A stretch of 48,337 bases of DNA from Chloroflexota bacterium (GTDB taxonomy: Bacteria > Chloroflexota > Limnocylindria > Limnocylindrales > CSP1-4): positions 1 to 48,337 of the forward strand of contig JADMIG010000020.1 in assembly GCA_015478725.1 (NCBI GenBank), in the 5' to 3' direction. Numbering within the stretch: the first letter of the stretch is position 1; the number at the start of each line of letters is the position of its first letter. The translations under genes were made by a program, and so were the position numbers. Shown here one piece after another: positions 1-48,337 of this stretch. Under the pieces are notes generated by a model that searched no databases, was not told the DNA's origin, and saw only the letters and a list, made by a program, of their open reading frames with translations.

Positions 1-149
1 CAGCTTGCGACGACGCGCGACGCCGAGCCTGCGACGAAGCGGGTCGCTGCGCCTGCGACGACGCGGGACGCCAGCCTGCGACGACGCGGGACGCCAGCTT
101 GCGACGACGCGCGACGCCGAGCCTGCGACGAAGCGGGTCGCTGCGCCTG
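1..149. repeat. 23/24-bp minisatellite with 94-bp higher-order period
   Basis: Six tandem units are visible at 4-27, 28-51, 52-74, 75-97, 98-121 and 122-145, each a variant of cctgcgacgacgcgggac plus a short tail. Units 1 and 2 recur exactly as units 5 and 6, so positions 1-55 and 95-149 are identical and the higher-order period is 94 bp. The array runs off the left edge, so its full length is unknown. It lies just downstream of the argG stop and codes for nothing recognisable. Confidence 0.9.
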
Positions 150-185
150 GCCGCCGGCTGACGGGAGGCGGAGGCGCCCGGGAGA

Positions 186-1502
186 TCAGCTCGCGGGGAG
201 CGCCTCTGACGGGTCGGCCGCCGCGGCGGCCGTGGAGGGATCCGTCACGGTGGTGGGCAGGTCGGCGAGGAGCGGGTCGGTCCAGGTCCACGCCGCGCCG
301 TAGCGTGCTCCGACCGCGCCATGGCGGGCGGCCTCGACGCGCAACGGCAGTCCGAAGATCCCGATGAACCCGACGGCCGCCGCGTGGTCGAACGCGTCGC
401 CCTTGTCATAGGTCGCGAGATCCTTGTCGTAGAGCGAGAGCGGTGAGCGCCGGCCCGTCACCATCGCCGAGCCGTGGTCCAGCCTGATCCGGACCTCGCC
501 ACTGACCACCCGCTGCGAGGACGCCACGTAGCCGCGCAGGTCGCGGTGGAGCGCCGAGAACCACAGTCCGTCGTAGGTCAGCTGGGCGAGCTCGTTCGCG
601 ACCAGACGGTTGAAGCGGAGGGTGTCCTTGGTCAGGGTCATCCCCTCGAGCGCTCGATGCGCCTCATGGAGCACCGTGGCCGCAGGCGCCTCGTAGATCT
701 CGCGGCTCTTGATCCCGACGAGGCGGTCCTCGACGTGGTCGATCCGGCCGACGCCGTGGGCACCGCCGAGCAGGTGGAGTCGATCGACGAGGTCGACCGC
801 TGCGAGCCGTTCGCCGTCGATGGCGACCGGCACGCCGCCCTCGAACTCCACGACGAGCTCGATCGGGGCGGGCGCGTTCGATGGCGCGACGGTCCACTCG
901 TAGGCGTCCGCCGGCGGAGTGACCCACGGATCCTCCAGGACGCCGGTCTCGCAGGAACGACCCCAGAGATTGACGTCGATCGAGTACGGCGAGGCCTTCG
1001 TGATCGGGATCTCGATCCCGCGCTCGGCGGCGTAGTCGATCTCCTGATCGCGGGTGAGGCCCATCCCGATCCGCATCGGGGCGATGACCTCGAGTCCCGG
1101 GTCGAGGGCGTGGACCGCGACGTCGAAGCGGACCTGGTCGTTGCCCTTGCCGGTACAGCCGTGGGCCACTGCGTCGGCGCCCTCGCGGCGGGCGACCTCC
1201 ACGAGGAGCTGGGCGATGAGCGGCCGGGCGAGCGCCGTCGCCAGCGGATAGGCGCCCTGATAGAGCGCGTTCGCCTGGAGGTGCGGCCAGACGAAGTCGC
1301 GCACGAACCGGTCGCGGGCGTCGACGACGTAGGCGCGCGACGCGCCTGCGCTGATCGCCCGCTTCTCGACGCCCTCGCGGAGCGAGCCGCCACCGACGTC
1401 GACGGTCAGGGTGACCACCTCGGCGTCGTACTGCTCGCGAAGCCAGGCGACGGCGACGGAGGTATCGAGCCCTCCCGAGTACGCGAGAACGACCTTCTTC
1501 AT
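186..1502 (-). CDS. argG: Argininosuccinate synthase
   Basis: This enzyme joins citrulline and aspartate with ATP to make argininosuccinate in the cytoplasm, the penultimate step of arginine synthesis. The 438-residue protein opens with the family's ATP pyrophosphatase loop (AYSGGLDTS, residues 6-14) and carries GCTGKGNDQVRF and the SPYSIDVNLWGRS block. I start it at the ATG at 1502, because MKKVVLAYSGG is the usual N-terminus; an upstream in-frame start would add 22 residues overlapping argR. A GGAAGG sequence lies just before this ATG. It is the last gene of argCJBRG, 1 bp after the argR stop. The C-terminus has an extra Ala-rich tail of roughly 20 residues. argD, argF and argH are not in the window. 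Confidence 0.97.
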   Translation of the reverse strand: MKKVVLAYSGGLDTSVAVAWLREQYDAEVVTLTVDVGGGSLREGVEKRAISAGASRAYVVDARDRFVRDFVWPHLQANALYQGAYPLATALARPLIAQLLVEVARREGADAVAHGCTGKGNDQVRFDVAVHALDPGLEVIAPMRIGMGLTRDQEIDYAAERGIEIPITKASPYSIDVNLWGRSCETGVLEDPWVTPPADAYEWTVAPSNAPAPIELVVEFEGGVPVAIDGERLAAVDLVDRLHLLGGAHGVGRIDHVEDRLVGIKSREIYEAPAATVLHEAHRALEGMTLTKDTLRFNRLVANELAQLTYDGLWFSALHRDLRGYVASSQRVVSGEVRIRLDHGSAMVTGRRSPLSLYDKDLATYDKGDAFDHAAAVGFIGIFGLPLRVEAARHGAVGARYGAAWTWTDPLLADLPTTVTDPSTAAAAADPSEALPAS

Positions 1503-1503
1503 G

Positions 1504-2058
1504 TCACGACCTTCCGCTGAGCACTGGGGTGGGCCTCGGCGCGGTGCCCGACGGTCCGCGGAGCGCATCGAACCGCTCGAGCCAGCGCTCGAGGCGGGCC
1601 TCGTCGGCGAACAGGACGAGGAGGGTGTTGTCGCCGGCGAGCGTGCCCTCCTGGTCCGTGAGGCTCGACTGGTCGATCGCCTGGGCGATCGAGCCGGCCG
1701 TGCCCGGCGTCCCGGTGAGGACGAGGATCAGTCCGCTGCGCCCGACCGTCACGGGGATGTCGGCGAGGAGACGGCGGAGCTGGGCGTCCGTCCCGGCCGC
1801 CGGCGACCGGGCGATGTCGGACGCCGCGACGTAGATGTGACCGTCCGCGCGGGGCACCTTGACGAGACCCAGTTCGGCGACGTCGCGGCTCACGGTCGCC
1901 TGGGTGACCGCCATGCCCTGCCCCTGGAGCGCGGCTGCTAGCTCGCGCTGGCTGCCGATCGGCTCGCGGCCCACGAGCTCCCGGATCGCCCGTTGGCGGG
2001 CGATCTTCGACGGTCCCGTGGCGCGGTCGCGGGCGTCGACGCTGCGGGTCGCGGTCAC
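1504..2058 (-). CDS. argR: Arginine repressor ArgR
   Basis: ArgR is a hexameric, arginine-sensing DNA-binding repressor of arginine synthesis. The 184-residue product shows the N-terminal winged helix (SKIARQRAIRELV ... GSQRELAAALQGQG ... TQATVSRDVAELGLVKV) and a C-terminal arginine-binding oligomerisation domain with GTLAGDNTLLVLF. It sits between argB and argG, so the repressor is made from the operon it probably controls. The start is the least certain part: GTG at 2058 lies 8 bp after the argB stop without a clear Shine-Dalgarno, and gives about 20 more N-terminal residues than a typical ArgR. A likely operator is annotated at 5503-5543. Confidence 0.92.
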   Translation of the reverse strand: MTATRSVDARDRATGPSKIARQRAIRELVGREPIGSQRELAAALQGQGMAVTQATVSRDVAELGLVKVPRADGHIYVAASDIARSPAAGTDAQLRRLLADIPVTVGRSGLILVLTGTPGTAGSIAQAIDQSSLTDQEGTLAGDNTLLVLFADEARLERWLERFDALRGPSGTAPRPTPVLSGRS

Positions 2059-2066
2059 GACACGGC

Positions 2067-2855
2067 TCAGGCGACGCCGGCCCGCGCCGGCCGGGCGGCG
2101 GTGATCCGGGTGCCGAAGGTCGGGTCCGCCAGGGCGCGCTCGAGGGCGGCCGGGGCCGACGAATCGGCGATGACGGCCTCCGCCTCCGACCAGCCGAGCG
2201 CTCCGAGGGCGGCCCGGATCTTGGGGACCATGCCTCCGCCGATGACGCCCGACGCGATGAGCTCCTCCGCCTCGGCGACGGTCAGCGTCTCGAGGCGACG
2301 GCCGTCCGCGTCCCGGACACCATCGACGTCCGTGAGGAGGACGAGCTGGCGGGCGCCGAGACCGGCGGCGATACCGGCCGCGACATCGTCGGCGTTGACG
2401 TTGCAAACGACCCCCTGTTCGTCGCGCGCGAGCGGGGCGACGACCGGGACCTGGTCCGCGACGAGGATCGCATCGAGGAGGTCGCGCCGGAGGCCGACGA
2501 CGTGGGCGACGAGTCCCATCCCTGCGACCCGCTCGGCGATGAGGAGCCCGCCGTCCACTCCGGACAGGCCGACGGCGTCCACCCCGAGGTCTCGCAGGCC
2601 GGACACGAGCTCGCTGTTGACGACGCCGCGGAGGACCGCCGCGGCGACTTCGAGCGCCTGGGCGTCCGTGACCCGCAGGCCGCCCTCGAACCGGCTCGGG
2701 ACGCCGAGGCGCTCGAGCCACTCGGTGATCCGGCGACCGCCGCCGTGGACGAGCACCACCGGTCGGCGGCGCGCGATGGTCGCCACCTCGGCGAGGACCT
2801 GCGCCTGATCGGCGATCGTCGTCCCGCCGAGCTTGACGACGAGGATCTCGCTCAC
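2067..2855 (-). CDS. argB: Acetylglutamate kinase
   Basis: Phosphorylates N-acetyl-L-glutamate, the second step of the acetylated arginine pathway, and is usually the arginine-inhibited control point. The 262-residue protein shows the amino-acid-kinase pattern: KLGGTT near the N-terminus, VHGGGRRI, a central NVNADDVA segment, LLTDVDGV and GGGMVPKI. The GTG start at 2855 overlaps the argJ stop in a GTGA arrangement, so translation is probably coupled to argJ. It ends 8 bp before the proposed argR start. Confidence 0.96.
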   Translation of the reverse strand: MSEILVVKLGGTTIADQAQVLAEVATIARRRPVVLVHGGGRRITEWLERLGVPSRFEGGLRVTDAQALEVAAAVLRGVVNSELVSGLRDLGVDAVGLSGVDGGLLIAERVAGMGLVAHVVGLRRDLLDAILVADQVPVVAPLARDEQGVVCNVNADDVAAGIAAGLGARQLVLLTDVDGVRDADGRRLETLTVAEAEELIASGVIGGGMVPKIRAALGALGWSEAEAVIADSSAPAALERALADPTFGTRITAARPARAGVA

Positions 2856-4273
2856 GTCGTGTACTCCGCGTTCTCGCGCACGTACGCCTCCGTCAGGTCG
2901 CAGCCGAAGGCCTCGCCGAGGCCGTCGCCGAGGCCGAGGTCGAGGCGGACGAGGCACTCCGGGGCGTCCATCGCCGCCCGGATCGCCGCCTTGTCCGCGG
3001 TGACCGGACCGCCCGTCCGGCCGTCGAAGACGAGCGTCCCGGCGATCGCGATGCGGAGGCGATCCGGCTCGAGGCGGGCGGGGCGACCCGCCCGCGCCTC
3101 GGCCGCGGCCAGCGGCAGGCCCGCGGCGACGAGCACCGCCGCATCGGCGAGGCGGGCGTTCCCGGCGGCGCCCGCGATGCGGCCCCAGTTCGGGTCGCGA
3201 CCGTGGACGGCGGCCTTGACGAGCGAGCTCGCAACGACCGCCCGGGCGACCGCCCGGGCATCCGCATCGTCGACGGCGCCGGTGACGAGACAGGTGAGGA
3301 GGGTCGTCGCCCCTTCGCCGTCGGCCGCCTGCTGGCGGGCGAGGTCGCGGGCGACCGCCTCGATCGCGCCGCCGAGCGCGACCGCGCCGGGGGTCCCGGC
3401 CTCGATCGGGTGGGCACTCGCTGTCCCGCTCGCGAGGACGATGACGGTGTCGTTCGTGCTCGTGTCGCCGTCGACGGTGAGCTGGTCCCACGTCCGCGCG
3501 ACCGCGGGTCGGAGCAGCCCGGCGAGGGTGGCGGGCTCGATCGCCGCGTCGGTCAGGAGGACTGCGAGCATCGTCGCCATCCGCGGATGGATCATCCCCA
3601 CACCCTTCGCGATGCCGGATACCCGCACCGGGGTCGGGCTGCCGTCCGGGCCCCGGATCTCCACCGTCGTCGTCGCGACCTTGGTGCGCGAATCGGTCGT
3701 CCGCAGGGCGATCGCCGCGGCCTCGAGCCCGCCATCGGTCGCCACGAGCCCCGTCCCCGGGATGGCGCCGCCACCCCCGGCGAGGCCGGCGATCCCCGGC
3801 AGCACGCGATCGAGCGGCAGCCGGACGCCGATGACCCCGGTCGACATCGTGAGGACCCGCTCGACCGCCACCCCGAGCGCGGCGGCGGTGGCCTCGGCGA
3901 CCGTGGCCTGATCCGCCGCACCGGCCGGCCCGGTCGCCGCGTTGGCACTGCCGGAGGTGGAGACGATGCCGTCGACCCAGCCGCACGCGCCGCCGCCGCC
4001 CGGGGCTGTCGCGGCGAGGTGAGCCCGGCTGACCGTCACCGGGGCAGCCGCGAAGGCGTTCGGCGTGAACACGGCCGCCGCCGCCGCCGGGGTTCGGCCG
4101 CGTCGATCCGGGGCGACGGCGATGATCGCGAGATCCGGCCGACCGGACGTCTTGATCCCGATCGCCGCCCCGCCGGCGACGAAACCCGCCGGCAGCGCGG
4201 CTCGGCGCTCGACCGGCGGCAGGACCGTCCCGGGCGTCGGAAGATCCTCCGCCGGGCGGGCTTCGGTCGTCAT
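2852..4273 (-). CDS. argJ: Glutamate N-acetyltransferase / ornithine acetyltransferase
   Basis: ArgJ moves the acetyl group from N-acetylornithine to glutamate, recycling acetate; bifunctional forms can also use acetyl-CoA. The 473-residue protein has the autoproteolysis site in KGVGMIHPRMATML: cleavage is expected before Thr234, which becomes the N-terminal nucleophile of the beta chain. Downstream blocks DGDTSTNDT and HGRDPNWGRIAGAAGNA are also typical. The ATG at 4273 lies 34 bp after the argC stop. The 3' end overlaps argB by 4 bp. Monofunctional and bifunctional forms cannot be told apart from sequence alone. Confidence 0.96.
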   Translation of the reverse strand: MTTEARPAEDLPTPGTVLPPVERRAALPAGFVAGGAAIGIKTSGRPDLAIIAVAPDRRGRTPAAAAAVFTPNAFAAAPVTVSRAHLAATAPGGGGACGWVDGIVSTSGSANAATGPAGAADQATVAEATAAALGVAVERVLTMSTGVIGVRLPLDRVLPGIAGLAGGGGAIPGTGLVATDGGLEAAAIALRTTDSRTKVATTTVEIRGPDGSPTPVRVSGIAKGVGMIHPRMATMLAVLLTDAAIEPATLAGLLRPAVARTWDQLTVDGDTSTNDTVIVLASGTASAHPIEAGTPGAVALGGAIEAVARDLARQQAADGEGATTLLTCLVTGAVDDADARAVARAVVASSLVKAAVHGRDPNWGRIAGAAGNARLADAAVLVAAGLPLAAAEARAGRPARLEPDRLRIAIAGTLVFDGRTGGPVTADKAAIRAAMDAPECLVRLDLGLGDGLGEAFGCDLTEAYVRENAEYTT

Positions 4274-4307
4274 CGGGAGACGGGTCCGATGGCCGTCCAC
4301 GATCCGG

Positions 4308-5477
4308 TCACGGCGCGATCGGCAGCTGGTCGAGGCCGGCCGTCTCGGGCAGCCCGGCCGCGAGGTTGAACGCCTGGATCGCCTGGCCGGCGGCCCCCTT
4401 GACGAGGTTGTCGATGACGCCGAGGGCGAGAATCCGGTTCGTCCGCGTGTCGTGGAGGACGCGCACCCGGGCGTCATTGCTGCCCCGCACGTGCTTCGTC
4501 GCGGGACCGAGGCCGGACGCGACGACGTGGACGAAGGGCTCGTCCCGGTAGGCGGCATCGTAGAGGCGATCGAGCTCCGCCTGGTCGACCGGACGGGTCG
4601 GTCGGACGTGGCAGGTCGAGAGGATGCCGCGGTCCATCGGGATGAGGTGGGGGACGAAGTCGACGGATCGACCGCCGGGGTTGGCGTCGCCCGGCAGTCC
4701 GGCCTCCCGGCCACAGGCGGCGAGCTCCTGCTCCATCTCGGCGACGTGGCGATGGCCCCCGAGGCCGTAGGCGCGGACGCTTTCGTTCACCTCGCCGAAC
4801 ATGAGATCCGCCTTCACCTCGCGGCCGGCGCCCGAGACGCCGCTCTTCGCGTCGACGACGAGGTCGCCGACGAGCCCGGCCCGGGCGAGCGGCGCGAGGG
4901 CGAGGAGCGTCGCCGTCGGGTAGCAGCCGGGCACCCCGACGATCCGGATCGGGGCGTCGACGAGCGCCGTAAGCGCGGATCGGTGAAGCTCGGGCAGGCC
5001 GTACACGGCGACCGGCAGGAGCTCGGGCGCCGGGTGCTCGAAGCCATACCAGCGCGGGTAGTCCGCGGCGTCGCGGAGCCGGAAGTCCGGTCCGAGGTCG
5101 ACGACGAGCCGGCCTCCCGCCGCGAGCCCCGGGACGAGCGCACCCGCCGCCCCGTGGGGGAGGGCGAGGAAGTATGCATCGGCGTCGGGGGTCGCGGCGT
5201 CCACCGTGAGGCTCGTCGAGCCGAGGTGGGGGTGGACACCGTTGAGCGGAGCATGGTCGCGATCGCGGCCGACGAGCCCGACGATGTCGACGAACGGATG
5301 TCGGGCGAGCAGGCGGACCAGCTCGCCGCCGGCATACCCGGTCGCGCCGATGATGGCGACCCGGATCCGGGCGGCCCGGTCGTGGCGGCGGTCCGCGATC
5401 GACGCAGCGACGATCTCCGCCTCGGCGCGCGCGCTCACCGGCGCACGTGGTCGCTCACGGGCGACCGCGCTGGGCAC
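4308..5477 (-). CDS. argC: N-acetyl-gamma-glutamyl-phosphate reductase
   Basis: NADPH-dependent reductase making N-acetylglutamate semialdehyde, third step of arginine synthesis. Visible features are the nucleotide-binding IGATGYAGGEL, the catalytic-cysteine block GVPGCYPTATLLAL, SGVSGAGR and the C-terminal NLVKGAAGQAIQAFNLAAGLPET. I chose GTG at 5477 because GGAG lies 3 bp upstream and it sits about 30 nt after the predicted transcription start. This leaves about 40 residues before the core fold; GTG at 5438 is an alternative with poorer ribosome-binding context. First gene of argCJBRG. Confidence 0.94.
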   Translation of the reverse strand: MPSAVARERPRAPVSARAEAEIVAASIADRRHDRAARIRVAIIGATGYAGGELVRLLARHPFVDIVGLVGRDRDHAPLNGVHPHLGSTSLTVDAATPDADAYFLALPHGAAGALVPGLAAGGRLVVDLGPDFRLRDAADYPRWYGFEHPAPELLPVAVYGLPELHRSALTALVDAPIRIVGVPGCYPTATLLALAPLARAGLVGDLVVDAKSGVSGAGREVKADLMFGEVNESVRAYGLGGHRHVAEMEQELAACGREAGLPGDANPGGRSVDFVPHLIPMDRGILSTCHVRPTRPVDQAELDRLYDAAYRDEPFVHVVASGLGPATKHVRGSNDARVRVLHDTRTNRILALGVIDNLVKGAAGQAIQAFNLAAGLPETAGLDQLPIAP

Positions 5478-5502
5478 GTCTCCGATCCGTGGACCGCTGC
5501 CA

Positions 5503-5543
5503 TGACATGCATGATGATACAGGGCATATGCATAGTCATGCAA
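5503..5543 (-). promoter_or_regulatory. argC promoter overlapped by two ARG boxes
   Basis: On the minus strand a -35 TTGCAT (5543-5538) is followed after 18 bp by -10 TATCAT (5519-5514), placing transcription near 5507, about 30 nt before the argC GTG. The same stretch holds two neighbouring ATGCAT-rich 18-mers (about 5506-5523 and 5525-5542) resembling actinobacterial ARG boxes such as CATGCATGCCCATTGCATA. It is a markedly AT-rich spot in otherwise very GC-rich DNA. Repression by the ArgR encoded in the operon is inferred. The -35 overlaps the last codons of the upstream OsmC gene. Confidence 0.75.
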
Positions 5544-6015
5544 CGACCGGGCGTTGGAACGGGCCGCTCACGAGCACCTCGCCCTCCTCTGGCGATTCGT
5601 CCGGGCGGAGGATCCGGTAGCGATGATGGATCTCGGTCGGGCCCGCGGACAGCATCGCGTTGACCGGGCAGTACCTCGTCGCGGAGAGCTCGATGCAGCG
5701 ACGGATTGCCGCGGTCTCGAGGCCGGGTCCGGTCATCTCGTGCACGACGTCGATCCGGGTGAAGTAGTCGGGATGGCCGTCGCGCTGCTCGGCCCGCACG
5801 TGGATCACGTACGCGACGAGCTCCTGACGCTGCTTGAGGGCGATCGAGTGGACGTCGATGCCAGCGCATGCCGCGAGCGCCGCGATCACCGCCTCGGTCG
5901 GCCGGAGGGCCGTGTCACCGGCCGCCGAGTCGAAACCGATCTCGTGGCCGGATCCGGTGCTGGCGACGAAGCGGTCGCCACCGGCGTGGCGGACGTCGAC
6001 GGTCTTGACCTTCAC
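5536..6015 (-). CDS. OsmC/Ohr-family protein
   Basis: Cytoplasmic thiol peroxidase of the OsmC superfamily, which reduces organic hydroperoxides with two cysteines. The 159-residue protein has both: Cys50 in LAACAGIDVHS and Cys116 in TRYCPVNAML. The general OsmC branch (YhfA-like) fits better than Ohr, but the substrate cannot be read from sequence. The GTG start at 6015 has AGGAG 10 bp upstream. It is 71 bp downstream of the ABC exporter on the same strand, and its final codons overlap the argC -35 region. Its place next to thioredoxin reductase suggests a redox-defence group. Confidence 0.9.
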   Translation of the reverse strand: MKVKTVDVRHAGGDRFVASTGSGHEIGFDSAAGDTALRPTEAVIAALAACAGIDVHSIALKQRQELVAYVIHVRAEQRDGHPDYFTRIDVVHEMTGPGLETAAIRRCIELSATRYCPVNAMLSAGPTEIHHRYRILRPDESPEEGEVLVSGPFQRPVVA

Positions 6016-6086
6016 GATCCGTGCGCTCCTCGAGGGTGGGGAAGACTCGATCCGTATGGCGGATGGTAGTCCGCGCGGCGCGACGA

Positions 6087-8126
6087 TCAGGCGACCGGCC
6101 GGACTGCCTCGAGCGGTGTCCCGTTCGCGGGCTCGATCGTGGTGAGGAACTGCTCCCGGTAGAGGCGGGCATAGAGACCGTCGCGGGCGACAAGCTCGGC
6201 GTGGGTCCCGCGCTCCACGATCCGCCCCCGATCGTAGACGAGGATGAGATCGGCTCGCAGGATCGTCGAGAGTCGGTGGGCGATGGCGATCGTCGTGCGG
6301 GTCTCCTCGAGTCGCTCGAGGGCGGTCTGGATGAGTCGCTCGCTCACCGTGTCGAGGGCGGACGTCGCTTCGTCGAGGATGAGGATCCGCGGATCCTTGA
6401 GGAGGACGCGGGCGATCGCGATCCGCTGCTTCTCGCCGCCTGAGAGCTTGTAGCCCCGTTCGCCCACGATCGTGTCGTAGCCGTCCGGCAGCTCCGCGAT
6501 CCGATCGTGCATCGCGGCGGCCCTGGTCGCCGCCTCGAGCTCGGCAACGGTCGCCTCGGGTCGGGCGTAGAGGAGGTTCTCCCGGATGCTCGCGTGGAAC
6601 AGGTAGGTCTCCTGGGTGACGAAGCCGATCACCTCACCGAGCGAGACGAGGGTGATCCCGCGAACGTCGAGGTCGTCGATCTCGACCGCCCCGCCCGTGA
6701 CATCGTAGAGGCGCGGGATCAGGTAGGTCGTCGTCGTCTTGCCCGAGCCGGACGGACCGACGAGCGCGACGAGCTGACCGGGCTCGGCGACGAAGTCGAT
6801 GCCGTCGAGTGAGAACGGCAGGGGGGCCGGGACGTCGTCGACTGGCGCCGCGAGCACCGCGGGGATCGTGGTCACGTCGCCCGCGGCGGCGAGCGCCAGG
6901 GGAGCGGCCTGCTCGTCCGCCATCGCCGCGACGATCGGCGCCGCGGCCGGGTAGTGGAATCCGACGTCCCGGAAGCGGAGGCGACCGCGGACCGTGGTCC
7001 GGTCGAGGGCCACCGCGTCCGGCGCATCGACGATCTCGGGATCCATCTCGAGGTACTCGAAGATGCGGTCGAACAGGGCGAGCGCGCCCTGGATCTCCAC
7101 CTGGACATTGAGGAGCTGTCCGAGCGGGAAGAAGAGGCGGCTCTGGAGCGTCGTGAAGGCGACGATGACGCCGGCCGTCGGCGCCGACGGGTCGCCCTGC
7201 GCGGCGAGCGTGGCGGCGAGCCAGTAGACCGCGGCGGGGGTGATGCTGAAGATCGTGCTGATGATCATGAAGAACCAGCGGCCGACCATCGCCTGGCGGA
7301 TCTGGAGGAGTGCGAGGCGCCCGTTGAGGGTCCGGAACCGGGCGATGTCCTGGGCGCCCTGGCCGAAGGTCTTGGAGAGGAGCATCCCGCTGACGCTCAG
7401 CGTCTCCTCGGTGAGAGCGGAGATGTCCGCGAGCGACTTCTGGGTCTCGCTGCTCACCTCGCGGCGGACCTTCCCGACCCGGTACGTGAGATACATGAAG
7501 AACGGCAGGAGGCCGAGCGACAGCGCTGTCAGCCGCCAGTCCAGGAGCAGCATCGCGACGACGGTCGACAGCACGGTCGCGACGTTCGCCGTCACCGAGC
7601 TCGCCGTGTCCGTGACGATCGCCTGCACGCCGCCGACATCGTTCGCGAGGTGGCTCTGGATCTCGCCGGTGCGCGTCTCCGTGAAGAAGCGGAGCGGCAT
7701 CTTCTGGAGGTGGCCGTAGAGGGCTCCCCGGAGATCCTGCATCACGTTCTGGCCGATGAGGTTGTTGACGTAGGTGAGGCCTACGCCGATGAGACCAGAG
7801 ACGATCGGCACCGCGATCATGAGGCCGACGTAGAGGTCGAGCCGCCCATAGTGCCGGCCGACGATCACGTCGTCGATGAGGAGTTTGAGGAGGTACGGAT
7901 TGATGAGGCCGAGGAGGCTCGTGACGATGATGGCCGTGAGGACGATCGCGACCTGCGGCCGATACGGCCTGAAGAACGCCGCGATGCGGCGGATGGTCCG
8001 ACCCCGGCGCTCCGGCGGGACCCGATAGCTCTCGGGATAACCACGGCCGCTGATCCGTCCGCTGCCCCGACCGAGCGAGCCGCCGAGGGCGGCCCGTCCG
8101 CCTCCGCCTCGCCCGCCGAATCCCAT
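6087..8126 (-). CDS. ABC exporter with fused membrane and ATPase domains
   Basis: A 679-residue half-transporter of the MsbA/lipid-multidrug exporter type, expected to work as an inner-membrane dimer. A Gly/Arg-rich N-terminus (2-30) is followed by a six-helix membrane domain (about 50-340) and the nucleotide-binding domain. That domain shows A-loop Tyr392, Walker A GPSGSGKT (457-464), Q-loop region FVTQET, signature LSGGE (561-565), Walker B ILILDE (581-586) and His617. Oddly, about 40 Ala/Pro-rich residues (396-436) lie between the A-loop and the strand before Walker A, where relatives have about ten. The gene starts 29 bp after trxB, so the two are probably co-transcribed. The substrate is unknown. 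Confidence 0.93.
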   Translation of the reverse strand: MGFGGRGGGGRAALGGSLGRGSGRISGRGYPESYRVPPERRGRTIRRIAAFFRPYRPQVAIVLTAIIVTSLLGLINPYLLKLLIDDVIVGRHYGRLDLYVGLMIAVPIVSGLIGVGLTYVNNLIGQNVMQDLRGALYGHLQKMPLRFFTETRTGEIQSHLANDVGGVQAIVTDTASSVTANVATVLSTVVAMLLLDWRLTALSLGLLPFFMYLTYRVGKVRREVSSETQKSLADISALTEETLSVSGMLLSKTFGQGAQDIARFRTLNGRLALLQIRQAMVGRWFFMIISTIFSITPAAVYWLAATLAAQGDPSAPTAGVIVAFTTLQSRLFFPLGQLLNVQVEIQGALALFDRIFEYLEMDPEIVDAPDAVALDRTTVRGRLRFRDVGFHYPAAAPIVAAMADEQAAPLALAAAGDVTTIPAVLAAPVDDVPAPLPFSLDGIDFVAEPGQLVALVGPSGSGKTTTTYLIPRLYDVTGGAVEIDDLDVRGITLVSLGEVIGFVTQETYLFHASIRENLLYARPEATVAELEAATRAAAMHDRIAELPDGYDTIVGERGYKLSGGEKQRIAIARVLLKDPRILILDEATSALDTVSERLIQTALERLEETRTTIAIAHRLSTILRADLILVYDRGRIVERGTHAELVARDGLYARLYREQFLTTIEPANGTPLEAVRPVA

Positions 8127-8155
8127 CCTTCAGGCCCGCCCGGGTGCGCCGCCGA

Positions 8156-9301
8156 TCACGAGGCGGACGCGGCGCTCGTCGCGGTGATCCCGCTCGCCTC
8201 GAGCCATCGCTCTGCATCGATCGCGGCGCGGCAACCGTCCCCGGCCGCCGTCACCGCCTGCCGGTAGCGGTGATCGTGGACGTCACCGGCGATGAAGACG
8301 CCCTCGACGCGCGACCCGGTCTGGTCGCGGACCACCAGGTAGCCCTTGGCGTCGATCTCGAGCCGGTCGCCGAAGATCTCCGTGTTCGGCCGATGGCCGA
8401 TCGCGACGAACAGGCCGTCCGTCGGCATGACCCGGGCGTCGCCGCTCGAGGTGTCGCGGAGGCGGAGGCCCTCGACGTGGGCGTCGCCGAGGACCTCGTC
8501 GACGGCGGTGTTGTAGTGGATCTCGATCTTCGGGTTCGCGATGGTCCGGTCCACCATGATCCGGCTGCCCCGGAACTGGTCGCGGCGGTGGAGGAGATGG
8601 ACCTTCGACGCGAACCGGGTGAGGTACGTCGCCTCCTCGAGGGCCGTATCGCCGCCGCCGACGACGGCGATCTCCTTGTCGCGGAAGAAGAATCCGTCGC
8701 AGGTCGCGCAGGCGCTCACGCCGCGACCGCGGAGCCGTTCCTCGCTCTCGAGGCCCAGCCACATCGCCGACGCGCCGGTCGCCACGATCACGGCCTCGGC
8801 GCGATATTCGATGCCGCGGGCCCAGATGCCGAACGGACGGCTGCCGAAATCGACCCGGTCCGCGTCGACGTCGACGATCCGGGCACCGAATCGCTCCGCC
8901 TGGGCGCGCATGGCGGCCATGAGGTCCGGGCCCTGGATCCCGTCCGGGAAGCCCGGGTAGTTCTCGACGTCGCTCGTCAGCATGAGCTGGCCACCGGCGC
9001 CCGACCCGGCGAGGACGATCGGGGTGAGGTCCGCCCGGGCCGCGTAGATCGCGGCGGTGAGGCCGGCGGGCCCGGAACCGATGATGACGACGTTCGAATG
9101 GATCGGCGACCCGTCGCCGCGCGACGACATCGGTCCGCCGGGCGCCGCGACGGCCTCGCCGAGGATCGCGAGGGGGGTCACCGCCGGAGGCGCCGCAGCG
9201 ATGGGCGCCGGCGAAACGGACGTTGCCGCCTCATGGCCGAAGTCGATCGTGAGAGACGGGGATCGGCTCGCCGTCCCGGCGTTCGTCATCTGCTCGTTCA
9301 T
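8156..9301 (-). CDS. trxB: Thioredoxin reductase
   Basis: FAD/NADPH flavoenzyme that reduces thioredoxin. Motifs are the FAD-binding GSGPAGLTAAIYAARA, redox-active CATC (Cys198 and Cys201), NADPH-binding GGGDTALEEATYL and the C-terminal AGDVHDHRYRQAVTAAGDG. From the ATG at 9301 the protein has 381 residues, with a 57-residue Ala/Pro/Ser-rich leader not seen in ordinary TrxB. An internal ATG at 9130 (MSSRGDG) would give the usual length. I kept 9301 because a TGCTAGGAT extended -10 sits just upstream and a GAGG precedes the ATG; the internal site has weaker signals. Confidence 0.93.
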   Translation of the reverse strand: MNEQMTNAGTASRSPSLTIDFGHEAATSVSPAPIAAAPPAVTPLAILGEAVAAPGGPMSSRGDGSPIHSNVVIIGSGPAGLTAAIYAARADLTPIVLAGSGAGGQLMLTSDVENYPGFPDGIQGPDLMAAMRAQAERFGARIVDVDADRVDFGSRPFGIWARGIEYRAEAVIVATGASAMWLGLESEERLRGRGVSACATCDGFFFRDKEIAVVGGGDTALEEATYLTRFASKVHLLHRRDQFRGSRIMVDRTIANPKIEIHYNTAVDEVLGDAHVEGLRLRDTSSGDARVMPTDGLFVAIGHRPNTEIFGDRLEIDAKGYLVVRDQTGSRVEGVFIAGDVHDHRYRQAVTAAGDGCRAAIDAERWLEASGITATSAASAS

Positions 9302-9308
9302 CGCCTCA

Positions 9309-9317
9309 ATCCTAGCA
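9309..9317 (-). promoter_or_regulatory. Candidate extended -10 for trxB
   Basis: On the minus strand TGCTAGGAT fits an extended -10 (TGnTAnnAT). It would start transcription within a base or two of the ATG at 9301, giving a leaderless or nearly leaderless transcript. No recognisable -35 is present. A CCCCAGGGG palindrome lies about 20 bp further upstream. Confidence 0.4.
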
Positions 9318-9366
9318 CGACCGCGATACCCCTGGGGAGTATACGGCGCCGGTCTTCAGTCCCTGC

Positions 9367-10263
9367 TCAGAGCGTCCTGAGGGCCGGGATGACGTCGCGC
9401 CCGATGAGCTCGAGGCGCGAGATGTCGTCGACCCCGCGGACGCTGAGGATGAGGTGCTGGACCCCGACATCGGCGAGCGCGCCGGCCCGATCGACGATGG
9501 CAGCCGGCGTGAGCGCCCCGTCGGCACCTCGGGCGTCGATCGCGACCGGCTGGAGGGTCGACCGTTCGATCTCGTCGAACGGTCGACCGACGGCCTCGCA
9601 ATGACCGCGCAGGACCTCGAACTTGTGATGGAGCGTCTCCGGCGACCCGAACACGTTGCAGGCGTCGGCGTAGCGCGCGACGAGGCGGAGTGTCCGCTGC
9701 TCGCCGCCGCCGCCGATCATGATCGGCGGGTGCGGTCGCGAGAGCGGCGGTGGGCTGTTAAGGAGCCGCGTGGCATGGAACTGGCGGCCCTCGAAGGGCG
9801 CCTCCGTGCCCCGTTCGGCCTGCCACATCTCGTGAGCGATCCGGAGGGTCTCCTCGAGCATCTCGAACCGCTGGCCAAGCGGCGGGAAGGGGAAGCCGAG
9901 GCTTCGCGATTCGTCCTCGTTCCAGGCCGCGCCGATGCCGAACCAGGCCCGACCGCCGGACAGGACGTCGAGTGTCGTGGCGGCCTTGATCCAGAGGCCC
10001 GGCAGCCGGTAATGGACACCGCCGACGAGGAGCCCGAGGCGGGCCCGAGTCGTGTTCGCGGCCAGGAAACCAAGCGCGGTCCAGCCTTCGAGCATCGGGT
10101 CGGTGACGGGGCCGACGCCTCGGATCTGGAAGAAGTGGTCCATCACCCAGATGGAATCGAATCCGGCGTCGTCCGCGGCACGGGCGATCCGGCCGAGGGT
10201 CGGGCCGATGGCTGCCGGACCGCCTGGCCAGGTGAACGACGGGATCTGGAGACCGAGCTTCAC
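9367..10263 (-). CDS. LLM-class F420-dependent oxidoreductase
   Basis: Luciferase-like TIM-barrel oxidoreductase, 298 residues. The family uses F420H2 or FMNH2. Typical blocks are FDSIWVMDHFFQ, RARLGLLVGGVHYRLPGLWIKAATTLDVLSGGRAWFGIGAAW, the RFEMLEETLRIAHEMW helix and PIMIGGGGEQRTLRLVARYADACNVF (quoted in parts). F420 use is inferred from the neighbouring cof genes. GTG at 10263 has AGGA 5 bp upstream. It follows cofE by 146 bp on the same strand. The substrate is unknown. Confidence 0.88.
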   Translation of the reverse strand: MKLGLQIPSFTWPGGPAAIGPTLGRIARAADDAGFDSIWVMDHFFQIRGVGPVTDPMLEGWTALGFLAANTTRARLGLLVGGVHYRLPGLWIKAATTLDVLSGGRAWFGIGAAWNEDESRSLGFPFPPLGQRFEMLEETLRIAHEMWQAERGTEAPFEGRQFHATRLLNSPPPLSRPHPPIMIGGGGEQRTLRLVARYADACNVFGSPETLHHKFEVLRGHCEAVGRPFDEIERSTLQPVAIDARGADGALTPAAIVDRAGALADVGVQHLILSVRGVDDISRLELIGRDVIPALRTL

Positions 10264-10409
10264 GGGTTCCTGCCCTTCGCGTGCGTCGCCGGGTCGCCGC
10301 TCGCGCCCAGCCGGGTCGCCGCTCGCGTCCAGATGGTTGCAGGGTAAGCCGCTTCGCGTCGAACAGTGTGCGCCAGAGGCCGTCCCGGCTTCGGGACTCC
10401 CGGCTCCTG
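10264..10409. other. cofE-LLM intergenic region with 22-bp tandem repeat
   Basis: No gene is seen here. It contains two tandem copies of a 22-bp unit, 10288-10309 and 10310-10331, differing at one base and built on gccgggtcgccgctcgcg. The repeats lie 25-70 bp upstream of the luciferase-like gene's start. A GC-rich stretch after the cofE stop could form hairpins, but no clean terminator is evident. Confidence 0.7.
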
Positions 10410-11213
10410 TCAGTGGAAGAGGTCGAATGCCTCCGGCATGAGGGCATCGCCGATCGTCGCCTCGGATCGGGTCGGCCGTGCCCCCCGGACGACCGCGAGC
10501 GGACGGCCGCTCGCCTTGCCGAGGGCGAGCTCCGCCGCGGAGGCGATCTCGTCGGCGACCGCCCGGATCGTCGAGCGCATGAGGCGGCCGTCCGCGTCCG
10601 GCGTCCCCCGGAGGTCCTCGAGCGGCGCGATCCCGCTCACGCCGATCGCGACATCCGTGATGCCCCATCGCCAGGGCCGCCCGAAGCTGTCCGAGACGAT
10701 GACCGCGACGTCCATCCCGAGCTCCCGGCGGATCGCGTCGCGGAGCCGGGTCGCGGAGGCGTCGGGATCGGTCGGCAGGAGGAGCACGACCTCGCCCGAC
10801 CGCCGCCCCACGTTCGACGCGTCGACGCCGCCGTTCGCGCAGATGAACCCGTGCCGAGTCTCCGTGATGAGGACCCCGTTCGCCATCCGCACGACCCGCC
10901 GAGCCTCGCGGAGGACGACCTCGATCTGTCGTGCGTCGCGGTCCCATCGCTCGGCGAACGCGATCGCCTCCGGACGTGGTTCGATCGTCGCGAGATCGAC
11001 GAGGGCGCCCTCGGCCTTCGAGACGATCTTGGAGGTGACGACCACCACGTCGTCCGGGCGGAGTGGCCCGCCGGACGCGAGCGACCCGCCGGGCGAGAGC
11101 GCCGCGGCGAGGGCCTGGGCGACGATCGCCGGCAGATCGTCTCCGCTGACGACCTCCGGCACGCCGGGCACCGCGACGATCTCGACACGACCGCCCCCGG
11201 CCTCAGTGGGCAT
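10410..11213 (-). CDS. cofE: Coenzyme F420-0:L-glutamate ligase
   Basis: CofE adds gamma-linked glutamates to F420-0 using GTP, giving the F420-2 or longer tails. The 267-residue protein begins EIVAVPGVPEV and carries VVTSKIVSKAEGA, ANGGVDASNVG, IVSDSFGRPWRWGITDVAIG and GRPLAVVRGA, all family hallmarks. Its ATG at 11213 lies inside the end of cofC (11 bp overlap), pointing to coupled translation. It is the third cof gene in cofD-cofC-cofE. It has no second C-terminal domain of the kind found in actinobacterial FbiB, so it is the single-domain form. Confidence 0.94.
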   Translation of the reverse strand: MPTEAGGGRVEIVAVPGVPEVVSGDDLPAIVAQALAAALSPGGSLASGGPLRPDDVVVVTSKIVSKAEGALVDLATIEPRPEAIAFAERWDRDARQIEVVLREARRVVRMANGVLITETRHGFICANGGVDASNVGRRSGEVVLLLPTDPDASATRLRDAIRRELGMDVAVIVSDSFGRPWRWGITDVAIGVSGIAPLEDLRGTPDADGRLMRSTIRAVADEIASAAELALGKASGRPLAVVRGARPTRSEATIGDALMPEAFDLFH

Positions 11214-11910
11214 GGGGCCGTTCGAGGATGGCCGGTGCCGCCAGGAGCAGATCGTCCGGCGTGTCGAGGTCGACGATGAGCGGTCCGCCGAGCTCGACAT
11301 ATCGCGCACCGGCCGCACGGGCCCGGGTCGCGTGAGCCGAGCGGCTGTCGCCGCCGAACGCGAAGTCGATGGCGTCCGGCGGACGGACGAACAGGAGGTT
11401 GGTGCCTCGACCGTGCCGGTCGGGCACGAGGGCGACGAGCCGGACGTCGGGTGGCGAGTCGGCGGTCGCCGCCTCGATCGCCTCGTCGAGGGCGCGCGCC
11501 GAGACCGCCGTGAGATCGATCGGCAGGACGAGGACGGCACTCGCGCCGAGGTCGACGGCCGCGCGCCGTGCGGTGTCGAGCGCGTCGACGAGGCCGATCC
11601 CCGACTCGTCGATGGCATGGGCCCCGGCGGCGCCGGCGAGGTCGCGGGCCACGGGATCCGCGCTGACGGTGATCGTCGCGGCGATCCGCCTGGCCGCCGT
11701 CGCTGCCCGGATCGTCCGTTCGAGCAGTCGGACGACGAGGTCGCGCCGCTCCTCCGGGTCGAGGACGCCACCGAGTCGCGACTTCGCCCCCTCCAGGGAG
11801 CGGACCGGGACGATCGCGACGATCCGCTCGGGCGGGCCGATCCGACCACGATCGAGAGAGGCCGGCAGGCTCACGGGCACCCCGTCCCTACCCGTCCGCC
11901 CGCAGCGCAT
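11203..11910 (-). CDS. cofC: 2-phospho-L-lactate (or PEP) guanylyltransferase
   Basis: CofC activates a three-carbon phosphate with GTP for CofD. The substrate differs by lineage: 2-phospholactate in archaea, phosphoenolpyruvate in actinobacteria; which applies here cannot be read off. The 235-residue protein has the nucleotidyltransferase opening IVAIVPVRSLEGAKSRLGG, the LVLPIDL metal-site strand, DRHGRGTNLLFVRPP and LIVDLDTPDDLL. ATG at 11910 has GAGG 7 bp upstream and lies 23 bp inside the end of cofD; GTG codons at 11880 and 11874 are alternative starts that would remove the overlap. Confidence 0.92.
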   Translation of the reverse strand: MRCGRTGRDGVPVSLPASLDRGRIGPPERIVAIVPVRSLEGAKSRLGGVLDPEERRDLVVRLLERTIRAATAARRIAATITVSADPVARDLAGAAGAHAIDESGIGLVDALDTARRAAVDLGASAVLVLPIDLTAVSARALDEAIEAATADSPPDVRLVALVPDRHGRGTNLLFVRPPDAIDFAFGGDSRSAHATRARAAGARYVELGGPLIVDLDTPDDLLLAAPAILERPHAH

Positions 11911-12838
11911 GGATCGCCTCGAGCACGGTTCGCCCGAGGGCGATCCGGCTCGGGTCGTCCGTCATGACCGTGGGCGCGACGAACGTCCGGAGGCCGACCC
12001 GTTCGATCGCCGGAGCGAGGTCGGCGTCCTCCGTGTCGAGGACGAATCCCGAGGCGACGTCGGCATACAGTCGGGCCACGCCGAGGGCGCTCGATTCGTG
12101 ACCCAGGCTCGCGAGCATCCGGTCCGCCGGACCCTTGAGCGCGCTGCCGCCGACGATCGGGCTCAGCGCGACGATCGGGACGCCGCCGCGCCGGGCGCCG
12201 GCGAGCAGGTCGCGCATCCCACGGACCGCGAGGATCGGTGCGATCGAGACGACCGGATTGGACGGGGCGATGACGATGCCCTCCGCGAACCCGAGCTCGC
12301 CACGGACGCGGGCCGGTGCCTCGGCCCGGTCCACGCCGACGAAGCGGACCTCGTGGACCACGGGTTCCTGCCGGCGGTGGACGAAGTACTCCTGGAACTC
12401 GAGCCAGCCGTCGTCCGTGCGGACCTCCGTCCGGACGTCGTCGTCGGACATCGGCAGGACCGTGGCCCTGACCCCGAGGGAGCGGGCGACGGCGACGGCC
12501 ACGTCCGTCAGGCGGGCGCCGGCGCGGAGGCGGGCGGTGCGGACGATGTGCGTCGCGAGGTCGCGATCGCCGAGCTGGAACCACGTCTCCTCGCCGAGCC
12601 GGGCGAGCTGCCCGGCGACGGTCCACGTCTCGTCGCGGAGTCCCCAGCCGCGTGTCCGGTCGTCGAGGCCGGCAAGGGTGTAGGTCACGGTGTCGAGATC
12701 GGGGCAGACACGGAGGCCGTGACGATCCGTGTCGTCTCCGGTGTTGACGACGACCGTGAGGTCGGCGTCGAGGATCGCCTGGAGGCCGAAGGCGAGTTTC
12801 GCCCCGCCGACGCCACCGGCCAGCTCGACGACGCGCAC
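11888..12838 (-). CDS. cofD: 2-phospho-L-lactate transferase
   Basis: CofD transfers the phospholactyl (or phosphoenolpyruvyl) moiety from the CofC product onto the deazaflavin FO, making F420-0 or dehydro-F420-0. The 316-residue protein shows GGVGGAKLAFGL at the N-terminus, VVNTGDDTD, CPDLDTVTYTLAG and the IAPSNPVVSIAPILAV block. GTG at 12838 is 3 bp after the stop of the upstream luciferase-like gene, so the unit likely runs from 14760 to 10410. The FO synthase genes (cofG/cofH or fbiC) are not in the window. Confidence 0.95.
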   Translation of the reverse strand: MRVVELAGGVGGAKLAFGLQAILDADLTVVVNTGDDTDRHGLRVCPDLDTVTYTLAGLDDRTRGWGLRDETWTVAGQLARLGEETWFQLGDRDLATHIVRTARLRAGARLTDVAVAVARSLGVRATVLPMSDDDVRTEVRTDDGWLEFQEYFVHRRQEPVVHEVRFVGVDRAEAPARVRGELGFAEGIVIAPSNPVVSIAPILAVRGMRDLLAGARRGGVPIVALSPIVGGSALKGPADRMLASLGHESSALGVARLYADVASGFVLDTEDADLAPAIERVGLRTFVAPTVMTDDPSRIALGRTVLEAIHALRADG

Positions 12839-12841
12839 CGC

Positions 12842-13774
12842 TCAGCCGGCCTCGATGGCGGTTCGAACCTCTCCGATCCGCTCGAGCGTCTCGCGATCGA
12901 ATGGCGCCGGCAATCGGGCGATGACGTGACGGAATCCGAGTTCGATGTATGGGGCGAGGTCGGCGGCGATCGCGTCCGGTGGGCCGGCGAGCACGGGGAT
13001 GTCGAAATCGACGGTCATCCCGTTGTGGGTCCGCAGCTCGGCAAGGCGCGTGAGCGCCGCCTCGCGAGTCGAGCGGATGACGATCGGGAAGCTCACCGTG
13101 CGTTCGATCGCCGCCTGGTCGCGTCCCACCTCGCCGCAGTGGGCCCGGAGCGCCGCATCGGCGTCGCGCACGGCGTCCAGCGTGCCCGCGGCGTTCCAGG
13201 CGTCGCCGCGGAGGGCGACCGTCCGAAGGGTCTTCCGGCGTCCCGAGCCCCCGATGAGGATCGGCAGTCGGGCCTGGATGGGGCGCGGCTCGCAGACGGC
13301 ATCGTGCAAGGTGTAGAAGCGACCGTCGTGGGTGACCCGTTCCCCGTCGAGGAGGCGACGGAGGATCTCCACTGCCTCGTCGAACCGGTCGAGTCGCTCG
13401 CCGGCGCTCATCCCGAAGTCGATTCCGAAGGCATCGTGCTCCCGCTCGAACCAGGCCCCGCCGATGCCGAGGACCGCCCGACCGCCGCTGATCGCGTCGA
13501 GGGTCGTCGCGAGCTTGGCGGTATGGCCGGGTCGGCGGAACGTGTTCGCCCCGACCATGAGGCCGACGGTGACGCGCGAGGTGACCGCGGCGACGCCCGC
13601 CAGGGCGAGCCAGCCTTCGAAGATCGGCTGCTCCCACGGCCCCTGGATCGCCAGCAGATGGTCCCACGTCCAGACGCCGTCCCAGCCGGCGGCCTCGGCG
13701 GCGATCGCCGCGTCACGGAAGCCAGCCCAGTCGGATCGCTGCGACCAGAGCTGGGCGCCGAAGCGGACGCTCAC
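12842..13774 (-). CDS. LLM-class F420-dependent oxidoreductase
   Basis: A second luciferase-like enzyme, 310 residues. It shows GWDGVWTWDHLLAIQG, RVTVGLMVGANTFRRPGHTAKLATTLD (in parts), GGRAVLGIGGAWFE and LPILIGGSGRRKTLR. The GTG at 13774 overlaps the stop of the upstream gene in a GTGA arrangement, and its stop is 3 bp before cofD, so it is embedded in the F420 transcription unit. F420H2 dependence is inferred from that position and the family. The substrate is unknown. Confidence 0.88.
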   Translation of the reverse strand: MSVRFGAQLWSQRSDWAGFRDAAIAAEAAGWDGVWTWDHLLAIQGPWEQPIFEGWLALAGVAAVTSRVTVGLMVGANTFRRPGHTAKLATTLDAISGGRAVLGIGGAWFEREHDAFGIDFGMSAGERLDRFDEAVEILRRLLDGERVTHDGRFYTLHDAVCEPRPIQARLPILIGGSGRRKTLRTVALRGDAWNAAGTLDAVRDADAALRAHCGEVGRDQAAIERTVSFPIVIRSTREAALTRLAELRTHNGMTVDFDIPVLAGPPDAIAADLAPYIELGFRHVIARLPAPFDRETLERIGEVRTAIEAG

Positions 13775-14760
13775 CGGTGGAGCTTCGGCAACACGTCGCG
13801 TCCGAACACCTCGATCCAGCGCGCCTGATCGCGGCCGACGTTGTGGAGATAGATCCGGTCGAAACCCAGGTCGAGGAATCGCTGGATGTACGCCCGGTGA
13901 GCCTCGGGATCCGCGCTGATGAGCATGCGACCCTCGAAATCCTCCGCTCGAACGAGCCTGGCCATCTGCTCGAAGTCGGACGGGCTGCGGATGTCCTGCT
14001 TGGGGAACTTCATCCCGCCATTCGGCCATTCGACCATCGCGTTCCGCATCGCCTCCTCGTCCGTCTCGGCCCACGAGAGATGGAGCTGGAGGATGAACCG
14101 GAAGTCCGCCGGGTCCCTGCCCGCTTCGCGGCAGCCCTCGCGGCACTTCTCGAAGATCATCTCGATCTTCGACTCGGGGGCGCCGACGGTGATGAGGCCA
14201 TCGGCGAACATGCCCGTCTTCCTGGCCGTGATCGGTCCGGCGGTCGCGATGAGGATCGGCGGCGGCTCGGCCGGCATCGTCCACAGGCGGGTGGTCTCGA
14301 GCTTGAAGAACCTGCCGTCGTGCTTGACGTCCTTGCCGGAGAAGAGCTTGCGGATGATCTCGATCGCCTCGAACATCCGGGCGATCCGTTCGGGCGTCTC
14401 CGGCCAGTAGCCGCCGATGACGTGCTCGTTGAGCGCCTCCCCTGAACCGAGGCCGAGCCAATGGCGCCCGGGATACATCGCGGCGAGCGTCGCCGACGCC
14501 TGGGCGACGATCGCCGGGTGCATCCGGAAGCTGGGGCACGTGACGCCCGGCCCGACGTCACCGGAGGTCCGCTCGGCGATCGCGGTCATGACGTTCCACA
14601 CGAAGGCGGCATTGCCCTGCTGCGGGACCCACGGCTGGAAGTGATCGGCGGCCATGACCCCACGGAACCCGTGCTGCTCGGCAAGGACGCTGTAGTCCGT
14701 CACCTCGCGCGGCCCGAACTGCTCGAGCATCGCGGCGTAGCCGATCGTCGCCTCGCTCAT
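13771..14760 (-). CDS. F420-dependent glucose-6-phosphate dehydrogenase-like enzyme
   Basis: The 329-residue protein belongs to the G6PDH branch of the luciferase-like superfamily, whose mycobacterial members reduce F420 with glucose 6-phosphate. Visible signature stretches include ADHFQPWVPQQGNAAFVW, GPGVTCPSFRMHPAIVAQA and GLGSGEALNEHVIG, plus the GFDRIYLHNVGRDQ tail. It starts at ATG 14760 with GGAGG 7 bp upstream, the best ribosome-binding site of the block. As first gene of the F420 unit it is a good candidate for the enzyme that supplies F420H2. Related enzymes act on other hydroxylated substrates, so the sugar is not certain. Confidence 0.87.
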   Translation of the reverse strand: MSEATIGYAAMLEQFGPREVTDYSVLAEQHGFRGVMAADHFQPWVPQQGNAAFVWNVMTAIAERTSGDVGPGVTCPSFRMHPAIVAQASATLAAMYPGRHWLGLGSGEALNEHVIGGYWPETPERIARMFEAIEIIRKLFSGKDVKHDGRFFKLETTRLWTMPAEPPPILIATAGPITARKTGMFADGLITVGAPESKIEMIFEKCREGCREAGRDPADFRFILQLHLSWAETDEEAMRNAMVEWPNGGMKFPKQDIRSPSDFEQMARLVRAEDFEGRMLISADPEAHRAYIQRFLDLGFDRIYLHNVGRDQARWIEVFGRDVLPKLHR

Positions 14761-15049
14761 CCGACGTCCTCCGCGAGCTCGATGTGGACCCGGCGTGGCC
14801 GGAGTCCGGCGGCCACGGGCAGGAGACGATGGTACGCGAGGCCTCGTCCGGACGCCGGCAGCGGCGCTCGATCCTCCGGCCATCGGGGTCATGAAGCGAT
14901 CGCGAAGAGATTGCGAATCCTTGGCCGCGTCATCGGCCGCGGCGCAACCGGGCCCCGCCACAATCGCGGAGGCGTTCCGTTCCGGCAGGGGTCGGCCGCC
15001 TGTTTGTGTCAGCCACATGATCCGCGCGGCGGATCCCGCCGAGGTGCCC
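14761..15049. other. Divergent intergenic region, F420 unit / DoxX-Rieske
   Basis: 289 bp between divergently read genes. It must hold the promoters of the F420 unit (minus) and of the DoxX-Rieske gene (plus), but no convincing -35/-10 pair stands out. The visible items are the GGAGG before the minus-strand ATG and a GAGG (15041-15044) five bases before the plus-strand ATG. No RNA gene or small protein gene is recognisable. Confidence 0.5.
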
Positions 15050-16216
15050 ATGTCCCGCCGCGACCGTCCACGACCGCGACCGATGCCGATGGACCGCGAC
15101 TTCGCGGCGGCGCGGGGCGAGCGTCAGGATGCGGGGCGTCGGGCGGAGGCGCGGCGCGGCGAGCCCAGGGTCACGGAGGCGGCGGCGACCGAGCGGCTCG
15201 CGTCGCTCACGCTCGCGCTGCTCCCGCTCCGCATCTTCCTCGGCGGCACGTTCGTCTACGCCGGCCTCGACAAGCTCATCGATCCAGCGTTCCTCCAGAC
15301 GAGCGGGGCGGGGTCGATCGGCGCGCAACTCGCCGAGTTCGTCAAGGTCTCGCCGATCGCGATCCTCGTCGAGGTGTTCGCCCAGCCGTTCCCGATCTTC
15401 GTCGGGATCGTCATCGCCGTCGCCGAGATCGCGATCGGACTCGGGGTCCTCACGGGGTTCCTCTTCCGGCTGTCGGCTGCGGCGGGTGCCGCTCTGTCGA
15501 TCCTCTTCTGGCTCACCGCGTCGTGGCCCACCCGGCCGTACTACTACGGGCCGGATCTGCCGTACGCGTTCGGGCTGCTGACGCTCGCCTTCGCCGGCCA
15601 CGGCGGACGCTTCGCCCTGGACGACTGGCTCGCGCGGCGGGGGGTTTGGGCCGGGCCGGACGACGGTGCGTCGGAGGACCGCCGCCGGATCCTCCAGGGA
15701 GGGCTGCTCGGCGCCGGCGCGATCGCCCTCGGCGCCTTCGGCGGGACCGTCGGCGCGGAGATGCTCGGTCAGCGCGACCGCGGGACGGCGCTCGGCGGCT
15801 CGCCCGCGCCCGGGAGTGGGACGGGCCAGGGCAGCGCTGCCCCGAGCGTCGGTCCGAGCACTGCCCCGGCCGTATCCGGCGGGTCGACGGGTGCGACAGC
15901 GGCCACCGTCCTCGGTACGGTCGCGGATCTCACGAGCCAGGGGTCCATCGCCTTCCAGGACCCCCAGAACGGCGACCCCGGCGTCCTCGTCAAGCTGCCT
16001 GACGGCACGGTGGTGGCGTTCGACGCGGTCTGCACCCACGCCGGCTGCACGGTCCAGTTCGATCCGGGATCGGGCTTCCTCATCTGTCCCTGCCACGGAG
16101 CGACCTTCGATCCGACCCACGGCGCGGCGGTCATCGCCGGGCCGACGAATCAGCCGCTTGCGCCCATCCCGATCACGGTGAACGCGTCGACCGGGACCAT
16201 CAGCCTCGAGGGGTGA
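15050..16216 (+). CDS. DoxX-like membrane protein fused to a Rieske [2Fe-2S] domain
   Basis: A 388-residue two-part protein. Residues 50-200 form a DoxX/DoxD-type four-helix membrane domain (LPLRIFLGGTFVYAGLDKL near its start). RRRILQGGLLGAGAIALGAF (212-231) then resembles a twin-arginine signal or anchor, a Gly/Ser/Pro/Ala linker follows (240-285), and the C-terminus is a Rieske domain with Cys328-x-His330 and Cys346-x2-His349 as ligands and the Cys333/Cys348 disulphide pair. That ligand pattern is complete. The protein is probably membrane-anchored and moves electrons between quinones or thiols and an unknown partner. ATG at 15050 follows GAGG by 5 bp; ATG 15017 is possible. Its end overlaps the convergent EAL gene by 17 bp. 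Confidence 0.9.
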   Translation: MSRRDRPRPRPMPMDRDFAAARGERQDAGRRAEARRGEPRVTEAAATERLASLTLALLPLRIFLGGTFVYAGLDKLIDPAFLQTSGAGSIGAQLAEFVKVSPIAILVEVFAQPFPIFVGIVIAVAEIAIGLGVLTGFLFRLSAAAGAALSILFWLTASWPTRPYYYGPDLPYAFGLLTLAFAGHGGRFALDDWLARRGVWAGPDDGASEDRRRILQGGLLGAGAIALGAFGGTVGAEMLGQRDRGTALGGSPAPGSGTGQGSAAPSVGPSTAPAVSGGSTGATAATVLGTVADLTSQGSIAFQDPQNGDPGVLVKLPDGTVVAFDAVCTHAGCTVQFDPGSGFLICPCHGATFDPTHGAAVIAGPTNQPLAPIPITVNASTGTISLEG

Positions 16217-17390
16217 CGGCCCGTCGGATGGACGTCGCGGCCGCCAGAGCCGAGGGTCGCATCCGCGAGACCGCCGGACGAGCCTCCCGCACGCCGATCG
16301 GGCGGAGCTGCCGAGGCGCGCTCGGCTCCTCCAGGGGGCGTCCGAGGAGGTAGCCCTGGCCGAACTCGACGCCGAGGGTGCGGAGCATCGCGAGCTCACG
16401 TCGGGTCTCGATCCCCTCGGCGACGAGGCGGGCGCCGATCCGCCGGCCGAACGAGACGAACGCCTCCACGAGCGCCTGTTTCGCATCACCGCGCTTGTCC
16501 CCGATGCCGTGCACGATCTCACGGTCGATCTTGATGATCGTCGGACGGAGCGCCGCGACGAGCGTGAAGCTCGCATAGCCGGCCCCGGCATCGTCGACCG
16601 CGAAGCCGAAGCCGAGGCGACGGAGCGCCTTGACGTGGCGGGTCAGGGGCTCCACGTCCGGGACGGCCTGCTGTTCGGTGCACTCGAGCGTCAACTGGCG
16701 CGGGTCGAGGTCGTGCCGTCGCACGAGATCGGCGAACGCCCGCGGCGAGAAGGCGGGGCTGAGCAGGCTCGATGGGGTGAAGTTCACCGAGTACCGGCGA
16801 CTCGGCCGCCCCGCCGCTGCGGAGTTGGCCTCGAGCCCAGCGATCCGATCGAGGATCCGGGAGACGATGAACGAGTTGAGCTCGACGGCCCGGCCGGTGC
16901 TGATCGCCGCCTCGACCATCCCGCTGATCGATGTCGGGAGGGTCGGCATCTCGGGCCGGAACAGACATTCGTACTCGTGGACCTCGCCGGTCGCGATCGC
17001 GACGATCGGCTGGAACGCGACGCGATGGTTCAGTCGGAAGAACAGGGCGAGGAGCTTGGTCTGGGCGACGGCGACCGATCGTCCCATGCCCACTCGCTCG
17101 GCGATCCCCGACTGCTGCACCGCGGTGGCGTGCGCGACGAGATACCGATCAGCCTCGGGGATCGAACTGTCGACATGGACGAGACCGTACTCCGGCGAGT
17201 GGCTCGCACCAGCGATCTCGGCCGCGCGGGACTCCGTCAATTCGGTCGTCGGGGCGATGAGACACACGCCGGACTCGAGCTCGAGAAGGCGACCCCCGGG
17301 CAGGGTCGAGGCGAGCCGGTTGACGAAGCGGATGTCGCGCGACCAGAGGAGCGACTCGTCGGAATGGCGCTGGGACGTGAAGAACCGCAT
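16200..17390 (-). CDS. EAL-domain cyclic-di-GMP phosphodiesterase
   Basis: 396 residues. The C-terminal two thirds (about 125-360) are an EAL domain, which hydrolyses c-di-GMP. The signature reads ECL rather than EAL (Glu141). Other expected positions are kept: Asn203 in VNFTPSSLL, Glu236 and Glu239 in LECTE, Asp266-Asp267 in VDDAGAGYASF, Lys287 in IIKIDRE, Glu325 in AEGIE and Gln345 in GQGYLLGRPL, so activity is plausible. No GGDEF domain is present. Residues 1-120 are a soluble domain I do not recognise, likely sensory. ATG at 17390 follows GGGGAA. Predicted cytoplasmic. Confidence 0.9.
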   Translation of the reverse strand: MRFFTSQRHSDESLLWSRDIRFVNRLASTLPGGRLLELESGVCLIAPTTELTESRAAEIAGASHSPEYGLVHVDSSIPEADRYLVAHATAVQQSGIAERVGMGRSVAVAQTKLLALFFRLNHRVAFQPIVAIATGEVHEYECLFRPEMPTLPTSISGMVEAAISTGRAVELNSFIVSRILDRIAGLEANSAAAGRPSRRYSVNFTPSSLLSPAFSPRAFADLVRRHDLDPRQLTLECTEQQAVPDVEPLTRHVKALRRLGFGFAVDDAGAGYASFTLVAALRPTIIKIDREIVHGIGDKRGDAKQALVEAFVSFGRRIGARLVAEGIETRRELAMLRTLGVEFGQGYLLGRPLEEPSAPRQLRPIGVREARPAVSRMRPSALAAATSIRRAVTPRG

Positions 17391-17508
17391 GCTTCCCCTG
17401 CGATGAGCGGTGACCGGTCGATGGTGGACCGCGGCGGACCTTCGGGCGACCCGGCACTCGTCCTCCCGCGGGAGGACCTTCGTACCACTCGCGGCGCGCC
17501 CGCCGAGC

Positions 17509-18171
17509 CTACGCGATGCGCTCGCCGGCCCTGATCGGAGCCGCGAGCCGATTCTCCGGCGGAGCGAGCGGGCAGGCCCATTTCGGATCGAACGCGCACG
17601 AGGGCTGGTAGCTGAAGTTGAAGTCGCAGACGATCGTCCCTCGCTCAGGGTCGCCGCCGAGATCGGCCGACTTCGCGGCGTCGATGAGATAGCGGCCCGC
17701 GCCATAGGTCTCGGTCCCGTTCGTGGCGTCGCGGAACGGAACGAAGAGGCCGCCGACGTAGCCCGCCATCCAGAAGGCGGCGAGTCGCGCCGGCCCGCCG
17801 GGGAGCGGCAGCTCGATCGACCCGATGCGGCGGATCGACAGCGCCTCCGGGCCGCTGTTCGGAAGCGCCAGCGACGGGCCCGGCGCGGCCTCGGGATCGG
17901 GCTGCGGCTCCGGGATGAGCGCGGCCTCGAAGGCGAACCGCTGGTCGTAGCCCCAGTGGAGCGGCTGGAACGTGCCTCGTTCGGCTGCCGGCACGGGCGA
18001 CGATGGGTGCTCGCGGTAGAGCGAGGCCCGCTCCTCGCGCCAGCGGTGCCACGCAGCGACCGGATCGTCGCGGTAGAGGAACCGGACGTCCGAGTACAAC
18101 GTGGCCACGCGACGACGCCAGTCCGCGAGGGCGAGTTCGACCCCCGGCGTGGTGGCGTCGAGGTCGGTCAT
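17509..18171 (-). CDS. DUF1684-family protein
   Basis: 220 residues, matching the DUF1684 pattern at the C-terminus: VPFRDATNGTETYGAGRYL, then CDFNFSYQPSCAFDPKWACPLAPPENRL (in parts) and PIRAGE. The N-terminus (LADWRRRVATLYSDVR ... AWHRWREERASLYREHP) is also family-like. Biochemical function is not established. ATG at 18171 gives a clean N-terminus, 118 bp from the divergent mtnP gene. It lies 118 bp upstream of the EAL gene on the same strand. Confidence 0.85.
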   Translation of the reverse strand: MTDLDATTPGVELALADWRRRVATLYSDVRFLYRDDPVAAWHRWREERASLYREHPSSPVPAAERGTFQPLHWGYDQRFAFEAALIPEPQPDPEAAPGPSLALPNSGPEALSIRRIGSIELPLPGGPARLAAFWMAGYVGGLFVPFRDATNGTETYGAGRYLIDAAKSADLGGDPERGTIVCDFNFSYQPSCAFDPKWACPLAPPENRLAAPIRAGERIA

Positions 18172-18289
18172 CGGCGCATCGTACCCGGACGGCGGCGGGA
18201 CAGACGCGGTAGCATCGCCGCCCGGCCGGACGAGCGGCAGCGGCAACGGCCGCCGCCACGGCAGCGGTGAAGGCGAAGGCGGGTCGACG

Positions 18290-19138
18290 ATGGCGGATCT
18301 GGCGGATATCGGCGTGTTCGGCGGGTCCGGCTTCTACTCGCTCCTCGACGACGTCCGCGAGATCAAGGTGGACACGCCGTACGGCCCGCCCTCGGACAGC
18401 CTGTTCCTCGCCGAGGTTGCCGGGCGGCGGGTCGCCTTCCTGCCCCGCCACGGTCGTCGCCACACGCTTCCGCCGCATCGGGTCCCGTACCGCGCGAACG
18501 TCTGGGCGATGCGATCGCTCGGCGTCGGGGCGGTCATCAGTCCGTGCGCGGCAGGTTCCCTGCAGGCGCATGTCAAGCCCGGTGACTTCGTCGTCTGTGA
18601 CCAGTTCGTCGACCGAACGTCAGGTCGCGCCCAGACGTTCTTCGACGGGCCGATCGTCAGCCACGTGAGCTCGGCCGAGATCTACGACCCGGAGTTGCGA
18701 CGGATCGCGATCGAGGCCATCCGTGACCACGGCATCACGGTCCACGACCACGGCACGGTCGTGGTCATCGAAGGCCCGCGATTCTCGACGAAGGCCGAAT
18801 CGCGCTGGTTCTCCGAGGCCGGCTGGGAGGTGATCAACATGACCCAGTTCCCGGAGGCCTATCTCTGTCGAGAGCTCGGCATGGCCGTCGTCAACATCAG
18901 CCTCATCACGGATTTCGACGCCGGCGTCATCGAAGGCACCGAAGTCGTCGACGCGATGAGCGTCCTCGAGGTCTTCGAGCGTAACGCCGAGCGTATCCGA
19001 GCCGTGGTCCTCGACATGATCGGGCGCTTTCCCGAGGACCTCGCCACACTGGGGGCCGCGGAGGCGCTGCGCCATACCCGCGGCGACGGACACGCCGCGT
19101 CCGTCGAAGACATCCGCCTGTTCGAGACGGGGCTCTGA
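18290..19138 (+). CDS. mtnP: S-methyl-5'-thioadenosine phosphorylase
   Basis: Cleaves methylthioadenosine with phosphate to adenine and methylthioribose 1-phosphate in the methionine-salvage and polyamine by-product pathway. The 282-residue protein has the type-II nucleoside phosphorylase features: GVFGGSGFYSLLDD, FLPRHGRRHTLPPHRVPYRAN, SPCAAGSLQ, VVIEGPRFSTKAE, INMTQFPEAYLCRELGM and LITDFDAG, where the Asp favours 6-aminopurines. ATG at 18290 has only a weak upstream purine run. A luciferase-like gene begins 2 bp after its stop. The closely related methylthioinosine phosphorylase is the main alternative. Confidence 0.92.
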   Translation: MADLADIGVFGGSGFYSLLDDVREIKVDTPYGPPSDSLFLAEVAGRRVAFLPRHGRRHTLPPHRVPYRANVWAMRSLGVGAVISPCAAGSLQAHVKPGDFVVCDQFVDRTSGRAQTFFDGPIVSHVSSAEIYDPELRRIAIEAIRDHGITVHDHGTVVVIEGPRFSTKAESRWFSEAGWEVINMTQFPEAYLCRELGMAVVNISLITDFDAGVIEGTEVVDAMSVLEVFERNAERIRAVVLDMIGRFPEDLATLGAAEALRHTRGDGHAASVEDIRLFETGL

Positions 19139-19140
19139 TC

Positions 19141-20016
19141 GTGGCGCTGCACCCGGCTGCGGCGAGTTTCCCGGCGCGGACGGCCTCGCCCACCCTGCCG
19201 ATCGGCGTGAACCTCCGCTCGATCGGTGTCGACGTCGCCTGGTTCCGCGCCCAGGCCCTCCGCCTCGAGGGCGCCGGCTACGCGACGATCTGGCAGTGGG
19301 ACCATTTCGTCAGTCGCGGCGTGCTCGCCGATCCGGTCCTCGAGGCGTGGACGACCCTGTCGTTCACCGCCGCTGCGACCACACGGATCGGGCTCGGCAC
19401 GTTCGTCGCGAACGTGATGAACCGTCATCCGGCGGTCCTCGCCCGGATGGCGGCGACCTTCCAGCAGGCAAGCGGTGGCCGGCTCGTCCTCGGGATGGGG
19501 ATCGGCGGACACCCCGCCGAGCACGCCGCCTACGGGATCGAGTTCCCGCCCGTGCCCGAGCGCGTCGCCCGTCTCACGGAGGCGGTGGCGGTGATCCGCG
19601 CGCTGTGGACCGGGGGCCCGGTCGATCTCGACGGTCGCTTCTACCGGCTCCGCGGCGCGCACGCGTACCCCCGTCCGGTGCCGCCGCCGCCGATCGTCGT
19701 CGGTGGAGAGACAACGGCCGGGGCTCGGCTCGCGGCCCGGATCGGCGACGGCTGGACGACGTCGGCCGCCGTCTTCGAGCGCGACCTGCCGGCCTACCTG
19801 GCGACACTCGCCGAGCAGGACCGGGAGCGGGCCGCCCAGCGGGTCATCGTCGCGTTCCCGCTGGCCCGCGATTCGCGCCTCGCCGGTTCTCCGTGGACCC
19901 TGGATCGGGCCGCGGAGGCGGAGCGGTGGCGAGCGGCGGGTGCCGACGAGGTCATCCTCGCCGCCCGGACGACGGAGGACGTCGACGCGCTCGTCGAGGC
20001 GGCCGTCCAGCGCTGA
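19141..20016 (+). CDS. LLM-class F420-dependent oxidoreductase
   Basis: The fourth luciferase-like oxidoreductase, 291 residues. Family blocks: YATIWQWDHFVSRG, TRIGLGTFVANVMNRHPAVLARMAATFQ (in parts), GGRLVLGMGIGGHPAEH and PPIVVGGETTAGARLAARIGDG. The GTG start is 2 bp after the mtnP stop, so the two are co-transcribed. It is encoded apart from the minus-strand F420 block, so it probably serves a separate reaction. Cofactor choice between F420 and FMN cannot be proven here. Confidence 0.86.
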   Translation: MALHPAAASFPARTASPTLPIGVNLRSIGVDVAWFRAQALRLEGAGYATIWQWDHFVSRGVLADPVLEAWTTLSFTAAATTRIGLGTFVANVMNRHPAVLARMAATFQQASGGRLVLGMGIGGHPAEHAAYGIEFPPVPERVARLTEAVAVIRALWTGGPVDLDGRFYRLRGAHAYPRPVPPPPIVVGGETTAGARLAARIGDGWTTSAAVFERDLPAYLATLAEQDRERAAQRVIVAFPLARDSRLAGSPWTLDRAAEAERWRAAGADEVILAARTTEDVDALVEAAVQR

Positions 20017-20043
20017 TCCTGCGACTGCCCGGGACCGCCATCC

Positions 20044-20589
20044 GTGGCACCATCGTCGGTGCCGATGACGATGCCCGACCCGCCGACGATCGCCGCTCCC
20101 GTGCCTGCACCGGCGCCCGCCCCGGAGCCGACCCATCCGTGCGTGCGGTGCGGCCGGCCGGTCGCCATCGGCATCGCGATGTGCGATTCCTGCAATCCCC
20201 TCGGTCTCGCGGATCCGGCCGCCTCCCAGGTCCACGGCACGGCGTTCGTCGCCCTCGGGATCGCGTTCCTCGTCATCGCGCTCGTCGGACGGTTCGCCCT
20301 CTCGGGCATCGGTCCGTTCGATGCGCGGATCGCCGGAGTCGCCGTGACGGCCGACGCGGCGGGGACGCCGGCTGGCCTCACGATCACCCTGGCCGTGACG
20401 AATCGCGGGACCAAGGGCGGCGCCTCGACCTGCCGGGTCCACGACGTGGCCCTCCTCTCGAACGACGTCTCGGCGATCTTCCTCAGTCCGGAGATCCCCG
20501 CCGGGGAGAGCGCGACGTTCACCCGCCAGACGAGCCTCCTCGGCGTGAAACCGGTGACGACGCTCACGGTCGACTGCAGCCAGCCGTGA
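20044..20589 (+). CDS. Zinc-ribbon, single-span membrane protein, function unknown
   Basis: 181 residues. A Pro/Ala-rich start leads to a four-cysteine zinc ribbon (CVRCG and CDSCN, about residues 33-51). One transmembrane segment follows (GTAFVALGIAFLVIALVGRF), then a beta-rich outer domain with SNDVSAIFLSPEIPAGES, reminiscent of the FxLYD/DUF4352 class. The start could also be ATG at 20065 or 20071; none has a strong ribosome-binding site. It overlaps the next gene by 4 bp (GTGA), so the phosphatase is probably co-translated with it. No function can be assigned. Confidence 0.75.
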   Translation: MAPSSVPMTMPDPPTIAAPVPAPAPAPEPTHPCVRCGRPVAIGIAMCDSCNPLGLADPAASQVHGTAFVALGIAFLVIALVGRFALSGIGPFDARIAGVAVTADAAGTPAGLTITLAVTNRGTKGGASTCRVHDVALLSNDVSAIFLSPEIPAGESATFTRQTSLLGVKPVTTLTVDCSQP

Positions 20590-21419
20590 GTCCCGTCGGC
20601 GACCTGGAGTTCGCCCGGCGGGTCGCCGAACGAGCCGGTGTCGTGCTCATGGATCGCTACGGACGGCTCGAACGGGTCGACCGGAAGCGGGCGAAGGATG
20701 TCGTGACGGAAGCCGACCACCTCTCCGAGGGCCTCATCATCGACGCCATCCGGGAGCACGGTCCGGGTGACGGGATCCTCGCCGAGGAATCCGGGTCCCA
20801 TCCGCCGGCGTCCGGGAGAGCGCCGGCCGCGGGACGTGGCCGGCTGTGGATCGTCGACCCGCTCGACGGGACCGTGAACTATGCGAACGGGATCCCGTTC
20901 TTCTGCGTCTCCATCGCGCTCGTGGTGGACGGTCGCGCGACGGTGGGCATCGTCCACGATCCGACCCGCGGCGAGACGTTCGCCGCCTCCGTCGAGAGCC
21001 CGGCCCTGCTTCACGATCGCGCGGACCCGCAGGGTCGATCCATCGCGGTCTCCGCCAAGGACCGGCTCGACGATCTCGTCGTCGCGCTGGCGATCTCGGG
21101 CCGGGCGGCGGCGACCCGGGTGCAGGCGGTCCGCGCCGCCGTCCGGGTGAGCCGGAACATGGGTGCAGCGGCCCTCGAGATCGCCTATGTCGCGAACGGT
21201 CGGTTCGATGCGGTCATCCAGTCCGGCGGGCTGTCCGCCTGGGATATCGCCGCCGCCGGCCTCATCGCCGAGCGCGCCGGAGCGACGGTCACGGACGCGT
21301 CCGGCGGCCCGTGGCTGGAGGTGGGGAGGGGCGCGTCAGCCAACGGAATCCTCGCGGCCCCGCCGGGCCATCATCCGGCCCTGCTTGCCCTGAGCCTTCC
21401 GCGCGCCGTCGGGACCTGA
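20586..21419 (+). CDS. Inositol-monophosphatase-family phosphatase
   Basis: 277-residue Mg-dependent phosphatase of the IMPase superfamily. The metal motifs are complete: DVVTEADHLSE, GILAEESGS, IVDPLDGTVNY and AWDIAAAGLIAERAGA. Family members act on inositol 1-phosphate, histidinol phosphate, fructose 1,6-bisphosphate or PAP; sequence alone does not decide. The GTG start at 20586 lies within the previous gene's stop region. It converges on the exonuclease gene with a 19-bp gap. A second member of this family lies in the right-hand island at 43192-44031. Confidence 0.88.
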   Translation: MSPVGDLEFARRVAERAGVVLMDRYGRLERVDRKRAKDVVTEADHLSEGLIIDAIREHGPGDGILAEESGSHPPASGRAPAAGRGRLWIVDPLDGTVNYANGIPFFCVSIALVVDGRATVGIVHDPTRGETFAASVESPALLHDRADPQGRSIAVSAKDRLDDLVVALAISGRAAATRVQAVRAAVRVSRNMGAAALEIAYVANGRFDAVIQSGGLSAWDIAAAGLIAERAGATVTDASGGPWLEVGRGASANGILAAPPGHHPALLALSLPRAVGT

Positions 21420-21438
21420 CGGCCAGTAACGGGCTCGA

Positions 21439-22329
21439 TCACCCGTCACGCCAGCGATGCGGACGCTCGCGGAGTCGCGCCAGCCCGATCTCGTCGCAGA
21501 ATGCCGTCCAGGCCGGCCGGTCCGCACCACGCCAGCGGAGCTCTTCGGGATCGCGCTGTGCGATCGGCGCGTCGAGCCGGAGGCGGGCGAGCTGCCGATA
21601 CAGGCGCGCCTCGCTCGCGCGTTCCACGAGGACGGCCGCGAGCGAGACGGCCCCCCGCACCCCACCCGGTAGGTCCCATTCGCTCGCCCGTTGGGGGATG
21701 GCATCGAGCGAGCCGTATCGCGCGAGCACCGCGGAGGCCGATCGCGCGCCCCACCCCGGCAGCCCGGGATAGCCGTCCGCGGCATCGCCGACGAGGGCGA
21801 GGTAGTCCGGGATCGCGGAGGGCGAGACGCCCCATTTCGCCTCGACCCCGGCCCGATCGTAGGTGATGCCCCGGCGCCGATCCCAGAGCACGACTCGGTC
21901 GTCGCGGACGCACTGGGCCAGATCCTTGTCGACGGAGCAGATGACGATCCGTCCGACCGTCGGATCGTCGATCCAACGGATGACCGCGGTCGCGAGCGCA
22001 TCGTCGGCCTCGAGCTCGACCATCGGCCACAGGACGAGCCCGAGTGCCTCGATGGCGCGTTCCGCGATCGGAAACTGGGCGAGGAGCTCCCGCGGAACGC
22101 CCGCCTCCGTCTTGTACGCCGGATAGAGCTCGTTGCGGAATGAGTGGATCACGCGGTCGGTGGCACAGCCGACATGGGTCGCGCCCTCGTCGCGGAGCAG
22201 GCGGAGGAGCTGCTCGACGAGGCCGCTCACCCCCGAGAGGGCGACCCCGTCCCGGCCGCGTACCGGCGGGCGCGGGGCGAAATGAGCGCGGAAGAGCTCG
22301 TAGGTCGCGTCCACGAGGTGCAGGTCCAT
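21439..22329 (-). CDS. 5'-3' exonuclease (FEN / Pol I N-terminal-like)
   Basis: 296-residue stand-alone flap-endonuclease-type protein, as in the N-terminal domain of DNA polymerase I. Metal-binding acidic clusters appear in LHLVDATYELFRAHF, ELEADDALATA and ICSVDKDLAQ. The helix-hairpin-helix-like segment reads VGDAADGYPGLPGWGARSA. It presumably removes RNA primers or flaps. It is the last gene of a minus-strand trio, 6 bp after the SRPBCC gene. The canonical SDN before the PGxxGxG turn is ADG here, a mild divergence. Confidence 0.88.
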   Translation of the reverse strand: MDLHLVDATYELFRAHFAPRPPVRGRDGVALSGVSGLVEQLLRLLRDEGATHVGCATDRVIHSFRNELYPAYKTEAGVPRELLAQFPIAERAIEALGLVLWPMVELEADDALATAVIRWIDDPTVGRIVICSVDKDLAQCVRDDRVVLWDRRRGITYDRAGVEAKWGVSPSAIPDYLALVGDAADGYPGLPGWGARSASAVLARYGSLDAIPQRASEWDLPGGVRGAVSLAAVLVERASEARLYRQLARLRLDAPIAQRDPEELRWRGADRPAWTAFCDEIGLARLRERPHRWRDG

Positions 22330-22335
22330 CGCCGA

Positions 22336-22947
22336 TCAGGCCGTTTCGGGCGGCTCGCCCGGGTCCCCATCCGGCTCGCCCGGATCGCCGGCCGACCCGG
22401 ATTCGCCCTCCACGAGACGGGCGAACGTCTCGAGATCGGCCTGGAAGATCCGGCTCAGGATCGGGCGGGCGATGAGTTCGCCGAGGTGCGGAAAGACCGG
22501 TGGGCGGAGCGTTTCATCCCAGCGGACGAGCGTCGTCGAGGCGTCGATCGCCTCGAGCGTGATGATCCCGCCACCCGCGAACAACCCCGTGTGTCGGATC
22601 GCGAAGCGGCGGGGCGGGTCCCAACCCACGATCTCGACCGGGTCCCAGACCGGGACTCCGAAGATCCGGACGAGTCCCACGGCCCGCGTTCCGACCCGGA
22701 TCGGGCCGGGCGTTTCGATCCGGACGGCCTTGAGCTCGGCCATCCAGCGGACCTGGCCCGGCACGTCGGCGAGTTCCGCCCACGTCCGCTCGATCGGCGC
22801 GCCGACGCGGACCGAGCCACGGATGACGCCGAGCCGTCCGGCTTCGCGGAGCGCATCCGCACGCTGGCGGACCGCCCGTTCGAGGAGTGCGCCGCCGGCG
22901 GACCCGAGAGCGGCGAGGGCGATCGCCCGGCGGACGGCGCGCTTCAT
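22336..22947 (-). CDS. SRPBCC (polyketide cyclase/START-like) protein
   Basis: 203 residues with a START/Bet v1-like fold pattern: RGSVRVGAPIERTWAELADV, VRWMAELKAVRIETPG, VGWDPPRRFAIRHTG, and a C-terminal amphipathic helix. The N-terminus is basic then Ala-rich, possibly a weak membrane anchor. The tail is a short Gly/Asp/Pro/Glu repeat. ATG at 22947 overlaps the nicotinamidase stop in an ATGA. The family binds hydrophobic ligands; the ligand is unknown. Confidence 0.82.
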   Translation of the reverse strand: MKRAVRRAIALAALGSAGGALLERAVRQRADALREAGRLGVIRGSVRVGAPIERTWAELADVPGQVRWMAELKAVRIETPGPIRVGTRAVGLVRIFGVPVWDPVEIVGWDPPRRFAIRHTGLFAGGGIITLEAIDASTTLVRWDETLRPPVFPHLGELIARPILSRIFQADLETFARLVEGESGSAGDPGEPDGDPGEPPETA

Positions 22948-23552
22948 GCGGCGCAACCCGGAGACGACCGATCGAGCCGCACGCCGGCTGCCGCGAGCTC
23001 GACGAGCGCACGTTCCCCGTCACCCGGCCGCAGGTCCACCGCACGGATCCCCGCGACGAGGATGGACGTGTCGAACCCGAGGGCGAGCGCGTCGCCGGCT
23101 GTCGCCGCGACGCAGTAGTCGGTCGCGAGGCCGCAGAGGGTCACCCGGCTGATGCCCGCTTGGCGGAGGAGCCGCTCGAGCTCCGTGCGGGTCGTCGCAC
23201 CGGTGGACGGTTCGCGCATGAAGAACCCGGAGTATCCGTCCTCCCCGTTCGAGCCCTTCCGGACGACGGGGCCGCTCACCGTGAGCCGCGGGTGGAATGC
23301 CGCTCCCCAGGTGCCGGCGACGCAGTGCACGGGCCACGGGCCGCCGTCCGTCGCGAAATGCGGGGTGCGTTCCGGATGCCAGTCCGCGGTGTACGCGACG
23401 AGCGCACCCGCGGCATCGGCGGCCTCGATCGCGGCGTTCACGACCGGCAGGACGTCCAGGGCTCCCGGCACGGTCAGGGCGCCCGCCGGGTCGGCGAAAT
23501 CGTTCTGGACGTCCACGACGATGAGGGCGGAGGTCGGGTCGAAGCGCGGCAC
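22944..23552 (-). CDS. pncA: Nicotinamidase / isochorismatase-family hydrolase
   Basis: 202 residues. The catalytic triad Asp14 (VDVQNDF), Lys99 (VRKGSNGED) and Cys147 (LATDYCVAA) is complete, and the nicotinamidase metal ligands are suggested by ADWHPERTPHF. This favours a true nicotinamidase, which deamidates nicotinamide to nicotinate for NAD salvage, over other isochorismatase relatives. The GTG at 23552 starts the minus-strand trio nicotinamidase-SRPBCC-exonuclease. A divergent DUF2255 gene starts 68 bp away. Confidence 0.88.
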   Translation of the reverse strand: MPRFDPTSALIVVDVQNDFADPAGALTVPGALDVLPVVNAAIEAADAAGALVAYTADWHPERTPHFATDGGPWPVHCVAGTWGAAFHPRLTVSGPVVRKGSNGEDGYSGFFMREPSTGATTRTELERLLRQAGISRVTLCGLATDYCVAATAGDALALGFDTSILVAGIRAVDLRPGDGERALVELAAAGVRLDRSSPGCAA

Positions 23553-23620
23553 CCCGCTACGCTACCGCACGTCGAGCGGTCCGGACCGCACGCCCGCCGT
23601 GGATGGGCTACGCTCCCGCC

Positions 23621-23989
23621 ATGACCTTTCCCGGGGCGGACCTCGCCGCCCTCGAGGCGACCGAGGAGATCGAGATCGAGACGCATCCGCCGAGCGGAGC
23701 GCCGATCCATCGGACGATCATCTGGGTCGTCACGGACGGTCCTCACGCATACATCCGGTCGGTTCGCGGCGCCACGGCTCGCTGGTACGTCGAGGCGGTC
23801 GCGCCGTCCATCGTGACGATCCGACTCGGCGATCGTCGCCTCCCGGTCCGGCTCGTCCGCGCGGTCGATGCCGACTCGATCGGACGGGCGTCGGCCGCCT
23901 TCGAGCGCAAATACGCCAGCGATCCGTCCACGCCGGACATGCTCCGGCCGGAGATCCTCGCCACGACCCTCCGTCTCGAACCCGCCTGA
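23621..23989 (+). CDS. DUF2255-type small protein
   Basis: 122 residues from the ATG at 23621 (MTFPGADLAAL). The sequence EEIEIETHPPSGAPIHRTIIWVV, read in parts, followed by AYIRSVRGATARWYVEA, RRLPVRLVRAVD and AAFERKYASD matches my memory of DUF2255, a group related to flavin/F420-binding split barrels. If so it may use F420, which this organism makes. It is divergent from nicotinamidase and 78 bp upstream of aceE. Function unknown; family assignment moderately certain. Confidence 0.72.
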   Translation: MTFPGADLAALEATEEIEIETHPPSGAPIHRTIIWVVTDGPHAYIRSVRGATARWYVEAVAPSIVTIRLGDRRLPVRLVRAVDADSIGRASAAFERKYASDPSTPDMLRPEILATTLRLEPA

Positions 23990-24067
23990 CCGCGGCACCG
24001 CGCCGTGGCTCCCGCGCCCACCTCCCGACACAGCCCAGCCGACCCCGCCCACCGGAGCGCCCTCGCG

Positions 24068-26743
24068 ATGTACTTCGACGAATTCAAGCACCAGCTGCCC
24101 GACATCGATACGCCCGAGACCGACGAATGGCTCGCGTCGCTCGACCAGGTCGTCGCCGAGGAAGGTGAGAACCGGGCGCGCTTCCTCATGTTCAAGCTCC
24201 TCAAGCGTGCGCGCCAGCTGCACGTCGGCCTGCCGCCGCTGACCCAGACGCGATACATCAACACGATCAGCCCGGAGCAGGAGCCGTTCTTCCCGGGCGA
24301 CGAGGAGCTCGAACACCGCATCCGCCGGATCGTCCGCTGGAACGCCGCGGCGATGGTCCTCCGGGCGAACAACCGGTTCGCCGGCATCGGCGGGCATCTC
24401 GCCACCTACGCGTCCGCCGCGAGTCTCTACGAGGTCGGGTTCAACCATTTCTTCCGCGGCAAGGACGACCGGCCTGGCGACCAGATCTTCTACCAGGGCC
24501 ACGCCGCACCGGGCATGTACGCCCGGGCCTACCTCGAGGGGCGGCTCACGGAGGACCAGCTCGACCATTTCCGACGCGAGGTCCAGCCCGGCGCGGGCCT
24601 CTCGTCCTACCCGCATCCGCGCCTCATGCCGGGATTCTGGGAATTCCCCACCGTGAGCATGGGGATCGGCCCGATCAGTGCGATCTACCAGGCGCGCTTC
24701 AACCGCTACCTCGCGAACCGTCGCCTGCGGGACACGAGCGACCAGCGCGTGTGGGCATTCCTCGGCGACGGAGAGATGGATGAGCCGGAGGCGCTGGCCG
24801 GCCTCTCGCTCGCCGCTCGCGAAGGACTCGACAACCTCACCTTCGTCGTCAACTGCAACCTCCAGCGCCTCGACGGGCCGGTCCGCGGCAACGGCAAGAT
24901 CATCCAGGAGCTCGAGGGGCTCTACCGCGGCGCGGGGTGGAACGTCATCAAGGTGATCTGGGGCCGCGAGTGGGACGAGCTGCTCGCCCGCGACGTGGAT
25001 GGCCTGCTCGTCGAGAAGATGAACAACACGCTGGACGGTGAATTCCAGAAGTTCTCCGTCGCCGGCGGGGCGTACATCCGGGAGCATTTCTTCGGACCGG
25101 ACGCGCGGCTGCGGGCGCTTGTCGCTCACCTCTCCGATGACGATCTCACCCGGCTTCGCCGCGGCGGCCACGACTACCGCAAGGTGTATGCGGCGTACAA
25201 GGCGGCCACCGAGTACACCGGCGCCCCGACGGTCATCCTCGTCCACACCGTGAAGGGCTGGACTCTCGGTCCCGGGGTGGAGGCCCGCAACATCACGCAC
25301 CAGGCGAAGAAACTCTCGGAGGCCGAGCTCCGGGTCTTCCGTGACCGGCTCGAGCTGCCGATCCCGGATGCGGCCCTCAAGGAGGCGCCCTACTACCATC
25401 CGGGTCCCGATTCGCCCGAGGTGGAGTACATCCGCGAGCGGCGTCGCGCACTCGGCGGCGCGTTGCCGAAGCGGATCGTCCGCGTTGCGCCACTGCCGTC
25501 GCCGGCACCGGCCGTGGACGCCGAGTTCACGACCGGATCGGAGATCGCCGTCTCGACGACGATGGCGTTCACCCGTCTGCTCCGGAACCTCATCCGCGAT
25601 CCCGCGCTCGGGCCGCGCATCGTCCCGATCATCCCCGACGAGGCGCGCACCTTCGGCATGGATCCGCTGTTCAAGGAGGTCGGCATCTACGCGGCCCTCG
25701 GCCAGCGCTACGAGCCGGTCGACTCGGATCTCGTCCTCAGCTACCGCGAGTCGGTCGACGGCCAGGTCCTCGAGGAGGGGATCACGGAGGCGGGCTCGAT
25801 GGCGAGCCTTCAGGCCGCCGGGACCGCGTACGCGAGCCACGACCTCGCGATGATCCCCTTCTATATCTTCTACTCGATGTTCGGCTTCCAGCGGGTCGGC
25901 GACCAGGCGTGGGCGTTCGGGGACGCTCGGGGACGTGGCTTCATGATGGGTGCGACCGCCGGCCGGACGACCCTCCACGGGGAGGGGCTCCAGCACGACG
26001 ACGGCCACTCGCATCTGCTCGCCGCGAACATCCCGAACGTCCGTCCGTACGACCCGGCCTATGCGTTCGAGGTCGCGGCCATCGTCCGCGACGGGATCGA
26101 GCGGATGTACGGCCGAAGCGAGGACGTCTTCTACTACATCACGCTGTACAACGAGAACTATCCGATGCCGCCACGCCCGGCGGACGTCGGCGATGGCATC
26201 GTCCGCGGGCTCTACCGGCTCCGCGAGGCCCCCGATCTCCGTCGGGCGGCGAAGGTGCGGCTCGTCGGCAGCGGTTCGATCCTCCAGCAGGTGATCGCCG
26301 CGCAGGCGCTGCTTGCCGATCGGTTCGGGGTGGCGGCGGAGGTGTACTCGGCGCCGTCGTTCCCGCTGCTCCGCCGCGACGCGCTCGAGGCCGAACGCTG
26401 GAATCGCCTGCACCCGCAGGAGACGCCGCGAGTCCCCCACGTCACGCGGATGCTCGGTCCGGACGGCGGGCCGATCGTGGCGGCTACGGACTGGATCACC
26501 GCCCTGCCGGACCTGGTGAGCCGCTGGCTGCCCTCGTCGTATACCTCGCTCGGCACGGATGGCTTCGGACGGAGCGACACCCGCGAGGCTCTGCGCTCCT
26601 ATTTCGAGATCGACCCGCCGCACATCGCCGCCGCCGCGCTCGCCGCGCTCGCCCGCTGCGGGAGCCTTCCGGCGTCCGCGGTGACGGCGGCGATCCGCGA
26701 TCTCGGCCTCGACCCGGACCGGGATTCGCCGCTGGCCGTCTGA
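24068..26743 (+). CDS. aceE: Pyruvate dehydrogenase E1 component, homodimeric type
   Basis: The thiamine-diphosphate enzyme that decarboxylates pyruvate and passes the acetyl group to lipoyl-E2. The 891-residue length matches E. coli AceE. The ThDP motif is clear (GDGEMDEPE at 233-241 and [15 protein letters not shown] after it), as are [24 protein letters not shown] (in parts), [14 protein letters not shown] and [15 protein letters not shown]. The ATG at 24068 aligns with the usual start; GTG 24005 would add 21 low-complexity residues. No E2 or E3 genes are adjacent, so the partners must be elsewhere. A strong hairpin follows the stop. Confidence 0.96.
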
Positions 26744-26751
26744 CTCCCGCA

Positions 26752-26780
26752 GGGGCCGATTCAAGGCGCCTTGCGGCCCC
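26752..26780 (+). terminator. Hairpin after aceE
   Basis: A 7-bp stem GGGGCCG / CGGCCCC (26752-26758 with 26774-26780) encloses the perfect palindrome CAAGGCGCCTTG, with a three-base bulge. It starts 8 bp after the aceE stop. There is no T-run, so it is a terminator or 3'-end stabiliser only by position and strength. Confidence 0.55.
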
Positions 26781-26793
26781 GATGCAAGGCCGG

Positions 26794-26823
26794 TTGACCA
26801 TGACGGGCTGGGCGCACTACCAT
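26794..26823 (+). promoter_or_regulatory. Promoter of the FTR1 permease gene
   Basis: TTGACC (26794-26799), 18-bp spacer, TACCAT (26818-26823). Predicted transcription starts near 26830, about 60 nt before the chosen GTG. It is the only good -35/-10 pair in this gap. Confidence 0.5.
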
Positions 26824-26888
26824 CGCGGCGGCTCCCGGCGTCCGAGGTGCGGCGTTTGCGGACGTCGCGATCCGGAGGATGGACGGCG

Positions 26889-27761
26889 GTGGATCTCGGA
26901 GCACTGACGAGCGGCCTGCTCACGGGCCTTCGCGAAGGGGTCGAAGGCGCTCTCATCGTGAGCATCGTCCTCGCCTACCTGGGTCGAACGGGGAATGCGC
27001 AGTACGCGAGCCGGATCTGGCTCGGCGTCGGCGGAGCGCTCGCCCTCAGCGTCGCGATCGGCGCCGCGCTCTTCGTGACGATCGGCAGGCTGCCCTCGCC
27101 GTACGAGCAGATCTTCGAAGGCCTGACGCTGCTCATCGCCGCCTGCGTCGTCACCTGGATGCTGTTCTGGATGCGCCGCCAGGCGGCCGGCGTGAGCGGC
27201 GAGCTCCGGGCGGCCGTCGAGCGGGTCCTTGGCCGCGGCGGAGCCTGGGGTCTCACGGTGCTCGCCTTCACCGCGGTCGTCCGCGAGGGCATCGAAACGT
27301 CGCTCTTCCTCGTCGGTCAGGTCGAGGTGGCCTCCCGGACGACGAACCTCGGTGCCCTCTCGGTCCTCGGCGGGGCGGTCGTCGGTCTGGCGATCGCTGT
27401 CGCGATCGGCGCGGGCTTCTACCGCGGCACCCGGCGGATCGACCTCGCCAGGTTCTTCCGCTGGACGGGCGTCGCCCTCGTCTTCATCGCGGCCGGCCTC
27501 CTCAGCGGGGCCGTCCACGAGTTCATCGAGATCGGCGTGATCGGGATCGGCACCAGTCCGCTGTACGACATCTCGAGCGTGGTCTCCGACTCAACCGGGA
27601 TCGGCGGCTTCCTCCACGCGCTCCTGGGATTCCGGTCCGCCCCGGAGCTGCTCGTCGTCGTCGTCCACCTCATGTATCTCGCGGCGGTCCTCGGGCTCTA
27701 CCTGCGACCGATGCGGATCGCTCGCCGCGTGGAGGCTGAGCGCGGAACTGCCGGCTCCTGA
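26889..27761 (+). CDS. FTR1/EfeU-family iron permease
   Basis: 290-residue, seven-helix membrane protein. Both iron-coordinating R-E-x-x-E motifs of the family are present: REGVEG (Arg15-Glu19 onward) and REGIET in the fourth helix region. The family imports ferrous or re-oxidised ferric iron, often with periplasmic EfeO/EfeB; neither is nearby. I chose GTG at 26889, with GGAGG 11 bp upstream, because DLGALTSGLLTGLREG fits the normal N-terminus; GTG at 26847 would add 14 basic residues. Regulation by a metal repressor is not visible. Confidence 0.88.
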   Translation: MDLGALTSGLLTGLREGVEGALIVSIVLAYLGRTGNAQYASRIWLGVGGALALSVAIGAALFVTIGRLPSPYEQIFEGLTLLIAACVVTWMLFWMRRQAAGVSGELRAAVERVLGRGGAWGLTVLAFTAVVREGIETSLFLVGQVEVASRTTNLGALSVLGGAVVGLAIAVAIGAGFYRGTRRIDLARFFRWTGVALVFIAAGLLSGAVHEFIEIGVIGIGTSPLYDISSVVSDSTGIGGFLHALLGFRSAPELLVVVVHLMYLAAVLGLYLRPMRIARRVEAERGTAGS

Positions 27762-27767
27762 GCGTGG

Positions 27768-27795
27768 CGCCCGGACCGCGGACCGCGGCCGGGCG
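27768..27795 (+). terminator. Hairpin after FTR1 gene
   Basis: CGCCCGG (27768-27774) pairs with CCGGGCG (27789-27795) around a loop containing two CCGCGG palindromes. It starts 7 bp after the permease stop. No T-run is present; terminator role is by position. Confidence 0.4.
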
Positions 27796-27899
27796 TGCCC
27801 GAACGCCGATCTTCGTGCGCCCCGGGAACCGGATCGGCCCCAGCGTCGTCTGACGGCCACTTCGGTCGCCCGCCGGGCGGCCTCTTCGTGGAGCACCCG

Positions 27900-28691
27900 A
27901 TGTCGACGACGCTCGCCCGGTTCACCCTCGCCCGCCTCCGGCGCATCCCGCTCCTCATCGTCGCCCTCGCCGTCTTCGCAGCGTTCCTCGCCTCCTCGGC
28001 GCCGTCGGCACCGTCGTTCACCCCACGACCGGCGGCCGGCGCGGACACGAGCGCCGCACCCGAACACACGATCAGCGTGAGCGGCACCGGGACGGTGACC
28101 CTCTCGCCGGATGTCGCCGACCTCCACCTCGGCGTGGTCGTGACCCGTTCCACGGTGAGGGCCGCCCGGGCGGATGCCGCCACGGCGATGACGGCGGTCA
28201 TCGCCGCCCTCAAGTCGGCCGGCATCGCCGACGCGGACATCCAGACCTCGCTCCTCAGCCTCCAACCGCAGTACGACTATTCGAACGGTGGGTCAGTGCC
28301 GCGTCTCACCGGCTACCAGTTCGCGAACTCCGTGACCGCGACGGTCCGTCATCTCGACGCTCTCGGCGGAGCGATCGATGGCGCGATCGCCGCCGGTGCC
28401 ACGACGCTCGACTCGGTGGTCTTCCGGGTGAACGACCCGACGCGCGCCGAGGCGCAGGCTCGGACGGCGGCGATGGCCGACGCGCGGGCGAAGGCGGACG
28501 CGCTCGCGGCAGCGGCCGGCGTGACGATCTCCGGTGTCAGCTCGATCGCGGAGACCACCGCTCCGACGCCCATCCCGATCCCGTACCTCGGCGCAGCGGC
28601 TCCCGACAGCGTGAAGTCCGTTCCGACCCCCGTTCAGGCCGGGACGAACCAGGTCACGGTGAGCGTCGCCGTCGTCTACCGGATCCCCTGA
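27900..28691 (+). CDS. SIMPL-domain (DUF541) secreted/lipid-anchored protein
   Basis: 263 residues. The N-terminal segment RRIPLLIVALAVFAAFLASS is a signal or anchor helix. The rest is a SIMPL/DUF541 domain: ISVSGTGTVTLSPDVADLHLGVV, IQTSLLSLQPQYDYSNG, TGYQFANSVTATVRHLDALG, and the helical AEAQARTAAMADARAKADALAAAAG (quoted in parts). Family members are envelope proteins of poorly defined function, some linked to oxidative stress. ATG at 27900 has GGAG 7 bp upstream. It converges on the DUF72 gene with a 43-bp gap. Confidence 0.88.
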   Translation: MSTTLARFTLARLRRIPLLIVALAVFAAFLASSAPSAPSFTPRPAAGADTSAAPEHTISVSGTGTVTLSPDVADLHLGVVVTRSTVRAARADAATAMTAVIAALKSAGIADADIQTSLLSLQPQYDYSNGGSVPRLTGYQFANSVTATVRHLDALGGAIDGAIAAGATTLDSVVFRVNDPTRAEAQARTAAMADARAKADALAAAAGVTISGVSSIAETTAPTPIPIPYLGAAAPDSVKSVPTPVQAGTNQVTVSVAVVYRIP

Positions 28692-28734
28692 TCCGCCAGA
28701 TGGGCTCGGGCTCCGCCCGACGCCCCTGACGCGG

Positions 28735-29544
28735 TCAGCCGTCCGGCACGGCCTCGAGGGGTCGCGCGGCGCGGCCCTCGATCGCGATCCGGGCGGAGAC
28801 GATCCCGGGGAAGGCGGCGGCGTGGACCGCGGAGAGCCCGGTCGCGTCGTGACGGAAGAAGACGTACACGGCACGGCCGTCCTCGAGGAACGGGACGAGT
28901 CGCGCGGCCCATCCGGCGAGGTCCTCCGGCGAGTACGCCGTGCGCCGAAGGCGGACGTACAGCGACTCGCCGAGCGCCCGAATCGCCGGCGGCTCCTCGC
29001 CCTCGCGGTCCGTCGAGCACCACGCAGCGCCGATGGACGCAAGCGCCGCAAAGGTCTCGTCGACGGCCCAGGATGCATCCTCCGCCTCCACCGTGAGGGG
29101 CAGGTCGCGGGGCCATGACGTGATGAGCGCGGCGAGCCGGCCATCGTCACGATGGACGTGCCCGGGGATCCTGAACAGGACGCTGCCGAGTCGGTTCCCG
29201 AAGGTCCGATACGGCGATGTGAGCCACTCTGCGGCGACCGCCGGGTCGCGGAGGAGCGCCTGGAGGCTGCCACCCCGCTGCGCCTTGACGACGAACCTGA
29301 ACGATGCGGGCGTCGCGGCCACCCAGCCGGCGACGGTCCGTTCCGTGGGCTGCCGGTAGAACGTCGCGTTGATCTCGCAGGCGGACAGGCGGCCGGCATA
29401 GAACCGGAGGAGGTCGGGTGGGCGGAGCCCCGGGGGATAGAAGCTCGGCGCCCAGCCCGGGTAGGCGAAGCCGCTCGTGCCCACGTACAGGCGGTCGATC
29501 GCCGGTGCGGCTGCGCCGACCGCGGGGCCGGCGGCCGGGATCAT
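28735..29544 (-). CDS. DUF72-family protein (YecE-like)
   Basis: 269-residue TIM-barrel protein of the DUF72 family: YVGTSGFAYPGWAPSFYP, FYAGRLSACEINATFYRQPT, FRFVVKAQRGGS, LTVEAEDASW, and the C-terminal YVFFRHDATGLSAVHAA. Its biochemical role is unknown. The ATG at 29544 shares one base with the MarR stop (TGATG), so the two are translationally coupled and both are under the MarR promoter. Confidence 0.87.
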   Translation of the reverse strand: MIPAAGPAVGAAAPAIDRLYVGTSGFAYPGWAPSFYPPGLRPPDLLRFYAGRLSACEINATFYRQPTERTVAGWVAATPASFRFVVKAQRGGSLQALLRDPAVAAEWLTSPYRTFGNRLGSVLFRIPGHVHRDDGRLAALITSWPRDLPLTVEAEDASWAVDETFAALASIGAAWCSTDREGEEPPAIRALGESLYVRLRRTAYSPEDLAGWAARLVPFLEDGRAVYVFFRHDATGLSAVHAAAFPGIVSARIAIEGRAARPLEAVPDG

Positions 29545-30089
29545 CAGGCTCGGCGGCGCTCCGCGGGCGCGTCGGTGTCGTCGTCGCACACGGAAGTCCC
29601 GTCCGCGGCGGCCTGGACGCGGAGTCCGCCGACGATCGTCTCGAGCGTCCGACCAAGGGCGGCGAGCTCGCCTGACGAGAGCGGCTCGAGGAAATACCGG
29701 GTGACGCCGCGGAGATGCGTCCGGGAAGCGTCCCTGAGCCGATCGAGGCCCGCGCTCGTGATGACCGCCTCGGCGCCGCGAGCGTCCGTCGAGCACTGCG
29801 TCCGAGCGACAAGGCCGTCCGCGACGAGGCGATCGACGAGTCGTGTCACGCCGCTCCGGCTCAGCAGGACACGGTCCGCGAGCTGGTTCATCCGGAGACG
29901 GCGATCGGGTGCGATCGCAAGCTGGATGAGCGCGTCGTACTCGGCGAGCGACATGGACTGCTCCGCGCGCAGCTCGTCGTCGAGGCGCCGGCTGATGAGC
30001 GCGTGCGCCTGGAGGAACGTCCGCCAGTCGTCGATGTTGGGATGGTCGAGGCCGATCTCGCGACTCGTCCGGGTGGGGGATTCGGTCAT
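29544..30089 (-). CDS. MarR-family transcriptional regulator
   Basis: 181-residue winged-helix dimeric regulator. The DNA-binding part reads YDALIQLAIAPDRRLRMNQLADRVLLSRSG (in parts) followed by VTRLVDRLVADGLVARTQCSTDARGAEAVIT, with flanking helices for dimerisation. It heads the marR-DUF72 unit and is divergent from the YceI gene. Two inverted-repeat sites between them suggest it controls both directions. The ATG at 30089 lies only about 3 nt after the predicted transcription start, so the mRNA is nearly leaderless. The inducing ligand is unknown. Confidence 0.9.
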   Translation of the reverse strand: MTESPTRTSREIGLDHPNIDDWRTFLQAHALISRRLDDELRAEQSMSLAEYDALIQLAIAPDRRLRMNQLADRVLLSRSGVTRLVDRLVADGLVARTQCSTDARGAEAVITSAGLDRLRDASRTHLRGVTRYFLEPLSSGELAALGRTLETIVGGLRVQAAADGTSVCDDDTDAPAERRRA

Positions 30090-30098
30090 GGCCCCGCC

Positions 30099-30128
30099 AT
30101 CATACGACACGGTCGCAATCGTTGACAA
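30099..30128 (-). promoter_or_regulatory. marR promoter
   Basis: Minus strand: TTGTCA (30128-30123), 18-bp spacer, TATGAT (30104-30099). Transcription should begin near 30092, almost at the ATG at 30089. The -35 hexamer overlaps the -35 of the divergent YceI promoter on the opposite strand. Confidence 0.7.
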
Positions 30129-30162
30129 TGCAACTAACGAGGCGTATGGTTGCTGGTGCAAC
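30121..30162. promoter_or_regulatory. Paired operators GTTGN4TGCAAC for MarR
   Basis: GTTGACAATGCAAC (30121-30134) and GTTGCTGGTGCAAC (30149-30162) share the pattern GTTG-N4-TGCAAC and are 28 bp apart. The second is a dyad with 5-bp arms, GTTGC/GCAAC; the first pairs over 4 bp. One covers the shared -35 region and the other overlaps the end of the plus-strand -10. Binding by the adjacent MarR protein is inferred. Confidence 0.6.
30122..30150 (+). promoter_or_regulatory. YceI gene promoter
   Basis: TTGACA (30122-30127), 17-bp spacer, TATGGT (30145-30150), the best sigma-70-like match in the window. Start near 30157, giving a leader of about 63 nt that contains the AGGAG used by the YceI gene. 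Confidence 0.75.
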
Positions 30163-30219
30163 GAGAGCCACGCCGGCGACGCCGCCGCGCAATCCGCCAC
30201 CGAGCGGCAGGAGACAACG

Positions 30220-30780
30220 ATGAGCACCTGGAAGATCGATCCGGCACACACGGATGTGAATTTCTCCGCCAAGCACATGATGGTCACGACGGTCCACGGC
30301 AAGTTCGCCGCCGTCGACGGCGCGATCACCCTCGACGATGCTGCCCCCGAACGCTCGAGCGGTGCGTTCCGCGTCGCCAGCGCGAGCATCACGACCGGCG
30401 TCGAGAAGCGCGACGGCCACCTTCGATCGGCGGACTTCTTCGACGTCGAGAACCACCCGTCGATCGTCTTCACCTCGACCGCCATCTCGCCCAACGGGAC
30501 CGATCGGTACGCGGTGACCGGCGACCTGACGATCCGCGGCACCACTCGGCCCGCGACCTTCGATGTCGAGGTGCTCGGCTTCTACGCCGGGATGAACGGC
30601 CAGCGGCGGATCGGCCTGACGGCGACCACGAAGATCGACCGGGAGGCCTGGGGCCTTACCTGGAATGTCGGTCTCGAGGCCGGCGGCTGGCTCGTCGGCA
30701 AGGAGATCTCCATCGAGGTCGACGTCGCTGCGGACGAGGTGCCGGCCGCGGTGACCGGAGCGGCGGTCGTGGCCGCCTGA
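30220..30780 (+). CDS. YceI-family lipid-binding protein
   Basis: 186-residue lipocalin-like beta-barrel of the YceI family, which binds polyisoprenoids or other lipids. Family features: WKIDPAHTDVNFSAKHMMVTTVHG, GVEKRDGHLRSADFFDVENHP, and TGDLTIRGTTRPATFDVEV (in parts), then EAWGLTWNVGLEAGGWLVGKEI. There is no signal peptide, so this form is cytoplasmic. ATG at 30220 has AGGAG 7 bp upstream. It is driven by the promoter at 30122-30150 and probably repressed by the divergent MarR protein. A hairpin lies 90 bp after the stop. Confidence 0.93.
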   Translation: MSTWKIDPAHTDVNFSAKHMMVTTVHGKFAAVDGAITLDDAAPERSSGAFRVASASITTGVEKRDGHLRSADFFDVENHPSIVFTSTAISPNGTDRYAVTGDLTIRGTTRPATFDVEVLGFYAGMNGQRRIGLTATTKIDREAWGLTWNVGLEAGGWLVGKEISIEVDVAADEVPAAVTGAAVVAA

Positions 30781-31220
30781 GCGCGGTCGGAGCGCGACGG
30801 ACCCGGGAACCCAGGTCGCCTGAGAGGCGCGCTCTCACTGGTATGCAGAGGCCGCCTCCGATCGAGGCCGGCTCCGATCCGTTCGGAGCCGACCTTTCCA
30901 CGTCCGCGAACGTCCGGCCCGGGGAGGCCGGCACCGAGGCGTCGGTCAGGTCTGCTACGTGATTGGCGGGAGGGCACGCGACGCCGGGCGATCCGTGACA
31001 ATTCGAGCCCTTGGTGCGGGCACCGCGATCCTCGAAGTATCAAGCCGCTGGGACATCGCTCGGATTTGAAGGCGCGGGCAGTCAATCCGATCTAGCAGAC
31101 CGCCGGGCATAGGTTACTTCGGCCGCTTCGGTCTGAATTCATGCGGTCGACCGGCCCACGTCCGCCGGATGGAGCGAGGACGAGATCGGCCATGGGTTCG
31201 AGCAGTTCTTGATGGCCCGA
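30781..31220. other. Intergenic region at the core/island boundary
   Basis: 440 bp without a recognisable gene between YceI and the GntR regulator, which converge here. It contains the hairpin at 30870-30890. At 31145-31152 it has GGTCGACC, half of the island operator motif. Base composition becomes more even from about 31.0 kb on. No tRNA, attachment-site repeat or integrase remnant is visible. Confidence 0.6.
30870..30890. terminator. Hairpin between YceI and GntR genes
   Basis: GGCTCCGA (30870-30877) and TCGGAGCC (30883-30890) form an 8-bp perfect stem with a 5-base loop. It lies 90 bp beyond the YceI stop and faces the convergent GntR gene, so it could end transcription in both directions. 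There is no long T-run. Confidence 0.45.
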
Positions 31221-32048
31221 TCAAGATGAAGAAGTGGGGGCTGAAGGGCGGGGCGTAGTTGCGACGCCATCGAGAAGCTGTTCATCGTGCGTGTGAACCG
31301 ATGCATGCCCTTCCGGGTCCAGCTCGTCGAAGTAGGCCGCGACCCGCTCACGCGCCTCTTCGACGTGGGCCTCGAGCCGCCTGGATGCGAACTCAGGATC
31401 CCCGGTCTCGATCGCCTCGAGCAGTGCCTGGTGCTGGTCGGCGCTCGTTGCGAGCATCGGGTACGGAAGCTCATCGAAGTCGAGCAGCGTCTGGATCGCA
31501 GGAACATGTCGGACGAAGATCGCATGCAATCGGCGGTTCCCGCTTAGGGCGCATAGCCTTTCGTGGAATTGCAGATCGGCGCGGCGAACCGCCGGCACAT
31601 CGGCGGTCAGTGCGGCGGTGCGAATCTCATCGACCGCGGCGCGAAGCTCCGCGACAGCCATGCGATCTCCACGAGTGGCCAGCAGGCGAGCAGCACGGCC
31701 CTCGATGGCAGCGCGGACATCGTAGATCTCGCGCACGTCGTTCCGGTTGAGGGTGACGACGAAAGCCCCCCGTCGCGGTTCCTCTTCGATGAGACCCTCG
31801 CCGACCAGAGTCTTGAACGCCTCGCGGACCGTGCCTCGACTTACTCCGAGTCGGGAGGCGAGCTTCGCCTCGATCAGATGGGTGCCGCGCCGAATGCTGC
31901 CAGAAAGGATCTGTTCGCGAAGGATGGCCGAGGCATCCTCGGCCAGCTTCCTCGGCGCCGCAAGAGGCGATAGATCCGGGAGGCCATAGTCTTCATCGCG
32001 CGGTGTCCTCCCGTCGCTGCCGCTGTAGGACGCGTCTCTGATCGGCAT
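31221..32048 (-). CDS. GntR-family regulator, FadR subfamily (FCD domain)
   Basis: 275 residues. The N-terminal winged helix (about 33-100) includes REQILSGSIRRGTHLIEAKLASRLGVSRGTVREAFKTL (in parts) and GLIEEEPRRGAFVV. The C-terminal FCD domain has the expected metal-binding positions in DLQFHERLCALSGNRRL, DQHQALLEAIETGD and RLEAHVEEA. FCD regulators sense small carboxylates, sugar acids or metal-bound ligands. The palindrome GGTNGACNGTCNACC lies in its own promoter (32134-32148) and before three other island units, so it is the likely regulator of the island. ATG at 32048, about 85 nt after the predicted start of transcription. The last 15 residues are low-complexity. Confidence 0.92.
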   Translation of the reverse strand: MPIRDASYSGSDGRTPRDEDYGLPDLSPLAAPRKLAEDASAILREQILSGSIRRGTHLIEAKLASRLGVSRGTVREAFKTLVGEGLIEEEPRRGAFVVTLNRNDVREIYDVRAAIEGRAARLLATRGDRMAVAELRAAVDEIRTAALTADVPAVRRADLQFHERLCALSGNRRLHAIFVRHVPAIQTLLDFDELPYPMLATSADQHQALLEAIETGDPEFASRRLEAHVEEARERVAAYFDELDPEGHASVHTHDEQLLDGVATTPRPSAPTSSS

Positions 32049-32133
32049 CGGTTCTCGGTTCCCCTACCTCGGCGCCGTCGGGCTCACTCGACGTCTCGGG
32101 TCGGGTGGCAGTGGGCGTGCTGTCGCCCAGGTC

Positions 32134-32148
32134 GGTCGACAGTCTACC
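32134..32148 (-). promoter_or_regulatory. Island operator A, before the GntR gene
   Basis: Minus strand GGTAGACTGTCGACC, a perfect match to GGTNGACNGTCNACC. It contains TAGACT, which with the upstream TG forms an extended -10 (32149-32141). A repressor bound here would block the regulator's own promoter. Confidence 0.7.
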
Positions 32149-32445
32149 ATCCGGTAGCGCCCGGTTAACAGCACCCTTTCGATTTCATGAACAACGGATG
32201 TCACATGGTCCAGAACGTTGTCGCCGTGTGCGGATCTAACGACGGAAGACGCAGACGCTGGCGCTCGACAGCGGCGATCAGTCGCGAGTCGGCGTGACCC
32301 GTGCTCACGCCCCAGAGATGGTTGACGAGGTCGGTCAGCTGCGGCGTCGCGACTCGCGCATGCACGCCCGCACCCACCGGCAATCAGGACCGCATCGAGG
32401 TCGCCCTGCGAGTGCGCCGCTCGCGATCCGGTCGGGTTCGTCGAT

Positions 32446-32460
32446 GGTACACTGTCGACC
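32446..32460 (+). promoter_or_regulatory. Island operator B, before the PHP operon
   Basis: GGTACACTGTCGACC, one mismatch from the palindrome GGTNGACNGTCNACC. It contains TACACT as part of an extended -10 TGGTACACT (32445-32453). Transcription would start near 32460, some 29 nt before the GTG of the PHP gene. Confidence 0.68.
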
Positions 32461-32488
32461 GTTGACTGACCCTTCGACCTCACACGGC

Positions 32489-33904
32489 GTGACCCACATC
32501 CGGCTCCGGGGTCGGCTGACCCGCGCCGACCGCCAGCAGGACCATTACACGCTCCTCGCGTTCGACGTCCGACCCGGCGTCGCCGCAATCCGGGTGACCC
32601 TCGATCACGATCCACCTGGAGACGCCGAGGATCCGACCCACGGGGCAGTCCTCGACCTCGGCCTGATCGGTCCGCCCCCGGAAGGCCTCGGGCCGCCGCC
32701 TTTCCGCGGCTGGAGCGGGAGCGAACGGCGGACGATCGTAGTTGGCAAACGCTGGGCAACGCCCGGCTACCGGCCCGGGCCGATCGAAGCGGGTCGTTGG
32801 CACGTCGTTCTCGGCCTCTATGGGATCCCGGTCGGCGGGTGCGAATACCGCGTCGACGTGGAGTTGCTCGACCTTGAATCGGCGGACCGAAGTGGCGCTC
32901 GCCTCGCACCAGACCCTAGCGTGGTTGAACCGACCGCGGCCACCGCGCACCGGCTTCCATCGAGGTCCAAGGTTCCACGCTGGATCGCCTGCGACCTGCA
33001 TGCGCATTCGCTCCACAGCGACGGCGCGGAGGAGATCGCGACGGTGGCTGCGATCGCTCGGCTTGCCGGCCTCGAGGTCCTGTTCATCACGGACCACAAC
33101 ACGGACAGTCATGTCGCGGAGCTCGAGGCGTGCAGTGCCGCCGCTGGGCTCGTCCTGCTTGCGGGCGAGGAAGTAACGACCTACGGCGGCCACTTCAACG
33201 CACTCGGGATCCGCGGCTGGGTGGAGTTCCGACACACCAGCGCGGACCAAGTCCGCTCCTCCATCGACGCGATCCACGCTCAAGGTGGCTTGGCCTCGGT
33301 CAATCACCCCGAGAGTCGCGGTAGTCCGTGGACGTACGGGCCAGAACTTCCGTTCGATCTCGTCGAGGTCTGGAATGGACCGTGGCGCTCGGAGAACGCC
33401 GCCGCGCTCGAGTGGTGGGTGGTGCTCCTCGGTTCCGGGCGGCGGGTCACGGCCGTCGGCGGAAGCGACATGCACTCGACCGACCGACGGGGCCAGCCGG
33501 TCGGAACGCCGATCACCTGGGTCCTGGCCACAGCGACTGGTCGGGATGCGGTCCTGGACGGCCTGCGAGAGGGCCGGGTCATCGTTACCCGAGACGCGTC
33601 GGTCGCCCTTCCTGCCCTGCGGGTCATCGACCGGTCGGGGCAGGGCGCCGACATCGGGGCGACGCTCCCGGTCCGCAGCCCCATCGACGTGGTGTGGCAA
33701 GCCGACCACCAGGCCGGCCGGCGGCTCGAGATCCTGTCCCGCAGGGGTCAGGTCCTGAGCGCGGATCTTGGCTCCGATCGGGCGGCCGGTAGGGTCCGGC
33801 TCGACCGGCGAGCGGCGCTGGCGTCTGGCCATGTGCGGATCGAGATCCGCGACGATGAGGGCCCAATCGCATTCACTAATCCTGTCTTCCTGGAGGAATC
33901 CTGA
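32489..33904 (+). CDS. PHP-domain metallohydrolase (CehA/McbA type)
   Basis: 471 residues. Residues 1-160 are a beta-rich domain of unknown role. From 165 on is a PHP domain of the CehA/McbA group: DLHAHSLHSDGAEEI (His171, His173, Asp178), FITDHNTDSHV (Asp202, His203), GEEVTTYGGHFNALG, VNHPES and GGSDMHSTDR, giving a complete set of likely metal ligands. PHP proteins hydrolyse phosphoesters or other esters. Starts at GTG 32489, downstream of operator B, without a visible Shine-Dalgarno; TTG 32462 is an alternative. First of five coupled genes; its stop overlaps the next ATG by one base. Confidence 0.85.
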   Translation: MTHIRLRGRLTRADRQQDHYTLLAFDVRPGVAAIRVTLDHDPPGDAEDPTHGAVLDLGLIGPPPEGLGPPPFRGWSGSERRTIVVGKRWATPGYRPGPIEAGRWHVVLGLYGIPVGGCEYRVDVELLDLESADRSGARLAPDPSVVEPTAATAHRLPSRSKVPRWIACDLHAHSLHSDGAEEIATVAAIARLAGLEVLFITDHNTDSHVAELEACSAAAGLVLLAGEEVTTYGGHFNALGIRGWVEFRHTSADQVRSSIDAIHAQGGLASVNHPESRGSPWTYGPELPFDLVEVWNGPWRSENAAALEWWVVLLGSGRRVTAVGGSDMHSTDRRGQPVGTPITWVLATATGRDAVLDGLREGRVIVTRDASVALPALRVIDRSGQGADIGATLPVRSPIDVVWQADHQAGRRLEILSRRGQVLSADLGSDRAAGRVRLDRRAALASGHVRIEIRDDEGPIAFTNPVFLEES

Positions 33905-34887
33905 TGTCGATCGAGACAGGCGTCGCCTATTTCGACGCCCGCGCCAAGCGTCACTGGGAGCGGGATCTCGACGACATGGCGGCGACTGGGTTCAGCTACG
34001 TCGTCCACTGCGTCTCCGAGTTCGACCTGCGCTGGCAGAAAGAGTCCGTGCGCCGACTTGTCGCCGCCACGAAAGAGCGCGGGATGGGAGTATGGCTCGA
34101 CCCATGGGGTGTCGGCGAGGTCTTCGGAGGCGAACCGTTCAGCCGGTTTGGCGCGTTCCACCCGGAGGCTCGACAGATCCGCTCCGACGGCGCGGCGACG
34201 AGCCACGCTTGCCTGAATCAACCGGTATTCCGTGACTTCGTTCGCGCCTGGGTGGATGACGTCGCCGACCTCGGCGGAGACGTCATCTTCTGGGACGAAC
34301 CGACCTGGAGCATCGACGGGGTGACCGGGAACTGGTGCTGTCGGTGCGACCGATGCCGGGCCCTGTTCCAGGATCGGACCGGGGCCGAGCTGCCGGTAGA
34401 GTTGACCCCCGAGGTCCGCGAGTTCCACGAATGGTCGATGGCTGAGCTCCTGAGCGCCTCCTGCGAGTACGCCCGGTCGCGCGGCTTCCGCAACGCGATC
34501 TGTATCATGCCTCCCGAAGCCTCGAACCCGGGCTTCACCGACTGGGACGTGGCAGCGTCGATCCGCGGGCTCGACATCTTCGGGACCGATCCGTACTGGT
34601 ACTCGTTCCGGGGCGATGCCGCCGAATACGTCGCCCGGCATGCTCGACAGACCGTCGAGGTCGCCGAGCGGCACGGCCTCGACCATCACGTCTGGATCCA
34701 GGCGTTCGAGGTGCCGAGCGGCCGCGAAGAGGAGATCGCGATCGCTGTCGATGCCGCAGTCGGTGCGGGTGCCCGCAACCTTGCGGTCTGGTCGTACGAC
34801 GGGTGCTCCGCCATGTCCACCTGCGAGTGCGAACGCCCGGAGCTCGCCTGGGACGTTGTGCGGCGCTCGTTTCGCGGCCTGCGATGA
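33904..34887 (+). CDS. TIM-barrel protein, putative glycoside-hydrolase-like enzyme
   Basis: 327 residues I can place only by fold. Strand-like segments GFSYVVHCVSEFD, MGVWLDPWGVGEVFGG, DVIFWDEPTWS, LDIFGTDPYWYS and VWIQAFEVP, each ending in acidic or aromatic residues, look like the active-site strands of a barrel hydrolase. WDEPTW is a good acid/base candidate. A cysteine cluster, CCRCDRCRALF (about 146-156), resembles the zinc knuckle of some glycoside hydrolases. There is no signal peptide, so it is cytoplasmic. ATG at 33904 overlaps the PHP stop (TGATG); its end overlaps the GNAT start (ATGA). Substrate unknown. Confidence 0.72.
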   Translation: MSIETGVAYFDARAKRHWERDLDDMAATGFSYVVHCVSEFDLRWQKESVRRLVAATKERGMGVWLDPWGVGEVFGGEPFSRFGAFHPEARQIRSDGAATSHACLNQPVFRDFVRAWVDDVADLGGDVIFWDEPTWSIDGVTGNWCCRCDRCRALFQDRTGAELPVELTPEVREFHEWSMAELLSASCEYARSRGFRNAICIMPPEASNPGFTDWDVAASIRGLDIFGTDPYWYSFRGDAAEYVARHARQTVEVAERHGLDHHVWIQAFEVPSGREEEIAIAVDAAVGAGARNLAVWSYDGCSAMSTCECERPELAWDVVRRSFRGLR

Positions 34888-35894
34888 CCGCGATCCGGCT
34901 CCGGCCCTACTCGGCGGCTGCCGCGCCGCACATCGTCGCCTTGTGGGGCTTGGCCGTCGGCGATCCCTTCCCGCTCCGGGAGCCCGTCCTGCGCCAGTGC
35001 CTCGAGGGCAACCCGAGCGCTCGACTCGAAGACGCCGTGCTCGCCTGGGAGGGAGATCGACTTATCGGCTTCGGGTACGCCGGTCTCCACCGCCTGGCGG
35101 ACCAGGAAACATCGGGTTTCCGCGCCCGCGGTCAGATCCACGCCGTCGTGGTCGATCCCGCTCGTCGTCGCCGCGGCATCGGACGGCGGATCGCGGGCGC
35201 GCTCGGGAAGCAGATAGCGGCCAACGGGGTCGACGTGGTCGAGGCGTCCGGCGGGATGTTCTACCTCTGGCCGGGTATCCCCGAGGATCTGCCCGGAGCG
35301 CTCGAGTTCGCCTCGGCCGTCGGCTTCGAGCTCGGCGACCGGTCGTGGGATCTGCGTGGGGACGTGACCGATCTGCGGATCGACCCAACGGCGAAGGACG
35401 TCCTCCAGGCGGCCGGTGCGGCGGTCGCGCCGGCAACCACCGACGATCGCGCCGCCATGCTCGGCTTCCTGTTCGCCGAGTTCGGCGGAGAGTGGTGGCA
35501 CGAAACCCGCTGGTTCCTCGACCAGGGCGGCGACCCCACGGAACTGCTCCTCCTGCGCCAGACCGGTGGCCGGATCGTCGGGTTAGCCAGGATCCACGGC
35601 CCGGCGACGCGACCGATCGGGCCGCCCCATTTCTGGGCGGCCCGGCGCCCACTCAGGGCCGGCGGACTCGGGCCGATCGGGGTCGCGGCGGAGCTCCGTG
35701 GCCGTGGCCTTGGCCGCGCGCTGCTCGTGGCCGCCCTCGACGCGCTCCGTCGCCGCGGCCTGACCGACGTGGTGATCGACTTCACGTCCCTCCTCGGGTA
35801 CTACGGTCCCCATGGCTTCAGGCCGTGGATCTCCTACCGCCATGCCCTCGCTCCGGTCGGACGGTTGGGCGGGTCAGGTTCCTCCGACCGATAG
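34884..35894 (+). CDS. Tandem GNAT-family acetyltransferase
   Basis: 336 residues with two GNAT folds. The first carries the acetyl-CoA pyrophosphate loop in IHAVVVDPARRRRGIGRRI (about 86-104). The second carries GVAAELRGRGLGRALLVAALDAL (in parts), followed by the C-terminal DFTSLLGYYGPHGFRP block. GNAT enzymes acetylate amines on sugars, amino acids or proteins. It is coupled to the barrel gene by an ATGA overlap and lies 14 bp before the SIS gene. An acetyltransferase next to an M20 deacylase suggests an N-acyl intermediate, which is inference. Confidence 0.85.
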   Translation: MTAIRLRPYSAAAAPHIVALWGLAVGDPFPLREPVLRQCLEGNPSARLEDAVLAWEGDRLIGFGYAGLHRLADQETSGFRARGQIHAVVVDPARRRRGIGRRIAGALGKQIAANGVDVVEASGGMFYLWPGIPEDLPGALEFASAVGFELGDRSWDLRGDVTDLRIDPTAKDVLQAAGAAVAPATTDDRAAMLGFLFAEFGGEWWHETRWFLDQGGDPTELLLLRQTGGRIVGLARIHGPATRPIGPPHFWAARRPLRAGGLGPIGVAAELRGRGLGRALLVAALDALRRRGLTDVVIDFTSLLGYYGPHGFRPWISYRHALAPVGRLGGSGSSDR

Positions 35895-35908
35895 AGGGAG
35901 GCGATCAC

Positions 35909-36646
35909 GTGACGGCTGCGGCGGCGTACCTGCGCCGGACGATCGAGGTTCTCGAGGTGATGGCCCGCGACGAGGAGGCCCAGATCGAGGCGGCGTCGGC
36001 CCGCGTCGCCGAGGCGATCAGCAGAGGTCGGCGCGTCTATGTCGCTGCCACCAGCCACGTCCTTCACACCGAGCTCTACCTGCGTGCTGGTGGCATGGCC
36101 GCAGTCCATCCGCTGGGCGAGACACCCGACCTCGCCCGGCCGATGCTTGACCTCGGCGCCGGCGTCCTTCGCGGCGACGGGCCGTTCGTCCCCGAGCCCG
36201 GGGACGTCGTGCTGGTCGGGACGAATGCCGGAACGGACGCGGGAACCGTCCAGGTGGCGCTTGCGGCGAAGCAGGCCGGCTGCACGGTCGTCGGACTGAC
36301 TTGCGTCGCATACGAGCGCTGGCCCAAGGTGGTCGTCGAGCACCCGAGCGGGGCAAAACTGGTCGACCTGGCCGATATCCTCATCGACATCGGCGGGGTG
36401 GTCGGTGACGGGATCGTTGACCTGCCCGGCCTCGACACGGCCGTGGGACCTACCTCCGGGGTGGTTCTGTGCGCGGCCGCCTGGGCGATCCTCGTGGGCG
36501 CGGCGGAGCGACTGCTCGCCATCGGCTTGACGCCGATCGTCTATCGAAGCGTCCAGCTCCCGGGCGGCGAGGCCCTGTTCTACGAGCGGAAAGCCACCTA
36601 CGAGGAGACGCGGCGCGGCGTCGTGGAAGCCGGTGCGACCGGATGA
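35909..36646 (+). CDS. SIS-domain sugar isomerase-like protein (UPF0309 type)
   Basis: 245 residues. SIS domains bind phosphosugars and catalyse aldose-ketose isomerisation. The pattern matches the UPF0309 group: RRVYVAATSHVLHTELYLRAGGMAAVHPL (in parts), VVLVGTNAGTDAGTVQVALAA, the conserved HPSGAKLVDLADILID, GDGIVDLPGLDTAVGPTSGVV, and a C-terminal QLPGGEA. GTG at 35909 has GGGAGG 7 bp upstream, the strongest ribosome-binding site in this operon. It overlaps the M20 gene by 4 bp. The exact sugar phosphate is unknown. Confidence 0.84.
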   Translation: MTAAAAYLRRTIEVLEVMARDEEAQIEAASARVAEAISRGRRVYVAATSHVLHTELYLRAGGMAAVHPLGETPDLARPMLDLGAGVLRGDGPFVPEPGDVVLVGTNAGTDAGTVQVALAAKQAGCTVVGLTCVAYERWPKVVVEHPSGAKLVDLADILIDIGGVVGDGIVDLPGLDTAVGPTSGVVLCAAAWAILVGAAERLLAIGLTPIVYRSVQLPGGEALFYERKATYEETRRGVVEAGATG

Positions 36647-37914
36647 GCGAGCGCCCTCGGGAGGGCCCAAGGGCTGCGGCCGGGCGTGAGGTCGGCACCG
36701 TGGGGCGACTTCTGCGTCGGCTCGAGCGTGCCGGGCCGGCGATCATCGACCTAGCGGCGAGGTTGGTCGCGATTCCGTCCGACAGTCCCGCCCACGACGA
36801 GAGCGCCGTCGCTGAGGCGCTCGGGGCGGAGGCGGCACGGCTGGGCCTCGCGGCCGGCGAGATCGTGACCGCCCGCCCGAATCGCCCGAATTTGGTAATC
36901 CGGATGCCCGGCCAGGCTGCGGGCTTGCGCCTGATTTTGAACGGCCACATGGACACGAAGCCGGCCGGCGAGCGGGCGGACTGGCGACGCGATCCCACCA
37001 CCGCCGAGGTGAGTGACGGCCGGCTCCACGGCCTCGGCGCAGCCGACATGAAGGGCGCCCTCGCGGCGATGCTCCACGCGGCCGCCGCGCTCGGCGCCGA
37101 GGGCCTTCCGGTGCGCGGCGAGCTCGTCCTCGTCTTTTCCGCGGACGAGGAGGCCTCCGGGACGTTGGGGCTTTCCCACGTCCTTGCGACGACCGGGCTC
37201 ACTGCCGACGCGGCGTTGATCGGCGAGCCGTCCGGGATCGATGGACCGTTCGACCGGTTGGCGATCGGCGCCCGCGGCTTTCACGGATTCACGCTCCGCG
37301 CAACCGGTCGCCGACTCCACTCCGGGCTGGCCGGGACGGCGGCCGCCTCGCCGGATGCCATCCGGGCCATTGCCCGCGCCGTCGATCGGCTGCCGGCGGC
37401 GGTCGATTTCGGGCAGCCACGCACCGCGGGAATCTGGCTGGGACCCGATCTTGCCATCACCGGTCTTGCCGCGGGGATCTCGCCGGGGATGCTCCCGGGC
37501 GAGGCAGTCGCCCGAGGCGAGGTGCGGACGATCCTCGGCATGACTCGCCAGGCTACGGATCGCGCCCTCCGCGAGGCCCTGGCCCGAATCCCGGGCGTCG
37601 ACGGGGGACTGCTTGGGGTGGAGCTTGAGTCCGAGTCGGAGGACTGGCCGGCCAGCGCCATCGACCCGACCGAGCCGATCGTCGGCGCGCTCGCTGGGGC
37701 GACCGCACGGGTAATCGGTCGCGCGCCCGATCTGTCGGTCTTCCCAGGTGCGACGGAGGCGCACCTGTTCGCCGCCCGCGGAATCCCGTGCGTGCCTGCG
37801 TTCGGGCCCGGCCGGCTGGCGGCGGCGCACGTCCCGGACGAGTCCATCGCGATCGAGGACCTCATCGCGGCCGCCCAGATCTACGCGCTGGCGATCGCCG
37901 ATTATCTTGCCTGA
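36643..37914 (+). CDS. M20-family metallopeptidase/deacylase
   Basis: 423-residue di-zinc amidohydrolase of the ArgE/DapE/CPG2 family. Ligands: His102 and Asp104 in LNGHMDTKP, Asp135 in GLGAADMKG, Glu169-Glu170 in SADEEASGT, Glu195 in LIGEPSG and a C-terminal His in AAHVPDES. LHSGLAG marks the lid/dimerisation domain. The family removes N-acyl groups or cleaves dipeptides; given arginine synthesis through ArgJ, this is unlikely to be ArgE. Final gene of the PHP operon, starting in an ATGA overlap and ending in a 13-bp convergent overlap with the Gfo/Idh gene. Confidence 0.88.
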   Translation: MSERPREGPRAAAGREVGTVGRLLRRLERAGPAIIDLAARLVAIPSDSPAHDESAVAEALGAEAARLGLAAGEIVTARPNRPNLVIRMPGQAAGLRLILNGHMDTKPAGERADWRRDPTTAEVSDGRLHGLGAADMKGALAAMLHAAAALGAEGLPVRGELVLVFSADEEASGTLGLSHVLATTGLTADAALIGEPSGIDGPFDRLAIGARGFHGFTLRATGRRLHSGLAGTAAASPDAIRAIARAVDRLPAAVDFGQPRTAGIWLGPDLAITGLAAGISPGMLPGEAVARGEVRTILGMTRQATDRALREALARIPGVDGGLLGVELESESEDWPASAIDPTEPIVGALAGATARVIGRAPDLSVFPGATEAHLFAARGIPCVPAFGPGRLAAAHVPDESIAIEDLIAAAQIYALAIADYLA

Positions 37915-38951
37915 GAACGACGTGCCGGCTCCGGAAAGAGTTCGTCCACAGCGACCGGACGCCCACGTCGCTCCGACTCGTAGATTGCCCCGACCACGGC
38001 GATACCGCGCCGGCCTTCGGCAGCCCCGACGATCGGCGGACGACGTTCCAGGATGGCGTCGATGAACTCGCGGATCTCCCGGCCCATCTCCCCCCGATCA
38101 GTCCCGGCGATGATCGTCGTGCCCTCGCCTGCGATGTCGACGGTCAGCTCATGCCAGGTCCGGTACCGGATCGTGCCGCGCGAGCCGTGAACCTCGATCT
38201 CACACCGTCCCGGCATCGGAACCTGCTCGGAATCGCGGTGGATCGGATAGGTCGCCTCGTTGACGAAGAGCGCAGCGATTGCCCCGCTGGCGAACGTCAG
38301 GACAGCCACACCGCCGTCCTCGACCCCGACGATACCCCGAGCATAGGTGGTCGTCCGACCGTAGACCTCGATGATCGGGCTCCCGATCAGCCATGCCAGC
38401 CGGTCGACGAGGTGGACCGCGTCGTGGATCAGTTCGCCGCCCCCGGACAGTTCGCGATCGTAGTACCACGCGGGCCAAGGGCTGTGCTCCCCGAAGGTGA
38501 AGACGTCCTGGGCTAGCATCGGCGTTCCCAGGCGACCCTCGTCGATCAGGCGCTTGGCCACGAGGAGCTCGGCATGGAAGCGGTGGGTGAAGGCGAGCAT
38601 CAACGTAATCCCGGCTCTTCTGCAGGCAGCCTCGATCGCGTCGCAATCGGCAACGTTTGTGGCCATCGGCTTCTCGAGGAGGACGTGGACGCCGGCGCCC
38701 GCGGCTGCCTCCACGAATGGACGGTGGAGGGCCGTCGGCGTGCAGACGCTCAGAGCGTCCGGCCGCTCGCGCCGGAGCAGCTCTGCGAGGTCCGCGTACG
38801 GTCGCGCGCCGAACCGATCGGCGACAGCTGCGGTCCGCTCGGCGTCGCGTCCGACGAAAGCCACGATCTCGGCATCTGGTTGGGCCGCGTAGGCGACGGC
38901 GTGATCGACCCCGATGAAGCCGCCGCCAGCGATCGCGACACGGAGGGTCAT
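37902..38951 (-). CDS. Gfo/Idh/MocA-family oxidoreductase
   Basis: 349-residue NAD(P)-dependent sugar or cyclitol dehydrogenase. N-terminal Rossmann domain VAIAGGGFIGVDHAVAY, VCTPTALHRPFV and the diagnostic VLLEKPMATN; the C-terminal domain has GGGELIHDAVHLVDRLAWL (in parts) with the conserved Asp-x-x-x-His of the family. Members include inositol 2-dehydrogenase, which would fit an inositol-phosphate pathway, but substrate cannot be assigned by sequence. The ATG at 38951 overlaps the aminotransferase stop (ATGA). Last gene of the MBL operon. Confidence 0.9.
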   Translation of the reverse strand: MTLRVAIAGGGFIGVDHAVAYAAQPDAEIVAFVGRDAERTAAVADRFGARPYADLAELLRRERPDALSVCTPTALHRPFVEAAAGAGVHVLLEKPMATNVADCDAIEAACRRAGITLMLAFTHRFHAELLVAKRLIDEGRLGTPMLAQDVFTFGEHSPWPAWYYDRELSGGGELIHDAVHLVDRLAWLIGSPIIEVYGRTTTYARGIVGVEDGGVAVLTFASGAIAALFVNEATYPIHRDSEQVPMPGRCEIEVHGSRGTIRYRTWHELTVDIAGEGTTIIAGTDRGEMGREIREFIDAILERRPPIVGAAEGRRGIAVVGAIYESERRGRPVAVDELFPEPARRSQAR

Positions 38952-40231
38952 CTCCGGGCGGCGGCTGGCGACCCGGCGGCGACCGCGCTGAGCGAGACGA
39001 GCAGGCGGTCGACCTCCTCGACGGTGTTGTAGTGGGTCAGCCCGACCCGGAGGACGCCGCCCGACGCGAACAATCCGAACCGCTCGATGAGCGCCTGGGC
39101 GTAGAAGTCGCCGTCCCAGGCGGTGATCCCCTGGCCGCCGAGCACCTCCGCAGCCTGGCGTGGCGAGCAGGCGTCGAGCGTCAGCGCGGCAGTCGGGGTC
39201 CGCTCCCCGAGGCGGGCCAGATCGGCGATGCCCCACACACGTATGCCATCGATCCGGGCCAGTCCGGACAGGAGCCTCTCGAACAGGCCCAGCTCGTAGG
39301 TGCGGATCGCGCGCATCCCGGTGTGCGTGTTGAGCCTGCGCCCGGTCCACCCGGAGAACTCCCTGGCGAAGCCATCACCGAACCGCACGCCAACTGAGGC
39401 GATGTACTCCACCGCGGCGAGCGCGCCGGCGATCCCCTCGAAGTTCTGGGTCCCGGTCTCGATCCGGTCGTGGGCCGGCCGGACCTTGTAGGCAGGGAGA
39501 CGGTCGAGTACATCCGCCCTACCGTACGCGACACCGAGGTGCGGACCGAAGAACTTGTAGGTCGAGCAGGCGAGGAAGTCGGTGCCGAGAGCCTGAACGT
39601 CGATCGGCCCGTGGGGCGCATAGTGGACGGCGTCGACGTAGGTTAGAGCGCCGGCCTCGTGGGCGAGGCGGACGAGCTCAGCCACCGGGTTGATCGTCCC
39701 GATCGCATTCGAGGCATAGCCGAAGGCGACCAGCTTCGTCCGAGACGATAGCTTCCTCTGGAAGTCGTCCAGGTCGAGAGTCCCGTCCTCGGGCCGGATG
39801 TCGACCGTTCGGACTGCGAGCCCTCTGTCGGCCGCCATGGCCCGCCACGGCGACACATTCGCCTCGTGATCGAGGGTCGTGACGATCACCTCGTCGCCGG
39901 GCTTGAGAGTCGCCCCGATCGACCGGCTCAGGTGGAACGTGAGGGTCGTCATGTTGTAGCCGAACTTGATCTCCTCAGGGGATGTGGCGTTGAGAAGGTC
40001 CGCGAGCGCTGCGTGCGCCTCGGTGACGATCGCGTCGCTGCGCTGGCTCGTCAGGAAGGCCCCGCCATCGTTCGCGTTCGAGGTCCGGTAGTAACCGACG
40101 ACCGCATCGATCACCCGCTGGGGTACCTGCGTTCCGCCCGGCCCGTCGAAGTAGGCAAGCGCCCGCCCGCCATGCTCGAGGTTCAGCGCGGGAAACTCCC
40201 GCCGGAGCGCGGCGACATCGAAGTCGGTCAT
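38948..40231 (-). CDS. Class V aminotransferase / cysteine-desulfurase-like protein
   Basis: 427-residue PLP enzyme. AYFDGPGGTQVPQRV (27-41) is the opening of the VC1184-like group of cysteine-desulfurase homologues. PLP-binding residues are visible: Asp200 and His203 in YVDAVHYAPH, and Lys226 in STYKFFGPHLG, plus FGYNMTTLTF and ETGTQNFEG. It is not linked to iron-sulphur assembly genes, so it may be a lyase or transaminase for an amino sugar or amino acid. ATG at 40231 overlaps the PNPOx stop (ATGA). Confidence 0.87.
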   Translation of the reverse strand: MTDFDVAALRREFPALNLEHGGRALAYFDGPGGTQVPQRVIDAVVGYYRTSNANDGGAFLTSQRSDAIVTEAHAALADLLNATSPEEIKFGYNMTTLTFHLSRSIGATLKPGDEVIVTTLDHEANVSPWRAMAADRGLAVRTVDIRPEDGTLDLDDFQRKLSSRTKLVAFGYASNAIGTINPVAELVRLAHEAGALTYVDAVHYAPHGPIDVQALGTDFLACSTYKFFGPHLGVAYGRADVLDRLPAYKVRPAHDRIETGTQNFEGIAGALAAVEYIASVGVRFGDGFAREFSGWTGRRLNTHTGMRAIRTYELGLFERLLSGLARIDGIRVWGIADLARLGERTPTAALTLDACSPRQAAEVLGGQGITAWDGDFYAQALIERFGLFASGGVLRVGLTHYNTVEEVDRLLVSLSAVAAGSPAAARR

Positions 40232-40728
40232 GCGTTGAGTCTCCCTGCGTCGGTCTTGGCCGTCTGTTTGTAGCGATCGTGCCACTCTGGCGAGCCCCAT
40301 GCGACGATGCGGACGGGATCGATTCGGATGAGACATCGGGGCCACGCACGAGTGGCTTCGACGTAGGTGAGACCGGCCGGGCCCTCATAGCGCTCGCCCA
40401 TCGCCAGGGCGATCTCGAGCATCCGGCCTGCGAGCGGCCCCGGTCCGTCGACGATCGTCGCGCGGCCGCGAAGCTGGACCCGCAGGTCCGGATCGTCGTC
40501 GGCCACGACCGATAGGCCGACGCGGGCGTCGCGCCGGATGTCTTGGACGAAGCGCGCCTCGGCCCGGGCGACGAGCCATGCCGCCTCGCCGTCCCAATCG
40601 TGCCAGACGGGGACGATCGCTGGGTAGCCGTCCGGGTCGACGGTGGCCAACCGGGCGATGAGCGAGCGCCGGAGGAGCTGGTCGATCTCCGACCGTGCCA
40701 AGGCGCCCGTGCCGTCGGGTCCGGTCAT
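40228..40728 (-). CDS. Pyridoxamine-5'-phosphate-oxidase-like split-barrel protein
   Basis: 166 residues with the FMN/F420-binding split-barrel pattern: LIARLATVDPDGYPAIVPVWHDWDG (in parts), ARFVQDIRRDARVGLSVV, LRVQLRGRATIVDG, and a C-terminal LIRIDPVRIVAWGSPEWHDRY. Such proteins use FMN, F420 or haem. Because the organism makes F420, an F420-dependent reductase is a real possibility. It is coupled by ATGA overlaps to the MBL gene before it and the PLP enzyme after it. Function within the island is unknown. Confidence 0.85.
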   Translation of the reverse strand: MTGPDGTGALARSEIDQLLRRSLIARLATVDPDGYPAIVPVWHDWDGEAAWLVARAEARFVQDIRRDARVGLSVVADDDPDLRVQLRGRATIVDGPGPLAGRMLEIALAMGERYEGPAGLTYVEATRAWPRCLIRIDPVRIVAWGSPEWHDRYKQTAKTDAGRLNA

Positions 40729-41468
40729 GAGATGGACGGCGGAACGGCGAGTCGGGCGATCCGCTCCATGGCGGCCCCGATGTGGCGGGCGGCGTCGGAC
40801 AGAACCGGCGCGAGATGTCCGGCGAGGAGTCGTTCCGGCCGGTGGGTCGCGAGACGCTCGACGCTTCGCAACGTCGACTGCACGTCACAGTCCCACGTGT
40901 CCTGAAGTAGAACCCGTCCTTCCGGGAAGAGCGCGTCCCCGCTGAACGCGGTGACTGCCCCGTCTATCTCAGCGACGAACGCCACATGGCCCTCGGCGTG
41001 GCCCGGAGTGGGAACAACCAGGAAGCGGATCATGCCGAGTTCGACACCTTCCTCCGCGTCAAGCACCAGTTCGACCTCGCACGGCTCGAGGTGATAGTCC
41101 AGCGGATAGAGTCCAGCCACGCGAGCTCGATCTACGCTCGTTGCCACCTCGTCGCCCGCGGCGAGCCAGCCGGCGACCTGTCCGGAGGCACCGACCTGGA
41201 TGCCCGGGATCGCACGCCGCCAAGCGGCCGCCCCGCCAGCGTGGTCCGCGTGCCCGTGGGTCAGCAGGACCCAGCGGATGCCCCCAGGCGCCAGACCGTC
41301 CGCTCGAACCTCGGCGAGGATCCGGTCGACACTCCTGCCCGCGCCAGCATCTACGCATGCGAATCCATCGCCGGTATCGACCAGGTAGACCTGGGAGTCG
41401 ATCGGATCGGTCGTCGCCCAGCCAGTCTCACCGCCGCCGACCAGGTAGATCCGATCTGTCAGTCGCAT
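40725..41468 (-). CDS. Metallo-beta-lactamase-fold hydrolase
   Basis: 247 residues. The di-metal motif is intact: LLTHGHADHAGG (His71, His73, Asp75, His76), VVPTPGHAEGHVAF, FSGDALFPEGR and LLAGHLAPV. The fold includes glyoxalase II, lactonases and phosphodiesterases. ATG at 41468 gives MRLTDRIYLVGGGETG. The predicted promoter puts the transcription start within a base or two of that ATG, so the mRNA may be leaderless. First gene of the MBL-PNPOx-aminotransferase-Gfo/Idh operon, behind operator C. Confidence 0.87.
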   Translation of the reverse strand: MRLTDRIYLVGGGETGWATTDPIDSQVYLVDTGDGFACVDAGAGRSVDRILAEVRADGLAPGGIRWVLLTHGHADHAGGAAAWRRAIPGIQVGASGQVAGWLAAGDEVATSVDRARVAGLYPLDYHLEPCEVELVLDAEEGVELGMIRFLVVPTPGHAEGHVAFVAEIDGAVTAFSGDALFPEGRVLLQDTWDCDVQSTLRSVERLATHRPERLLAGHLAPVLSDAARHIGAAMERIARLAVPPSIS

Positions 41469-41475
41469 CGAGCCA

Positions 41476-41504
41476 ACGCTATGGGCTGATCGGTAGACTG
41501 TCAA
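41476..41504 (-). promoter_or_regulatory. Promoter of the MBL operon
   Basis: Minus strand: perfect -35 TTGACA (41504-41499), 17-bp spacer, -10 TAGCGT (41481-41476). Start near 41469, next to the ATG at 41468. The -35 is inside operator C. Confidence 0.6.
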
Positions 41505-41506
41505 CC
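41492..41506. promoter_or_regulatory. Island operator C, before the MBL operon
   Basis: GGTAGACTGTCAACC on the plus strand, a perfect match to GGTNGACNGTCNACC. On the minus strand it contains the TTGACA -35 of the MBL promoter. Confidence 0.7.
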
Positions 41507-41532
41507 GCCGACCACCTCAACCGCCGACCACC
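41501..41532. repeat. 16-bp tandem repeat at operator C
   Basis: TCAACCGCCGACCACC occurs twice, perfectly, at 41501-41516 and 41517-41532. The first copy starts inside the right half of operator C. It repeats the CAACC end of the operator and may extend protein binding upstream of the MBL promoter. Confidence 0.85.
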
Positions 41533-41548
41533 TCGGCCCACCGGAGAA

Positions 41549-42322
41549 TCAGATGCCAGCCTGTCGTGTCGCTGCACGGACCGCGGCGTCGCGCGCCGCC
41601 ACCGCCAAAGTCGGCAGGTTCGAGTCAACTGCGTCGAGGCCAAGGCTGACGCAGGCCCGGATGGCGACTTCGTCGTCCGCGGTCCCGCCGGCGACCAGGA
41701 GATCTGCCCGGTGAAGTCGCCGGATGAGGTCAGGTTGGCACGATATCCAAGGCATGTTGACCCCTGTGGCGAGTGCGTCGCGGGCCAACGCGACTGGGTC
41801 CGCGTCGGGTGCCCCGCGGCCCACGATCAGGAGACGGGGGATCGTGGGATCAACGCCGGCGGCAGCCTGCAGCTCGACAGCATCGAACGAGCACACAGAG
41901 AGACCGTCCCGGGCTTTGCTGGCTGCGATCGCCCGTGCTATCGCGGCGCCGGTCGCAGATCCCTTCGCCTCGATCGTGGCGCCCAGAGTGCGGTGTGCCT
42001 CGAGCCAGGACAGCAGCTCGGTCAGCGTCGGGATCCGCTCGCCGGCGAAGTCGGGGTCAAACCAGGTGCCCGCGTCGAGCCGAGCGAGCGTGGCTGCGGT
42101 CGCGCTCGCCACCGGGCCACGGCCGTCGGTCGTCCGGTCCAGATGATCGTCGTGGACCACGACCGCCACTCCGTCGCCCGTGAGCTGCACGTCGAGCTCC
42201 ACGTAGTCGACCCCGGCTCGGACCGCGCGCTCGAACCCGGAGAACGTGTTTTCTGGCGCCTCCCCGGCTGCTCCTCGATGGCCCCCCACCCGAAGTCCGG
42301 CCCCGACCGCCCGCCAGTCCAA
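41549..42322 (-). CDS. Glycerophosphodiester phosphodiesterase (canonical)
   Basis: 257-residue GDPD-family TIM barrel that splits glycerophosphodiesters into glycerol 3-phosphate and an alcohol. Catalytic blocks are intact: GGHRGAAGEAPENT, YVELDVQLTGDGVAVVVHDDHLDRTT (in parts), and TIEAKG. No signal peptide is present, so it acts on imported substrates. I start it at TTG 42322, which has AGGAAG 9 bp upstream; TTG 42355 and GTG 42289 are alternatives. It is divergent from a second GDPD gene at 42355, and ends 80 bp before the MBL start. Confidence 0.86.
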   Translation of the reverse strand: MDWRAVGAGLRVGGHRGAAGEAPENTFSGFERAVRAGVDYVELDVQLTGDGVAVVVHDDHLDRTTDGRGPVASATAATLARLDAGTWFDPDFAGERIPTLTELLSWLEAHRTLGATIEAKGSATGAAIARAIAASKARDGLSVCSFDAVELQAAAGVDPTIPRLLIVGRGAPDADPVALARDALATGVNMPWISCQPDLIRRLHRADLLVAGGTADDEVAIRACVSLGLDAVDSNLPTLAVAARDAAVRAATRQAGI

Positions 42323-42331
42323 CGTCAGCTG

Positions 42332-42346
42332 CTTCCTGCAAGGAAG
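42332..42346. promoter_or_regulatory. Inverted repeat supplying Shine-Dalgarno sites to both GDPD genes
   Basis: CTTCCTGCAAGGAAG has arms CTTCC/GGAAG. Read rightward, AGGAAG lies 8 bp before the ATG of the plus-strand GDPD gene. Read leftward, the same arms give AGGAAG 9 bp before TTG 42322 of the minus-strand GDPD gene. There is no room between the genes for two ordinary promoters. Confidence 0.6.
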
Positions 42347-42354
42347 ATCGTGCA

Positions 42355-43041
42355 ATGAGACCTGCCAGGCCGATCGCGTTCGCTCACCGGGGCGCCTCGG
42401 GATACGCTCGGGACAACACGCTGGAGGCGTTCGCGCTGGCCCTGCGCCAGGGCGCGACCGGCATCGAGTCGGATGCCTGGCTCAGCGGAGACGGCGTGAC
42501 CGTCCTCGTCCACGACCGGACCATCCGGCCGCCGGGCCGCCGGATCGACGTGACCCGGACCACGGCCGCAGACCTCGCCCGGTGGGGCGTGCCGACGCTC
42601 GCCGAGCTGTACGCTTCGTGCGGGACCGGCTTCGAATTGTCGCTCGACCTCGAACATCGTGAGGTCGCGTTGCCTGTGCTCCGCGCCGCTGAGGCTGCCG
42701 AGGCGGCCGGGAGACTGTGGGTCTGTCACGATGACCTCGACCTGCTGGCCGAGCTGCGGGCGGCCAGTGGGGCTGTCCGGCTCGTCTGTTCCACGCGCCC
42801 CCGCCGAATCCCAGAGGGGGTCGTCGGCCGGATCGACCGGCTCGCCCAACTCGGCATCAACGCCCTAAACATGCATTGGCGAGACTGGTCCGTCGACTGG
42901 GTCGAGTGCTGTCACACCAACGGGATCGCGGCGTTCGGCTGGGACGCACAGGAACCCTCGACGATGGCCCAGCTGCTCGCGTTCGGGATCGACGCCATCT
43001 ACTCGGATTACCCCGATCTTCTCGTAGCAGCGATCGGGTGA
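42355..43041 (+). CDS. Glycerophosphodiester phosphodiesterase, short divergent form
   Basis: 228 residues, shorter than the neighbouring GDPD. It keeps FAHRGASGYARDNTLEAF, GIESDAWLSGDGVTVLVHDRT (in parts) and LSLDLEH, but the usual PENT is RDNT, replacing a metal-binding Glu with Asp. The C-terminal AFGWDAQEPSTMAQLLAFGIDAIYSDYP is typical. Possibly it has a different head-group preference. ATG at 42355 uses the right arm of the shared inverted repeat. Reads alone on the plus strand and converges on the IMPase-family gene. Confidence 0.84.
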   Translation: MRPARPIAFAHRGASGYARDNTLEAFALALRQGATGIESDAWLSGDGVTVLVHDRTIRPPGRRIDVTRTTAADLARWGVPTLAELYASCGTGFELSLDLEHREVALPVLRAAEAAEAAGRLWVCHDDLDLLAELRAASGAVRLVCSTRPRRIPEGVVGRIDRLAQLGINALNMHWRDWSVDWVECCHTNGIAAFGWDAQEPSTMAQLLAFGIDAIYSDYPDLLVAAIG

Positions 43042-43054
43042 GTCCTGGCGGGCA

Positions 43055-43079
43055 ACTCCACCACGCCCGGGCGTGGAGT
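43055..43079. terminator. Hairpin between convergent GDPD and phosphatase genes
   Basis: A perfect 16-bp palindrome CCACGCCCGGGCGTGG (43061-43076) is flanked by ACT/AGT arms with a three-base bulge. It starts 13 bp after the GDPD stop. It is symmetrical, so it could terminate both convergent genes. No T-run. Confidence 0.5.
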
Positions 43080-43191
43080 CGGAGGTCGCCTGTGGTTCTT
43101 TCGCGGCACGAGGGATCCCTTGAACGGCGAATGCCTGGACGACCAGCAGGTTGAAATCGACCTACTGGGAAGAGCGCGACGGTCGAACCGT

Positions 43192-44031
43192 TCAACGCGA
43201 CTGGGTGGCGTCCCGGATCCACTCCGGTCCGGGCGGTTCCTCCACGAGCAGACGATGCACGGCCGGCATCGCCGCCGCGATTCCGGTGCCTCGCGATGGA
43301 TCAGCCACAACGACCCAGGGTCCCCCTGCCGCGTCGGACACGCGGACGCCGGCCTCGCGGGCGATGAGCCCACCCGCAGCGACATCGACAGCCCCGAGTC
43401 CGGACGCCTGGAAGACGCCGTCCAAGCGCCCGGCGGCGAGGTACGTGAGGCTCAGCGCCGTGCTGCCAAGAGTTCGCACGGCCCGCACGCGAGATCGGAG
43501 GGCGTCCACGCGGTGCGCACCCGCGGGAGTATCGGCGTCGCCAGCGTCGGCGGCCACGACGGCATCCGCAGAGCGTTGGAGCCGGCGAGGACGACACGAC
43601 TCGTGGTTCGGCTCACGCCATGCACCGCGACCCGCCACGGCGGCGAAGGTCTCCTCACGCAGCGGATCGTGAATGACGCCGAGACGGACCTCGCCGTTGC
43701 AGGCGAGGGCGATGCTGATACACCAGAAGGGGATGCCTGAGGCGTAGTTGATGGTGCCGTCAAGCGGATCGACCAACCACGTCCGCCCATTGTCGGGGCC
43801 GCGGCCTGCGATGAAGCCTTGCTCTTCACCGAGGCGATGATCTCGAGGAAAGGCTTGCGCGAGCTGCGCGAAGATGAGCCGCTCGGAGGTCAGGTCCCAC
43901 CGCGTGACGACGTCATGGGGGCCCTTACGGCGGTGCCGCCCAGGAGCCCGGAACCCATCGCGCACCAGGACTCCTGCCATCCGGGCGGCGTCAAGGGCAA
44001 CCCGAAGGTCCTTCTCGGGGTCAGCGGCCAT
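43192..44031 (-). CDS. Inositol-monophosphatase-family phosphatase (island copy)
   Basis: 279 residues. Metal motifs: HDVVTRWDLTSE, LGEEQGF, WLVDPLDGTINYASGIPFWCISIAL (in parts) and GAVDVAAGGLIAREAGV, where the usual Trp before the Asp is Val. Between LGEEQGF and WLVDPLDG is a short Gly/Arg insertion. In this setting the natural reading is removal of phosphate from an inositol or sugar phosphate released by the GDPD enzymes. ATG at 44031 has AGGAG 9 bp upstream. Its promoter (44231-44203) overlaps operator D, shared with the divergent transporter genes. Confidence 0.87.
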   Translation of the reverse strand: MAADPEKDLRVALDAARMAGVLVRDGFRAPGRHRRKGPHDVVTRWDLTSERLIFAQLAQAFPRDHRLGEEQGFIAGRGPDNGRTWLVDPLDGTINYASGIPFWCISIALACNGEVRLGVIHDPLREETFAAVAGRGAWREPNHESCRPRRLQRSADAVVAADAGDADTPAGAHRVDALRSRVRAVRTLGSTALSLTYLAAGRLDGVFQASGLGAVDVAAGGLIAREAGVRVSDAAGGPWVVVADPSRGTGIAAAMPAVHRLLVEEPPGPEWIRDATQSR

Positions 44032-44202
44032 CGGGGGTTCTCCTCGTACCACGTGGTGGCAACAAACCGTGACACGCCGCTGCCGCGCTTTTGTTGGGGT
44101 GTCGTCCGCGCCGTCGATGGGGATCGGCCCTAGTCCAGTCCGTCGTGGAGCCTCTTGCGGCGAGCCTCCGCGGGTCCCTCCTCGGCGCCGTTGGCGTATG
44201 CT

Positions 44203-44231
44203 AGAGTACCGACGCGTCGGTGGACCGTCAA
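44203..44231 (-). promoter_or_regulatory. Promoter of island phosphatase gene
   Basis: Minus strand: TTGACG (44231-44226), exact 17-bp spacer, TACTCT (44208-44203). Start near 44196, leaving a leader of about 165 nt. On the plus strand TGCTAGAGT (44199-44207) is an extended -10 candidate for the transporter operon, with start near 44214. Confidence 0.5.
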
Positions 44232-44236
44232 CGGTC
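44219..44236. promoter_or_regulatory. Island operator D, between phosphatase and transporter genes
   Basis: GGTGGACCGTCAACG (44219-44233) matches GGTNGACNGTCNACC with one change. It overlaps a second perfect palindrome GACCGTCAACGGTC (44223-44236). It covers the minus-strand -35 and lies just after the plus-strand start predicted from the extended -10. Confidence 0.6.
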
Positions 44237-44295
44237 GACCATTTCCAGTAGAGTCTCCCACACTGCCGGTAGGGAAGCGTCGGAGGATGCTCCTC

Positions 44296-45324
44296 ATGGA
44301 TCGTGCCATGAGTCTCAAGCCGCGGTTCTCGCGGGCGCGTCGCGGTGTTGGCGGCCAGCCGGCTGGTAAACAATCGTCACGCCCACTTCCCTCCCGGCGG
44401 CGCCGCATGGGCCGACAGACCCGACGCAACCTTCTTGCTGGCCTGCTGTTCATCTCGCCTTGGCTGCTCGGATTCTTCGGACTCTACGTCTACCCTGCGC
44501 TGGCTTCCCTCTACTACAGCTTCACCGACTTCAAGATCCTGGCCGCCCCGCGCTGGGTCGGACTTGACAACTACCAGGCGATACTGAACGACCCCCTCTT
44601 CTGGAAATCGCTCTACAACACCGCCTACCTGACACTCCTTGGCGTTCCCCTGGCAGTGCTGTGTGCGCTCGTGATCGCCCTCCTCCTCAACGTCAAGAGA
44701 ATCGTCGGTCTGTCGATCTTTCGCACGATCTTCTACCTGCCCGTCGTGCTGCCGACAGTGGCGACGGCAGTCCTTTGGATCTGGCTCCTGAACCCCCAGT
44801 ACGGTCTCGTCGATCAAGCCCTGGTCGCAGTTGGCCTGCCCCAGCCATTCTGGTTCTATGACCCGGACTGGGCCAAGGCGGGGATCATACTGATGACCAT
44901 TTGGGGGGTCGGCGACGTGGTAATCATCTATCTGGGGGCCCTCCAGGGTGTTCCACGTGAGCTGTACGAGTCGGCGGAGGTCGAGGGGGCAGGAATCTGG
45001 GCCAAGGTCCGTCACGTCACGGTGCCCCTGATCAGCCCCGCGATCCTCTTCAATCTGATCACCGGCGCCATCGGAACATTCCAGTATTTCACGCAGGCCT
45101 ACGTCGTGAGTCAAGGCACTGTCGGCACCGGTTTCGCGGCGGTCGGCGGGGTTGGAAACTCACTTCTCTTCTACGGCCTGAATCTCTACAACTACGCGTT
45201 CCGCTACTTCCAGATCGGGTACGCCTCTGCGCTTGCGTGGATCCTCTTGCTCATCATCCTGGCATCGACTCTTGCCCTGCTCTGGGTCTCCAGACGACGC
45301 GTCTACTATGGCGGTGAGCGGTGA
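44296..45324 (+). CDS. Carbohydrate ABC transporter permease (MalF/UgpA type)
   Basis: 342-residue inner-membrane permease with six predicted helices. The cytoplasmic EAA loop, which docks the ATPase, reads YESAEVEGAGIWAKVRHVTVPLISPAI (in parts). The N-terminus is basic (SRRRRMGRQTRR). ATG at 44296 has GGAGG 9 bp upstream; ATG 44287 touches that GGAGG and is unlikely, and ATG 44308 is further away. The family carries sugars, oligosaccharides and glycerol 3-phosphate esters. No ATPase gene is present, so a shared MsmX/UgpC-like ATPase elsewhere is presumed. Confidence 0.92.
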   Translation: MDRAMSLKPRFSRARRGVGGQPAGKQSSRPLPSRRRRMGRQTRRNLLAGLLFISPWLLGFFGLYVYPALASLYYSFTDFKILAAPRWVGLDNYQAILNDPLFWKSLYNTAYLTLLGVPLAVLCALVIALLLNVKRIVGLSIFRTIFYLPVVLPTVATAVLWIWLLNPQYGLVDQALVAVGLPQPFWFYDPDWAKAGIILMTIWGVGDVVIIYLGALQGVPRELYESAEVEGAGIWAKVRHVTVPLISPAILFNLITGAIGTFQYFTQAYVVSQGTVGTGFAAVGGVGNSLLFYGLNLYNYAFRYFQIGYASALAWILLLIILASTLALLWVSRRRVYYGGER

Positions 45325-45331
45325 GCGGACG

Positions 45332-46204
45332 ATGAGGCTGCGAGCCATGACCGCGAACCCCTTCACGCTGCGACTCCGCAAGGACATCAAACTCATGCGG
45401 ATCGCCACGTACGCGGCGTTGGTAGGCCTCAGTTCGCTCTACCTGATGCCGCTGCTATGGATGATTGGGACATCGCTCAAGGCTGGACCGCAGTCCATCG
45501 CCTCGCCTCCGATCTGGATCCCTTCGCCGTTCGTGTGGCAGAACTACCCTGACGCGCTCAGCCAGATCGATTTTCCCCTCGCGCTGCGTAACAGCCTCCT
45601 CTATGCGGTCCCATCCGTGGTGTTTTCGGTGGCTTCGTGCAGCCTCGTGGCGTACGGCTTCGCCCGCATCGCGTGGCCTGGTCGCAACATCGTCTTCGTG
45701 GTGCTCCTTGCCACGATGATGCTTCCAGGACAGGTCACCTTCATTCCGCTCTACGTCATCTTCGCAAAGCTCGGCTGGGTGAACACGTTCCTGCCCCTGG
45801 TCGTGCCAACGCTGTTCGGCAGCCCATTCTTCATCTTTCTGCTGCGTCAGTTCTTCATGGGGATCCCATCTGAGTTGTCCGACGCAGCCCGTATCGATGG
45901 CGCAAGCGAGCTGCAGATCCTCTGGCGGATCGTGCTGCCGCTCTCGAAGCCTGCGCTCATCACGGTCGCGCTCTTCACCTTCATCGACAAATGGGGCGAC
46001 TTCTTCGGGCCCCTCATCTACCTCCAGAGGCCCGATCTATACCCGCTGTCGTTGGCGGTGCAGACGTTCCAGTCCGCTCACAAGACCGACTGGCCACTCT
46101 CCATGGCGGCCGCGGTCGTCATTGCCGCTCCTCTCGTCGTCATCTACTTCTTCGCCCAGCGCCGATTCATCGAGGGCATCACCTTCACAGGTCTGAAAGG
46201 ATGA
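45332..46204 (+). CDS. Carbohydrate ABC transporter permease (MalG/UgpE type)
   Basis: 290-residue partner permease. The EAA-type loop is SDAARIDGASELQILWRIVLPLSKPALI (in parts), and FIEGITFTGLKG is a typical family C-terminus. The start is uncertain among ATG 45308, 45332 and 45347; I give 45332, 7 bp after the previous stop, while 45347 has GAGG 9 bp upstream. Six membrane helices. It pairs with the upstream permease to form the channel. Confidence 0.92.
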   Translation: MRLRAMTANPFTLRLRKDIKLMRIATYAALVGLSSLYLMPLLWMIGTSLKAGPQSIASPPIWIPSPFVWQNYPDALSQIDFPLALRNSLLYAVPSVVFSVASCSLVAYGFARIAWPGRNIVFVVLLATMMLPGQVTFIPLYVIFAKLGWVNTFLPLVVPTLFGSPFFIFLLRQFFMGIPSELSDAARIDGASELQILWRIVLPLSKPALITVALFTFIDKWGDFFGPLIYLQRPDLYPLSLAVQTFQSAHKTDWPLSMAAAVVIAAPLVVIYFFAQRRFIEGITFTGLKG

Positions 46205-46284
46205 AAGGAGGGCCGCGGCCCGAATGACCAGGAGACGCGCGACCGCCGCACTTGGTATCCCACATCCGAGGAGGCATTGTTGTC
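46204..46284 (+). promoter_or_regulatory. Leader between permease and binding-protein genes, with palindrome
   Basis: A very strong Shine-Dalgarno AAAGGAGGG (46204-46212) is followed by the palindrome GGGCCGCGGCCC (46210-46221). An ATG at 46224 would open a 41-codon frame that overlaps the binding-protein start, which itself has GAGGAGG 10 bp upstream. The palindrome may protect the downstream mRNA and raise binding-protein output, as in other sugar operons. Confidence 0.4.
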
Positions 46285-47625
46285 ATGCACCGGAAACTGA
46301 AGTGGCTCTCGTTCCTATCCGGAGTCGCTCTCCTCTCCACCGCTTGTAGCGGGGGCCTCAGTAGCCCGAGTCCCACGGCTGGCGGACCTTCTGCTGCCCC
46401 GTCGAGCGCCGGCCCGGCGGTAAATCTCGTCCTGCGCTACTGCTGGTCAGGCCAAGGCGAAGTCAAGGCCATGGAGTCGATCATCAAGGCCTTCAATGCA
46501 TCGAATCCCAACATCCAGGTCCGGGGCATCAGCGGATCGATCGCTCCCCAGCAGATTGCCGCAGCCGTTGCCGGCGGCGCGCCTCCGGACATGGTCATCA
46601 CCTGCAACAACGACCCGGTGCCGGGCTTCGCTCATGACGGGGTCATTCTTCCACTGGGCGACCTCCTCACGCAGATCAATGCGAACACGGGCGATATCTT
46701 GCCCTCGTCGCTCGCGTGGGTGACGTACCAGGGCAAACTCTATGGCTTGCCCTTCCTAGAGGACACGTGGGGCCTCGCCTGGAACACCGATGAGTTCAAG
46801 GCTGCGGGCCTCGATCCGACCAAACCACCGACGACCCTTGACGAGCTCTGGACTTACGCGCAGAAGCTGACCATCTACAACGCCGATGGGTCGCTCAAAC
46901 AGGCTGGGTTCATCCCCAACTACCCGGGCACGAATCTGGTCGAGTTGAGCCAGCTCTTCGGATGCAAGATCTACGATGACGCCAGCAAGAAGATCACGGT
47001 CAACAGCCCAGCGTGTGTGAGCTTCTACAACTGGTACAAGCGGTACTACGACACCTACAACAAGCACGGCGAGCTGACCAAGCTCATCGCCAGCAAGGGA
47101 TCCGAGGACGAAGACCTCTTCTACACTGGCAAGGTGGCGATGGGCCTGTTCGGAGAATGGCTGCCGGGGGCGGCCTATGCGCCACACTTCGCGCCGAATC
47201 TCAACTACGAGACCGCCGCCTTTCCTAGCAACGATGCGACCATGTATGGCGCTGGGTACGTCAACGGAAACGCCTTCTTCATTCCCAAGGGTTCGAAGAA
47301 CCCAGCTGCGGCGGCGACGTTCGGGATGTACCTCATGACGGACGCGCCATCCCGCACCATGGCCATCCAGAACGCCAGCGTTCCGGAGCTAAAGTCGCTG
47401 GTGTCTGATCCGCAGCTGACGTCAGTCGCGCACTTCGGGACGTTCCTGAAGATCGCGAATAACCCCAATACCTGGACCAACCCGATGATTTCCCAATGGA
47501 GTGAGCTCCACGATGGGATGGCATCGGCGCTGGATAGTGTCCTGACCGGCGGTGTCCCAGCACAAACTGCCCTCGATGCTCTTGCCACCAAGATCCAGGG
47601 GGAGATCAACTCGAACGGTCCATAA
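46285..47625 (+). CDS. Extracellular sugar-binding lipoprotein of ABC transporter
   Basis: 446-residue family 1 solute-binding protein. The signal peptide ends in LLSTAC, so Cys21 is lipidated and the protein is anchored outside the membrane; a Ser/Pro/Ala linker follows. Mature features are GEVKAMESIIKAFNASNPNIQV, AAAVAGGAPPDMVIT, GLPFLEDTWGLAWNTDEFKAAGLDP (in parts), KVAMGLFGEWLPGAAY and GNAFFIPKGSKNPAAA. Codon use is less GC-rich than in the core genes. It is the last gene of the transporter operon, an unusual place for the binding protein. The ligand could be a sugar or a glycerophosphodiester. Confidence 0.93.
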   Translation: MHRKLKWLSFLSGVALLSTACSGGLSSPSPTAGGPSAAPSSAGPAVNLVLRYCWSGQGEVKAMESIIKAFNASNPNIQVRGISGSIAPQQIAAAVAGGAPPDMVITCNNDPVPGFAHDGVILPLGDLLTQINANTGDILPSSLAWVTYQGKLYGLPFLEDTWGLAWNTDEFKAAGLDPTKPPTTLDELWTYAQKLTIYNADGSLKQAGFIPNYPGTNLVELSQLFGCKIYDDASKKITVNSPACVSFYNWYKRYYDTYNKHGELTKLIASKGSEDEDLFYTGKVAMGLFGEWLPGAAYAPHFAPNLNYETAAFPSNDATMYGAGYVNGNAFFIPKGSKNPAAAATFGMYLMTDAPSRTMAIQNASVPELKSLVSDPQLTSVAHFGTFLKIANNPNTWTNPMISQWSELHDGMASALDSVLTGGVPAQTALDALATKIQGEINSNGP

Positions 47626-47650
47626 GAGGGAATCAGGCCACGTTAGTACG

Positions 47651-47683
47651 CTGAGCGGGCTGGCAGCCGCCGGTCCCGCTCAG
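47651..47683 (+). terminator. Hairpin after binding-protein gene
   Basis: CTGAGCGGG (47651-47659) pairs perfectly with CCCGCTCAG (47675-47683) around a 15-base loop. It starts 25 bp after the stop. There is no T-run. Its place suggests it ends the transporter operon before the IolE-like gene. Confidence 0.5.
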
Positions 47684-47832
47684 CTTGCGATCCGTCCGTC
47701 GAACGACGGCAACTGCTGCATGTGCTGCGTGCCAGTATCGAAACCGCAGCTCGAGGGTGCCGCCGGCCTTCGCCCGCCGAGGGGACGAAGGTCGTCGTCA
47801 CTCCGAACTGGCGCCCACCATCGGAGAGCACC

Positions 47833-48312
47833 ATGTCCGGTGAACCGCGCGCCGCGATCGTCGCCGCCTCAGCGCCGGTCTGCTTCGGGGTCAACGAGGT
47901 CCTGCCGCCGGATGCCTGGCTGCCGGAGCCGACGGCGGTCGTCGAGGCGATCGCTGGCCTCGGATATCGAGGGACCGAGCTTGGCCCCCCCGGCTACCTC
48001 GGAACCGGGACGGAGGTGCGCGAGCGACTCGGGGCCCATGGGCTCGAGCTCGTGGGTTCCTTCCTGCCGATGCACTTCAGCCGCCAGTCGCAGTTCGATG
48101 ACGAGCGCTCGTGGCTCGTCGACAGCCTCGCGATCCTCCGCGAGGGGTCCTCGCTCGATCGCCCGTATGCCGTCCTCTCCGACGGTTTCGACGAGCCCGC
48201 GCGGATGGCATATGCGGGCCGGATCGCTGAACATCCGGAGGCGTGGCTCCCGCCCGACCGGTTCGCGACGCTCATGGCGAACCTCCGCCGACGGGGATGC
48301 GTATTCCGCTGA
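47833..48312 (+). CDS. Sugar phosphate isomerase/epimerase (IolE-like), apparently truncated
   Basis: 159 residues resembling the N-terminal half of the xylose-isomerase-like TIM barrel found in inosose dehydratase IolE: CFGVNEVLPPDAWLPEPTAVVEAIAGLGYRGTELGPPGYLG (in parts), then LELVGSFLPMHFSRQSQFDDE. Full-length relatives have about 300 residues. Here translation stops at 48312 after RRRGCVFR, where the barrel should continue, 25 bp from the right edge. This could be a frameshift, an assembly error at a contig end or a real pseudogene. ATG at 47833 has GGAG 8 bp upstream. If intact in the genome it fits an inositol pathway. Confidence 0.65.
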   Translation: MSGEPRAAIVAASAPVCFGVNEVLPPDAWLPEPTAVVEAIAGLGYRGTELGPPGYLGTGTEVRERLGAHGLELVGSFLPMHFSRQSQFDDERSWLVDSLAILREGSSLDRPYAVLSDGFDEPARMAYAGRIAEHPEAWLPPDRFATLMANLRRRGCVFR

Positions 48313-48337
48313 ATCCGATCACCCATTCCGGGGTTTT

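Follow-up and report, generated by a model that had tools for sequence, protein, structure and literature searches.

Gene layout and conservation

The window analysed here is a stretch of 48,337 nucleotides from a Chloroflexota bacterium (contig JADMIG010000020.1). Five consecutive reading frames lie on its forward strand; homologues are given for G026 (JADGQI010000019.1), from another genus of the same family:

32489..33904, + strand: PHP-fold metallohydrolase (PHP), CehA/McbA family; NF038032 210.7 bits, cut-off 80; 42% homologue in G026
33904..34887, + strand: TIM-barrel protein (TIM), candidate glycoside hydrolase whose family has no name; conserved motifs; 70% homologue in G026
34884..35894, + strand: tandem GNAT, homologue of GlmA-type glucosamine/glucosaminide N-acetyltransferases; 5KF1, E=6.6e-38; 51% homologue in G026
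35909..36646, + strand: SIS-domain protein (SIS), divergent branch of UPF0309/NF002805; 140.8 bits, cut-off 135; 75% homologue in G026
36643..37914, + strand: M20 metallo-deacylase, accessory to the locus; PF01546; TIGR01910 175.4 bits, below cut-off; absent from G026

The first-pass annotation described these genes as a translationally coupled unit, and the frames and junction lengths it gave are all borne out: PHP and TIM overlap by 1 bp, TIM and GNAT by 4 bp, GNAT and SIS are separated by a 14-bp gap, and SIS and M20 overlap by 4 bp. The SIS frame opens with GTG, preceded by GAGGGAGG, and the M20 frame with ATG. Does such spacing imply synthesis in a fixed ratio, as had been proposed? Among the predicted genes of the window, to which these statistics refer, 18 of 32 same-strand neighbour pairs lie no more than 20 bp apart, and 9 of the 32 have an exact 4-bp overlap. 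Fixed-ratio translation is not a specific inference, because close spacing is common here, and we rejected it as a distinguishing feature.

Nor does the unit end at position 37914, as first described; it extends into a convergent operon and an ABC transporter:

31221..32048, - strand: GntR/FCD-family regulator, probable local repressor; PF00392 and PF07729; 54.5% homologue in G026
37902..38951, - strand: Gfo/Idh/MocA oxidoreductase (GFO); PF01408; best NCBIfam match IolG, below cut-off; 64% in G026
38948..40231, - strand: class-V PLP enzyme (AT5, class-V aminotransferase), TIGR01976; 409.7 bits versus 352; 69% in G026
40228..40728, - strand: PPOX-class oxidoreductase (PPOX), probably F420-dependent; TIGR03618 79.3 versus 79.05 bits; 63% in G026
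40725..41468, - strand: metallo-beta-lactamase-fold hydrolase (MBL); PF00753; 62% in G026
41549..42322, - strand: GDPD1, glycerophosphodiester phosphodiesterase family; PF03009; 48% homologue adjoining gntR in G026
42355..43041, + strand: GDPD2, same family; PF03009; 53% in G026
43192..44031, - strand: inositol-monophosphatase-family phosphatase (IMPase); PF00459; not found in the G026 locus
44407..45324, + strand: ABC permease A; PF00528; 73% in G026
45347..46204, + strand: ABC permease B; PF00528; 70% in G026
46471..47625, + strand: ABC solute-binding protein, sugar type; PF01547; 75% in G026; best solved match 4R9F MBP1
47833..48312, + strand: IolE-like frame, cut off by the contig end; an IolE-like protein matches at 36% over 121 aa

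The convergent GFO, AT5, PPOX and MBL genes are likewise linked by 4-bp overlaps. Near-identical operator-like palindromes, evaluated by pattern searches, stand upstream of both convergent operons, as well as before gntR:

32133..32149, - strand: palindrome before gntR, TGGTAGACTGTCGACCG
32445..32461, + strand: palindrome before PHP; 27 of 28 bp kept in G026, where the surrounding sequence is unalignable
41491..41507, - strand: palindrome before the MBL operon, CGGTAGACTGTCAACCG; the same over 17 bp in G026

Since the two convergent operons have these sites in common, they probably form one regulon, as judged from sequence.

PHP, TIM, GNAT and SIS stand in the same order in G026, where M20 is missing. 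Ten more genes are common to both loci (GntR, two ABC permeases, the binding protein, two GDPDs, MBL, PPOX, the class-V aminotransferase and Gfo/Idh), so that 14 genes are kept together in two genera despite rearrangement. The proposed unit holds for the first four genes, whose shared order in a second genus goes beyond chance, and M20 falls outside it. These four are not scattered in all relatives, the finding named in advance as speaking against the unit; the known carriers of the locus are two genomes only. AT5 occurs in 81 of 101 genomes, mostly at other locations.

The putative acetyltransferase, the barrel and their partners

GNAT matches 5KF1 over its full length (residues 16-327), and 5KF1 is GlmA (PMC10936415). 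Its Y307 and D299 correspond to Tyr842, the general acid, and Asp834, of the acceptor pocket, in RmNag, and both are invariant in G026. The loop YLWPGIP corresponds to PRFFPGVP of RmNag, which closes the inactive N-terminal domain. RmNag cuts (GlcN)2 only with acetyl-CoA, and its GNAT region, homologous to ours, lacks a phosphate pocket (PMC4680927). These likenesses indicate that GNAT is related to the glucosamine/glucosaminide N-acetyltransferases, and it probably acetylates glucosamine or glucosaminides. A mycothiol-synthase-like identity was rejected, the MshD model scoring only 30 bits against the full-length GlmA homology. The AlphaFold model of GNAT (pLDDT 46) was left out of the argument. 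Elsewhere, the closest homologues of GNAT are found in G114 and G102, where their genes immediately follow that of a NagZ hexosaminidase; in the window, the GNAT gene overlaps that of TIM.

What, then, is TIM? It matches no Pfam or NCBIfam family above cut-off. Against PF01261 (AP_endonuc_2, the xylose-isomerase-like/IolE barrel) it scores 18.3 bits where 31.1 are needed (E=0.002), and an IolE/IolI identity was rejected for want of a profile match above cut-off. PF02449 (GH42) does not match the window protein; one distant homologue exceeds that cut-off (22.0 versus 21). The cysteines C103, C146, C148 and C151 occur in 36 of 36 relatives, and the pair D131-E132 in 35 of 36. By motif spacing, E132 takes the place of the GH42 acid/base glutamate after strand 4, beside a CxCxxC cluster with an upstream cysteine. 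Gln266 (35/36) occupies the position of the GH42 strand-7 nucleophile, and no glutamate is conserved on that strand. An Asp-Glu pair and no enzymatic nucleophile would be expected of a substrate-assisted N-acetylhexosaminidase with a GH20-like mechanism; TIM, as read from its sequence and predicted structure, may be of this type. The AlphaFold model of TIM is of modest confidence (pLDDT 68) and gives weak support; its Foldseek matches include GH20, GH42 and PgaB, with a sugar epimerase at the top. TIM is without a characterised relative.

Homologues of both proteins meet again outside the Chloroflexota. Among 72,556 plasmids, all four that bear a GNAT homologue carry it in one island with a TIM homologue, and the haloarchaeal islands (Haladaptatus, Halorussus) add deacetylase and ABC transporter genes to the pair. 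Such an island apparently serves peptidoglycan scavenging. No homologues of the window SIS, PHP, GDPD or M20 were detected in these islands, and their class-V aminotransferase was rejected as an orthologue of AT5 in the absence of a tblastn match. The islands may represent a single lineage, and NagZ could be the partner of GNAT there. In Chloroflexota families with both homologues, the two genes lie far apart.

SIS passes the cut-off of NF002805 (UPF0309 sugar isomerase domain). The catalytic His53 (of GHS) and Glu94 of NagS, kept in 20 of 20 compared homologues, are replaced in it by Thr48 and by a gap or non-acidic residue; phosphate-loop serines that most of these homologues keep are missing too. 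Arg64 and Asp179 of NagS persist as R59 and D167. The loss of the catalytic histidine and glutamate argues against a role on amino-sugar phosphates, and we rejected SIS as a NagS. The UPF0309-type sugar-phosphate isomerase step suggested earlier thus loses its ground, and N-acetyl amino-sugar phosphates become less apt as substrates for the assays suggested with it.

M20 is a clear family member by Pfam and falls short of the ArgE/DapE deacylase model TIGR01910 (cut-off 217.6 bits). No close relative (E<=1e-40) was found among 100 related genomes. With M20 missing from G026 as well, an obligatory pairing with GNAT was rejected. The earlier idea of amino-sugar acylation accords with the GlmA-type homology, and an intermediate to which an N-acyl group is added and from which it is later taken off is plausible; M20 as an indispensable partner is not supported. 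Acetylation is more likely to enable cleavage than to give protection.

A candidate pathway and its alternatives

Our best explanation, to which we give a little less than even weight, is that the five genes form one arm of a GntR-controlled, ABC-fed catabolic regulon, with some 14 conserved genes, that breaks down a glycoside containing glucosamine and probably also a phosphodiester. What is observed is the gene content and its conservation, the operator footprint, the homology and key residues of GNAT, the conserved TIM motifs, the NagZ-GNAT adjacency in relatives and the haloarchaeal pairing; the enzyme activities, the order of steps and the substrate are all inferred. The compound would be imported by the ABC system, and its phosphodiester or ester bonds opened by the GDPD and PHP enzymes. 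The tandem GNAT would then use acetyl-CoA to acetylate a terminal glucosaminide at its free amine. TIM would hydrolyse that residue, the new 2-acetamido group acting as intramolecular nucleophile, with E132 as acid/base and D131 assisting, as in GH20. M20, where present, would take an acyl group, be it acetyl or another, off the product, and Gfo/Idh, MBL, the class-V PLP enzyme and SIS would handle the released sugar or aglycone.

More tentatively, TIM could be the founding member of a new family of glycoside hydrolases, in which a GH42-like Cys-cluster barrel has lost its nucleophile and works as a substrate-assisted N-acetylhexosaminidase, needing the GlmA-type acetyltransferase of the overlapping gene, with the pairing present in Chloroflexota and haloarchaea. 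It would act on glucosaminides, possibly glycosyl-inositol-phospholipid head groups or cell-wall fragments.

Several observations weigh against acetylation followed by cleavage. They include the lack of a characterised TIM relative, the limited model with its top-ranking epimerase match, the dispensability of M20, the small number of carriers, and the distance between the two genes in other Chloroflexota, besides the presence of NagZ in the haloarchaeal islands. The GDPD and IolE-like genes further suggest a part of the substrate that the model does not require.

That part is central to a doubtful but serious alternative, in which the regulon degrades a glycerophosphodiester that contains inositol, for instance glycerophosphoinositol. 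Here GDPD and PHP would split the diester, IMPase remove the phosphate, and Gfo/Idh and the IolE-like protein oxidise and dehydrate inositol; TIM would be an inosose-type isomerase or dehydratase, with GNAT and M20 as side activities. Of 11 loci where PHP has a strong homologue, 6 have a GDPD gene within 10 kb (three of the six come from one genus), and one genome (G084) has a row of IolE-like, IolG-like, GDPD, permease, ATPase and PHP genes. The IolE-like frame at the window end, the IMPase and the weak AP_endonuc_2 match of TIM point the same way. That match, however, is below cut-off in a protein with a Cys cluster and DEP motif instead, the IolE- and IolG-like matches miss their equivalog cut-offs, and the GlmA homology is left unexplained. 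The inositol compound and the glucosaminide could also be two halves of one molecule, and this reading would then be no true alternative.

It is unlikely that these are loosely related metabolic genes that have only their transcription in common, in an ordinary operon without a joint pathway. That view would agree with the frequent short overlaps, the inconstancy of M20 and IMPase and the usual placement of AT5 elsewhere, but not with 14 genes held together in two genera, a shared operator-like site and the recurrence of the TIM-GNAT pairing in haloarchaea. We consider very improbable the pathway of the first-pass annotation, in which a UPF0309-type isomerase converts N-acetyl amino-sugar phosphates while GNAT and M20 add and remove acyl groups: SIS does exceed the NF002805 cut-off and both other enzymes are present, yet the residues of SIS, the missing M20 of G026 and the absent phosphate pocket in the RmNag homologue speak against it. 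Least probable is that acetylation and deacylation detoxify an imported amino-sugar antibiotic or aminocyclitol. Resistance proteins often have GNAT or MBL folds, and several GNAT resistance models match weakly, but over short stretches only, where GlmA matches at full length; the regulon moreover includes an ABC importer with its binding protein, besides several enzymes of catabolism.

If acetylation followed by cleavage is right, the TIM family, nameless in Pfam and NCBIfam and spread across Chloroflexota and haloarchaea, is a candidate glycoside hydrolase family and would represent a new type of enzyme that cuts sugars. A so-far odd operon would gain a function, and GlmA-type acetyltransferases would prove able to partner non-GH3 hydrolases. 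SIS represents a branch of UPF0309 in which the active site has been rebuilt, and it warns against labelling all such genes sugar-phosphate isomerases.

Likeness to known systems

No known system with this gene set was found in the literature. Agrocinopine-type catabolism combines GDPD, IMPase and an ABC transporter, and was considered as a parallel. PHP resembles the CehA/McbA metallohydrolases in its NF038032 score; its position beside GDPD genes and a sugar-type ABC transporter suggests that in nature it acts on an ester or phosphoester rather than on a carbamate pesticide. SIS shares its fold family and the Arg64 and Asp179 positions with NagS (SCO4393, a GlcNAc-6P dehydratase), but lacks Ser119, Ser121 and Asn228 in addition to His53 and Glu94. 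Like the GH42 beta-galactosidases and clan-A-like barrels, TIM has, by motif spacing, an acid/base glutamate after strand 4 and cysteines placed as in the GH42 zinc site; unlike them, it has Asp-Glu for Asn-Glu and Gln266 for the nucleophile. The haloarchaeal islands likewise join TIM and GNAT homologues, but carry NagZ, DUF1343, AnmK and a peptide-type transporter. With GlmA and RmNag, GNAT shares the full-length tandem architecture, the catalytic tyrosine, the acceptor aspartate and the closing loop, whereas its partner gene encodes a TIM-barrel protein and not a GH3 hexosaminidase.

Gene content and regulation of the locus

The window is an entire contig of 48,337 bp, from a genome whose closest named relative among those compared is a Chloroflexi MAG. 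The five reading frames and junction lengths named in the first-pass annotation are borne out by the gene coordinates. In order, the genes are PHP (CehA/McbA family), TIM (a TIM-barrel protein), GNAT (a tandem acetyltransferase), SIS and M20: PHP overlaps TIM by 1 bp and TIM overlaps GNAT by 4 bp, 14 bp separate GNAT from SIS, and SIS overlaps M20 by 4 bp. Because short spacing is common across the window (≤20 bp in 18 of 32 same-strand neighbour pairs, an overlap of exactly 4 bp in 9 of 32), this arrangement indicates an operon and nothing further.

Features of the locus
32489-33904, + strand, PHP, real open reading frame
33904-34887, + strand, TIM, real open reading frame
34884-35894, + strand, GNAT, real open reading frame
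35909-36646, + strand, SIS, real open reading frame
36643-37914, + strand, M20, real open reading frame
32445-32461, operator-like near-palindrome before PHP
32133-32149, opposite strand, operator-like near-palindrome before gntR
41491-41507, operator-like near-palindrome before the MBL (metallo-beta-lactamase fold) operon
47833-48337, IolE-like frame directly after the ABC binding protein gene, broken by the contig end

How far does the unit extend? Among 100 relatives, only G026 (JADGQI010000019.1, another genus of the family) encodes both a close TIM homologue and a GNAT homologue. Its genes run PHP-TIM-GNAT-SIS (42, 70, 51 and 75% identity to the window), convergent to an oxidoreductase (GFO), a class-V PLP enzyme, PPOX and MBL (64, 69, 63 and 62%). 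Homologues of two permeases and the binding protein (70–75%), GntR (54.5%), the glycerophosphodiester phosphodiesterase (GDPD) GDPD2 (53%) and, adjoining GntR, GDPD1 (48%) are also present; the ABC block and GntR have changed position, and all 14 genes are still clustered. The first-pass view that the genes belong together was right, but its pairing of M20 with the acetyltransferase is unsupported, as M20 was not found in the G026 locus and has no match at E≤1e-40 in the 100 relatives. The inositol-monophosphatase gene was likewise not found there, and a GH38 alpha-mannosidase gene (PF01074) lies instead in divergent orientation to PHP. The actual unit is larger than five genes and excludes M20.

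The class-V PLP enzyme (TIGR01976, window 38948-40231) is widespread (81/101 relatives), mostly distant from this gene set; four of ten neighbourhoods examined contain an M20 gene no more than 7 kb away, with 28–31% identity to that of the window.

The operator-like sites share a 17-bp near-palindrome, CGGTWGACWGTCWACCG. At the site before PHP, G026 matches the window at 27 of 28 bp amid otherwise unalignable sequence, and at that before MBL the two are identical across 17 bp. With up to two mismatches, the 3.4-Mb genome holds five sites, three of them at this locus, versus one for a reversed control pattern. Since the near-palindromes are common to the convergent operons, these very probably form one regulon, a reading we regard as well supported; we infer that GntR is the protein that binds them.

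The substrate

GNAT residues 16-327 align with PDB 5KF1 (E=6.6e-38), the glucosamine N-acetyltransferase GlmA (PMC10936415), and GNAT is probably a GlmA-type enzyme. Given this homology the annotation was right to invoke acylation, in that an amino sugar is probably acylated.

A substrate with a glycerophosphodiester or inositol part is plausible because of the company PHP keeps. Strong PHP homologues (E<1e-50) occur at 11 loci in relatives, the window's included, and a GDPD gene lies within 10 kb at six, although genomes carry only about one to four such genes; three of these six genomes belong to one genus, leaving four independent cases. In the relative G084, IolE-like, IolG-like, GDPD, two permease, ATPase and PHP genes are consecutive, and an IolE-like piece ends the window. 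The genome's own GH38 gene lies on another contig, C18, in a GFO-GH38-IolE-like cluster. Such a part is a rival to the reading with an acylated amino sugar, yet the two may instead be halves of a single substrate molecule.

In other relatives PHP is accompanied by GH38 or an MGH1-like hydrolase. A CehA-type transport operon recurs (L101:1395-10800, L100, L103), with binding protein, two permeases, ATPase, CehA/PHP, MGH1-like hydrolase, convergent GH38 and LacI, the MGH1-like gene and LacI being checked for L101 only. The C18 cluster (L089:92-4966) is consecutive at the contig start; its GH38 is 52% identical to that of G026's regulon, and no operator-like site was found at it. The window also holds two inositol-monophosphatase-family genes (20586-21419 and 43192-44031; 44% mutual identity).

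Does SIS supply the sugar-phosphate isomerase step proposed earlier? NagS, a GlcNAc-6P dehydratase of the SIS family, requires His53, Arg64, Glu94 and Asp179 (PMC12680351). In contrast, the window SIS and its G026 orthologue lack the GHS-motif His and a Glu at the Glu94 position, carry TNAG in place of the usual SxS phosphate loop and lack Asn228; the His and Glu are present in NagS, in 3cvj and in every one of the 18 further genome homologues compared. With these losses, a NagS-like action of SIS on sugar phosphates is improbable, and the proposed step is unsupported. Ordinary UPF0309 SIS genes followed by a GntR/FCD gene are a recurring pair in relatives (L011, L012, L016, L017, L019).

TIM as a candidate hydrolase partner of GNAT

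Both here and in G026, TIM is the gene immediately upstream of GNAT. Other than these two, the most similar GNAT homologues (39%) are in G114 and G102, where each immediately follows a NagZ-type GH3 gene in the same orientation; in G102 a NagZ-like GH3 gene is also near the TIM gene, separated from it by two genes. By alignment-based search, TIM relatives occur in 37 of 400 Chloroflexota genomes, versus 17 of the 29 that bear GNAT, a co-occurrence concentrated in a few families where the genes are non-adjacent. Relatives of 34–40% identity were found by tblastn on 11 haloarchaeal plasmids. Among 72,556 plasmid records only four, all haloarchaeal, carry a GNAT homologue at E≤1e-5, each with a TIM homologue in the same island (partly duplicated in Halorussus vallis). 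These islands (L130, L131, L132, L133) also encode NagZ, DUF1343, anhydro-N-acetylmuramic acid kinase, a serine hydrolase, PIG-L deacetylase and an ABC transporter; all but one of the four also have a peptidoglycan-recognition-family protein. Their gene content therefore resembles that for peptidoglycan scavenging, apparently of bacterial peptidoglycan by archaea without their own.

No Pfam model scores TIM above its cut-off and no NCBIfam model matches it; among its homologues, one exceeds the GH42 threshold (22.0 vs 21). An AlphaFold model of TIM (pLDDT 68) resembles sugar epimerases, GH20 hexosaminidases, PgaB, GH42 and GH191. Across 36 sequences, conservation is 35/36 for E39, D131, E132, P133 and Q266 and complete for C103, C146, C148, C151, D224, W232 and W264. 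Substrate-assisted GH20 enzymes rely on a D-E pair and have no nucleophile of their own, and by analogy such a mechanism may apply to TIM. We give even chances to TIM being the hydrolase partner of GNAT.

In the GH42 enzyme Gal42 the acid/base Glu is followed by CxCxxC, which with an upstream Cys binds zinc, and a second Glu is the nucleophile (PMC8573354). TIM has the first set, Glu, CxCxxC and upstream Cys, but lacks the second Glu, Gln266 being conserved in that area. GNAT also aligns with the GNAT-like C-terminal region of the hexosaminidase RmNag (4ZM6), which cleaves (GlcNAc)2 without acetyl-CoA and (GlcN)2 only with it; mutation of Tyr842 abolishes transacetylation, Asp834 is a GlcNAc pocket residue, and the loop PRFFPGVP is proposed to occlude the N-terminal domain, which is inactive (PMC4680927). 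These correspond to Y307, D299 and YLWPGIP of the window GNAT, all conserved in G026.
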